DNA of 64,000 bases from Pomacea canaliculata (Eukaryota > Mollusca > Gastropoda > Architaenioglossa > Ampullariidae). The stretch lies in contig NC_037596.1 in assembly GCF_003073045.1 (NCBI RefSeq), forward strand, positions 26,696,392 to 26,760,391, in the 5' to 3' direction. Of this stretch, positions 1 through 64,000 are shown piece after piece. Below the pieces are notes generated by a model. It was not told the DNA's origin. It saw only the letters and a program-made list of their open reading frames with translations, and ran no database searches. Numbering within the stretch: the first letter of the stretch is position 1; every line of letters starts with the position of its first letter. The position numbers and the translations under genes are program-made.

Positions 1-125
1 CGTTTGTATGGAGAACCAATGTTCACCGCAACATTCACTGCAAGTGCCGTACACCCGATCAGTTCTACTGGCCTTTGTGTACTAATAAAGTTGTATTGTA
101 CTGTACTGTATTCTGTGTGGAAGGT
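1..125 (+). repeat. possible 3' end of an interspersed retroelement or transcript
   Basis: An AATAAA signal at about 84-89 is followed by a short degenerate TTGTA/CTGTA run. A polyadenylation-like signal followed by a short tandem tail is typical of non-LTR retroelement 3' ends, but the fragment is cut by the window edge. It could equally be the 3' end of a host transcript. Confidence 0.25.
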
Positions 126-3015
126 GTGTTTTCGTTAAACGCCTGACTTAACATCGTTTATTCATATGTGATAGGTTAAAGTCAAGATGTTGAATCTGAC
201 GCATATTTTGTACCCTGCGTGGCTAAGCTAGCGAGTAGTTCAAGTGACTTTTCTATCAAAGAGCTCAGACATTAATTTGTAAATCGTGTGCAGGACAAGA
301 TGATGCGATGATTTTCCAGGAAGTAAAAAGGACTATTTTAGCCGAGCCAACTTAAGGCTATATCATGGAAAATAACTCAACCCTGTACATAGATGTTACT
401 TTCATTAAAAGAATAACATTTAGCGTTTACCCATTGCGCCAACAATACTCCAACTGAAGACACATATATCTGTAATCCATTTCAAAATCGCATCTTGCGT
501 TTAACTAAAGTTAGAATGACATATGAAATTCTTGGCAGATAAACAACTGTTCGCCAACAATAAGCCATTGATCCACAAGGACGTTAACTTGGAAAGTTAG
601 GAAAAAATTCGACACAGAAAGCCAAGCGGGAAAAAGGTAAATATCAATTTAACGTGTCAAAAAAAGTGTGGCTGAAACTAAACAAAATGGTGGGTCGTAT
701 GACAAGCAAGAAAATAGGTATCTTGTAGTGGGCCTTGTTAATGTCACGTTTTACGATGTTTTTGACGTACATGACCTCTCAAGAATGGGAATTGGTTTGG
801 ATTTGGTTTCCTGTAACCGTGTAAATTTTAAATATCTCAACTATCGTGGATTAATTTTTCAGACCTTCAAATCACACGTTTTGAAGAAGGGATGCTGAGA
901 TCGTGCGCCCAGTAATTAGTGCCAAAAATCTCGTTTCTTTCATCTGTTACTGCCGTCAATTCTTTTCTAAGTTAGGGACTTTAAACATTGTTCCAGCACC
1001 AGGCTCATGCAAACAAACTAAATCACTTTATGCCATTAACCATGAGTCCTATGCTTGCATGGATAGGCTTGTGTGCAAGAAATTAGTTAATGTAATTGCT
1101 GATCAGTTGGATCCTTTTCCTAAAACAAAGCGAAAAAAGGAGTGGGTTATCATTTGTTTTATCCTCTACAACTTAGTAGCAAGTCATCTAGATAGTAGTG
1201 GTACATAAATTGATATCATATTTTTGGAGTACAATTTTTGTCTACCAGTAATGGTTTTGTCTACAGGTAATACAGGATGGGGAGGTTCCATTATACGTTG
1301 GGAAAGCTCAAACTGCGATGTATGCCGTGTCATGTTGGTAATAAATACAGGAGCTCTGCCAGTGTGAGCTGTTAACCAATATTGTTTTTCATATACAATA
1401 AAAAAATGTTTGTGAAGATTTTTCTAGTATCTTTCTCTAATTAAAATGCAGACGATATGGCATTTGCTTATTAGCTACAGGATGAAGACTCGCTGCCATG
1501 CTATTTTATTTCGTTTTAACTCCCAACCACACCACTAGCTAAAAGTGATAAGACAGTAGAACAGGTGCAACGTTGTAGTGCAATACTGAGTATCGTAATA
1601 CTGAGTGTAAGCAAACATAAAGCTGTTGTTAAAACCAAAACAAAATAGTACAAGGACATGTATAGCAGCATAAAAGGCCCACTTCTTATTCAAATCAGAT
1701 TTCATTGGAGAAGCTGGGACCCTAACAAGAAGTGAAAGAAAGACCACAATTCGCGAACCTCCAAATAGTGCAATCTGTTTATATTTGCAAGGTGAAAGGT
1801 ACCTTTCATACACGTTTACTCTCCTCCACGTACTGTTTATATAGGAATCTTATTTCAGCAGGAAAGCAATTGCAACCTCTATAAAGTATTACACATACAT
1901 TTGGAGAATCTGTGGTGATCTTAAAGTTATTGGCTTATGGATATGCATACAGGGAGGGTTCACCAATTATATGTGCTTCCTTTTTACAATGGGGTAGTAG
2001 TGCCACTGCAGATCATTTTTTTCAAGAACTGAGTAGCACATGAATATGTGCCAGGAAAGATTAATGTCAAACAAGTTCCTCTTGTGAACCCGAACAATCT
2101 ATACCTATCTGAACTTACCACCTCTTCACATCAAGATAAGTCTGGCGAATAGTTTCGTAAAGGCTTTGAAGAATGATTCACAAATTTTACAGCATGTAAG
2201 TCAAAAGTTTCTTAAATTATGCAATGCTAAAATAAAGAACGAAGTTTTTAAAAATCCATAAATCAGAGATATCCCTTACTTGAAATGAAGTTGACTAATT
2301 AGAAACTGGAAGGATGACGTAACTTCTGTGCGGCTGTCAATGTTTTTTTAAAGAAAAAAGGAAATATGATAATTATAAAGATTTGGTGGCAAAGATGCTG
2401 ATTAATAGAAAGTAGGAGCTCGAACGTCACAAAACAATAAACTTTCTTCACTCAAACCTAGATTTCTTGCCCCCCAACATAAGTGATGTCAGTGATCAAC
2501 AAGGGCAATGCTGCCACCGAGACATCCTAGTCACTGAATACCGTAACAAAAGAAAGTGCAGTCCAAATATGATGGGCGACTTTTGTTGGTTCTTACAGAG
2601 GGAATGTAATGTTTTAACAGGATGAAGTCAAGATACCAACGTAATCTTCCACCAACAATAGTTGACTAATAATATTACAGCATGCCCTACCTGTTAATCG
2701 GCTTAACAAAGAAATGGCTTGCAACTTAAGAAAGTGAGACGTGCTAGCTGTTAATAAACTTTACCAGTGTAATGAGCATAATTCAATTATAGAGAAACAC
2801 ATGAATTACTTATAAATTTTTTACTTTGTTGTACAGTGTTTTAAAAATAATAATAATATTTGTCTGAAACACCCTGGAACATATTTGATTTCTAGTCTAG
2901 TCCATCAAAGAAAGGTATTTGGAAACTAAGAGTCATTCCTAACAGCACCATAATTAAATTTTTAACAATTTAAATAAAACACTGGAGTAATTGTAAATGT
3001 TTTTATATTACTAAT
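126..3015. other. AT-rich intergenic stretch, no gene recognised
   Basis: Two open frames on the plus strand (668-898 and 903-1208) lie in different frames, match no family I recognise and lack clear splice context. The stretch also contains the 3' flank of the minus-strand SRCR gene. I found no convincing polyadenylation signal close to that gene's stop. Confidence 0.5.
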
Positions 3016-6000
3016 CTACGCACTGATGGTGCACACGACGCCGACATCCTGCCAGTTACCACAGTAGTGTCTGTAGAACCCCCAGTGTCTACACTGCGCC
3101 AGGCTGGTTTCGTTCCCCACACACCGCAGGTTAATGAACAGAACAGGACCAGAGCCTGCTCCGTACTTGGCTGACCACACGGCTACTGCTGTTGTGCTGT
3201 CATCAGAAACAAGTAGAAGAAGACAGATATTAAAATACACTTTTGCACTGATAAAAGAAAGAACAAGAAAAAGAAAGACAATAAAAAGAAAGAAAGAAGA
3301 AAGGAAGGAAGAAAGAAAGAAAGAAAGGAAACAAGAAAGGAAGAAGGAAGGGAGGGAGGAAGGGAATGAGGAAGGAAGGAGGGAAAAGAGGAAAGAAAGG
3401 AAGGAAAAAAGAGAGAAAGAAAGGACGAAAGAAGAACAACAAAAGCAAAGAAGAACAACAAGAAGAAAGAACAACAAGAAAGAACAACAACAAAAAGAAA
3501 GAACAAGAAGAAGAAAGATGAACACTGGGGGATCTACAGAAGAAGTTCAGTGTCCACTAGCTTCATGGTTTTTGCCATCTTTGGTCTTTTGCTATCTAAC
3601 ATTTAGTGATGCTGTCTCACATATTGCTTCCAAATTTTGCGAGCATCTACTGAAGTAGCAGCATTAGTAGGAAACAGTCTCATCTGTCTTAGCCTTCAGT
3701 TGCAGGGTGATGGGATGAACATCAATTAAAGAAATTATTTCAAAAGCTTATAGGGGAGTATAACCAATTCTTGCAGCCCTATGCTCCACTGGGGGCGAAT
3801 AGGAATAATAGGAAGAAGAACCTATTCATGAAATCTAGAGATACATCATTGAGTGCACCAGAATTTAAGCAGTTGCTCATGTTCTGTTCATCTGTATGCT
3901 AGGATTATTTTATGAATTACCTCTGTAGTCACATGGATTAAAGATGTTTGATTTTTTTGGCTAGGTGGTATCTTATTTTCTGTCAAAGATTTCTGGGAAA
4001 AGCACCAGCTGTCTGGCCTTTTAGGGGGCTGACAATGATGTGCTCTCTAGACACTGAATGGCTTCAAACTTGACTAGATAGCAGTTTTCATTGTTTGTTA
4101 GGAATGTTATACATAATTGTCTTCACACATTCTGTTTGTTACATTTGGTTGGAGTAAGACCATCAAACCCCCACCCAACCTTTGTTTTCTGTGCAAATGA
4201 TGTAAGCTCTGTTTCCCTACATTCCTGACAAAGTACATAAATAACTAGCATTGCAAGTTCACTCAAATTTGTAAATGTTCGCATCTAGTCCTGATTACTA
4301 CCGAGCTTTGCAGCAGAAATGAAAACTTCGCTTTATTTTCAGCTCGCTTACCACATGACTGATGGCGATTTCGACAGTCGAATTCAGTTCACTAAGTTAC
4401 TTTTTTTAGCTGCTACGACGGTCTAAGATAGTCCACGTGGTTTTTATTCTTTCGCACGTGGTATTTTGAGAAGAAATGAGCGTCTGACAGGCACAATGAA
4501 CATTTAATATAAAGCGTTAATGTTTTAGAAAGAAAATATCCCAGAACTAGCTTTGAATTACTGTCGAGATTGTTTACATCCGGAGGCCATGACAGTTGCC
4601 TTGTGGGATACCCGAACCCTTCCGAAGCGTGTTCGTGTGACCTATGACCTCGTCTAGGTCGGCATTAGAGAATTCTGATTGGCTATATGCAAAGTATGTT
4701 ACGCATGCATCCATATAAGGAAATTTCCGACCCTTTGTGTCGTCTAGAAAAGAGCTTGTATCATAGCGTGGAGCCTTCTATGGGTTCTGACACAGCCTTT
4801 GAAAATTCATGTCATGACCTTTCGACCGATATACGATGTGACACAGTTGCCCACGTAGTAGAGTGTGTTGCTATGTTCCAAACATTCTCTATTCTCGCTA
4901 ATTCTGCGCTCGGGAAAAGTAAATAGGATAGAAGTAGATGTTTTCATTGACAAAATAGACATATTTCTAGATTGTTCTATGAAAAACCACTTGGTGAGTG
5001 GATAGAAAAAAATATACACTTTGATAATATGAAGTAATCTCAAAATGGCCAAAATGTAAAATTTTTGACAATTTTATGACCGGTGTCTGGCCTTAACACC
5101 TTTTTGTAAGCGTGTGTGACAGTATGTGTTCTATGTTTGTGATGACCGAAAAAAGCATTTGTTCTTTGGGCGAGTAGAGCTTGTGTCGTCTGGTGCACTG
5201 TGATACAGCCAACAAGTGCAGTTGTAGAAGACGAAGCGCTGGGTATGTCCGGCCTCAGTGTGTACTTAGCTTTGTAATAAACAGACCACACAGGCTATAC
5301 TAAAGTCAGATACCTAACTTCTAGAGTCTAGACACTTCCTATGGGGGTAACTCTTGCTTACTTCATCCCTCTTTCTGTCTGTAATAAATTTGATTTAAAG
5401 TTGCTAGTAGCAAAGTTATAACGAGCATAAGTAAAATAACATTTATAACAAAGCTTTCGTTATCATATTAACTTTATTATATATTACTCACGCAACGTTA
5501 TTCTGGTGTGCTGATTATCAAATATAAAAAGTGTAAATTTTAATGCAGAAAGTAATCACTCAGGAAAAATATATATTATTAATTAATTAAAACCACTAAA
5601 TTAAGTGTCGCTGATATTTTTCAACTTAAACATTAAGTATGTGTTTTACAACAAAAGAAGTATTGACCGTACATGACATTTTCTGGTGTATGAAGAGAGA
5701 TAATCACAAATACTGGTACGTTTATGAATTAAAAATATAAACCACAAAACAGCTCATTACACATCAAATTATTTACACAAGATGTTCATTACACAAGGTT
5801 ATTTCAACACATAGTCATCAAGTGTTTTGGAAAGCTGCAGAATGTGTACGACTTTCCTACCAAACAAGAGGTGGACTGCGAACTATGGACGGTTGTATGT
5901 TTGCATACTGATGATGTTGGTGTCGTAGCCTGAACTATAATAGCATCAGTTTCAACTCCACCTATTCACCTAGAAATCGCCCTTCGTCTAGTTCTACACA

Positions 6001-8621
6001 GCCTCTGCATACTTTCCCTCTAGCTCGGCAGGTTGGATGAGGTTCTTGGCACCGCACCTGTATCCCCTATTGGATAACCTGCTTGTCTGGATCTGTTTCC
6101 ACTGGTCACTCGAGCCACATCTTTGTTATCTTATTCGTTGCTATCATTTTTAAAACTCAGGGTGAAAGAGTATTACCTTTTCTTGCAAGTCTTTACGACC
6201 TAAATTTTTGAAAATCTGCATCGCGGGATATGAAGATATGGAGGCAATCAATTGATCAAAATTAAAGTAATATTTAATGCACTTTAAACACATAGCGTTA
6301 GAAAAAAAATCATACACCTCTATCAGAAAGCAAATGCAGGACATACAGGTGACCATGTTTGCCTGATACCTTCTTGTAACCGCCTAACTACTGTCCACGA
6401 TAAATGTAACGAATATTACAAAGACATCCTGTGCCACATATTTTCTTTCCTTTGTGAAAACGCCGAAATTGAAACACAGTCAAGGTGGTGAAGCGACTTA
6501 GAGGGCTCTTCTCTTTTTTCAAGATTACTAAGCCATCGTAAATTCTTCAGTAAACCTCAAAACACGTTACTCATACAGCAGGGTGTCCACTTGCAATAGG
6601 ACTGTAGAAGAATCCCTCACTAAAAGATATTTAAAGTATTCCAAAGCGTACACTTGTAAAGCTCAATAGCTTCGAAAACCAGTAGCATCAAGTTTTTAAT
6701 GAAAGTTTGAAAAAAAACACTGGTCGCAGAAATAATACGTGTAATAGGACACAATATTTTGAAAATTCATTTTTGAGGCACAAATCATTGATTTTGACTG
6801 CTACTTACACTGCATAACCTAAATAAATATAACTTTATCCACTTGTGGTGAAAGGGACAGTGGTAGTGGTTTATTTTACTAATAAACCAGGCACGAATAT
6901 CTACTGTAATAACAAGAGTTTTCCTATCAGAAGCAATAGTGATCCTGAAATCCCTTTAAACTGATCACTCTCCATTATAAGTCTAGACATTATAAGTCTA
7001 CTGGACTTTTATGTCAGCATGATAATTATCCAATGATTAAAGTGTATCCAAGGGATCAAACGTGTAAAATAAACGTATATCTTGTTAGTTAAATATGTTT
7101 CATAATTGGGTTAGACTACACATACCTGTTGAATCCTAACATTCCGCAGGCTACAGAAGCATCTTTCTTTCCAAAATCGTCATCACACACTGTGTTCCAA
7201 GTTCCATTGTAAAAGATTTCCGGATGTCCTGCTGTGCCATTAACCACACGAGCTCTTAACTTTAGAGCTAAAATAGAAAATACAAATAAGTTGCATTAAT
7301 AAATTGTTTACTTCTTTGTCATAAATAAGTGGGAACACTCTTTGAAAAAGTGCTATGTTGCATGATTGTTAGATGGATACATTTTTCTTCTTCTTTTTTG
7401 AAGATGTGCTTATAAACATTGTCCTCGCTCTATGTAATTACAAATGTTTTATTATTATTATTCAGAACGATTACTTCGAACGATTGTGTTTGCTACGCGG
7501 AGAGCCCTCCCGAGTAGACGCAAAAGATATGGTGGTCTGTTGACCGTTGGTCTTCTTTGTCTGGAACTTTCCCGAGATTAGCGAAACGTGCCTTGCATGG
7601 AACTGGTATGAGCTCCCACGTGTACTGTCCCTTACACCAGTGTGCACTCAGTTCCCGTCACCAGCTGGCCTGATGTCGCACCAGATAGGAACCAGCGCCT
7701 GGCTCTGTGACCAAAGTAACGTGTCCCACTGCGCTACCAGGAGTACATCGATGCTATTCAGGGTTAGAGGTCAACCTCCTTTACACTCTGGCTTAAGTGT
7801 GGTCTGCACCCTTCTTTCAAGTTCCAACTACCGGTCTCTTGTGTGGTAAAAAGACGGCCTGGAGATAGCTGACAAAGCACTTGGCGAAAACTGGAGTTTT
7901 CAGCATCCCATCCCTCTCAGTGCCTGCTCAACTTATGGCACCCACACTACTGTGCTGTTTCTACTTTTTCGTGACAGCGTATCTCTAAACGTGGGATGTG
8001 ATGAGTCGCTATATTTTGCTACTGTCCGTTTATCCCCAAACAACTTGACATTGAGTTGTCTTATAGCAAGGGTTACGTTTTTCTACTCCTAGTACCGAAC
8101 TTGCATTCTTGTTGCTGCTCTAGTTGTTGTGTTTTTCTTCTACACCCAGTGTCATGTGGTAATTTTAATAGGGATATTAATATCAGGCACATCTGGGTCT
8201 AGAATAAAAGTGTCGACGCGTCCACACCCAAAGAAAACTTAAGTAATTAAAAGGGCCTTCAGTACAGGATTTTAGAGAAGCCTCCTGTTAATCAGACGAC
8301 CTTAAATGGCCAGAGCAGATGAATACAAGAACAGCAGCGAGCAAAGAGTGACCGCTGCCGCAAACGGAAGTAGGAGCCATACCTGCTGAAGATAAACCCA
8401 ATGATAACTGTCATATTGCTTTGGTCTCTTGTAATCAGCAGTCTGATAACCTAATTGACATGACTTGTCATAAAATGCTTACTAATCTTGTTACACACCC
8501 TTAGAGAATTTCATATCCTTGACAACTTATTAAAGTTATTACAGTAGTATTATGCCTACTTACCCAGGCCTGGCACCAACAGCAGGTACATGAGGTAAGC
8601 AGTGACCACCCTGTACCTCAT
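3016..8621 (-). CDS. secreted single-domain SRCR protein, complete, 3 exons
   Basis: Coding exons on the minus strand are 8621-8564 (58 nt), 7267-7126 (142 nt) and 3196-3016 (181 nt), joined in phases 1 and 2 by GT-AG introns. They total 381 nt, or 126 residues plus a TAG stop. Residues 1-20 are a signal peptide (MRYRVVTAYLMYLLLVPGL). The rest is one scavenger receptor cysteine-rich domain. Exon 2 carries the N-half with the motif TWNTVCDDDFG, and exon 3 the C-half with RCVGNETSLAQC and GVVC. Six cysteines are present, the usual group A number. There is no membrane span, so the product is probably secreted. SRCR proteins bind microbial and host polyanions; ligand unknown here. The signal-exon end and the exon phases match the SRCR-Ig receptor at 22348-29811, which suggests a shared ancestor. 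I chose the ATG at 8621 because it gives a clean signal peptide; an upstream in-frame ATG at 8762 would add a charged leader. Confidence 0.9.
3250..3520 (+). repeat. purine tract of GAAA/GGAA/GAA units
   Basis: About 270 bases are almost pure A and G on the plus strand. On the minus strand this is a long pyrimidine run that ends about 50 bases upstream of the acceptor of the last SRCR exon (exon starts 3196). Open frames through it on either strand are low-complexity artefacts. Confidence 0.9.
4434..4460. promoter_or_regulatory. two canonical E-boxes (CACGTG) 21 bp apart
   Basis: CACGTG occurs at 4434-4439 and 4455-4460, both followed by G, inside intron 2 of the SRCR gene. The centre-to-centre distance is about two helical turns. 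CACGTG is the site of bHLH-zip factors such as USF, Myc/Max and CLOCK/BMAL. Function is inferred from sequence only. Confidence 0.4.
4638..4728. promoter_or_regulatory. compact site cluster: DR1, CCAAT, CArG and kappa-B
   Basis: Within 91 bp of the SRCR gene's second intron there is a perfect nuclear-receptor DR1 (TGACCTATGACCT, 4638-4650), an inverted CCAAT box (ATTGG, about 4677), a perfect CArG box (CCATATAAGG, 4711-4720) and a perfect palindromic kappa-B site (GGAAATTTCC, 4719-4728) that shares GG with the CArG box. The flanking 4560-4720 is less AT-rich than its surroundings. This could be an intronic enhancer or a cryptic promoter. Confidence 0.4.
7460..7990. other. GC-richer island between SRCR exons 1 and 2, unidentified
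   Basis: The block lies upstream of exon 2 and is noticeably richer in G and C than the flanks. A 100-codon open frame on the plus strand (7547-7849) looks like neither a domain nor a signal-bearing exon. It may be an interspersed-repeat remnant; I cannot assign a family. Confidence 0.3.
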
Positions 8622-8879
8622 GATGCTCGTTGACTCTGGTGATGAAGACTTACAATGATGGTGTGTCTGTGACTGACAAGACACTGGACGTCGACTGCAG
8701 CGCCGCAACTTTACATACAGCGACCAGGATGTTAAGGTCTGCGAGCAGCGATTGGCTGACATGTCACGTGCCTGGCTGTGATTGGTCGGCTTTAATGTTT
8801 TATCTTTTTATGTCTGTCTCTTTCCCTCTCGCCGCCTTGGGACGTGCGGTTATTTCTGAAGTGCAGTGGGAGTCGTGAG

Positions 8880-11460
8880 GTGCACTGAGCCCGAGTTCAG
8901 ATATTTTGAAAGACAAGGGAATAAACAAAGCGTGGTGTGGGATATTCTTTTTTGTGCGACTAAATCTCTAGTCATAACAAATCAAAATTAAATTGTTCAG
9001 CTCACATCTTATCCGGTGTTTATGTATCCAGTAATATTAAGTTTATTTTGTTCTTTAGAATGTTTAATATAACCAGTATTCCCCCCGCTGCCTATTAGCA
9101 CAACTTTACAGTATTTTTGCTAGACTTGATACCAATGTAATAAGTCACAACAATGTAAACTTTTGTAGGTAATGACTAGGATGAGTGTTTTCAGAACACT
9201 CACAAGAGATTCTTTAGTTCGAAATATGTCTGACAGGCCTCAGTCATATGTGGAGGAGGAAACACAAATTCTAAGAAACTGGGTTTTTTTTTTTTCAAAG
9301 TAAGAACTGCATGGAAATAAAAACTTAAATGACTGAAGGCCTTTGTGGTATGCTTTGACAGGAAGACATGATCGTTAATTTAAAAGAGGACCTGGAAACT
9401 GCTCCTTACGGTAGAAAAAAATAAAATGAACTTCCTACTGGGAAAAGCTTAACAACCAAACATACCCATGATCGAGTCAGATACAAATGAAATAATTCTA
9501 CTGAATTCAAAGAGAATACGACAACCATGGTTTTCAAGCACACACACTCATCTGCCTGTGCATATAGAAGACTCCACATAAAACAATGTGAAGAACTTCA
9601 GAGAACTGTGGCTTACTAGCGGTCTGTCCATCCTGTCTTGGATTTGTCACTTATCTATTGCGTGGAGCAGCTAGTTGTTCTGCTATCTCAATGCTTATTT
9701 AGAGAGATATTATTATTGTTCTACTAAATCATGGTGGGGTGTTGCCATTACTTTGTCTAAATAAAAACCTTAAGATCATCTATGCATGATGTAATAAACC
9801 AGCCTGGTTTTTAAAGTAAAGAGACTAATTGATGCTTTATATCGCAAGCAGCTTGTATGTGCAGAGATTTATTTTTCCTCTCGTCTCTTTACTACTACTG
9901 TAACAAAAACAGGCTTTAAGTAAAAGTCACCATAAAATTACCGGAGAAAAGTGAGATTTCTAATAAGTCTCCAACGATCAAACGCTTACAAGATTAGTTA
10001 CAACAAACTAGGGTAGTCACTCCAAAGATAATGAATTTTTACGGGAACTGTTACTGAATACAACTAAAGTCGAAGACAAAATACTTCCCACACTTTGGTT
10101 AATCGTGTTTGTGTCCTGCAATAGAAGTCTCACTGCCAGGTACCTCTTTTGTTGTGGACAAGAGGTAAAGCACTCAGTGATACAGAAACGAGGCTATTAA
10201 AAAATAGCCAAGAGCCTATATTGTAGACAAACATGAAAAGGTTTGTGATAGAAATTGTGCATAAGCAAATCGTATATTTCTCATTCAACTTAAAGGTACC
10301 CATCCTCGCCATGGGACTGCATTAACATCAAACTTAACTTTGCGGGCAATACAGATCTGCAAAACAGCAAACATTATACTTCACATTCAGATACTGTAAC
10401 TGTTCACAAGTTCATGAGTGAATTTACACTTATTTTCGTTTTCTGCTTCCTCTATCTACAAATAAACCGTTTCGTTGAATATGCAGACATAATTTTTCAT
10501 TTGACGATATCGTTATCTCGCCATTTTCTAAAGACGAAGGAAGTAGGCAGGCGGGGTGTGCACGGAGTAGTACATACTTCCCTAGTTTTCCCCCATGGCT
10601 CAATCCCCTGTTGCAAACGAGCAAGCAACTGTGACTGTTTGGGACTGAAAATGAGAAACACTTCCTACACTTCCGCAAGTTATGTTTATTTCTTGTAAAA
10701 ACAAACGTCAAGGTCCTACCGCCAAATGTTAAGACCGTTCTGCTTAAAATTTTACGAAGGAACTTGGAAGATGTTTTGTGTTGATAGCAGAATGTGTCGG
10801 ACTCAAGCTTTGATGTGGCTTAAAGACAGGATATTACCATATTTACTAAATACATACACGCCCTATATTAAAAGAGTTGACTAACAGGAAGTACTTCTAG
10901 ATTTTTCCCTGCCCCCGTGTTTTGAAGTTCACTTTGCCAGCAAGCGAATGCGACACAAGAACTAATTCTCGGAATAATTCTTTCACTTCCTCTAGACATG
11001 TGCGTGTCCTTTCAGCAGAACTTCTGAACCTGTCCTCTTGAAATGTGATTTAATTCAGACGATAACTAAGACAAATTATAGCCTATGGGTGGATGGATTA
11101 AGGAATCTACAATCCGCTAAATTTGTTGAAATAATTGTTTATTGCTGTAGAGACCGACAGTTTCATAGACGGGTATAGACACTTTGAACGCGATAAATTA
11201 CAAAACAAATCAGTAGTATGCAGGAAAATGCATTGGTCCTACAGACTCAGACCTAGAAGACAGACGAAACGATACTACAGGACAGGAAACAGGTAAATAT
11301 CTCCACCTGCTGTCCATAAATCTGCTAATGTGTTTGGACGTTTATGTAAATGCATTGAACCTTGTTAAACTTAAGTGATGTTAATTTACCTGACTGCAGC
11401 TGTAGTTCAAATATCATCACTGAGTTATAAAAACGTATTAAGTTATAAAACGTATAAACT
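8880..11460. other. intergenic, no gene recognised
   Basis: This lies between the SRCR gene and the EF-hand gene. The open frames at 10130-10312 and 10414-10711 overlap on both strands and show no domain, signal peptide or splice pattern. Confidence 0.5.
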
Positions 11461-11534
11461 TTCTGCAGCATGCAAGCGTTAATAGCTGAGACCGGAAGAG
11501 CGAAGTACTCTCCCTTTGGTCAGCTATGTGTGTG

Positions 11535-11815
11535 TGTGTCCGGTGATAAGAGCATTGAGTTCTGCTCAGCCACGCCTTATGAACATTATGACGAGGATCT
11601 GTTCCTCTGAACCGTTCAACTCGAACATCATCTAACCTTTCATGCTTAAAATATCTCCCTTGAGTTTTTTTAATAATTTTTTTCTGAAGAAGGCCAGAGT
11701 TATTCGTCGAAGCGAGGCCTTTTCTCCCTTTTCCAGCCACGTTTGTGTCCGGTGATAAGAGCACTGAGTTCCGTTCAGCCACGCCTTAATCACGTTAGGA
11801 CGAGGTTCTGTTTGC
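11535..11815. repeat. two diverged direct copies of a ~70 bp unit
   Basis: A unit beginning GTCCGGTGATAAGAGCA and containing CAGCCACGCCTTA occurs at about 11535-11604 and again at 11744-11815. The copies differ at scattered positions and are about 209 bp apart. The minus-strand frames across them are shadows of the repeat. The element family is not recognised. Confidence 0.6.
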
Positions 11816-11949
11816 AAGTGTTCCAAGTTTCTGTAAACGTCAAAAAAAAAAGAAAACCTCTGGTCGATCTGAAAAACAGTGGTCACCAAACACATAGTGC
11901 TTGGTAACAACGATACCGTCTTCTTCTTGAGTTAGTAGTGTATCACACG

Positions 11950-12990
11950 TTTCTTGCCCAACAGATTACTGGTAAATCAAAGAGACTTGCTGGAACTCAC
12001 TCTCTTCTCATAATACTCATGCTTATATAATTAAACAATATATCCTTTTTTCTTTGTGTTACGATACAGTGGGCTGAAGAAATAAAAGAAAGTGTAATTA
12101 GAATGTTAAACATCGTCGCAAAAGTGCTACAATAAAACTTGAAGGCATCGCTCTTTTTTCTTAGCTTTGTTTAACCCACGACCGTGCCCTTTCTTTTGTT
12201 TCTGTTTCTTCGTTTTGTTTTGTTTTGTTTTTACTGGTCTCCTGGAGTATATGGCCCAGGAAGACAACGTCTGACCCCAAGAGCAGCGTTCGATATGTCA
12301 GAACGTGAGGTCGCTCGTGCTCAGAGTCATTTAGTGGACAACGTCTGTCCCCGAGCGGACACGTCAGTTATGTTTTGTTTGTATGATTGTTTGTGTCATT
12401 TAAGAATAGTTGTAAATGTTGAGTTACATATATATATATAAATTTATGGAACATTCATCCCTATAGACAATATATACAATGTAAGCAGTGTTGTGCCGAA
12501 CTTTACACTTCATTACTCTTAGGTTAATCATCAAGAACAGTAACTTTTTCACATGACAGAATTAGAGATCAGTAATAAGTAGTAATAATATATCTTAGGC
12601 AGTGGTATGGATTAACTGATGTATGTTTACTATGAAATAATTTTTTATATTTATTGTGTATTTTTATTAGTAAAAATTATTAATTATAAACAGGACTTCA
12701 AAAGAGTAGAGTTATTTTGTGACGAAAGAACGCGCGAATGTCCAGTCATGTAGGTGAATGCCAGAGTCTGTCACAGTATGAAAGGGACACAAAGGAGCTT
12801 TGCATGCCTCTTAACGGCAACTGAAGGAAGGAGCACACAGTACTTAAAACCCATATGAATTACTGGTTCTCATGTTAGCCTCCCAACGAAGGATTACGAA
12901 GAACAAATTTCATTAACATCAGGGATAATGAGTCCATTACATGCAGTCTCAAACAAAACCACTAAAACACACATTTTTTTGTTTCGAAAT
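11950..12990. other. intergenic, no gene recognised
   Basis: This is AT-rich sequence with a moderately GC-rich patch at about 12235-12370. The plus-strand frame 12184-12441 begins in a pyrimidine run and has no recognisable domain. Confidence 0.4.
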
Positions 12991-12996
12991 TTGACT

Positions 12997-13002
12997 TTTA
13001 TT
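12997..13002 (-). terminator. polyadenylation signal AATAAA for the minus-strand EF-hand gene
   Basis: TTTATT on the plus strand reads AATAAA on the minus strand, about 96 bp past the stop codon at 13098-13100. Confidence 0.6.
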
Positions 13003-13132
13003 TACTTGTAGTCTCTAGTCCTGACATCATAGCAGCAGCCTGTTAATCTTATGATAATATCTTGTATTTACTTGTAGTCTCTAGTCCTGACATCATTTCA
13101 GCAGACCGTTAATCTCCTGATCAGGTCTTTGC
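13001..13132. repeat. 66-bp tandem duplication across the EF-hand stop codon
   Basis: Two consecutive units start TTTACTTGTAGTCTC at 13001 and 13067. The second holds the last coding exon's end and stop. The first holds a diverged copy of the same end within the 3' UTR. Confidence 0.75.
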
Positions 13133-15173
13133 GCTTAGGAGATGGAGCTGAGCACCTGGCAACATCAGAACATAATTACATGTAATCATATTTGTAACTA
13201 CCCTCAATTATATGGTACATCTGCATGTTTTTAATACGTGGATCTCCTAAATGCCACTATTTAAATTTATTAATTTAAGTCCAATGAGTCAGGCGATAGC
13301 TGCAGTTTTACAGAAAATAAACCCCGCGTGACCTGCAGTTTGTAGCGACCTTCCAGAAACAATGATCACGACAATAATTCTTGAAACCATCAGGCAACAC
13401 TATTCTATGTGGAGTACAACAAGTGGACATTGCAGTCTAGTCCTGTCTTTTTATCTTCCCCGACAGATCTTGTGCATTTTATTTTGTAGCAAACGTTCCA
13501 GCTAACAGACTAGTTCTCATTCACACACATGTCCTGGCATCTTATTCTTTTTGTCATTTCTAGCTCTACCTCTTCTTCATTCTTTATAATAAGTCTCAGT
13601 CTTTGCACTTATCTGTTTTACTGTCGTATAATGAGAATATTATTACCTGATCAACAACAGTTTTAAACTCCCCAAATACGCCTTTCCTGTTGTCTGGAAC
13701 CAAAAATACAATTTAAATGTTTTATCAACGTGGTTTCTTAATTCTGAACTATAAAACATTCAAAGTAAGTCGATGCTTTTGAAAAGCAGTTGTCAATAAA
13801 ACAAATATTTTGTTACACGTTTAACATATGACCAACTCAGTTGTGTTTTATTGCTCATTACTTTACATGTCCAGAGAGATAGAGGAGGGGTGTGACTCTC
13901 ACTGTTAGCATCCAGGAAGGTGAAAAGGCGGCAAACGATGGATGGATCCAGAACGCCGTCAATGTTGTCGTCCATTCCATCGAAGAAGATAAAAGTGCCG
14001 TTGATTAGACTTGATGGTATCTCAGGAGGGAACCCAGCAGTAAATTCTTCATAGCTCACCTTTTTATCGTCTGTGACAGAGATTTGTCTAAAACTTATTT
14101 TTACGATAGGAAATGTATTCTTCTTTTATTTTGAACTGTTTTAGCTCATTTATCTTACTTTTTTATCACAAGCAATTTTGCATTATTTTCTTACCTCGAT
14201 ATACTACGATCATCGTTCAGTATTTAAGTTGTTCATTTTCGAAAGAATATACATGTGCCTAAAGGCATATAAAGTATATATATAGAAATTATTTATTTAA
14301 ACGTAATAAATATGAAGTTACTTTTAACGCTCACCCACACACAGACACGTGTGTTTGCCGACCCTCAAGAAGAGTGAGATTTCTACAAACGTTTAAATGT
14401 ACCGACATACAGGCAGCAACACCTCGAAATGATATTAGTGAGAGAATGTGAGAAAAAGAGGATAATGCATGACAGTGAATAACGCGAACACTCAAAAACA
14501 GTTGAAAAAAATACATTGGTGGATGATGATGATGACGATGATGATGAGGAGGAGGAGGAGGAGGAGGAGGAGGAGAGGAGGAGGAGGAGGAGGAGGAGGA
14601 GGAGGAGGAGGAGGGTGATGATGATGATGGCAGCAGTGAAGAAAAAATACCGTTTGTATCATCCTTCCTAAACTTTGTAAAAAGTTCACTCTGGTGGATG
14701 ATTCCATCCATGTTCCTGTCCAGAAAATCGAACACTACTCGGATCTCTTTTGTGCTGTAGCTGAAAGGACTGAAAATATATTTTCACTAGTTTGAATTAT
14801 AAAGCTTTTGTTAAGTTTTTATATTATGTTTCATCCTTTCTGCTAATGCTATTCATCGCTTAAGTGTGTGGGATGCTAGTATATATATATATGTTTGGGT
14901 GTTTATGTGTGTAGGTATATATATTTATGAATATTTGTGTATAAATATTAGTGCGAGAGAGAGAGAGAGAAAAGAGATTTCCAAACTCTTTTTAAAAACG
15001 GATAGTCAAGTTTTTAGGTTAGCTATCATTTTTCAGAGCTATTAATATTCACTATTAATATTCATTAAGATGTGTTACTACAATTGAATAAAATGTGAAA
15101 GTGTTGATTTTTACCCCGATGAATCGATGGCGAACGCAGTAGCCAGAAGACCAAAAAGGAGGACGATCTTCAT
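13098..15173 (-). CDS. small secreted EF-hand calcium-binding protein, complete, 5 coding exons
   Basis: Minus-strand exons are 15173-15115 (59 nt), 14760-14651 (110), 14070-13903 (168), 13693-13647 (47) and 13133-13098 (36). They total 420 nt, or 139 residues plus TGA. Residues 1-15 are a signal peptide (MKIVLLFGLLATAFA). EF-hand 1 is DRNMDGIIHQSE and EF-hand 2 is DTNDDKKVSYEE, both with good ligand spacing. A third, expanded hand lies around DDNIDGVLD. A fourth, DANNNRKGVFGE, is degenerate because the glycine is displaced. The chain ends in a single Cys. The likely role is extracellular Ca2+ binding, for example in secretions or mineralising tissue; the exact role is unknown. A 5' UTR exon ends at 16296, and the 3' splice site next to the ATG is TTTTCAG. 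This gene is a paralogue of the plus-strand gene at 18539-20200: internal exon lengths and phases are identical. Confidence 0.92.
14521..14630 (+). repeat. GAT/GGA triplet microsatellite
   Basis: A run of GAT repeats changes into about 60 bp of GGA/GAG repeats and back to GAT. It sits in intron 2 of the EF-hand gene, about 20 bp past the donor of the 110-nt exon. Poly-proline and poly-serine frames on the minus strand are shadows of it. Confidence 0.9.
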
Positions 15174-16295
15174 TATGCAAAACTATGGTTAATCTGAAAA
15201 GTCACAAAACGAAACCACAGAAATTTGTAAAGTAAGACTCACATGTTGTGGACAGGTTTTCCTTTCAGTTAAATATTCTAAAAAGAAGAGTTTTCGATGC
15301 CAGTGTGAACAATTTCGATAAGGTAGAACATTCTATGAAGCAAATTATTTCCAGTGAAGTACTAAAGTCCCCATGTTTACTAAGAATAGTTTTTTAATTG
15401 CAAAAGCGTTTTATCATAAAATATGTCAATAAAGAACAACGAATTTCTTTGTCTGTGTGCAAAATCTCATATTTAAAACGATGATTATCTCTGTCTTTGG
15501 ATATTAAAAAAGCAATGATAAGAGTTGTTTATCTCAAACAAAATTAATTTAATACTTAAAAGAATGTAAAAGGGAGAACTGTTGTGTAACAGGTATAAAA
15601 TAAGAGTATAAATCGTTATGTTAAGATAAGTAATGAGAATTGTCAACCTTTTTGTTAAAATTTTCTTTCAGCCAAAAACTGCGTAGACAGCTTTGTTAAA
15701 GTAGAGAAAATATTTGAGAGTTTGTATTCATCAATAGATGGAATAATATAATTAACAACTAAGTCATTTGCGTACTCTCTTGTTAAACATCATAAGAGTG
15801 TGCTTAGCGCTTCAGCTATAGAGATGGTGAATAAAGTGTACTCGAGCAGTTAAATACAAGAGAACAGGTCTATCAAACAATCAGTTAAGTGACCTAACAA
15901 AAGGACAGGTCATCTATACCTTTCAAAACCCTGAATCAATTTAAAAGCAGTTTTTAGGGATTTGAGTACAACCTATTATATAAATTTTTCTATTCTTAGA
16001 TCAGTCCATTTATTAGATTATGAAAACTGTATGAGAAGGTGTATGCTTTCGTTTCTGAATATGAATAAAATTTATAAACAGACGTGTGCATTGCTTTAAA
16101 CATATAAAACCTTTTGCAGATTTTGAAAATTCAGTGGCGTAATTTGTAACGAGATAACTAACTAGTTTATATTTCTAAGTAAATGTACACATATCGTACT
16201 ATGTGTAAAAGCCGCTTGAATCACTTGATGTTCAAGACAAGCTTTATAAGCAAATAAACTTTAGAAGTTGAATTTCCATCTTACAGAGTACTTAC

Positions 16296-16376
16296 CGCCT
16301 TACTCGCAGTGAAGTCAGCAGACTGGGAATGTCTGAGCAGTGGTGAGTCTTAGAATGCCGCCAGGACGAAATATAT
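16296..16376 (-). promoter_or_regulatory. TATA box and non-coding first exon of the minus-strand EF-hand gene
   Basis: TATATATT (minus strand, about 16376-16369) lies 25-30 bp upstream of the presumed start of transcription. A non-coding exon follows and ends at 16296 with the donor GGTAAGTAC. It would splice to the acceptor about 20 bp before the ATG at 15173. Confidence 0.65.
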
Positions 16377-17309
16377 ACATGGCTTCTGAATCAACAAGTC
16401 CGTAAATCAGAATAAAACTTGAGAAAACTTCCCACAGGCTTCACTTAATCTGACAGATGACCGCTTCAGGAACTTGGAGTCGAACTCGTGTTGACATCAA
16501 CAACAGTCTGTCCGGGACAATATCAAAGTACAATGTACCTCTGCTAACACATTGTGGGAAGCCAGATAAAACCCGTATGATAACAAAGGGATTACAAGAA
16601 AAATGCAGGATCGTGGTTTGGTTGACCGGTCATCTGAGTGAGATGGACCAGATGTTGCAGTATCACCATATCGGTTTCGATTGCAGTTGAGCAGTGGACT
16701 GAAATACCAACAACTCTCACAGACATTTAAGTACTGATGTCTCCACGATGCTACTAATTCTCACTTCAAAAGAATACAATTTCCGTAAAGACTCAGAAGA
16801 TTAGAACTTGTTAAAAGAAATTTATTTAGTTAAATTCACTCTTTGTTAGCTATTAAAATTGTTTATGCTAGCACACGAATCTAGTCGGATATTTATTTGA
16901 AAATAATTCCGCCACGCTGTTACAAAAGCTTATTTTTGACATCAATCTTGTCTAGAAAAGTTCGATCTCAGATTCAGACAGACCTTATCTTTCAAACGCC
17001 AGAAATAAACATAGTGCGGATGTTTCTTTACTTTATATTAATCTTGACATGAATTTGTTTTTAAAAGACAGAGTATAATGTTTGTTAGTTCCATCACCCA
17101 AAGTGCGAATTATTTCAGCAATGTTAACACAATCATAATGTTTAATCTCTCGATTGTTACTTCATAATTAAGGAGAGTATTCAGTTTCAGTTAGTTTGAC
17201 AGGAATTGGAAAGTTGGGATGTCAGTTATATTAGCGAAATTGTGCTCATTTTCTGAAATCAAACTTCTTCGGAAACAAAGATGTGTGGAAAGAGGTCTTT
17301 CTCCTGCAG

Positions 17310-17640
17310 ATGTCCACACAGTATTAGGCTTTAAAATTTTAAAAACAAGAACGAAAAAAGAAGAAACATTTGTATAATATTACTGCCACGCTGTCACTCA
17401 TACCTTGTATTCACCTCAATAATCTCAACACAACTTCGATTTCAGGTTGAGCATGGGGTCACCTGTCAATATCAAATAAGATGTCTAGTAAACATTAATT
17501 ATCAGGCTTAATCCTGACATATGTCTGATTACTCATCCACAGACTATATAAACTGTCCTGCAATCTTCCTAAAACACAACCAGAGCTCAAGTTCTTGGTT
17601 CTGCTCACATCTCTGCACTTCAAGTGTAAGTAGATTGAAA
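17310..17640 (+). promoter_or_regulatory. promoter and non-coding first exon of the plus-strand EF-hand gene
   Basis: TATATAA lies at 17545-17551, in ACTATATAAACTG. The presumed 5' UTR exon starts near 17575 and ends at 17625, before the donor GTAAGTAG. The acceptor TTTGCAG at 18517-18523 precedes the ATG at 18539. The block is duplicated at about 21530-21860. Confidence 0.7.
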
Positions 17641-18187
17641 ATAGTAAATAAAAGTAAAATATTTTACATAGCATCTGAAAGTACAGGTAATGAAGTGTTA
17701 AGTCATCTTTGCCAAAACTTTAACACAGTCAAACTAATGACTGATTAATGTATTTAAAGTAATGTTGTAGCTAGTAGTCAGTAGCTCTGCATGGAGCATC
17801 CGTTGTACTCCTTTTCTTTTTGCAGTCACTTTCTTTTTCATCGTCGATGTCTATTCTAAACAACTTTTCTTATAATAAAAATACTTATCAACATTTAAAT
17901 TTTATTATTATTTAGAGAAGTATAAACACTTTAAACTAAACATACTAATCCCACACCAATTCAAAAAAAATCATAACCAATTTATCATATTAATAATAAA
18001 CTAGTTATAGGAGTATTTATTTATAATTTTTAAAATAACTCGTTATTAAACTGATCTATAAATGAGTTTATATGACGTGATTTTTGTAATCATCTCCATA
18101 AACACTAAAAATATCTTAGGAAGACTGTCTCGTTTGAAGAGCAAAAGTTCTGTCACACCTCTCTTCTCCATTTTTACTATGTGCTTT

Positions 18188-18205
18188 ACGTGAAATGTTT
18201 CACGT
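18188..18205. repeat. perfect 8-bp inverted repeat ACGTGAAA-TG-TTTCACGT
   Basis: The palindrome lies between the non-coding first exon and the ATG exon of the plus-strand EF-hand gene. It could be a dimeric factor site; nothing else supports a role. Confidence 0.35.
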
Positions 18206-18538
18206 GAAATTGTGATCATGACTTTTGTTTTATGTTGTGGTTTGTGTCTTTTTCTCTAAAGTCTTTCTCACTTTTTTAACGAAATAATCCGCTTTTTATG
18301 TCAATGTTAATGTTTATTCTTTTCAAAGCATACCATGACTACACACAAATACCTGCAGATACATTTTTCACTTGATGATATAATCACATAAGTAATTAAA
18401 AAAGTTGTCCACTCACGTCAAGTAAATGTGCATTTAAGAACATATCTCTAAAAGAAAAGGTTTACAGAGATATCAAATAACAAATATAATTTTACATTTA
18501 TTTTCTTACTACCCACTTTGCAGATAAATCGGATCAGA

Positions 18539-20200
18539 ATGAGAATCATCATCCTTTTTGGACTTCTGGCTACTGCACATAGTGAAGTTGTGTTTCACAC
18601 GGGGTAGTAATTTATATAACAGATAAGCATTATATTTTCTCATACGAGATGTGAAAAAAATAAGATGTTGTCAGGTCTGATCAGATTTTATTATGTGTAG
18701 ACACTCGATGAAAAGTGAAGGAAATGCATCAGGAGCCTTTAGTAAAATGCATGAAAATCATACTTACAAAACTTTAATTTCTTGCAGAAACTAGTTCTAT
18801 AAGTAAGAAAAATGAACTAAGCATAGATGTGCACAAAACACCAGCAAACATGCAAATAAACAAAAAAAAATGTCACTTTCAGTTGCAGCAAAATCAACTT
18901 TCTCAGTCCATTTCATTAAAGTTCATAATATCATCAAATTGAAAAAGAATTTAATTTTGTGATACTTTCAGCTTTACCAACGAGGTAGATGTCGAGAATT
19001 TCAAAGCGTTCGACCTTAATGGCGATGGAATCCTCCATTTCAGTGAAACTTTCACAACTTTCAGGGACGTTGATACGAATGGTACTTTTTCGATGTTTTC
19101 TTGTTCGTAAATGTTTGTTTTAGTGATCGTCGGTGTTCACGTCAACTCAGAAAAATTTAACACGAGATTGAATTTTTTTTTAATTACAGATGATGGAGTC
19201 TGGAGCTTTGAAGAGTTCGCTGATAAGTGTTCTCCAGATATTCCTCCTCTTCAAGCTCAAATCGCATTTGACTTTGCGGACACCCTGGACTCTGCAGTCG
19301 ACGGTGTCATCGATTCATCGGTGACATGCGCATTTTTCAGCATCATGGATGTGGACAGTGAGAAATCTTCCTTCTAAGTTAGTTCTGTCGGACCTAGAAA
19401 TAAAGCGTATTATGATATAATTTAAGAGGTCATAAAGTAAACTTTAGATGAAGGATTTGTTGTTCATGCCCATCAATATTTCAAATTTGTTGATTTTGTA
19501 AATTGAGAAGTGGTTAAAATAATTTTTTAGGTGTATGTCGCTCTGCCTAAGCATCTCGATTGTATTTACCTTTTCAGACAACAGGAAAGCAATTTTAGGA
19601 GAATATAAAAACGCATCCCATCAGGTAAGATCGTCATGTTGTAGACATTCGGTGACATTCTGACAGAGAAGGGTAGGTAGATGAATAATGTTATAAAAAA
19701 TGAAAGACTATAATTTATCAAGAGAGATTACCTCTTGGGAATAACAGATGAGCTTTAACTGTAATTTGGCAAGTCAAAAACTAAATAACCCCTTCTGTGG
19801 TCTTATATGTTTCTTGTTTCAAGATCATCTGCACCGACTGCTTCAAACTGCATTTTTAGAAACTAAAAGTTTATTCATAGTCCTTAAAAATAAAAACCAC
19901 TTTTAGCGATGAAATAGTAAAAGACTTTAAACCAAATATTCACGTAAAGACGAGAAGGCGGATAGCCGAGTGGTTAGAGTTGTGGTGTCCAAACAGACAG
20001 CGCCCTGGTTCGATGCCTGATCAACGCAGCAAACTTCAGTCGATCCAGCTGGCAGGAAAGTGTACCGGACTCCATAAGGAGTGAAGAAAAGTAAGCTTTA
20101 CCTCATAGACGATGTATCAATATGTGATTGCATGTATTTTTTATGTTTCCAGGCGAAAAGCTACTTCAAAACAGAGCTGAATAACATCGCGGGATGTTGA
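18539..20200 (+). CDS. small secreted EF-hand calcium-binding protein, complete, 5 coding exons
   Basis: Plus-strand exons are 18539-18603 (65 nt), 18972-19081 (110), 19190-19357 (168), 19578-19624 (47) and 20153-20200 (48). They total 438 nt, or 145 residues plus TGA. Residues 1-15 are a signal peptide (MRIIILFGLLATAHS). EF-hand 1 is DLNGDGILHFSE and EF-hand 2 is DTNDDGVWSFEE, both near-canonical. A third, stretched loop is DTLDSAVDGVIDSS. A fourth, DVDNNRKAILGE, is degenerate. The chain ends in a single Cys, as in the neighbour. The first donor chosen is GGGTAGTA, which keeps the same phase as the paralogue's first exon. The gene is divergently placed to the paralogue, with about 1.2 kb between the two TATA boxes. 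Intron 4 holds a SINE. The likely role is extracellular calcium binding. Confidence 0.92.
19954..20095 (+). mobile_element. tRNA-derived SINE
   Basis: A pol III A box (TAGCCGAGTGG, 19963-19973) and B box (GGTTCGATGCC, 20007-20017) are correctly spaced in a tRNA-like head of Leu/Ser type. The sequence then continues as a non-tRNA body. A complete tRNA fold is not kept, so this is a SINE and not a tRNA gene. It lies in intron 4 of the EF-hand gene in the sense orientation. The 3' boundary is approximate. Confidence 0.75.
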
Positions 20201-20234
20201 CAATCTGTTGCAATCATATGCAAAAGAAACTCCA

Positions 20235-20240
20235 AATAAA
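20235..20240 (+). terminator. polyadenylation signal AATAAA of the plus-strand EF-hand gene
   Basis: AATAAA lies 35 bp after the TGA stop at 20198-20200. Confidence 0.7.
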
Positions 20241-20259
20241 TTCAAATTTGTCGAAACAA

Positions 20260-21525
20260 ATTTATGTTTGTTTATTTATTGTCTTTTAGTGGCGTGATGT
20301 TTCACTGCACATCATCTGCTTTTTCATCTCTGATGCTAGTGACTTTAGTTCTTGTTTTCTTTTCTGTCGTGGCTTTGATATCTCTCCACCATTTCATTCC
20401 TGACCTCTGGTGTATTTATATTATGCTATTGTGGTAACGACAAAACCATTTTTCTAAAAATAATTTGAACAGGTTACGGCAAGAACATTTTAAACAAACA
20501 ATAAAGACATAACACAACATTAAAACTAACAATATATTTCTTTAGAAAAGAACTAGAAAGATTTAAGAATAAATAGAGGGGAAAACTTTACAGCGGCACA
20601 TTGATGCTGAAATAAGTAAGTGCATAAATATCAAAACTAATTGTGTTGAAATAATTAAAACATGACTTTATGAAACAATGCATTTTTCCGATGTAGATTA
20701 GTGGTCTCAATCATTTATTCGTCTTTGGATGAGGGACAATCGGTTTCAGAAAACTAGATAAATATAAAAATTATTTCTTTATATTTAATACTAACCAATC
20801 AAATGTTTATTTAATTCGCTATCTTACAAATGTGTTTGTTTTTCTGCATGTTTAGATACAGCCTGTCATATAAATAGGACACTAGGATGACGAGATTAAA
20901 GAGCATCTTTGCACAATATGAAAACAATATTCCTGTACTGCTTTGCGAGCTGACATTTTTTATCTCTCTTGATGACTATAATGGCCACGTTGGCATGATA
21001 TCTAGCTGACAGTTAAGACAACAGATCCGTGTTTGTCAATAAGTTATCAAAATAGAAAGCATAAGTGGTGAATCAGCAGTATATTGTATAGTATTCAAGA
21101 CTACGCGAGAAACATGAGAAACATGAGACACATGCATTGCAATGGTTTACTTTGCACAATACAATGAGAAAGTGTAACAGTATTCTTCGCTGAAGAGCAT
21201 GATTCAATATGTATACCTAAATCTTGTGGGCTTTTCTTTTTATGATTCGTTTCAGACTTTTTATTTCATAATATTTCATGAATATCTCACAATTACTGAT
21301 GTTGGGTATAAAGTAGCTAAACTTGGGGAAGTTCTCATTCAACAATGGCTTCACCTCGAATGATCCATGATTTTTTTTTTTTGCTATTGTGAAACTGTAA
21401 AAAATTGTAATGTAATATTTTAACTAATCATCAACATAGTATAGAGGGTGAAATGCCTAATATTTTAAACATTCATTCTAAATAGTTAAAATATCTCATT
21501 ACAATTTTCAACGAAGATGATTAAT
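20260..21525. other. intergenic AT-rich stretch, nothing recognised
   Basis: No open frame, domain or repeat stands out between the EF-hand 3' end and the duplicated promoter block. Confidence 0.5.
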
Positions 21526-21529
21526 ATTT

Positions 21530-21860
21530 TAATAGACATGCAGACCGTCTTAGGCTTTGAAATTTAAAACAGGAACAAAAAGAAAATGAATATTTGTGTA
21601 ATATTACTGCCACGCTGTCACTCATATCTTGTATTCACCTCAATAATCTCAACACAACTTCGATTTGTCAATATCAAATAAGAAGTCTAGTAAACATTAA
21701 TTATCAGGCTTAATCCTGACATATGTCTGATTACTCATCCACAGACTATATAAACTGTCCTGCAATCTTCCTAAAACACAACCAGATCTCAAGAATTCCT
21801 GGTTCTGCTAACGTCTCTGCACTTCAAGTGGTAAACAAATTTAAAATATTAAATAAAAGT
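21530..21860 (+). promoter_or_regulatory. duplicated EF-hand promoter and first exon without a coding region
   Basis: About 330 bp repeats 17310-17640 with high identity, including the TATA box (TATATAA, 21747-21753), the presumed start-site context and the 5' UTR exon. A short segment present in the upstream copy (17446-17472) is missing here. The donor has changed to GTAAAC at 21831, weaker than GTAAGT. No EF-hand exon follows on the plus strand before the minus-strand receptor gene. Confidence 0.75.
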
Positions 21861-22347
21861 TAAAATATTTGTCATAGCATCTAAATATACAGTGTTAAGT
21901 CATTTTTTGCAAAAGTCAAATAAACACAATCTTGTGTAAAACTTATCAAGTAAAACTATTTATGTCGCCACTTAATTATCACAAAAAGCATGTAACATTA
22001 AGGAACTACAAGAGCAAAAAAATTGAAAACATTTTATACTTTTGTAGGACATGGTACAGACATCTAAAACAGGTCATACATCAATGTTTATGCAAACATA
22101 GTTGTCAAAGTAAACATTTTAACTGCGTGAAATGTGACTGACCTTAAATCATATTTTCAATATAAGGTCCACTTGTTTTATGATTTCTGGAATCATAACA
22201 CAATACTTAGTACTGATTTGTTAATATATCATATTAAAACTTTACGATTCAATCTCTTTTTATCATAAACTTGATTCCTGTATAAACCATTACTTCTTGG
22301 TTGAATTTTAAAAAGTCCTCTATATGTTTTGGAATCATTAATGAGTT

Positions 22348-25300
22348 TTATGCAATACTTTTTAATAGTCTTGTGGTATATGTAGACTCATTTTCTTTAA
22401 ATGCTGTGCTAAAGAAATATTTTGGAGAAAGATATTTGTCATGTCAGTGCTTAGAATAACCAAAGATAAGTAAAGCTAAACATTCCAAACAATTACTCAT
22501 ACTTACACAAACCTATAGCTTATGCTGTGTCCTGTTGATAGATTAAAAAGTACTGTTACATGCGAACACGGGCGCGAGAGTGCACACACACAGACGGACA
22601 GAAAACATGAAAATATCAAATGAATAAAAACTACTTTAAAATGTGTCTAATCACAGACCACAATACGCACTAATAATCCTTATAATCAATCACTTTATAT
22701 ATAGTATTTTAATATCAAAAATAATCTCACATCACGGTTTAGCTCATTAAGTTAAAATGCTGGCATTTAATGATTTTACTACACTGCAGTACTTAAATAT
22801 TGTTATTGTATATATTGTATAGTAATGCTGCTGTAGTTGTAAAATAGTGTTACAGACTAGGTCAATGTATTAATTGATACCTAGTATCACAGTGCAGTTT
22901 TTTTATGTTTTTTGACATTGTCATTATAAGGTCACTACGTTTAGGATAATCTCTGATAAAGAAAAATATTCAAGAAGAATTGTATCACACCTATCAAGTA
23001 CAAATAAATTTTTATTAATTTTTTATTGTTTCTTAGTTTCTATAAAAGCAGTTCCTCTATAAGGTTGCAAGCTTTTAAATTGTTAACGACGCTTCATTTC
23101 TTTTCCAGCTTAAGTGATACTGATTTTGTCATCGTTCATCAATGGATACAAAAAAAATCTGTGTTGAATTGCATACCTCTAGAACGCTTCCAAATAAACG
23201 CGCTAATAAAGATGATTGCAGCAACAATAACCAAGGAGCAAACAACAGCAATGAATATACTTGAAGCAGACTGCATTCCATGGCTGTTTTTAGGATCTAC
23301 AACTAGAAAATAATAAACAAAATAATTAATTTTTGTTTAAATTCAAACAAATCTCAGCATATCTTGTCATGCAGTAATTCCTCATTACTCTATTAATTAA
23401 GAGAATGATAATTTGGGTATGTGATATATTATAAACAGTTATTTGCAAACAGATTAAAATATTAATAATATATTGTAATACTTTTGCTGTTATGAGTAAT
23501 GGAAAGCGGAAAACCGGACAATTCACCAAGTGTACTTACGTCCATTAAAAAAACGTGTTTAGAAAGCAATTAGAATCCAACACGGCGGATCAAAAGAGGT
23601 TCAGATTTACAATCAACCAAATCATCAGGAAGCTAAAATCGAAGCTTTCGTTTTCCTATCTTCTAATTGAACTGTCGTTTTATTTTAATGTTTCCCCAGG
23701 AACAAAGTAACTATTTTAATTCGTTTAAAGTCGAGGGTTCGATTACAATTTTTGTAATATGTTTAAATACATGTCTAAGATTTACATGGCACAAACAGGA
23801 ACAACTGCGAAAATTTGCGCCAGTAAGCGTTCTTGATAGCAAATTATATATACTTTATATTTTGTGAGACTCTTGTAACCATAAAGTATAAAATATATTA
23901 TTTAGCAGTGTACAAAATAATTATAATTACAAACATTTTACATCGCCAATGAATTAAAGCAAAATGGAAGAAGCTGAGAATTACAAATAGTTGGATCACC
24001 CATAACGCGGGACGTCAGATAAACAGCAGCGGACAAGAGTTGCTTTAGACAGCAGTAGCAATGACAAAACAAAAACAAAATGTCAACTGGAACGTCAGCT
24101 TCCTGACCAAGCTATATCTGCAACATTCTCAACGGATATCAAAGTTGGGCTTTATAGCTTGTCGTCGAAAAAAGATTGTCCCTATCGAGACAGTGCTTCT
24201 GAAATTTTCTAGAAAGAAAATACCTTTATTTTACAGACTTTCGTACTACGTCCACAGAACAACAGATAACAGCTGAGACTAAGAAATCATTCACTATTCT
24301 ATATGAAAAATCAGCTATATATATAATACAAATGGACTTACCGTGTACATGCAATGTCAAGGTGGCTTTAGGAACTGGCTGTCTGTTCACAGTAAACTCA
24401 TTGTTGGCCACACACGTTACGTTCCTTCCATTTTGTTCCTTGGTTAGCTTGTCGAATATTAAGAGATCTCCATCAGGCCGACCACCTGCATTCTCTGGCC
24501 ATGTGTAGTAGGCTGCCGGATGACCTGACTGTAAACTCTGAATTTCAAACTGACGTTAGCTCCGACCTGTTCAATGCCTCCTGATGTGTTGGTCATCAGT
24601 ATGATCTCAGGAGGAGATGGCGGCGCTATAAGAAGAATATTTTGTAAAAGGCTAATTACAATTTAACAAATCTTAGTAGTAAGTAAAAGCTCTTGTAAAA
24701 AAAATTAAAACAAATGCATACTAACATTACAAGATAGTGTAATATGACGAACGGACATTTACCTTGCATACGCACGACGTATTACACACACAACGCTCGC
24801 AGATGACGATGAGGATGAAGAGATTTGTAGAGGAATCAAATCGAAGAGACACAAGTTCAGAGGAATGTCACTGAGAGTCATAAAGAAGATGGCGGAAAAG
24901 ACCGTTGTGTTCACCCACTTACTCGGCCATTTTTAGAGCAAATGCTTGTCTTTTATATATGACGTCATTTTCTGCTTCAAGTGACGTGGAACAAATGACA
25001 TCACACACAAGACGTCAGACACAAGACGTCATTCATACACCAAACAATACAAGACCGACCACAACTCACTACAGATAGTACACGCACCAACCAAATGATA
25101 CTAGAAGTTAGACAAAAACAGAGTTATGCAACTCTATAATTAACTGATTTCTATTTATATTCTTCGGCATTCAGCAGTTTCTGCACATGTATACACCTGT
25201 AAGTTCTACTCACTGTACACAATGAGAGTGTAATCAGCTGTCTTTGTGTACCAAATGTCCTTCCATACGGCACTGCAGGTACAGTTGCCCTGGTTGTCAT

Positions 25301-26999
25301 GGGAGACAGAGTAGAACCGCAAACTGCTGTTAACTTCAGACCCGCCTACGGTGTCCGCTTCGTCCACTTTTTCTGGACACACGAAGGTGACAATAGTGTA
25401 GTTCACTGGTTGGCCACCGCTGACAGTGCAAGTCAAGGTAAAGTTGTCTCCTTGATACACTGGTTGACCGGAGAGAAGAGGTGGCACTGCTCCAATAACC
25501 GGTGACTCATCAGGAGGATCTGTACAAACGATGAAGACATATATTTTGTAAACTATTGATATCAATATTGTAACGGTCACAAGCTGTGTTTGATTATTTC
25601 ATTAATATTAATATCCCTTATCAGATTTCCTGTTTAGACATACTTTGAATCTTCAAGACAATATTAAAAATTTTACTTACCGTTCTTTTCATTCTGACAC
25701 TATCATTAGTCCTTTTTTTTCTCGCATTCAACTTGATCAAATAATAAGTAAAGCTTGCTTTGAGTTTTATGTATTAAATCGTTACAATCACCAATCTCAT
25801 GCGTATTTAGGTTGAGGTGAATTTAAAAATTTTTAATTAGGTACATTCAGGATTAATCATATCGCGAGTTACTTGTGTATGTCAGTAATGAAGAAATCAT
25901 AAACTCCTACCTTGTGTATGCAAATAACCAACTTAAGCATAAAGATCGGCAAGTTACAAAGATTCTTATATAGCCAACACTTAATCGTCTAATGAAAATC
26001 ACCCACTAAGCTAAAGCGAACAAACGTTACTTTTAATATAATAGACACATGTTACTTTATTCATGAACTCGTCCATCTTTCTAAGATACATTATTCTATT
26101 CTGTTCGAAGAAGACGATTTTGATGACGCTTAAAATTATCTTTACTAAACATCATCATTCCAACAGGCCATAGGACATTCTAAACGACTTAAACACAAAT
26201 GATTTGTTTTGAAATGATTATATTTTTCTGGGAACTACAACATGTGGTGTTAATAATGACATCTCTTACTAACATATCAACAAGAAGTAAACCTTTAATT
26301 CCAGGTCGTCGCTGGAAACAATATGTGCTTCACTAGAATATACTTACAGAAAACCTGCAATTCCAAAATGTCACTGGAAATAGAAAATGTGGTGTGAGCT
26401 TTCGTGGTGGCTTCACACTTCACTGGCCTTCTATTATGCGACCTGGTCACATTGGAAATAATCAAATATTTTCCTTTAAGGCTGCCGCCTGCACTTTCTG
26501 GCCATTTGTAGTCGGTTATGTCGTAAGACGTGTTTGACACCACACACTCTAGGACAGCTTTGGTCCCCTCCATTAAAGGATATACAGTTTTGTTTGGTTG
26601 GATGACAAGAAGAGGCCCTGTCAGAAATCACAACAAAAATTGTGACTGTTCTCTGATTCATTAGTTACGTATGCAAAACACTTAACCAGGAGCAAGGAAC
26701 TAAATGAAATTCTAATACAGATTTTAAATAACGAAAAGGTTTACATCAAACAATGTACATCTTACCACTTACTGCATAAAGTTAGGCTGTATCTTACTTT
26801 CTGTTTCTCTCGGTTAGCCTGCTATCATATATACGCAAGGCCATTTTATAAAACAAATGCAACAGATTTGAGAAACGTGTTTCCATTCTTAATCTCAGAA
26901 GACTGTCATTTGGGACCATCTTTATTTCGGCCTCCTTTTGGAAATTTTCCACCAGACAGACATTATCAAATGTGCGGCTGTGTTTGGCAAATATTTTGT

Positions 27000-27031
<32 letters not shown>

Positions 27032-29811
27032 TTGTAATGGAAGTTTTTTTATGAATGTTAACCCTCGTTTATAGTCATTATTTTTGGGGTATTATATAAA
27101 TAGAACACTGAGAGTCACTATGGTGTCATTTTATTAAGACTGTTTCACAATAAGAAAACAAATATTTTAAATAACAAAGAAATATTATGACTGAAAATTA
27201 TCTCTATTTTCATTAGGATTTAAAAGCATTTGTGTCTTCTTTATCGTCACTTGATAGTGTGAAATACAAGCATAGTGGCATATTCGACATTATATGTCCG
27301 GTTTAGAATATCACTTTACTGCCTGATCGTCTGGCTTCCTCGTGCACTGATATAGTGTACAGCGCTTGGTTCTTTAAGTAATTTAATGAGTAAATTATAG
27401 TTGTCAACTAAACAATTTTCCCTTCATTGTGAAACGCCTTTACGTGTCTAACGTGGTACAAACTGAATGAATCTCAGTACATATACTACAAATACATAAT
27501 TGATAGTCCTTTTGTTGAATATGCTCCTCCGTCCTCCCGTTCTTGAGACGCAATCCTATAAACAACACCATGCACCAGAAAGATTCAAACTAGTGACGTC
27601 AGGTTTGTACACCGATACGCCTAATTAGAACATGGTTCTAAGTCTCCCACTAGAAGAGAAGCTGTGTACGCTCTTTGTTGGTGACTTCTTTCCGTGGGTG
27701 GCGATGTTTCAAAAACGGAGCGGAGGTATTCATCAGGATTTTGAAAGTAGGTTCTTGTACTAAACTCTACTCATTCACTAGCGAAAACATTACACCTCAC
27801 ACTATAAAGTAGTTTCATAACTACTTATGCGACGATGCAGATTTCTGAGGAAAAGGAAAAAAAATCTCTTACGAGGGTTGCACGTGACGCCGACAAAGTC
27901 CCAGCTGTTGCATCTGTGTTTGCTCAAGCCTCCATGCATACACTCTGTCAGACTGGTTTCGTTTCCTCGACAGTCCAAGTCCTTAATCAGAATATTTTCG
28001 GAACTTGCCCCATTCGAGAGTGCTTTTGTTGCTACACAACTAAGAAACATCATCAGTGGTTACAAGATGGTTTGAACACTTATTACAAAGTAAGTAACTC
28101 ACTGAGTCAAGCACGGAATGCATTAGGACATAACACAGATCTTAGAAAGGCATGCAAAACCTATTTAATGAAATGTCACTCAATCAACTGAGCTGTATAT
28201 TAGCCAAATAATCAATCAGATAACGTCGATATTCAAAGATATCATGACATTACAGATGAACTTATTTCAAAACAAGTCAAACTGAGGAAATGGATGAATA
28301 AAAGCCATGACCAGTCTCTAAGATAATTTACTGAAGTTAAAGAGCTTGTTTTATATCTGAGTGTGAAAAATCATGCGGTAAAATACACACTTGTTGCAGC
28401 CTATCATTCTGCAGGCCACCTGTGCGGCTTTGTCGTCAAAGGAATCATCGCAGACTGTATTCCACGTTCCTTTGTAGAATATCTCTAAAAGGCCAGAATC
28501 CCACCTCTTCGAGCCATTCAAACGTGCTGCCATCTGCTCACCTGACAATTTCACAGGACTAAGGCTTAAAGTTTTACTGGATGATTATATCGGCTACTAG
28601 CATAGTTTAAAGAGAAAAATAGTTATAATGTTTGATTATTGCGGATATGATTCTTTCAATAATCTATGCCCTGGTCGTCATGAAACAAGGTCCCAGCAAA
28701 ACAGAATAATTTCAGATTAAGTTTTTTACAAACCTTGTCAACCTAATCATTTTAAAAACTAACATCCTGTTTCCAATTTTCTCCCGTTTCTGTCAAACGT
28801 ACTCGGAAAGGATATTCTGCTCCAGCCAACCATTTCCACCATCCGTCGTATCATATGGCGTGCGTGTGCGTATTTGTGAGTGATAGATATTGTTAAGCTG
28901 ATTAATTATGTCGAAAATAAACTAAACTTACTATCGGTAGGGAAAATGCGTTATAGAAATGCTTTATCCTCCTCATCACCATCATATTCGATCGTAAAGG
29001 CAGACTAAAGATTGCAAAGATTAGTAAAAAAAAAACAGAAGAAATCTAGCAAACCAATAAACAAGACCTTCTCTATCTGCAGAAAGGAGACCGAGTTTCA
29101 GTGCAATCATTTACTATTGGGAGAAAGGAAATGGACGAAAGGAACTGTTGTCTCGTGCAATGAAGGTTCTTATGATAAAAGCGATGAAAGTGGTGTACAC
29201 AGACGCAGTCGAGTGCATCTGGGGTTAGTACCAGATCCGCAATCGAAACAGTCACAAGTCTCCATTGTCCATTTTCAACGCAGTTTGAGATGCTGCGTAT
29301 AGAATATGATCGAGGGCTGGCTGTGGCGTGTTTGTCATCGCATCATCTCACTGGGAAATATGATGGGTGTGGTAGTCCGTGATACCATCAGTGCTCTTTC
29401 AGATCTTGCAGTCTCGCAGCCGGATCTCACTAACAGCACATTTTCAAGAGTGTCTTTGTTGCCAGAATGGGTTTACATGGTCTGTATGTACATAAAATTG
29501 TAGCCACAGTACGCGTGAAGTGTAATCGGGACCTTTGACACCCAATGTATTAAGAATAAAATATTTTAAAAACCAGCATCACATATGTATGTGTGTGTGT
29601 GTGCATGTGGGTCGTGGTGGTGGTGGTGCTGTGTGTGTGCATGCGAGCGCGCTATTATCAAAACAATACAAATTTCTTGTCTTCACTTCTCTTGAATACT
29701 TTGGACAATATCTCTGTGAAATGAAGGTATGCATACAGTGTAAGAAAAACACTTACCCAAACCTGGAACAAAAAAGAAAAGGCTGATGTAAATAATGAGT
29801 GTTCTAGACAT
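22348..29811 (-). CDS. SRCR-Ig-Ig-Ig single-span membrane receptor, 9 coding exons
   Basis: Minus-strand exons: signal peptide 29811-29757; SRCR N-half 28541-28391; SRCR C-half 28039-27873; Ig1 26617-26348; Ig2 25519-25214; Ig3 24625-24342; membrane span 23302-23177; and two small candidate tail exons, 22531-22507 and 22408-22348 (TAA). All junctions are in phase except that Ig3 is 284 nt where 285 is needed, so one base is missing in the middle of Ig3. With that base the chain is 481 aa. The SRCR domain has TWNTVCDDSF, RGNETSLTEC and GVTC, and eight cysteines including an extra CNNC pair. Ig1 has the C-W-C pattern. Ig2 has its cysteines but no clear core Trp. Ig3 has TWPENAGG and NVTCVANN but Phe where the first Cys is expected. 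The span is IFIAVVCSLVIVAAIIFISAFIW with KRSR after it. The tail reads RGHSISYRFV then TAFKENES; ISYRFV fits the ITIM pattern. The likely role is a cell-surface recognition receptor. Exons 1-7 are secure; the tail is moderate. Confidence 0.85.
24960..25030. promoter_or_regulatory. cluster of CRE-like GACGTCA motifs
   Basis: A full palindrome TGACGTCA (24960-24967) is followed by GTGACGTG near 24980 and by two more GACGTCA-type motifs near 25010 and 25025. The cluster sits in the intron between Ig2 and Ig3 of the SRCR-Ig receptor. Binding by CREB/ATF factors is inference. Confidence 0.35.
27004..27030 (+). repeat. 27-bp A tract
   Basis: An uninterrupted A run lies in the intron between the SRCR C-half and Ig1. 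No target-site duplication or element body was recognised beside it. Confidence 0.9.
29585..29650 (+). repeat. TG/GGT-rich microsatellite
   Basis: Alternating TG runs flank a short GTGGTGG stretch in the first intron of the SRCR-Ig receptor gene. The counterpart at about 44315-44365 is shortened. Confidence 0.8.
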
Positions 29812-30369
29812 TTTGATGTTCCTCGCTGTCACTAGAAGAGTCTCTGTTGACGTTAACAGTTGTTACCGTACCTCTAAGGCCACAGCGAATAATAAGATCC
29901 TTCAATAAAAGCCTTCAGGACATAGCTAGAGCGACTGACACGTTTTCTCGGAAGCGTAGGCTTTGGCTGATGGCTAGTGTGCATCAGGAAGATAAAAGAA
30001 TTAGAACTAAACTTGACTGTTTACGTGATCGGCCAGAAACAAACTGACGGATGCGGACACAAGAAAATTGAACTGAACTGTGTTGTTCATGCTATTGGTC
30101 CCTGAAACGGTTTAAATGGCTAGTGAGGCAAGTTTTCTAATTACTGCGGTAAAACTCTATGTAATATGCTAATTTCCCAAATCTTTGTGAGTACACCCCT
30201 TATGTTCTTAAGATACCAACTCTGAAACATTTACAGATTCAACAACAGATCAACAACACATCCTCAGGATTTTACACGGATACATGTCATATAAAGAACG
30301 TACAACAAGGGAGACAAATTAGCGACGCCATGAACATGTTGTTACGTCCCTTTGACCACTCGCTTTTAA

Positions 30370-31290
30370 GGTGATGATGATGATGATGTAGTTTTATAGC
30401 GCGCCAGTATCCGCATCACAAAGATGCGCTCAATGCACGGTGATCCCAGCAAATACACACAAGCGTGAAAAACAGCTGGGAATTCTCATCGGAGGTTAAA
30501 AGTGGGCGAAGCGAAATTGTGAGAAGTTCAAGTCACAAGTACACATCTTTCTCACGAAGAATAACCGTTGTACAGTACCTGTTGTTGACATAGAAACACA
30601 CTCCGCCGCCACGCGCCTTGCCAGTAAACTGCAGCAGATTCTATCAGATCTAAACGGCCAGAGAAGCCAGCGATGGCTAGATCAAGCTCACCGTCGTGTA
30701 GCCATGTTTCCGTAAACGCCAACAAACAAGTATATACCCTTGCAATCGAAAAGTTGTGTATCCACACCTCAAGCTCATCAATCTTGCCACGAATCGACTG
30801 GACATGCGAGCAGGATAGAAGGAAAGAGGTGAGTCTTGCGTCGATCGTCCCAGACAAAACTTCTAGAGTCTCCGCTTCACACCGCCTCTGCGTCCTCTCC
30901 TTCTTGATCTGCGAAGTGGTAGAGCCATGCATGTCGACTTTGCAACGCGCCCGAAAACTCCGGTAACAGAGGGAGATGAAGAAGACGGAGCAAGAGCTCG
31001 CGGAGTAGAGAAGCCTGGACCAGCATGAAATAAGCTGACCGCCATCTTAATAATGTCGGCTAGTGGTAACGGCCACAGCCATCCAAAATGATAAACGCAT
31101 GCCCTAACACAATGAACGTAAAAATCATCATCACTAGACACAGACGCAACACCCTAAGTCTATAACTTGACAACTAACCTACCAAGTGAGACGAAAGCGA
31201 TGAAAAATTGAAATAAATTTGAATCAGAAGTGAGAGCTGCAGACGTCGCACAGCTAGGAGCGGCCATCTTAGTTCAGGTGCCAGTCTGAC
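30370..31290 (-). mobile_element. internally deleted CR1/Jockey-type LINE relic
   Basis: On the minus strand, the start near 31290 holds a 5' leader with an AAGATGGC motif. A frame then encodes the beginning of an apurinic-type endonuclease, with SIRGKIDELE and the catalytic-motif stretch LLAFTETWLHDGELDLAI (about 30640-30800). The sequence passes almost directly into a short 3' end: a hairpin (CGCATC/GATGCG, 30412-30428), TATAAAACTAC and a CATCAT tail. The reverse transcriptase is absent, so this is a short, internally deleted and degraded copy. It lies upstream of the SRCR-Ig receptor's first exon. The 5' boundary is approximate. Confidence 0.7.
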
Positions 31291-31299
31291 GGAAGCAGA

Positions 31300-32290
31300 T
31301 GGAAAACAATTCTGTCCCTTGATTTAATAGCAAGTGAAAAGGCTTATATTTTGGGACACAAACTATTATTTTAATTTATTGAGTTCATAATATATAAATG
31401 CTCAAACACCTGCCACATATTCTATTATATTCATGAAGTATATTTGCTCTTGGAATCTAATCTCATTTGCAAGTCTGTTAGAAATCCTATGTGCATCAGG
31501 AAAATGCTGTATACATGTTATTAATGTTGTTGCCGTTGTTGTTATTGTTATAATTTTTTAAACACTTTGTCACAGACACTCCCGTGCACGTTGACGCCTG
31601 AACATTTGAGCGTTCGTTTCTTCACAAAACAACTCTGCCTTTTTCTGCACGCCTGTGGCAATTTAATAATAATAACAAAATTTATACCACAGTAACTAAT
31701 AAAAATATACAATAAATGATTTATCAGTATACACACATCATTCAGTCCTTACTGCTGTCTACGGTCTCTAAGTGTAAACACAGTCCTGAAAGAAAGTTTC
31801 TTCTGTCGGGCTGATTATCAAACAAGAATAATAGAGTTTAAAGTCCGGCAAAAGGTCACTGTTACCCTTTCTTACACTGATGAGTAACGGAACGAATCTC
31901 TTAATTTCAGTCACTAGATATTGTTGTTCCACTGCACCAACGATAATCTAAGAAACAGTGACTGGGGAATAATGTTTCAGAATCCAAATATATCTGTCAC
32001 GCACACACACAAATTAGCTTAATCCATAGACTTCTCCGCTGGGGGATAGACGTTAAAACACCACCTTCTACTTCTTGGTTAGCATGTTTTCACCTTTGAT
32101 GTTAGTGGCCCCTAGCTGGTTACTAGGAGAGCAGGACATCATCACACTTTTTAATGGGTGGTGAAGGGGACGGACGAGCAGCGCCCAGGAAGATGACGCA
32201 TTCTGTACTAAGACCTTCATCAGCAGTGGGAATTGCTCCCACTTCTAGGGCGTCAACAGGTGACAGAAAGGTCTTAAAAAAAAAGTTTAC
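31300..32290. other. divergent intergenic region between the two receptor genes
   Basis: AT-rich sequence. No signal-peptide exon for the plus-strand receptor could be fixed here. A 124-codon minus-strand frame (32123-32497) is open in this copy but not in the second copy, so I do not call it a gene. Confidence 0.35.
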
Positions 32291-32299
32291 AGTCACATC

Positions 32300-33300
32300 T
32301 ACATTACACCCTACAGCCAATGAAGTTCGTGAATGAGCATCGATGCTGTAAGGAAAAACAAGGCTAACGAACAACAAAGCGGAAAACAATACTTTGAGGT
32401 CTTTGCTGGATCCCCTCTTCCTGTTTCCGCCCTCCTGGACTGTTATATTGTGTGTAAGACCAACAGAATGCATTAAGCAAACATTTACGCTAAACATAGC
32501 AAGTAGGGCTTTTTAAGATCAAGGAAGATTTGGGTAATGTTCTTTTTCTTCTTTTCTTTCATTCTTTTCTCAGTTCTCTTAAGGGACGGTTTGTTTTGTG
32601 CGCTAAGCTAACCAACTCTTGTGTAGGTTGTAGATTACTGAAATTCTGCTTTGTTATTCAGATAATCTGCCCTCGAATATTACTTTCTTTCCTTGTGCTT
32701 CAAACCAAGTCACCAAGCCTTATTTAAAGATTTCGTTTTATTTATATACCGAGTGGCTATTTTCTTCCTCACCTCTATTTATCAGAAAAATATAATCGGA
32801 AAAGAGCCTTTCTGAAAGTTGGGTTTCCAAAATATTTCCGCCTGAAAAAGGAACGTCTGTGTCATCATTGTAAGTAGTTTATGTGTTGCCCTCTAAGTTG
32901 TTATGAGAGAGAGTAATTCGTTTCCCCATGGTCAAATGGGGAACTCAAGGAAAAGCGTCTTATTCCCGAAGTTATGAAGCGGAGTCGAGACCCCACTAAC
33001 ACTTCTGCATGTTTATTTACCCTATAACTCATTAGCTACCCCTTTAATAACTACAGCTCTATTGGTAAAACAACATCTGTGGAGTCTGGACACCACTTAA
33101 GAACTTCGAAAACAAGACGCTTGTCCTCGAGTTGCCCGTGATGCCTCAGGGCAAAGACTTGCCCTTGCTTTATAACTACCGCCCCAACAGTGTTACCTCG
33201 ACAGTCTTTGCTTCACTGGTGGTGTAAAGAAGTCCGGAAGTATTTTGTTTTCCATAAAGTCAAATGTAATTCGAATACATCTGGATATCAGGTAATAACT
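32300..33300 (+). CDS. candidate extracellular exons of the tyrosine-tail receptor (copy A)
   Basis: Several short coding-like segments with splice-like borders lie upstream of the membrane exon. One ends at the donor CAGGTAATAAC near 33294 and, allowing for copy differences, contains LELPVMPQGKDLPLLY and RCYLDSLCFTGGVKK. Another near 32580-32725 contains CAKLTNSC. Each copy breaks the frame at different homopolymers, so exon limits and frame cannot be settled. A 45-nt exon at 33645-33689 may be a Ser/Thr/Ala stalk. No known domain is recognised. The signal-peptide exon was not found. Confidence 0.35.
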
Positions 33301-34781
33301 GAATAATCACTGTGGACTAATAAGATAATGAAAACTGAAATCAGTGTGACTAAATGAAGAGTATATTATAATATCTGGGACCATATTATAATGACCACCA
33401 TGTTATAATATATTAAAATTTGCCACACGGACAAAATTAAGGCTAGTGTAGGTCATGTATAAAGTGACAAAGGTGATAAAAGTGATATTGTGAAAATAAA
33501 AGTGAACATTTTCTGATGCATCAACAGACTGCAAGAAAAGGCTTATCGGTGGTAAGTATTATCGGTGGCAAGAACTTTGCCTCTCTAATCTGAACAACTG
33601 AGGTCTTTTTATGTTTATAAATTTTTACTAAATTTATTTTCAGCGTTCGCTAGTCCAATGGACGGTGCAGCGACAACACAAATTTCGGGTACGAAACTTT
33701 ATTACTTTTTGCATTCTGTTGCTAAATCGTGGATGGTTAGAAGTCATTGATTAAACAGCTTTTTGCTTCCTCTGTGTGTGTTTGTGTTTTTGCATCTTTG
33801 AATCTTTAAACTGTGCACCAAATCCCAGGTGCCGCCACGCCAATATATATATATTGAATATAAAACAGGAAGAGATATAACGACACAGCTGACGGCAATA
33901 TGGCCGAAAAACATTGTGTTTCTTGTGAATCAGTCCGCTGCCTCTAGGGTGTGTGTTTGTGTGCGGATCTGAGATTATATAATAGATGAATTTATATGCG
34001 ACAGTAGCAGTAAAATAACAATCTTGTTAAATGCTAAATGAAGTATTTATTTTTTTAAGATTCAGCTGAGATGTTAACATTCCCAGAAACTCATTATACT
34101 TATATTGCAAGATATCAAAATTTGTGCTATAGAGTAAGTGACTTTTATCGCGGAGGCTGGGGAAACAAAACAGAATGATTTTCAGTTTCGATTTCACACA
34201 CCCTCTTTTACTTGCACATCACAAGCACCTAAGTGTTATCTAATATGTGAACATGCGTGCGTGTGCCCTTCCTTGTATGTCATCGAGTGAGTGCGCTTGT
34301 ACGGACTTGTTCGCACACCAACGCTGTGTGTTTGCACGAGTCTGTGTTTGTGTGTACGTGCACGCATGAGTCACATCCATAGATCGATAGATATAATGAA
34401 GGTCGCTTGTTGGTGTTTGGGTCTTGATAACATAAATCTTACATTTCACTGAAATATTTTTGCTGGTAGCGTTCAGAAAGATAGCTAGCGCAGCAATAGT
34501 GGAAGTATCAGGAGAATCAGAAGTGTAGAAATGTTGTTAGAAAAAGTAGTAAAGTGGAAGAAAACAGAAAAACAATCATGAGTAAGACTACTCTTATTAC
34601 GATTATATTGCGCCTTTAATTTCGAGAAAGCCGTCTTTGTCATGCGTACTCAAAGTCGTACCAAAAGGTCGAAGTTGGGCCTTGTATGGAAGTCAGAGAT
34701 TTTACCGTTCATGAAAATGCCTCATAGTATAATGTTAATGAAAACAAGGACAAGTAATATGAGTCTGTAAATATTTTTCAG

Positions 34782-37700
34782 CAGGAGGCCGCGCGCTACA
34801 GATCATGGTGCAGGGACATATTGTCTTCGTGTCTGTGCTGATGACTGTAACCTTTGCTGGCGGCATTCTGCTCTGGTCAGTGTTCATTGTTCACTCGGAT
34901 CTGTACCCTAATCTATGTCAATGCACCATTCTAAAGGATGCCAGGGAAAGCTTTGTTACTGACACCTATGGTAACATCTCTAATAGCTTTTTAATCGGTG
35001 AAATAGTAGAACCCTGTATCATGAACGTACATGTAGTTGTTAAAGTATAGGTGACAACACACACTCTGTTCCTGAGAAACTTTTGGAATCGTCAATTGTG
35101 GTTCTTCAGACTTAGGTCTTCCATTCTGTAGATATTTCCGTAATGGAACATCTTCTTGATACATGGACTTTTTCACCAGACATGCATGTTCAAACATGCC
35201 ATCATTCTGTCAAAATGTTTATATGAACGCCATATACACAACATTTACCAAACAAAGTCATAATGCTGACACTAAATGTACAGTCAAGAAAGGCTTTGGT
35301 GCCTATTTATTTCGACACCACTTCCTGTTTTCTCCAGGTTAAGGAGTAGGAAGAAACTCCAGCAGTACACCGTTCTAAAGTGGATTCAAAGAAAAATATA
35401 TATCTGGCGTCACAGAATGCGAGGGCGCAGCTCTGTCATGGAGGCATATGAACTACAAGCTTTGGAAGAAGCACAGAATACTCAACCAGAGGCAGCAGTG
35501 GCGGTCCTTAATTCAGAATCAGATGAGGACACCGATGTGGAAAACTTCCTCGTTGAAGTTCATAAGCCATTCACATCATGTCCACCTGGCGCGCTCTTTC
35601 TCCCTGCAGATTCACGCAGTGGTGATTCTGAGCGGTCATCACGCAACGAGGGTCCAGAACGAGACTCGAGAGGTCTAGACCGTGGAAGGCGCAGAAGGAC
35701 TGATGCACCAATACAGAAGTCCAGTGACATCGACACAAACGACTGCGACGAAAACATGACTTCCCCTACCTTTAATACCCATCCAAAGGGTGCTCGAAGA
35801 AAAAGCCCACAAAAGCTGAATCTTGTGAAGGATACCTCAGCGGAAAAAAGCGTGAGCAGCTGGACGCCATGTTCATCTCTACTGGCAGGAGTCAAGACAC
35901 GCGCAGACAAGAACGCTTACAGTTCTCAACCTGAGACCTCAGACTCTGACAACGACTACTACAGCGAGGTTTCAGGACAGCTCGTGGGCAGAAGGCTTGA
36001 ATGATAAACAAGCATGCCGTTCTCTATTGTGGCTATGACTGCGAAAGGTGGCGGGTACCGGAAGCCGACACTTGCATCCACAGCTCAGGTACAAGGGTCT
36101 GCTTGTAACTCTCCTGCGACAATCCGGAACGCTGATTTTCTCAAGATTTAATAGCCCCAACACAAGCCAATCAAGCTTCTGTACAACCGAACACCATCAC
36201 CATTATCCAGCAAAAAGTCCGACATGCAGCAGAAGCAGAACGACGATTCCGTAGCGAAACGCAACTTTGGCAGCCGTTTGCTGCAAAGTGACTACAGTGA
36301 GGTGGATGACTACAGCGACGCGGAACCTGAAGTGTTAGCAACCTCCAAGGTGAATCAATCCTACCAGGCTAACCTTCTCGGGATCACAGACGTCCAGTGA
36401 CTCTCATTACAGTGAAGTAAATGAAGCGACACTGCAAGGCACGAGTACCGAGAGCTTAGATATCTCCAATCCTCACTCTTTCAGCGAAAGCGAAACAGGA
36501 GAGTTTGGGGTAAATGAGGGAGATGAGAGTCATTCCAGCTCCGGAAAATGATGGAAATTATGACTACAGCGAAGTTCATGACGACTACGTTAATGAAGCA
36601 ACATTGACGACGACAGCGGCGACGACACGGTGAAGATTGGTGTAAGGTTGGAGGCTGGGAAGGACCGTTGTGTAAGACCTTCACCTCGGAGATGTTCGGC
36701 AGTGTAGATGATGAGAAGGCGACTGTAGACACAGCGGTGAAGATTGCTACCGACCTGTTCATCACAGAACGTGCGTTGCAGACATTATCGAGAGATGATT
36801 GTGGAACTCAGGTTGAGCAGAAGATCCTGCAGCTTGAAACTCAAAGAGATGACGACGGTTCTATGTAAAACGCTCGATCAGAAAGACTTTCTTGCGTTTC
36901 AGACGAGACGTGAAGTAATTATCAGAATGTTGAGGAGGAGAATGTGGTGTGTTCCAAAGCGACGACCTTGCGACAGCAACGACCAGCGTTGTCTGCTCCC
37001 GGCGCAACATATCTCCATCAACAGCAAAGTCCGCAAGTCACGGAAATTACCTGACGCCAGCATCCGACCAGACCTGGTTCACGATGGTGAGATGGACGAC
37101 CGCAAGACAATGTCAGTATTAGTTCTTATGACATTGGCACCGACACTGAAGAAGACAGTCAGCATTGAAGACACCGGGATCTTTGTGCAATGAAAGCCGA
37201 TAAAACAGAGAGGACGAAGACGATGCTGAAGGAAAGAAACAGGTGGTGAAGCTAACTAACATGAATCTTGAGGAAGAGTTCAATTCCACTAATTCCCTCA
37301 ACAGTCGAAAATTATCTAGTGACAGGAAAAGCTGCCTGGAAACACACAGTCCAAAAACAAGACACATCTCTCCTCTTTCAACCGGACACCAAAGTCCCAA
37401 TCCTTGGTCAAAAGTCAGCAGCATTCCCACTGTCACAATCAGAGGAAAACTCCAATAGTGTCGCGACTAAAGAGAGACACAACTAACGAAAGTAATGTTG
37501 GGGTGGAGGTTTGTGGCACAATGAACGGAGAGAGAGTTAACGGACCGCTGGCGACATTTGTATCTACCACGGGAACAAATGGACGTCCAGATGAACTGTC
37601 GCCTCTGACTACAGCGAAAGTGATTATCAAAACGTCGACACCAGGCACAGCGCCAAGCGACTACTTCAATAACGGAGGGACCTCATGTCTGCAATGGCAG

Positions 37701-37908
37701 ACGAGTTCCGTTTTCTTTAGTGTGCTTGGGCACCAGGCCCTCCCCGGGGACACCGGCTTCGGTGACAAAAGAATTAGCTCTGATGCGACCAGTATCTCGA
37801 CGGAGTCAGATGATGCGGGCATGAACGGATTTGAACATTACTCGGCAGACTAGACACTGGTGGTGTTTGTGAAGTGGTAAACCAACTATTATACGATTTC
37901 TTAAGTGA
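34782..37908 (+). CDS. tyrosine-tail receptor: membrane span plus long cytoplasmic exon (copy A)
   Basis: Exon 34782-34875 (94 nt, phase 1 to phase 2) encodes a hydrophobic span, GHIVFVSVLMTVTFAGGILL. The donor TGGTCAGT joins phase-correctly to exon 35338-37908, which starts LRSRKKLQQY, a basic stop-transfer. The tail exon would code for about 857 residues, acidic and Ser/Asp-rich, with spaced tyrosines. In this copy the frame is open from 35338 to about 36000 and reaches the first motif, DNDYYSEV. It then breaks at several homopolymers, at places partly different from those in copy B (49199-52329). For example, this copy is in frame where B has an extra A just before SDYSEVDDYSDAE. No enzyme domain is seen; the tail looks like an adaptor-docking scaffold. 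Extracellular exons are unresolved. Confidence 0.75.
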
Positions 37909-39669
37909 GATGATGTGATGTCAACGAAATTTATTTTAAAAGTTAGTTTTTCAGTAATAGTGGGACGACATGATATGTCGCTTCACGTGGACACAATGCA
38001 ACCTAGTCATTTTTGACAGTGCTCAGCTGTGTAAAAAAGAAAAAAACCAAAAAACTTGTTAACGCAATAATAGTGAGGTGTATGTCTTACTTATGACTCA
38101 AGAGATTTTTCTTTCATGAATTGATGTATATTGTTACATATATTAATTTATTTAACATTTTATTATAGTCAACAAAAATGTAGTAATTTAATTTCATCAC
38201 TATTAAGCACGCATTTTAAATGACTAACTTGTTCGAACAACACATTGCTTTGTTGGTAATATTTGACATAAAAGCTACTCATGTCATTGGTGATCGCTTC
38301 GACTTAGGTGAGAAAGGTCAATGAGAAAACCTGAGGACTGCTGAGAAACTCTTTCTACTTCTTCTCGACACTGGTGTTGAAAACGCCTTAAAGTGGTCTG
38401 GTCAACTAAGGGAAGCTTGTGTGCAGATCCTCGAACACGAACTCATCTGGATCTTTGTCGCTTCTATGTGAAACAAAAAGAAAACATAATCTCAAAAAGG
38501 TGTCGTGAGAGAATGTAGAGGTTTGAAAACTAAGCCTTTGTGAGCTGTATTAATTGAGTAAACATGACTTGTTCCGTAAGCTAATACCAAACGTAAGGTA
38601 TGTATATCTCAGTACTGTGGTCTTTCTCTCTCTCTCCGATTATGCGAGTATGTCAGGGATTGCAATCACATGTCAATGACGTGAATGCCGTTATATAATC
38701 TATTATCTATTTGTCATATAAGCACATACACACATCTGCAATATTGAAGCATTGGTTCATTATTGCTCATACAGCCCTTTCCTGGTCTAAGGCAAGAACT
38801 GAATAACCTTTAAAGTCTTTCTCTGCGCCTGCTCGCATGTTTGTATATGTGTGTGATTCTGTGTATGTGCATGTGCATGGCATATTTCTGTCTGCGACGG
38901 CCAGCGTGCGCATCCACGTGTAAATATAGGCGTGTGGTGGGTGTATGTCTTTTGAATGTGTACGAACGGTTTTCTCTCTGCAGAGTGTAGAGTGGAGAAG
39001 CGGACGCTGTTAACGACGACCCGAAAGTGAGCAAATCCGTCTTCAGCATGATATTTATACCTGTGACTCACGTGGACAGACAGCTGCAACTCCTTTTTCT
39101 AGCCTCGTCATGTGGAGCGACGACCGTCATGACTGTAATTGATAATTGGAGGTGACGTGCAGTAAGAGACTGAGGAAGCACGCACAGAGAATTGTGGCTG
39201 TGTAAGGGGTGTGCAAGTCTGTGCTTGCGTATGTAAATTAATTTGTAATATTAGAGTGATTGTAAGTGTATATTTGTCTATTTATTGGATTGTCTGCGCA
39301 TGCGACTGTGTGTGAGTGTACATTGTTAATAGTTATTACACTTTGCCTATACGCTTTGTAATATTGAAAAACTGCGTTGGTGCGCACGAATGTGTTTATT
39401 AATATCAAATTTTGTATTTGTGAGTATATGTGTATTATGACAGCATGGAGTGGTTTGGTCATGTCTGAAATGACAACTTGCGGAAGACTACGCAGTGGTA
39501 AGCAAAAGAAAAGTCGGGTGACGAATGTACGGAGTGAACAAGCTGTTCACTGGAGGAGGGTCCTTCTCACGAAGGCGCACGGCTGCCACCTGGCGTAGTT
39601 TCCCTCTGCTAAGTCCCATCGTGTCTCCCCTACTACAGGTACCTCCCCTACCAGAGGTTGAGAAAAAAA

Positions 39670-39800
39670 CTATGCCAGTGTGTGTGTGTCGTTGTGTATG
39701 TTGTAAGTGGGAGATGTGTGCGTATTTGTGTGCGAATATGCGCTCGACAATTCCTGCGTGTATTTGGATGTGCATGTGTGTGTGTGTGCGCGCGCGCGGG
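39670..39800 (+). repeat. TG/CG microsatellite (copy A)
   Basis: TG repeats change to a short CG run (GCGCGCGCG near 39788). The equivalent in copy B is 54118-54243. Confidence 0.85.
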
Positions 39801-40181
39801 TGGAGACGTGGCGCGTGTGTATTTGATATGTATGAGAGTGAATGGCACACACATGCTGACTTTAGACGACAAAAGATCGAGACGTGAGACTAACACCTCC
39901 GCCAAACGTGCTTTTCGCTTGACAACAAATGTAAGCAGCGTGCCCACAGCACGTCTGCTCACCCAACCACTATCAGCATGAAGTATTGTCCCTCTCTTTT
40001 AAACTATCTTCTTTCCTTTCCATGGCATGTACAAGTAGGTATGTCTCTTCAGCTGAACTAGGCTCACCTATACAGGACCAACTTGTCCCTTAACTTCATT
40101 CCACTGGACTCTTTGATGTCCTTCGCTTTTTGGTTCACATCAAAACCCAGCCCTTGACGTGCATAGACCTCACATTGCATG

Positions 40182-40200
40182 ACCGGTTCAAAACCGGTTT
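40182..40200. promoter_or_regulatory. paired Grainyhead-type sites forming a hairpin (copy A)
   Basis: ACCGGTT (40182-40188), a three-base spacer CAA and AACCGGTTT (40192-40200) form an inverted pair. AACCGGTT is the established Grainyhead/GRHL core. The pair lies about 2.5 kb upstream of the claudin-like ATG. Confidence 0.45.
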
Positions 40201-42776
40201 CGGTACCTTGTCCCTACCCCCCACTCCCTATCACCACCTTTGCTCTAAACTAGGAAAATCATACATCTGATGTGTCTTCTGATTTCATCCTAAATCTTCT
40301 CATGACCACGTCACAATTGAAACTAACGGTGTTTTTTTTTTAATATTTTAGCGGAGTTCTTATGAAATTTACAAAAGGTAAAGTTATTAAGTAATATATT
40401 CTATACCTGATTTGGAAATCTTGATGACTGCATTATCTACTCGACAGCTACTAATCACCTTTTCCGCTGACTGTCCACTGGGCGCTTATCAACCTTTTGA
40501 AATAAGTATTTCAAATGATTGTGCCTTTTGTAGAGTTTACACATCATTTAAATAGCGTTCGTACACCCTGTGCTATCATTTGTCAGAGCCCAGCTGTCAA
40601 TTAAGCTGCCTTTCGCAGTGCTTTATTGGGGGACACTCCTGCGGTAAGTGTGGCAGCATTTCGAAAAGAGCATTCCCCTAAATCGTTTCTCAGACACATA
40701 TGCAACCGAACTAGTTTACTTTCTTTGACTTTATCGTCATATGACAACAAGCCATGGGTATTGCCACTGGAGCTGAGTCGATCCTAAAGGCTGATATCCC
40801 CATGCACAACCGTTCTTCCCTCTATCCCTCTTTCTTATAGATTACCCCACATACCTTGCTTCGCAGCACATCTCTCGCAACACCAATCAATCAATCAATT
40901 TGTGTGCGTGTGCTTGTGTGAGAGGGGCATATAGGCTTGCAAGAGCAACTTCTTGACCAAAATGGTGAGGGTGACGAATGTGTCGGTTTATCGGTATCCT
41001 GTGGAATTATTCTTTAATAAAAAATAAATGGTTCATTTATGTAATCGCTACATGTTCCAGCGCGACATCTAAAGAAAATGCAAATGTTTACCTGTGCAGC
41101 GGCTTGCTAGTCTTCCCCTTCATGCACAATTGCTCCTCGATCGCAGCAGTTGTATGAACAGAGGCGTTTCATTACTAGCATGAAAGTGAATTTAAATAAA
41201 GGAGAGCATGAAGTATCATCAATGATAAGTAATCACTGATGTTAAAACATCCTGATCGACAATGTCTCCAAGCGGAAAGCAGAGCTAATGTAAAACAATT
41301 CACATCTACTAAGCAGATGGCTTTTGTACTCATTGTGGTCCTAATCTATTCCTTTGAAATTGTTAAGCTTATCGTCATTTGATTATACATCCTTAGCAAA
41401 ATATCACTTTCCTGGTTAGTGTTAGAATCTTGCCATTTCTACTATGTTTATGCTTTTATCATGTTTCAGAATAGTATATTAATTATTCTATATACATTGA
41501 TAGTATTAATACTATTGTGTCGATATTGACTGTGTGTCATCTAGAGATTAACCTAGTAAAGTTTCATTTCGATAGATGCATAGAACAGAGGAGCTGTGGG
41601 ATTGGGTAGATGAGTGAACGGATCGTTCACAGGCGGCAGGCCGCCGCCCGATAAAAATAACATTTAGAAGAAAGCAAAAATCCTGAATGTGCTCAATATT
41701 TCATGCATGGCAGTTGCCTACACATATTTCATTTGTTGAGTTTTCTTACTAATTTTGAATCAATGAAACATTTTTAGATAACTAATTATGATTTAAGAAG
41801 AGATTAAAATATATCTTCTGCCATCCATTATTTTTTATGATTTTGGCTAAAAACCATTGCGTATATTAAAGGGTAGCTAATAGCACAGAAACTTATGCAA
41901 AATTTTGTCCAGAAAATCATGTAGGATCCTTGCTGGGATGTATGATATGATATACCAATCCTAAGCTAAGACACTAATCAACGGAGATTAAGGTCAATTT
42001 CATATCAATGTAAGGTTCGGTATACCAAGTGATAACCTCCAATTAAATCCAAAAGTTACACCAAATTTCCTTGGCTATAAACCTTTCATAGACGGGGATC
42101 GTACAACCTACTCTTTCACACTACGGGACCTTGTTTGAATTTTTACTGATCACTAGTGGGTTTTATAATAATGTTGTGAGGATGATTATCTCAGAGAAAG
42201 AAAAGAATGGAAAACTAAGATTTAGAAATAAACTGTTTCTCACTGGACTTTAGCATTTAGGAGAAAAGAAGTTATTATATTGCACGCTGCTAACCCTTGT
42301 AGGCATCGAAGCAATACGTGTGACCGAAAATCGATCAGCTTCCTGGTTACAGTTATGAAACGTCACGCATAATCGATCCCTGTCGTTATGGCTATGCTCG
42401 TATGCTCGATGTTTACTCGCCGACACGTGCTGTAATCACCCTTGTATTTGTAAGTCATCTCGCCATAAATACATTCTGATATACTTGTAACGCACAATGT
42501 GAAGTCTGTGAACTGATTGACAAATTTTCATTAAAGTAGACGCATAATCAGTTACTTGACGTTAAAATTCCTATATCTCCGAATTTCACATCTCGTAATT
42601 TACGAAGAAGTAGTTGATACAATTTTCTGTTTGTTAATATAAATGTCAGAGAAAATCATACTTAAAGCAAGCGTTAAATTTTATTCGTGTCATCATGTAT
42701 TTATGACATGTTGCATCAATGTCTGTGATGAGATTAGAGAAAAATGCTGTTATCGTTGTCTCTCTCAATCATAATC

Positions 42777-43044
42777 ATGCGTCATTGGCGCCTAATTAAT
42801 CCTATCTGTTGTGTTTTATATAGCTGTAGGCCATTCTGGCTCGAACCAAATGGACTGAAAATTATCGATCCAAACCACGAATTTGTTCGTAACTCTAAGT
42901 GTATATTATATACACTGCAGCACAAATTTGAATCTCATGGCTTGGATATGAGATATCCAACGCGATATTCACGATCATGGAATTGACAACTGCCGAATAT
43001 ATCTTTCGCAATAAGACTTCAAATTAAGTCACGAGTTACCATAG
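42777..43044 (+). CDS. claudin-like first exon, degraded copy at contig end (copy A)
   Basis: The stretch aligns with the clean exon at 57141-57408 but carries many substitutions and indels, so the reading frame is lost. Because the decay grows towards the N gap, this looks like poor consensus at a contig end and not a pseudogene. Limits are approximate. Confidence 0.6.
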
Positions 43045-43208
43045 GAATAAACTCAACGATAAATGTTAATTGCACTAAGGGGTAATTGCAGGTGAATTTT
43101 TATCGTCACTTATCTTCTCATAAAGCATCCACCTTCTCTTTTTTCTTTCAGCGCAGTAAGGATAATCCACGTGTTTGGATCTAGTAAAATCGGTATTTAA
43201 TGATGTTA

Positions 43209-43308
43209 NNNNNNNNNNNNNNNNNNNNNNNNNNNNNNNNNNNNNNNNNNNNNNNNNNNNNNNNNNNNNNNNNNNNNNNNNNNNNNNNNNNNNNNNNNNN
43301 NNNNNNNN
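43209..43308. other. 100-N assembly gap
   Basis: Exactly 100 N bases, a conventional placeholder for a join of unknown length. Sequence on the two sides overlaps, so the true gap size is negative. Confidence 0.98.
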
Positions 43309-44510
43309 GTCAAAGGAATCATTCGCAGACTGTATGCCACGTGTCCTTTGAGAATTACCTAAAATGCAGAATCACAGTCCTCTCGAGCATTCAATACGTC
43401 GCCATCTGCTCACACGACAATGACAGATAAGGCTAAGTTTTACTGGATGGATATATGGCTACTAGCAGTGAGAGAAAAAAGTATATGTTAGATTATTGCG
43501 GATATGATGTCTTTCATAATCGATTGCCCGTCGTCATGAAACAAGCCTGCAAAACAGATAATTTCAGATTAAATTTTTTACAAACTTGTCAACCTATAAT
43601 TTTTAAATACTAATACATCCTTGCCAATTTCTCGCCGTCTGTCAACTGTACTGGAAAGGATACAATCTGCCCACCACATCACACCGCTATCAATGGGGTG
43701 CGTTGCGTATGTGAGTATTTGATATTTTAAGCGGTTAAGTCAAATAACTAACGTCTATCGTAGGAAAATCGTATAGAAATGCTTATCTCCTCATACCATA
43801 ATTCGGTCGTAAAGGCAGACTAAGATGCATAAGATGTACAAAAAAACACGAAAAATCTAGCAACCAATAAACAAGACTCTTCTACTGCAGAAAGAACCTA
43901 GTTTCAGTGAATCATTACTATGGGAGAAAGAAGGTGGACGACGGAACTGTGTCTGTCAGAAGGTCTTTGAAAAAGCGTAATAAATGTGTCACAACGAGTC
44001 GAATGCATTTCTGGGTAGTACGAAGACGCAATCGAAACAGTAAAGTCTCATGTCATTATCAACGAGTTTGGATGTTGCGTAATTTATGAGGCTGGCTGTG
44101 GGTGTTGCATGCATCATTCATTGGAATAGATGGGTGTGGAGTCGGATACCACATGCTCGTTCAGACTGCTCGCAGCCGATCACAAGACATTTCAAGGTTT
44201 TGTTGCAAGAATGGTTCATGTCTTTGTACATAATATTAAGCCACAGTACGCGGAGTGTTAAACGGAACTTTGACGTACCAAGTATAAAATAAAATATTTA
44301 AAAACCAGCATCAAAGAGGGTGTGTCATGTGGTCCGTGGGTGTGTGCGTGATGTGTCATGCGAATGCGCGTAAGTCAAAACAATACAAATTTTGTTCTTA
44401 CTCTCTGAATACTTGACAATATCCTGTGAAATGAAGGTACAAGTGAAGAAACACTTACGGCAAACATGGAACAAAAGAAAAGCGGATGGTAAATATGAGT
44501 TCTAGGACAT
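43309..44510 (-). CDS. 5' fragment of the SRCR-Ig receptor, degraded copy (copy B)
   Basis: The SRCR N-half exon (about 43309-43420) and the signal-peptide exon (about 44510-44456, ATG on the minus strand at 44510) are recognisable by alignment with 28391-28541 and 29757-29811. Both are frame-broken by small deletions, and the rest of the gene is cut off by the gap. It should not be counted as a second gene. Confidence 0.6.
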
Positions 44511-44949
44511 GAGTCTCGTGCAAATCCTGTTTACGTTACTTTACCGTATCCTAAGCTCACTAGCGGAATAAAAATCCTTCAAATAAAGTGAGGACAAGCT
44601 AGAGAGTGACACGTTTTTGAGTAGGCTTTGGCTGATGCAGGTGCATCGGAGATAAAAAATAATTAAACTTGAACTGTTTACGGATCGCCAAACAAACTGA
44701 CGATCGCCAAAAATTAACTGATGGTTGTCATGTCTATTGGCCTGAAACGGTTAAATCTAGTAGGGGTAAGTTCTAATTACTGTAAAACTGCTATGTAAAT
44801 TAATTCCAAATTGTGATAACCCTTATGCTAAGATATTCACTCTGAACCATTTACAATTACAGAATCAACAACACATCCTCTTTTACACGGAACATGTCAT
44901 AAAGACGTAAACAGGAGACAAATTACGCCCAATAAGCATGTGTACCCTG

Positions 44950-45745
44950 ACCACTCTAGTCGCTTAGGTAATGAGATGATGATGTATTGTATAGCGGCAT
45001 ACCGCATCACAAAATTGCGCTCAATGCCGTGACCCAGCAAATACTAACACAGCTGAAAAACAGTGGGTGAATTCTCTCGGGGTAAAATGGCAAGCGAAAT
45101 TGAGAAGTTAAGTCACAATAACATCCTTTACGAAGAAAACGTTGATCGAACTTGTGCAATGACCTCTCCGCCAGCGCCTTTGCATAAGCAGCAGATTATC
45201 AGATCTAAACGGGCAAGAAGAGCGATGTCTAGATACGTACTGGTCGTGTACCAGTTCCGTAAACGCCAACACAAGATCGTGCAATCGAAAGTTTGGACAA
45301 CAGCTCATAATCTTTGCGAACGAATACGGCATTGATAGAGGAAAAAGGAAGAGTGATTGCGTCGAGTCGCCAGACAAACTCTTGTCGACACCTGCTCGCT
45401 CCTCCTCTGATCGCGAAGTGGAGCCATGCGATTCGACGCCAGGCCCGAAACCGGAAAGGAGATGAAGAAGACGGAGCAAGAGCTCGCGGGATTAAGAAGC
45501 GTGACCAGCATTAATAAGCTGACGCTCATTTAATAATGCGGCTATGGAACGGCCACAGCCATCCAAAAAAACGCAGCCTAACACAATGAAAGGTAAAACA
45601 TCATATAAACACAGCGCAACACGAATCTTAACTTGTAACCCATAACCACACAGGGTAACGAAAGCACCGATGAAAATTGAAATAAATTAATAGGAATCAG
45701 AAGTGAGAGAGCTGCAGACGTGCACAGCTAGGAGCGGCATCTTAG
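44950..45745 (-). mobile_element. LINE relic, degraded copy (copy B)
   Basis: This is the counterpart of 30370-31290, shortened by scattered small deletions. It is the same insertion seen in the overlapping contig, not a second insertion. Confidence 0.65.
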
Positions 45746-46779
45746 TTCAGGTGCCAGTCTGACGGAAGCAGATGGAAAACAATTCTGTCCCTTGATTTAA
45801 TAGCAAGTGAAAAGGCTTATATTTTGGGACACAAACTATTATTTTAATTTATTGAGTTCATAATATATAAATGCTCAAACACCTGCATATCCTATTATAT
45901 TCATGAAGTATATTTGCTCTTGGAATCTAATCTCATTTGCAAGTCTGTTAGAATCCTATGCATCAGGAAAATGCTGTATACATGTTATTAATGTTGTTGC
46001 CGTTGTTGTTATTGTTATAATTTTTTAAACACTTTGTCACAGACACTCCGTGCACGTTGACGCCTGAACATTTGAGCGTTCGTTTCTTCACAAAACAACT
46101 CTGCCTTTTTCTGCACGCCTGTGTGCATTTAATTGTACGTTCGTTTTGAATGGGTAAACAAATTTATACCAGTAACTAATAAAAATATAACAATAAATGA
46201 TTTATCAGAGCACACACTCATTCAGTCCTTACGCTGTCTACGGTCTCTAAGTGTACACAGTCCTGAAGAGAAAGTTTCTTCTGTCGGCTGATTATCAACA
46301 AGAATAATAGAGGTTTAAGTCGCCGGCAAAAGTCACTGTTACCTTTCTACACTGATGAGTAACGGACGAATCTCTTAATTTCAGTCACTTAGATATTGTT
46401 GTTCACTGCACCACGATCGAATCTAAGAAACAGTGACTGGGGAATAATTACAGAATCCAAATATATTGTCAGCACACACACACAAATTAGCTTAATCCTC
46501 GACTTCTCCCGCTGGGGGATAGACGTTAAAACACCACCTTCTACTTCTTGGTTAGCATGTTTTCACCTTTGATGTTAGCCCCTAGCTGGTTACTAGGAGA
46601 GCAGGACATCATCACACTTTTTAATGGGTGGTGAAGGGGACGGACAAGCAGCGCCCGAAATGACGCATTGTACTAAACCTTCATCAGCAGTGGGAATTGC
46701 TCACTTCTAGGGCGTCAACAGGTGACAAAAGGTCTTAAAAAAAAGTTTACAGTCACATCTACATTACAGCCCTAGGCAG

Positions 46780-47720
46780 CAATGAAGTTCGTGAATGAGC
46801 ATCGATGCTGTAAGAAACAAGTCTACGAACACAAAGCGGAAAACATAACTTTGAGGTCTGTTGCTGGATCTCTCCTGTTTCCGCCCTCTGTGTTATTGTG
46901 TGTGTAAGACAACAGAATGCATTAAGCAACATTTACGCTAAACATAGCAAGTAGGGCTTTTTAAGATCAAGGAAGATTTGGGTAATGTTCTTTTTCTTCT
47001 TTTCTTTCATTCTTTTCTCAGTTTCTCTTAGGGACGGTTGTTTGTGCGCTAAGCTAACCAACTCTTGTGAGGTTGAGATTACTGAAATTCTGCTTGTTAT
47101 TCAGAATAATCTGCCTCGAATATACTTCGTTCCTTTGACTTCAAACCAAGTCACCAGCCTTATTTAAAGATTTCGTTTATATTATATACGAGTGGCTATT
47201 TTCTTCCTCACCTCTATTTATCAGAAAATATACATCGGAAAAGAGCCTTCTGAAAGTTGGGTTTCCAAAATATTTCCGCCTGAAAAGGAACGTCTGTTCA
47301 TCATGTAAGTAGTTTATGTGTGCCTCTAAGTTGTTATGAGAGAGAGTAATTCGTTCCATGGCAAATGGGGAACTCAAGGAAAAGCGTCTTATTCCCGAAG
47401 TATGAAGCGGAGTCGAGACCCACTAACACTTCTGCATGTTTATTACCCTATTAACTCATTAGCTACCCTTAATAACTACAGCTCTATGGTAAAACACATC
47501 TGTGAGTCTGGACACCACTTAAGAACTTCGAAAACAGACGCTGTCCTCGAGTTGCCCGTGATGCCTCAGGGCAAAGACTTGCCCTTGCTTTATAAACTAC
47601 CGCCCAACAGATGTTACCTCGACAGTCTTTGCTTCACTGGTGGTGTAAAGAAGTCGGAAGTATTTTGTTTTCATAAAGTCAAATGTAATTCGAATACATC
47701 TGGATATCAGGTAATAACTG
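46780..47720 (+). CDS. candidate extracellular exons of the tyrosine-tail receptor (copy B)
   Basis: This is the counterpart of 32300-33300. Here a 129-codon frame (47336-47725) reads through LELPVMPQGKDLPLLYKL and RCYLDSLCFTGGVKK to the donor CAGGTAATAAC. A segment at 47024-47167 reads LRDGCLCAKLTNSCEVEI, and a segment ending at the donor ATGTAAGTAG near 47308 reads KIYIGKEPSESWVSK. The codon-like continuity supports coding, but the exon order and frame remain open. The domain is not recognised. Confidence 0.4.
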
Positions 47721-49198
47721 AATAATCACTGTGGACTAATAAGATAAATGAAAACGAAATCAGGTAATAAATGAAGAGTAATCTTTATTTAATACTGGGA
47801 CCATATATAATGACACCATGTTATAATATATCATAAAATTTGCCACACGGACAAATTTAAGGCTATGTAGGTCATGTATAAAGTGACAAAGGTGATAAAA
47901 GTGATATGTGAAATAAAAGTGAACATTTCTGATGCATCAACAGACTGCAAGAAAGGCTTATCGTGGTAAGTATTATCGGTGGCAAGAAACTTTGCCTCTC
48001 TAATTGAACAACTGAGGTCTTTTTATGTTATAAATTCACTAAATTTATTTTCAGCGTTCGCTAGTCCAATGGACGGTGCGCGACAACACAAATTTCGGGT
48101 ACGAAACTTTATTACTATTTGCATTTCTGTGCTAAATCGTGGATGGTTTTAGAAGTCATTGATTAAACAGCTTTTTGCTTCCTCTGTGTGTTTTGTGTTT
48201 TTGCATCTTAAGATCTGCAAACTGTGCACTCAAATCCAGTGCCGTCCACGCCCACTAATATATAATATTGAATATAAAACAGGAGAGATTAATAACGACA
48301 CAGCTGACGGCAATATGGCCGAAAAACATTGGTTTCTTGTGAATTGTCCGCTGCCTCAGGTGGTGTGTTTGTGTGCGGATCTGAGATATATAATAGATGA
48401 ATTTAATATGCCACAGTAGCAGTAAAATAAACAATCTTGTTAAATGCTAAATGAAGTATTTATTTTTTTTTTAAGATTCAGCTGAGATGTTAACATTCCA
48501 GAAACTCATTATACTTATATTGCAAGATATCAAAATTTGTGCTATAGAGTAAGTGACTTTTATCGCGGAGGCTGGGGAAACAAAACAGAATGATTTTCAG
48601 TTTCGATTTCACACACCCTCTTTTACTTGCACATCACAAGCACCTAAGTGTTATCTAATATGTGAACATGCGTGCGTGTGCCCTTCCTTGTATGTCATCG
48701 AGTGAGTGCGCTTGTACGGACTTGTTCGCACACCAACGCTGTGTGTTTGCACGAGTCTGTGTTTGTGTGTACGTGCACGCATGAGTCACATCCATAGATC
48801 GATAGATATAATGAAGGTCGCTTGTTGGTGTTTGGGTCTTGATAACATAAATCTTACATTTCACTGAAATATTTTTGCTGGTAGCGTTCAGAAAGATAGC
48901 TAGCGCAGCAATAGTGGAAGTATCAGGAGAATCAGAAGTTGTAGAAATGTTGTAGAAAAAGTAGTAAAGTGGAAGAAAACAGAAAAATAATCATGAGTAA
49001 GACTACTCGTTATTACGATTATATTGCGCCTTTAATTTCGAGAAAGCCGTCTTTGTCATGCGTACTCAAAGGTCGTACCAAAAGGTCGAAGTTGGGCCTT
49101 GTATGGAAGTCAGAGATTTTACCGTTCATGAAAATGCCTCATAGTATAATGTTAATGAAAACAAGGACAAGTAATATGAGTCTGTAAATATTTTTCAG

Positions 49199-52100
49199 CA
49201 GGAGGCCGCGCTCTACAGATCATGGTGCAGGGACATATTGTCTTCATGTCTGTGCTGATGACTGTAACCTTTGCTGGCGGTATTCTGCTCTGGTCAGTGT
49301 TCATTGTTCACTCGGATCTGTACCCTAATTTATTTTAATGCACCTTTCTAAAGGATGCCAGGGAAAGCTTTGTTACTGACACCTATGATAACATCTCTAA
49401 GAGTCTTTTAATCGGTGAAACAGTAGAACCCTGTATCTTGAACGTGCATTTAGTTATTACAGTGTAGGTGACAACACACACTCTGTTCCTGAGAAACTTT
49501 TGGAATCGTCAATTGTGGTTCTTCAGACTTAGGTCTTCCATTCTGTAGATATTTCCGTAATGGAACATCTTCTTGATACATGGACTTTTTCACCAGACAT
49601 GCATGTTCAAACATGCCATCATTCTGTCAAAATGTTTATATGAACGCCATATACACAACATTTACCAAACAAAGTCGCATAAAGCTGACACTAAATGTAC
49701 AGTCAAGAAAGCCTTTGGTGCCTATTTATTTCGACACCACTTCCTGTTTTCTCCAGGTTAAGGAGTAGGAAGAAACTCCAGCAGTACACCGTTCTAAAGT
49801 GGATTCAAAGAAAAATATATATCTGGCGTCACAGAATGCGAGGGCGCAGCTCTGTCATGGAGGCATATGAACTACAAGCTTTGGAAGAAGCACAGAATAC
49901 TCAACCAGAGGCAGCAGTGGCGGTCCTTAATTCAGAATCAGATGAGGACACCGATGTGGAAACTTCCTCGTTGAAGTTCATAAGCCATTCACATCATGTC
50001 CACCTGGCGCGCTCTTTCTCCCTGCAGATTACGCAGTGGTGATTCTGAGCGGTCATCACGCAACGAGGTCCAGAACGAGACTCGAGAGGTCTAGACCGTG
50101 GAAGGCGCAGAAGGACTGATGCACCAATACAGAAGTCCAGTGACATCGACACAAACGACTGCGACGAAAACATGACTTCCCCTACCTTTAATACCCATCC
50201 AAAGGGTGCTCGAAGAAAAAGCCCACAAAAGCTGAATCTTGTGAAGGATACCTCAGCGGAAAAAAGCGTGAGCAGCTGGACGCCATGTTCATCTCTACTG
50301 GCAGGAGTCAAGACACGCGCAGACAAGAACGCTTACAGTTCTCAACCTGAGACCTCAGACTCTGACAACGACTACTACAGCGAGGTTCAGGACAGCTCGT
50401 GGGCAGAAGGCTTGAATGATAAACAAGCATGCCGTTCTCTATTGTGGGCTATGACTGCGAAAGGTGGCGGGTACCGGAAGCCGACACTTGCATCCACAGC
50501 TCAGGTACAAGGGTCTGCTTGTAACTCTCCTGCGACAATCCGGAACGCTGATTTTCTCAAGATTAATAGCCCCAACACAAGCCAATCAAGCTTCTGTACA
50601 ACCGAACACCATCACCATTATCCAGCAAAAAGTCCCGACATGCAGCAGAAGCAGAACGACGATTCCGTAGCGAAAACGCAACTTTGGCAGCCGTTTGCTG
50701 CAAAGTGACTACAGTGAGGTGGATGACTACAGCGACGCGGAACCTGAAGGTGTTAGCAACCTCCAAGGTGAATCAATCCCTACCAGGGCTAACCTTCTCG
50801 GGATCACAGACGTCCAGTGACTCTCATTACAGTGAAGTAAATGAAAGCGACACTTGCAAAGGCACGAGTACGAGAGCTTAGATATCTCCAATCCTCACTC
50901 TTTCAGCGAAAGCGAAACAGGAGAGTTTGGGTAAATGAGGGAGATGAGAGTCATTCCAGCTCGGAAAATGATGGAAATTATGACTACAGCGAAGTTCATG
51001 ACGACTACGTTAATGAAGCAAACATTGACGACGACAGCGGCGACGACACGGTGAAGATTGGGTGTAAGGTTGGAGGCTGGGAAGGACGCGTTGGTGTAAG
51101 ACCTTCACTCGGAGATGTCGGCAGTGTAGATGATGAGAAGGCGACTGTGAGACACAGCGGTGAAGATTGCTACCGACCTGTCATCACAGAACGTGCGTGC
51201 AGACAGTTATCGAGAGATGATTGTGGAACTCAGGTTGAGCAGAGAGATCCTGCAGCTGAAACTCAAAGAGATGACGACGGTGTCTATGTAAACGCTCGAT
51301 CAGAAAGACTTTCTTGCGTTTCAGACGAGGACGTGAGTAATTATCAGAATGTTGAGGAGGAGAATGGTGGTGTGTTCCAAAGCGACGACCTTGCGACAGC
51401 AACGACCAGCGTTGTCTGCTCCCGGCGCAACATATCTCCATCAACAGCGAAGTCCGCAAGTCACGGAAATTACCTGACGCCAGCATCCGGACCAGACCTG
51501 GTTCACGATGGTGAGATGGACGACCCGCAAGACAGTGTCAGTATTAGTTCTTATGACACTTGCACCGACACTGAAGAAGGACAGGTCAGCATTGAAGACA
51601 CCGGGGATCTTTGTGCAATGAAAGCCGATAAGAACAGAGGAGACGAAGACGATGCTGAAGGAAATGAAACAGGTGGTGAAGCTAACTACATGAATCTTGA
51701 GGAAGAGTTCAATTCCACTAATTCCCTCAACAGTCGAAAATTATCTGTGGACAGGAAAAGCTGCCTGAAACACACAGTCCAAAAACAAGACACATCTCTC
51801 CTCTTTCAACCGGACACCAAAGTCCAATCCTTGGTCAAAGTCAGCAGCGATCCCACTGTCACAATCAGAGGAAAACTCAATAGTGTCGCGACTAAAGAGA
51901 GACACAACTAACGAAAGTAATGTTGGGGTGGAGGTTTGTGGGCACAATGACGGAGAGGTTAACGGACCGCTGGCGACATTTGTATCTACCACGGGAACAA
52001 GTGGACGTCCAGATGAACCTGTCGCCTCTGACTACAGCGAAAGTGATTATCAAAACGTCGACACCAGGCACAGCGCCAGCGACTACTTCAATAACGAGGA

Positions 52101-52329
52101 CCTCATGTCTGCAATGGCAGACGAGTTTCCGTTTTCTTCTAGTGTGCTTGGGCACCAGGCCCTCCCCGGGGACACCGGCTTCGGTGACAAAAGAATTAGC
52201 TCTGATGCGACCAGTATCTCGACGGAGTCAGATGATGCGGGCATGAACGGATTTGAACATGTACTCGGCAGACTAGACACTGGTGGTGTTGGTGAAGTGG
52301 TAACCAACTATTATACGATTCTTAAGTGA
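49199..52329 (+). CDS. tyrosine-tail receptor: membrane span plus long cytoplasmic exon (copy B, better read)
   Basis: Exons 49199-49292 (membrane span, ATG at 49222) and 49757-52329 (tail, 2573 nt). Tail motifs, with positions: DNDYYSEV (50365-50387), SDYSEVDDYSDAE (50704-50742), SHYSEV (about 50823-50840), YDYSEVHDDYVNEA (50979-51020), VYVNARSE (51282-51305), SNYQNVEEE (51333-51360), NYMNLEEEF (51685-51711), SDYSESDYQNV (52028-52060), SDYFNNEDL (52078-52104) and TNYYTILK then TGA (52303-52329). SDYSEV, SHYSEV, SNYQNV and SDYQNV fit the ITIM pattern. The YxN motifs fit Grb2-type SH2 ligands, and TNYYTI fits TxYxxI. The frame is open for 356 codons (50841-51911) and broken at a few homopolymers elsewhere. 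No kinase or phosphatase domain is present. This may be an inhibitory, co-stimulatory or adaptor-type receptor; function is inference. Confidence 0.8.
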
Positions 52330-55300
52330 GATGATGTGATGTCAACGAAATTTATTTTAAAAGTTAGTTTTTCAGTTATAGTGGGACGACATGATTTGTC
52401 GCTTCACGTGGACACAATGCAACCTAGTCATTTTTGACAATGTGCTCAGCTGTGTAAAAAAGAAAAAAAAAAAAAACTTGTTAACGCAATAATAGTGAGG
52501 TGTATGTCTTACTTATGACTCAAGAAGATTTTTTCTTTCATGAATTGATGTATATTGTCTACATATTAATTTATTTAACATTTTATTATAGTCAACAAAA
52601 ATGTAGTAATTTAATTTCAGTCACTATTAAGCACGGCATTTTTTAAATGACTATACTTGTTCGAACAACACATTGCTTTGTTGGTAATATTTGACATAAA
52701 AGCTACTCATGTCATTGGTGATCGCTTCGACTTAAGGTGGAGAAAGGTCAAAATGAGAAAAACCTGAGGACTGCTGAGAAACTCTTTCTACTTCTTCTCG
52801 ACACTGGTGTTGAAAAACGCCTTAAAGGTGGGTCTGGTCAACTAAGGGAAGCTTGTGTGCAGATCCTCGAACACGAACTCATCTGATCTTTGTCGCCTTC
52901 TATGTGAAACAAAAAGAAAACATAATCTCAAAAAGGTGGTCGTGAGAGAATGTAGAGGTTTGAAACTAAGGGCTTTGTGAGCTGTATTAATTGAGTAAAC
53001 ATGACTTGTTCCGTAAGCTAATACCAAACGTAAGGTTGTATATCTCAGTTACTGTGGTCTTTCTCTCTCTCTCCGATTATGCGAGGATGTCAGGATTGCA
53101 ATCACATGTCAATGACGTGAATGCCGTTTATATATCTATTATCTATTTGTCGATATAAGCACATACACACATCTGCAATATTGAAGCATTGTTCATTATT
53201 GCTCATCAGCCCTTTCCTGGGTCTAAGGAAGAACTGAATAAACCTTTAAAGTCTTTCTCGTGCGCCTGCTCGCATGTTTGTATATGTGTGTGAGTTCTGT
53301 GTATGTGCATGTGCATGGATATTTCTGTCTGCGACGGCCAGCGTGCGCATCCACGTGTAAATATAGGCGTGTGTTGTGGGTGTATGTCTTTGTCAATGTG
53401 TACGAACGGTTTTCCTCTGCAGAGTGTAGGAGTGGAGAAGCGGACGCTGTTAACGACGACCCGAAAGTGAGCAAATCCGTCTTCAGCATGATATTTATAC
53501 CTGTGACTCACGTGGACAGACAGCTGCAACTCCTTTTTCTAGCCTCGTCATGTGGAGCGACGACCGTCATGACTGTAATTGATAATTGGAGGTGACGTGG
53601 CAGTAAGAGACTGAGGGAAGCACGCACAGAGAAATTGTGTGTGTAAGGGGTGTGTGCAAGTCTGTGCTTGCGTATGTAAATGTAATTTTGTAATATTAGA
53701 GTGATTGTAAGTGTATATTTGTCTATTTATTGGATTGTCTGCGCATGCGACTGTGTGTGAGTGTACATTGTATAGTTATTACACTTTGCCTATACGCTTT
53801 GGTAATATTGAAAAACTGCGTTGGTGCGCACGAATGTGTTTATTAATATCAATTTTGTATTTGTGAGTATTGTGTATATGACAGCATGGAGTGGTTTGGT
53901 CATGTCTGAAATGACAACTTGCGGAAGACTACGCAGTGGTAAGCAAAAGAAAAGTCGGGTGACGAATGTGACGGAGTGAACAAGCTGTTCACTGGGGAGG
54001 AGGGGTCCTTCTCACGAGGCGCACGGCCGGCCACCTGGCGTAGTTTCCCTCTGCTAAGTCCCATCGTGTCTCCCCTACTACAGGTACCTCCCTACCAGAG
54101 GTGAGAAAAAAACTATGCCAGTGTGTGTGTGTCGTTGTGTATGTTGTAAGTGGGGAGATGTGTGCGTATTTGTGTGCGAATATGCGCTCGACATTCCTGC
54201 GTGTATTTGGATGTGCATGTGTGTGTGTGTGTGCGCGCGCGGGGGGGAGAGGTGGCGCGTGTGTATTTGAGTATGTATGAGAGTGAATGAGCACACACAT
54301 GCTGACTTTGAGACGACAAAAGATCGAGGACGTGAGACTAACACCTCCGCCAAACGTGCTTTTCGCTTGACAACAAATGTAAGCAGCGTTGCCCACAGCA
54401 CGTCTGCTCACCCAACCACTACTCAGCATGAAGTATTGTCCCTCTCTTTTTAAACCTATCTTCTTTCCTTTCCATGGCATGTACAAGTAGCTGGTATGTC
54501 TCTTCAGCTGAACTAGGCTCACCTATACAGGACCAACTTGTCCCTAACTTCATTCCACTGGACTCTTTGATGTCCTTCGCTTTTGGTTCACATCAAAGAC
54601 CCAGCCCTTGACGTGCATAGACCTCACATTGCATGACCGGTTCAAAACCGGTTTGCGGTACCTTGTCCCTACCCCCCACTCCCTATCACCACCTTTGCTC
54701 TAAACTAGGAAAATCATACATCTGATGTGTCTTCTGATTTCATCCTAAATCTTCTCATGACACGTCACAATTGAAACTAACGGTGTTTTTTTTTTTAATA
54801 TTTTAGCGGAGTTCTTATGAAATTTACAAAAGGTTAAAGGTTATTAAGTAAATATATTCTATACCTGATTTAGGAATCTTGATGACTGCATTATCTACTC
54901 GACAGCTACTAATCACCTTTTCCGCTGACTGTCCACTGGGCGCTATCAACCTTTTGAAATAAGTATTTTCAATGATTGTGCCTTTTGTAGAGTTTACACA
55001 TCATTTAAATAGCGTTCGTACACCCTGTGCTATCATTTGTCAGAGCCCAGCTGTCAATTAAGCTGCCTTTCGCAGTGCCTTTATTGGGGGACACTCCTGC
55101 GGTCAAGTGGTGGCAGCATTTCGAAAGAGCATTCCCCTAAATCGTTTCTCAGACACATATGCAACCGAACTAGTTTTACTTTCTTTGACTTTATCGTCAT
55201 ATGACAACAAGCCATGGGTATTGCCACTGTGAGCTGAGTCGATCCTAAGAGCTGATATCCCCATGCACAACCGTTCTTCCCTCTATCCCCCTCTTTCTTA

Positions 55301-56650
55301 TAGATTACCCACATACCTTTGCTTTCGCAGCACATCTCTCGCAACCACCAATCAATCAATCAATTTTGTGTGTGTGTGTGCTTGGTGTGAGGAGGGGGGC
55401 ATATAGCTTGCAAAGAGCAACTTCTTGACCCAAAATGGTGAGGGGTGACGGAATGTGTCGGCTTTATCGGTATCCCTGGTGGATTATTCCTTTTAATAAA
55501 AAAATAAATGGGTTCATTTATGTAATCGCTAATGTTCCAGCGCCGACATCTAAAGAAATGCAAATGTTTACCTGTGCAGCGGCTTGCTAGTCTTCCCCTT
55601 CATGCACAGATTGCTTCCTCGATCGCAGCAGTGTATGAACAGAGGCGTTTTCATTACTAGCATGATAAGTGAATTTAAATAAAGGAGCATGAAGTATCAC
55701 AATGATAAGTAAGCACTGATGTTAAACATCCTGATCGACATGTCTGCCAAGCCGGAAATGCAGAGCTGTAAAACAATCGACATCTACTAAGCAGTGTGGC
55801 TTTTGTACTCATTGTGGTCCTAATCTATTCCTTTAGAATTGTAAGCTTTCGTACATTTGTATACATCCTTGCAAAAATATCACTTTCCTGGTTAGTGGTT
55901 TTCGTTGCCATTTCTACTAATGTTTTTATTGCTTTTATCAGTTTTCAGAATAGTATATTAATTATTCTGATATACATATACTATGTATACTATTGTTGCA
56001 GTATTGGTGGGCATCTAGAGATTAAGCTTAGTAAGTTTCATTCAGTGGCATAGGAACCAGAGGGGGTGGGGTTGGGTGTTCACGGGCGGCAGCCGCCCCC
56101 CTTAAAAAAACATTTTTGAAGAAGCAAAAATGTGAATGTTGTTCAATGTCAGCATGGAGTTTGCCTACGTCATTGTCATTTTGTTGTTTTTCTTACTAAT
56201 TTTGTCAATAAACATTTAGATAACTAAGATGAATTTAAAGGGTTAAGAAATATATCTTCAGCCATCTATATTTTTAAATTTTGGGGTAAAAAACCTTTTT
56301 CGTGATATTAAAGGACTAATAGGCAGAAAACTCAGTGCAAGATACTTTTTCCCAAAATCTGAGGAATCCTTTCTGGGTGTATATATATATACACTTACCT
56401 ACAAACACTATCACGCACAGGAAAGGGTCAAAATCATGATATCATGTTTATACCAAGATACCTCCAATTAACCAAAGGTCCCAGATTTCCTTTGGCTATA
56501 AGACCTTCATGTACAGTACACCTGACCGTACACCTGACGCCTGTGTTTGATATTTTTCTGACCTTATAGTAATGTTTGTAGGGTATATCTCGAGAAGAGA
56601 AGAGGAGAAACTAAGATTTGAGAAATAACTTCTTTCACTGAGCTTTACGC
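52330..56650 (+). other. intergenic stretch between receptor tail and claudin-like gene (copy B)
   Basis: Same content as 37909-42700. GT-rich low-complexity sequence lies at 53270-53400 and 54118-54243; no gene is recognised. Frames on the minus strand through the GT-rich parts are shadows. Confidence 0.5.
54636..54654. promoter_or_regulatory. paired Grainyhead-type sites forming a hairpin (copy B)
   Basis: ACCGGTT (54636-54642), CAA and AACCGGTTT (54646-54654) are unchanged from copy A, while the flanks carry indels. They lie about 2.5 kb upstream of the claudin-like start codon at 57141. Confidence 0.45.
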
Positions 56651-57140
56651 ATTTAGAGAAAAAAATATATATTGCACCCTGCTAGACCTTTAACATCAGA
56701 CATCGTGGTGCCGAAAACGCTCCAGCTTCCGGGAGTTGGGACCGTCACGCAAAAGGCGGATCCCGTCGTAAGGCTTGGCTCGCTCGATGTTTGCTCGCCG
56801 CGTGCTGTACACTCCTGTGTTGTAGTCATGCTGCTTGAAAGCATTACTGATTACTGTTTGAACCCTACATGGTGAAGTTTGTTGAAACTGGATTACAAAG
56901 TTCTTCTGAAGTAACGCATCATCGAGTTTACCTGAGCGTTAAATTCCTTCATACTCCGAATTTCCAGCCGGTATTTTCGAAAAGTAGTTTGAAAAGTTTT
57001 CTGGTGTTATTATATGTCGAAAACTCAGTAAACAAGCAGGAATTTTTGTTATCGTGTCATCGGATTTCTTGTGCATGTGCGTAATGCTGGTGATGAGATA
57101 GAGAGAAAAGTGCTGTTACCGCTTGTCTACCTCAACAATC

Positions 57141-60100
57141 ATGGCGTCTTGCGCGCTGATTACAGCCGTCATCTGTGTGTTGATAACTGCTGTGGCCACC
57201 ATCGTGGCTTTCGCTACACCAAACTGGCTGAAATTTCGAGGCCAAAACCCCACCGAGTTGTGTGGTAACTCAAGGTATTTAGACAGCTGCAACAACTGTG
57301 ACTGTGGGCTGTGGTTGAGATGCCAAGGCGATATCACGATCAGTGGGAACTTGGACAACTGCCGATGGTTCTTCGCAAACGACTTCGAAATTGAGCAAGC
57401 ATTACCAGGTAATAAATAAGGTTATAAATGTTAATGCACTAAGGGGGATTGAGGATGATTTTTTTTCTGTCACTCTATCTCTCATGAAGCATCCCCCTTC
57501 CCTTTTTCTTTTAGCGCAGGAGGATAATCCACGTGTTAGGGATCAGTAAAACGTATTTATGATTGTTAGACTATTAAAATGTGTTTATTTTTGTGTGTGT
57601 TGCTATTCTGGTGCCCAACGTATCTTTTAAAAAAAAAGTTTAATGCATATACAATGTAATGTACTCATCAGTGTGAAATGTTAAAATCCGTATTTGTGAG
57701 AGTGAAAAAATTTTTTTATAAAAAAAAGTCTGCAGTTGTACTTCTTTGTCAACATGACTCTTTGAGCTATGTAGCTTTATCTCCTAACAGTTGTATCCTG
57801 CTTAATTTGAGCATAAGATTGGTTGAAATGTCATTGATAATGCTCTGATGCAACTGGAATAATAGTTGCCCATCTTCTGACATTGATCAGTGCACTTTGG
57901 TGCTATAATAGTGGTTAGCATATCCCATCCCTTAAAAATATAGTAAAGATTTTTTTCCTTGGATTACACAGTGTTTCTCGTCTGTATAATGCAAGAGTTC
58001 TTAGACCCACAGATAAAATCATGGACATGTATAGGTGGATTGCTGTCTATATCTGCCAAGACCAACGCTTTGCCTCTTGAGAAGTTCTCCGCTGTTAGTC
58101 TCGGCCAGCCTAAACAAAGAATATGAATAAACCAGAAGATTCGTCGTCTCATACCTCATTTTAGTAGTTAATCTGAAATATGAATAAACCGGAAACTTTG
58201 TCGTCTGATGCCTCGTTTTAGTAGTTATCTGGAAAAAATCGTCTGCCAGCAGTCCAGTAATGCAAGTTTGTGATGAATAATCAAGGAACATACAAGCCAT
58301 TTGCAGAAAAATTACTGATGTTAATATATATTATTGTTTATTTTATATTAATAATGTATAGTTCATATAGTTACAAATCTGTGTACTTGTATTAATATTA
58401 TTATGATATTTATCTCTTATGGTAGTAATCGTCATTATTGTCTTGTACACATAAAATGTTGTCACTGACATGTGATAACACTGATGAAATTTCCAACTTT
58501 CATGTTTGGTGTATTAAGTGCATAATGTCTTGAGAGTTGAAATCTCCAATCTAAAACCTTTTTTTTTCAGACCCACCAGTGTTTGGATTTTTAGATCCCC
58601 TTAGGAAATTTTCTTGATGATATTTTAGTATTTGGAACTCTCTTACGTTATTTACATGTGGCTTTTTGGGCTAAAAATATAGTCATTTTTAATGTAAAAA
58701 TATATATTAATATTTAATATGTAAATTGCAGATTCATAGCACTTCATCCTTATTGTTTGTTCCCTGATTCTTCTTTGTGTCTGTCTTTTATTATTTGTCT
58801 GCATAGTTTTCTCCTTTTGTCTTTTGTATTCTTTCCATGCCTCCAACTTGTCCTAAGGGCTGGTCCTTCATGAGTGTGATTATGCGCTATATATGTCACT
58901 CATTTATTGTAATTAAATATTGTCCTATGTTTTTGTCAGGATGCTAAGTGTTTCTCCCATGTTATTTACTTTTGCTAAAAAAAAGTCTGAAGAGTAAGAT
59001 AATGTGTTTAAGAGATAAGTAGTAATAAAAGGTGTTGCCCCTTTGCATTTGTAAGGAATGTAAGATGGCCCTGGCACAAAGAACAAAGAGTGTTGTGTGT
59101 GGTTTGCATTTTTTCACACGTTTTATGCCTGCGGCATCTCTGATGGTGCTTTGTGGTGGAGTTGGTTTGTTTTCACTACATACATGTTTTCCATCTTGTC
59201 TTCTTACCTCCTTCCCCTTTTTTCCCCCTTCTTTTTTCTAATGCTCTCTCCACCCCCTCCTATCCTTTTGACCCAATCTTTCTCTTCCCTTCCCTCAACA
59301 CACTTCACTTATGTGGCACCATACCACCACCCATTTTTTCTTTGTGCCTAATATACATGGAGTTTCTTTATAAGTTGATTTATCTAATTTTGTTATGTTT
59401 ATGCTTAATTGATGCTTAGTTCTCGATTCCTGCATTTTCAGGGGAAAGTTGGGGGTGGGGGGGCTTTTAAGGCATAGGTTGTGTGTGCCAAAAACAAAAT
59501 TAATTTTCTCTTCCTGCATGTTCTGGTTTTTTTTTTTGTTTTTTTTTTTTTTTTGTTTTTTTTTACATTCTTGTTTCCCTCTCCTCTTCTAAAAACTGGT
59601 GTGTGTGCGCACTAAAGAATGACAGACCTTATTGTATTTCAGGTCGTTTACAATGGACCCAGGTGAAAAATGTCTTCTGGGGTCAGATTTATGTTATGCT
59701 GTTTTTGTTTGGTTGGTTTTGGGGTTTTGCTTTTTTTTTTAACATGTGCTGCTGTTGCTAGCTTTATACAGACTTCGATCATCTTGTGACACTGCAAGAC
59801 AGCCTCTAATCACTCTGGTTTTAAAAATAAATCCCCTAATTAAAGTACCAATAGAAATTTACACACTCAGGAACTGAAGTATAACGTCTTTAGGAAGAAG
59901 CTTGAAAGAGGTGGACAAACGTTTGTCTGTCTGCAGCCTACATAACTGAATATCATAAAATAAGAATAGCCTTTGTGAAGCCAGTCTCATGTTAAGAATT
60001 ACTGAAGCTGTTGTGTGTAGATTTCTATGCAAAACAAAAGACAAGCTACTAAATTGACAGCCTCAAAGCGAAGACAAATAGACCACTCAAATAGACAGCC

Positions 60101-61150
60101 TGAAAACAAAAAAAAAAAAGCTATTTTGACTTTTTTAAAAAAAGGTGTTAACAGCACTTGAAGTGTGTCAACACTCAGAAGACTGACATTAAGTTCTGAG
60201 GTTAGAACATCATAGAAAAAATGATTAAATATCAGACAGCCACCTAGGCCTAAAAACAACTGTCATATGGTCTCATGATTCTCTTACTTTCGTTTTCCAT
60301 ATCTCTCACACATCTGTCTAATTTTGTTTCATACCATCACCCTTTGTAAACATGGCCTCCATTATCTATAATGATGATGGAGGTAACACATTTACTAAGA
60401 TTATTTTATTTGGTTTACACTTTTAAGCAGTAATGATGTTGGCTAGTTCAAACAACACTATTGTTTTTCAATAACTTAAGGCATTAAAATATTTAATTTA
60501 ATAAAAGGGTATGGTATTTTTTACATTTAAAAACAAATTTGTTAGCATGAAACTTTCAGCCATTTAGTTTAACTATTCAACCTGTACATGTACCTAGTTT
60601 GAAGATGTCATTACAGACTTGGTTGTCACAGAAATGCTTCTTGTAGTAACTCTATTCCTGCTGTTGTCCATGTTAAGATATGTGTGTGTGTGTTTTCAAT
60701 TAGAGTAATATTATGTAACACCCTTTCCTATCTGTTATATTCCATCAGGAGATTTTTCTATGATTTAGTGGTGAAGAGTTGAGAACAATAAGAGAAGATT
60801 CTTCTGAGATGTGTAGGAACAGTCTCATATATAGACGACACCCAGACTTCTTTCCATGTTGGACTACCTTTGTGACAATCTTTGAGAGAAGAACAGACTG
60901 TACATCTCCCTCCTACTCAAAGCTTTTCAAGTGTAGTTTTGACGATGGTCCTCTAGCATTTGCATTTCTTACCATAAGCTTTATATCTATTGACATGGTG
61001 TTTCAGCATGGTTCAAGGCAGTGCAGGGCTTGATGGCTGTGGCTGTAGCCAGCAGTCTGCTTGCACTTTTGATTGGTCTCTTCTCCTTGTGCTGCTACTG
61101 CAAGTCCTGCAACCCACATCAGGCAGCTGGTGCCTTCATCAACCTCACCT
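57141..61150 (+). CDS. claudin/PMP22-family four-span protein, first two coding exons (partial)
   Basis: Exon 1, 57141-57408 (268 nt), starts at ATG in CAATCATGGCG. Exon 2, 61007-61150 (144 nt), joins in phase 1 and ends in phase 1 at the donor CCTGTAAGT. Together they encode about 137 residues. Span 1 is about residues 5-26. The first extracellular loop has the family signature: W29, then GLW at 56-58, C61 and C74. CNNCDC just before GLW adds extra cysteines. Span 2 is about residues 95-115 (AVAVASSLLALLIGLFSLCC), followed by the Cys-rich turn CYCKSCNPHQ. Claudins seal or form pores in epithelial junctions; PMP22-like relatives do other membrane jobs. Spans 3-4 lie further on, possibly beyond the window. 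A degraded second copy of exon 1 lies at 42777-43044. Confidence 0.9.
58121..58234 (+). repeat. 57-bp tandem duplication
   Basis: Units starting ATATGAATAAACC at 58121 and 58178 share TTTAGTAGTTA and differ at a handful of bases. Confidence 0.7.
59525..59565 (+). repeat. T-rich run
   Basis: About 40 bases of T with three G interruptions, in the claudin-like intron. Confidence 0.85.
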
Positions 61151-64000
61151 GTAAGTTTCATCTTGTTTTTGTCAGGTTCCCTCATGTTCATTAGTGTTTT
61201 ACTATTAAAGCTGTAAACCTCTCCTGCATCAGTATTGTACTGATGTGAAGGTTCATTCTACCAGTTTGTTTTGTTCTATTATTATTTTCCAGTGAATGAA
61301 TTTGTTTCTATGGCAGAATATTTGGCCTAAGTTCAGTACTGTTAATAAAATCCATTTTCCCCTGCAACAGTAATTTGTAACCTACATTTTCATCGCCACG
61401 TTCTATCCAGAATTATACCAGAGCAGCAGAATTTGCTCAATACCAGTGGGATTTATTATGCCCCTGTGCTGCTTATTAATAACGTTTTGTCAATACTGTG
61501 GAACTACTTGCAGAAACAGTAAAAGGTTATACTTATAGACAAAATAGATGGAATAATAAGATAAATGAAAATGTCATATTAAAAGGGAAAATATTCAGGT
61601 TAAGTTTATTTAGGCCTGATTACATTAACTGATTATTAGCATTGAATGAAAATATCTGAGTGCTTAGTTTTTAAGACCTACTGGATTGCAGAAACATGCC
61701 TACTTTGGAAGCACTATTAATTAATGCCTCAGACTAGAAATTGCTAAAAGTGAAAAGTTTTTGAGAAACGTAATAAAATGCCATAGCTCACCTGCTTTGT
61801 TGCCACTTACCTGAAGTATCAAGATTAATGCGAGTGTGGTGTGCAGCCAGTTATCTGTTCTTTAGAAGGTAGCTTGCCTGAACAAAGTGTGTCTGACAAA
61901 CAAGGAATAGAGATATTACCTATCAATAGATAGAGCTAGGAAACTGTTGTGCTATTGCCGAATGCATAAATTAATGTGCATGTTTTGTGCATCACTTACA
62001 AAACTGTAGTTGTAGTATACTATATTACCCAAAAACTTTTCACCAGTGTTATGTGAAGAATTTGAAGGTTAGTTTGAATAAAACGTGAGACCCAATTTTC
62101 TTGTTATTTAGCAGGACATCAGAATCAAAGCTTCATTTTCCACTGTCTAGTGTGCTGTGCTTTCACTGTTGTCATAGCAGAAAGAGTGTTGTGTTATTGA
62201 CTTGTTACTGTCTGTGCTGCCTTGCTCTTGTTTGGTAATAATTACAAGATTTGAGAAGAGCTAATGAAATGACCAGTAAACCTTTTTAGTTTACATTCTT
62301 ATACATTCAAAGTAAGGCAGAAATATTTATTGAAGTGCCCACAAACACACACTTATATAGATAACATAATGCATAGACATAATCAGTTAATAATATACCT
62401 TTAATTCTGAAAAATTGCTGAATTCTCTTTCATGATAAACCTTATGACTTGCAGATAGCAGCTCATATCCTAGCTGTATCTGTGTAATGTCTTATGCAAA
62501 AAAAATAATGTACTATATCTATAAACATCCCAGACAGTGGAACAAGAATGTTGAGTGCTGCTTTGAAGACAGGGAATCTATATTCAGTCTCTTTTTCACT
62601 GTGTTTTCTCCTGGTGAAAATTTAGCGAGCTTTTAATTGTATCTAATCAGATACATCTTTCTCCACTCAGCATTCAACGTGTTTGGATCTGTTTTTGCTG
62701 TTTGCTTGTCCGTTTGCTTTAGTTTGAGTGCATTTCTTAAAACTTTAATGACTTCACAGTCTGTCTTTTCTCACTAAAACTTTTACTAATTACTAGGGAT
62801 TTAAAATGAAGACTGACCCATGAAATGTTATTATGTGACTAATAAACAGCCATAATGGCTGGCAGCCTGGGACACCTATGACATAGCACCACTTTCCCAT
62901 GCTCAAGCAGGACTCTCTGCTGTTTTGATTAATGGTGCAAAGTGCATCCAGTCAGTTGCATGAAAAAAGCTGAATGTTGCAAAGTAGATATAATTTGGCA
63001 AGGTCTATATAAATACATGCAAGAATCATCAAGTGGCAGGTGTTTCTCTAAACCATAAGCAATGAGTATTGACAATCAAGGTTCCATCTCTTACAGTTCT
63101 TTGTACTGAAATTGGACTTTATATAGATGTTAAGGTTAGCAGAAGCATGTACCAAGACTTGCCCTCAGACCATTTATCTATGTATCAGCTATGAGGTACA
63201 GTTCATAAGTAAGTGCCACACCCAACAAAAATGTCACGTTTGACCAATATCAGACAACTTCTAGACTCATGCCAATCACAGTAAAAACAGTCAATATATT
63301 ATTACATTAGGAGCTTGTTAAATCTATTTCCGGCTCTTATTTTCTGTAGTGTTGAAAACTGCCTTTTCTTGTTTTATATGTCTTCTCTCATCTCCAGTCT
63401 TATGCAAAAGCTGTGTTGGGGGTTAGATGGTAGATGGGAGTGAAGCAAAGTGGTTCATAGAATTCATTACAGAAAGGTCACTTGATAACGTATCAGTCCA
63501 AGTGATGTTGCATAGCGCGGGAACTGTATGCCTCCACGGGTGTGTGATTTTCTCTTGTTTAAAACCAGCTCTTGGCATGAACTTCCTGCAGCATAGTCTT
63601 GCATGTAGATTTTATTTTTCAACAATAAAGTGTCTAGAACACAGGTAAGCAAACTCCTCCTGTGCCACTCTTCACCTGCCCCAACTCCAGTGGTGGGCGA
63701 AGGGGAGGCAGAGAATGTCACCACTGGGAGACTGCTGTAGGTTTCATTGCTGGCCTTCTGACTCATCAGAAGCTGGGTCCCTTTATTTGCATAGTTTGCA
63801 CCACCCCTGTTGATTTTTTAAGTGCCCGCCTCCTGCAGCATGACCAACACTTGTTGCAGAGTTTGCTTATGAACGCCCTTCTTACTGGGCTTTCAAAACC
63901 AGTTTGAAATAAAGGAAGGAAGGGCTTTCTGTTTGAATCGTTTAAAACAGCCTGCACAACATGAGTAGCTATTTAATATGAACTGCTGCGGATGTTTAAG
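61151..64000 (+). other. downstream part of the claudin-like gene, exons unresolved
   Basis: A possible third exon begins after CCACTCAG at 62671. In phase it reads SFNVFGSVFAVCLSVCFSLS and then reaches a stop at about 62778 without a good donor. A short 12-bp inverted pair (TAAGCAAACTC near 63645 and GAGTTTGCTTA near 63859) brackets a GC-richer 215 bp that may be a small repeat. Nothing else is supported. Confidence 0.3.

What the first reader, a model, noticed from the sequence alone, without database searches (positions are those of the whole stretch)
49199..52329. Receptor-like gene with an ~857-residue tyrosine-motif tail in one exon
Seen in sequence: a membrane span followed by a basic stop-transfer, then one 2.57-kb exon without any enzyme domain but with four YSEV, six YxN and a terminal TNYYTI motif spread over its length, set in acidic Ser/Asp-rich sequence. 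Established: YxN binds Grb2-type SH2 domains; (S/I/V/L)xYxx(I/V/L) is the ITIM pattern; TxYxx(V/I) is the ITSM pattern. Inference: a multi-docking receptor tail combining both motif classes. I recognise no named family with this layout.
Basis: partly seen in the sequence, partly recalled or inferred. Interest (0 to 1): 0.88.

Follow-up and report, generated by a model that had tools for sequence, protein, structure and literature searches.

The report
Membrane-anchored tyrosine-motif docking protein gene
A probable animal gene for a membrane-anchored protein whose very long disordered tail carries many docking sites for signalling proteins; it may be an invertebrate counterpart of vertebrate immune adaptors such as LAT, but it was read from error-rich DNA in which the same locus appears to have been assembled twice, and no relatives could be examined.

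Summary
The motifs are real; two parts of the description change. (1) The tail is not one open frame as deposited. The window holds a 100-N gap, and the 14.8 kb before it repeats as the 14.3 kb after it, differing mostly by one-base indels: most simply two overlapping, poorly polished contigs of one locus, so one gene. Using only alleles seen in either copy, exactly one of six frames is open over the whole 2.57 kb. It joins in phase to the membrane-span exon (881 aa, 857-aa tail). (2) "Receptor" is not shown. No ectodomain was found. The span exon has its own ATG, an in-frame stop 45 nt upstream in both copies, and about four residues before the span: the topology of a transmembrane adaptor (LAT/LAX type). 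An upstream acceptor-like site leaves a receptor open. Four YSEV (0 of 20,000 shuffles) appear in every read-through tried. The six YxN (36 of 20,000) lie in uninterrupted ORFs of copy B, but other read-throughs keep only two or three. The single ITSM is not above chance. No Pfam or PDB match. Most likely a membrane-anchored phosphotyrosine scaffold. Orthologues and transcripts, which would settle it, were out of reach. A new variant of a known kind, of moderate interest.

The parts
49199..49292 (+). Membrane-span exon, copy B. Acceptor-like TTTTTCAG ends at 49198; ATG at 49222; encodes MVQGHIVFMSVLMTVTFAGGILLW with the last codon split; donor CTG|GTCAGT after 49292
49177..49179 (+). In-frame stop (TGA) 45 nt upstream of the span-exon ATG, present in both copies
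49293..49756 (+). Intron, in-phase junction (GTCAGT...TTTTCTCCAG)
49757..52329 (+). Tail exon, copy B: stop-transfer LRSRKK plus 850-odd residues; stop TGA at 52327-52329. Frame broken as deposited; open with 7 single-base allele choices from copy A
50376..50387 (+). YSEV 1 (DYYSEV)
50710..50721 (+). YSEV 2 (SDYSEV, strict ITIM)
50828..50839 (+). YSEV 3 (SHYSEV, strict ITIM)
50985..50996 (+). YSEV 4 (YDYSEV)
51006..51017 (+). YxN 1 (YVNE); in all 4 read-throughs tried
51285..51296 (+). YxN 2 (YVNA; copy B only, copy A has indels here)
51342..51353 (+). YxN 3 (SNYQNV, also strict ITIM)
51687..51698 (+). YxN 4 (YMNL; copy B only, copy A has a one-base insertion here)
52048..52059 (+). YxN 5 (SDYQNV, also strict ITIM)
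52084..52095 (+). YxN 6 (YFNN)
52303..52320 (+). Terminal TNYYTI (ITSM pattern; not above chance)
49785..49796 (+). Juxtamembrane YTVL (YxxPhi), 10 residues after the span; possible endocytic signal (recalled motif)
53237..53242 (+). AATAAA, possible poly(A) signal about 0.9 kb after the stop (none seen in the matching stretch of copy A)
34782..37908 (+). Same gene in copy A (span exon 34782-34875, intron to 35337, tail exon from 35338); frame broken by its own indels
28435..43208 (.). Copy A of the repeated segment, running to the last base before the gap
43209..43308 (.). 100-N assembly gap between the two copies
43309..57568 (.). Copy B of the repeated segment, starting at the first base after the gap

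Best explanation
One animal gene, not two, encodes a single-pass membrane protein of about 881 residues. The N-terminal exon gives an outside segment of about four residues and the span. A single 2.57-kb exon gives a basic stop-transfer and a probably disordered 857-residue cytoplasmic tail. It most likely works as a transmembrane adaptor (scaffold). After a partner receptor activates Src- or Syk-type kinases, tail tyrosines in acidic surroundings are phosphorylated. The YxN sites (six in the best-supported reading) then recruit Grb2-type SH2 adaptors. The four YSEV sites recruit a second class of SH2 protein (Src/Csk/SHP-like; which one is inference), and several copies of each allow multivalent clustering at the membrane. 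Shown here: the shared open frame, the in-phase span exon, motif enrichment, acidic context of the tyrosines, lack of a recognised domain. Inferred: start codon and topology, disorder, phosphorylation, partners, direction of signal. For the broader claim, a membrane-anchored phosphotyrosine docking protein of either topology, I would give about 0.7 (lowered from 0.75 on finding that the YxN number depends on the read-through); the confidence below is for the adaptor form.
For: With free choice between alleles present in the two copies, the frame that joins the span exon has 0 stops over 2.57 kb. The other five frames keep at least 3, 4, 10, 11 and 11; two control stretches keep 9-10 and 13; 200 column shuffles have minimum 7 and mean 13.9. 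Only the GTCAGT donor was seen to give an in-phase junction to the tail; neighbouring GT sites run into stops (read by eye); junction checked by translation. Motif enrichment in the read-through: YSEV 0 of 20,000, YxN 36 of 20,000, acidic residues within 5 of Tyr 24.5% vs 17.7% (53 of 20,000). YSEV is 4 in all 4 read-throughs, and the six YxN lie in uninterrupted deposited ORFs of copy B. ATG context GATCATGG (A at -3, G at +4; consensus recalled) and in-frame stop 45 nt upstream in both copies. No ectodomain domain hit. TRAP layout in PMC2803307 (part 1 of 3 read); LAX has five of ten tyrosines in Grb2 motifs (PMC3291652, passages).
Against: A TTTTTCAG acceptor-like site ends 23 nt before the ATG. 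If it is used, the exon continues an upstream exon in phase 1, common for extracellular modules (recalled). The one A/B difference between that site and the ATG is silent in the span frame, as expected if coding (1 site only, by eye). The donor has C at +3, a weak site (recalled consensus). No CxxC follows the span (first Cys at residue 105). YxN falls to 2 or 3 in the three read-throughs less close to copy B, where it would not be above the shuffle mean of 1.4 by much. In the far upstream part (28.4-31.3 kb) the indel load makes the two-copy frame test blind on both strands, so an ectodomain there is not excluded. The 4 tail substitutions between the copies are 1 silent and 3 replacement (positions, read by eye in the frame): no sign of purifying selection. 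No orthologue or transcript was available.
Confidence: 0.42

Rival explanations
1. A true receptor: the span exon is preceded by ectodomain exons that lie in the badly sequenced part, are too short, or belong to no known family. The tail then works as a ligand-gated docking tail with both activating (YxN) and inhibitory (ITIM-like) sites.
For: Acceptor-like TTTTTCAG just upstream of the span exon with an open phase-1 continuation. Ig-domain exons lie nearby on the opposite strand at 24.2-26.6 kb. A molluscan Ig receptor with a tyrosine motif is known (oyster CgIgIT2; PMC11999971, section 15 read).
Against: No ectodomain domain among 44 + strand ORFs (>=45 aa) of 26.5-35.3 kb and 29 of 30 of 43.2-49.8 kb, 51 short ORFs (27-44 aa) of 28.0-34.9 kb, or 47 of 49 ORFs (>=55 aa, low-complexity ones already filtered out) of 1-26.5 kb. 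Nine typed signatures of extracellular domains gave one match, of no evident meaning. No separate open run of 330 columns or more was listed on the + strand between 33306 and 35276 of copy A.
Confidence: 0.35
2. The tail exon is used without the span exon: an unspliced reading starts at ATG 49695 and gives a cytosolic docking protein (IRS/GAB/DOK-like in role, recalled families).
For: ORF 49695-50042 begins with ATG right after a stop and runs into the tail frame; the same ORF start exists in copy A (35276).
Against: The extra residues come from a polypyrimidine tract ending in CAG, the mark of an acceptor. An A/B difference there replaces Ser by Arg (position). No PH, PTB or other Pfam domain in the read-through.
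Confidence: 0.1
3. A decayed gene or two tandem paralogues: the frame breaks are real mutations and the repeat is a true duplication.
For: The deposited sequence is broken in both copies. The copies also differ by substitutions (209 in the overlap; 3.2% in the span exon and intron).
Against: 1,075 gap events, 853 of them one base, against 209 substitutions; a shared open frame exists although each copy is broken. The copies meet exactly at a 100-N gap and run to both contig ends, with indels densest toward the ends of the overlap: a suffix-prefix overlap of two contigs.
Confidence: 0.07

Closest known systems
Vertebrate transmembrane adaptor proteins (TRAPs: LAT, NTAL/LAB, LAX, PAG, LIME, SIT, TRIM)
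   Same: Very short outside segment (if the ATG at 49222 is used), one span, long cytoplasmic tail without enzyme domain, many tyrosine motifs including YxN for Grb2. LAX, SIT and TRIM also lack the palmitoylation motif (PMC2803307, part 1 of 3 read).
   Different: The tail is 857 residues, largely one exon, with 25 tyrosines, against up to 10 motifs in TRAPs (PMC2803307). YSEV repeats. No match to any Pfam model. Presumed invertebrate.
CD22-type receptors (ITIM plus YENV in one tail)
   Same: ITIMs and a YxN Grb2 site in one tail (PMC5302901, start of abstract and passages).
   Different: CD22 has Ig domains outside and a tail of 131 residues with six tyrosines. No ectodomain was found here and the tail is over six times longer.
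Oyster CgIgIT2 (molluscan Ig receptor with tyrosine motif)
   Same: Single-pass, tyrosine-based signalling in a mollusc (PMC11999971, section 15); our organism is only presumed to be one.
   Different: Five Ig domains and an ITAM. Here no Ig domain was found on this strand, and 0 ITAM spacings.
Snail gene BSUD.3983 (Biomphalaria sudanica, 817 aa, annotated with a SIT adaptor domain, on the same contig as the PTC2 cluster)
   Same: Similar length and adaptor-type annotation in a snail. Only its table row and a passage naming it were seen (PMC10875847).
   Different: Our read-through does not hit any Pfam model at E<=10.

Membership tests
Transmembrane adaptor proteins (TRAP/LAT kind) | Short extracellular segment | tested here: inconclusive
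   About 4 residues if translation starts at 49222; supported by ATG context and upstream stop; an acceptor-like site leaves upstream coding exons open
Transmembrane adaptor proteins (TRAP/LAT kind) | Single transmembrane span with positive residues inside | tested here: met
   Best 19-residue mean 2.12 at residues 6-24, best beyond residue 40 is 0.80; LRSRKK follows
Transmembrane adaptor proteins (TRAP/LAT kind) | Long cytoplasmic tail without enzyme domain, with several tyrosine SH2 motifs | tested here: met
   857 aa, 25 Tyr, 4 YSEV (4 of 4 read-throughs), 6 YxN (6, 2, 3 and 2 in 4 read-throughs); 0 Pfam families
Transmembrane adaptor proteins (TRAP/LAT kind) | Juxtamembrane CxxC palmitoylation motif (LAT, LIME, NTAL, PAG only; not LAX, SIT, TRIM) | tested here: not met
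   First Cys at residue 105. Not required for LAX/SIT/TRIM (PMC2803307)
LAT/LAX/PAG/SIT sequence families (membership by descent) | Match to the family profile | tested here: not met
   No Pfam model at E<=10 for the 881-aa read-through. That Pfam holds models for these families is recalled. Hence 'works like', not 'is a'
ITIM/ITSM receptors | Ligand-binding ectodomain | tested here: inconclusive
   None found, but the search is blind or weak at 28.4-31.3 kb
ITIM/ITSM receptors | ITIM pattern above chance | tested here: met
   4 vs mean 1.0, 360 of 20,000 shuffles; two of the four are the YQNV sites that depend on the read-through
ITIM/ITSM receptors | ITSM pattern above chance | tested here: not met
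   1 vs mean 0.15, 2,817 of 20,000 shuffles
ITAM receptors | YxxI/L-x6-12-YxxI/L | tested here: not met
   0 found
TRAPs and ITIM receptors alike | Motifs conserved in orthologues; tyrosine phosphorylation; SH2 binding | not testable with these tools
   No animal proteomes, reads or assays available

The most novel reading that the evidence does not exclude
An invertebrate, LAT/LAX-style transmembrane adaptor with an exceptionally large tail in one exon (six Grb2-type YxN and four repeated YSEV sites). [quoted passage not shown]
Probability: 0.33. Interest if true: 0.8.

Novelty: new variant of a known kind. Interest (0 to 1): 0.5.

Why it matters
LAT is described from vertebrates (PMC10079008, passages). 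SLP-76 and GADS homologues exist in amphioxus, but no LAT-like molecule was found there (PMC5431462, passages). A membrane-anchored, multi-YxN scaffold in an invertebrate would suggest that this way of wiring receptors to Grb2 is older or arose twice, and would give a concrete gene to test. If it is instead a receptor, it would be one with an unusually long tail combining Grb2-type and ITIM-type docking sites. The window is also a caution: a duplicated, indel-ridden contig overlap can pass for a gene pair or for pseudogenes.

Tried and rejected
Considered and dropped: a tandem gene pair (copies meet at a 100-N gap and reach both contig ends); a pseudogene (shared open frame although each copy is broken); the 47330-47725 ORF of copy B as an ectodomain exon (that stretch of B has about 20 gap events per 500 columns relative to copy A, and A does not keep the frame); ATG 49695 as start (acceptor tract); the terminal ITSM as evidence of design (not above chance).

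Led nowhere: the window's own genome is not held; PDB sequence search 0 hits at E<=1 for a 356-aa tail ORF and for the 881-aa read-through; the viral-contig scan found no relative (that collection was never likely to hold one); single-sequence fold of the 356-aa ORF gave mean pLDDT 34.7, compatible with disorder but uninformative without an alignment, and the start of that ORF may be out of the true frame; the bacterial promoter scan is meaningless here. The MAFFT alignment of the copies mis-aligned indel-rich ends and was replaced. In one search, 86 of 209 substitutions lie within 2 columns of a gap, so that count is an upper bound. The two-copy open-run test is blind where indels are dense (28.4-31.3 kb and 41.8-43.2 kb of copy A). 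A late check showed that YSEV and TNYYTI do not depend on the read-through but the YxN number does; odds were lowered a little for that.

Rows left out: Pfam sets took 29 of 30 + strand ORFs in 43.2-49.8 kb (the one with Ns dropped), 47 of 49 + strand ORFs in 1-26.5 kb, 60 of 72 minus-strand ORFs in 1-28.5 kb and 26 of 34 + strand ORFs in 52.3-64 kb (dropped by hand, mostly overlapping or low-complexity; the lists of 49, 72 and 34 had already been filtered for low complexity by the script). Minus-strand ORFs inside 28.5-64 kb were not scanned. In one search two of the eleven signatures defined were skipped as too loose.
Full report
Sequence quality and the second copy. The window contains one run of N, 100 bases at 43209-43308. 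Self-comparison shows that 28435-43208, up to the last base before the gap, matches 43309-57568, from the first base after it. Aligned base by base, the two copies differ by 1,075 gap events (853 of one base) but only 209 substitutions in 15,230 columns, and indels are densest toward the two ends of the overlap, which are the contig ends. 86 of the 209 substitutions lie within two columns of a gap. This is what two overlapping, poorly polished contigs of one locus look like when a scaffolder puts them side by side. A real tandem duplication would need its junction to coincide with the gap. I therefore treat the finding's gene and its twin at 34782-37908 as one gene read twice.

The open frame. 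As deposited, the tail is not one exon in one frame: copy B is split into five overlapping ORFs. Copy B opens completely with 7 single-base choices taken from copy A. Copy A needs 16 to end on the same stop codon. Letting every indel column take either copy's state, the frame that begins RSRKK has no stop over 2.57 kb. The other two + frames keep at least 3 and 4 stops, the three minus frames at least 10, 11 and 11. Two equally long control stretches keep 9-10 and 13, and 200 column shuffles never fall below 7. So a coding reading exists in the frame that joins the span exon, and the breaks look like errors. Indel events are common everywhere: 66 in 2,538 aligned columns of the tail exon, 85 in 2,605 of the 3' flank and 150 in 3,124 of the 5' flank, so the exon is spared a little but not clean.

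How firm is the reading? Many open paths exist. In four read-throughs (closest to copy B, closest to copy A, longer alleles, shorter alleles) YSEV is 4 each time and TNYYTI is present each time, but YxN is 6, 2, 3 and 2. The copy B reading is best supported. It needs the fewest changes, and its deposited ORFs of 356 aa (50841-51908) and 186 aa (51769-52326) hold four and two of the six YxN without any repair. Locally, the codons of ten of the twelve motifs examined (eleven SH2 motifs and the juxtamembrane YTVL) are intact in both copies; YVNA (51285) and YMNL (51687) are intact only in copy B (read by eye).

Gene anatomy. The span exon ends at 49292 (...CTCTG|GTCAGT) and the tail exon starts at 49757 (TCTCCAG|G). 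The junction is in phase and gives MVQGHIVFMSVLMTVTFAGGILLW-LRSRKKLQQYTVLKWIQRK... and 881 residues in all. Hydropathy shows one span only (2.12 against 0.80 beyond residue 40). The tail has 25 tyrosines, net charge -67, 0 Pfam families at E<=10 and 0 PDB hits at E<=1. A possible poly(A) signal lies at 53237 in copy B; copy A shows none in the stretch scanned.

Motifs against chance. In 20,000 shuffles of the tail read-through, YSEV (4) was never reached, YxN (6) was reached 36 times, strict ITIM (4) 360 times and ITSM (1) 2,817 times; shuffling within blocks of 60 gave the same picture (0, 54, 342 and 3,659 of 20,000). Acidic residues are enriched around the tyrosines (24.5% against 17.7%; 53 of 20,000). 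These tests were run on the read-through closest to copy B. With the 2 or 3 YxN of the other readings, YxN would not stand out. Nor can shuffles show conservation: the copies differ by only 4 substitutions in the tail exon (1 silent, 3 replacement by my reading), so orthologues are needed.

Receptor or adaptor. I looked for an ectodomain: Pfam scans of + strand ORFs in 26.5-35.3 kb and 43.2-49.8 kb (78 proteins including five tail ORFs), 51 short ORFs and 47 ORFs of 1-26.5 kb gave only weak, unrelated matches (best E 0.006, a family of unknown function). Ig domains (best E 2.5e-6) and an SRCR domain (4.7e-9) are on the minus strand at 24.2-26.6 kb and about 3.0-3.5 kb. The span exon has an ATG with A at -3 and G at +4, an in-frame stop 45 nt upstream in both copies, and only about four residues before the span. 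This is the layout that PMC2803307 (part 1 of 3 read) gives for TRAPs: short ectodomain, one span, long tail with up to 10 tyrosine motifs, CxxC in LAT, LIME, NTAL and PAG but not in LAX, SIT and TRIM. The present protein has no juxtamembrane Cys. Against this, TTTTTCAG just upstream looks like an acceptor, and the reading stays open from it into the span; the most error-ridden upstream stretch could hide exons. I give the adaptor about 0.42 and the receptor 0.35.

Mechanism. Shown: span, basic stop-transfer, enriched YSEV, YxN in the best reading, acidic context. From papers: YxN in LAT binds Grb2, LAX has five of ten tyrosines in Grb2 motifs, and Grb2-SOS1-Grb2 can cross-link such scaffolds (PMC3291652, passages). 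CD22 combines ITIMs with a Grb2 site (PMC5302901, start of abstract and passages). Inferred: Src/Syk-type phosphorylation, Grb2-type recruitment at the YxN sites, and a second SH2 partner at the four YSEV sites.

What is known. The searches of the held library (listings seen 0 of 0, 10 of 10, 20 of 46, 16 of 16, 15 of 466, 2 of 2 and 4 of 4) showed me no paper describing an invertebrate LAT-like adaptor. They are not exhaustive. The amphioxus SLP-76 paper says no LAT-like molecule was found there and that an unknown membrane-bound molecule might take the role (PMC5431462, passages).

Verdict. Real motif-rich gene; description partly wrong on frame and copy number; 'receptor' unproven; most likely a membrane-anchored phosphotyrosine scaffold of known kind but unusual size and motif mix.

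Noticed in passing
28435-43208 and 43309-57568, gap 43209-43308: End-to-end repeat across a 100-N gap with about five times more indel events than substitutions: probable false duplication from two unmerged contigs. Any gene reported in these stretches should be counted once.
   Followed up: yes
49199-49756 versus 34782-35337: The span exon and first intron differ by 3.2% substitutions (18 of 555 columns) between the copies, while the tail exon differs by 0.16% and the flanks by 0.4-0.5%. One change is Met to Val inside the span (by eye). A short divergent haplotype block or gene conversion; unexplained.
   Followed up: partly
24229-26627, minus strand: Three exon-sized ORFs with Ig-domain matches (E 2.5e-6, 3.2e-5 and 0.028): an Ig-superfamily gene running the opposite way upstream.
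   Followed up: partly
3006-3546, minus strand: SRCR domain ORFs (best E 4.7e-9 and 1.2e-8).
   Followed up: no
57102-57416, plus strand: Weak claudin/PMP22 or LHFP-like match (E 0.0017-0.0027), downstream neighbour of the gene.
   Followed up: no
17315-17686 and 21541-21892: A 0.37-kb direct repeat, 85% identical.
   Followed up: no
14334-14783, minus strand: Weak EF-hand-like matches (best E 0.011) beside a long serine/proline/histidine low-complexity stretch.
   Followed up: no
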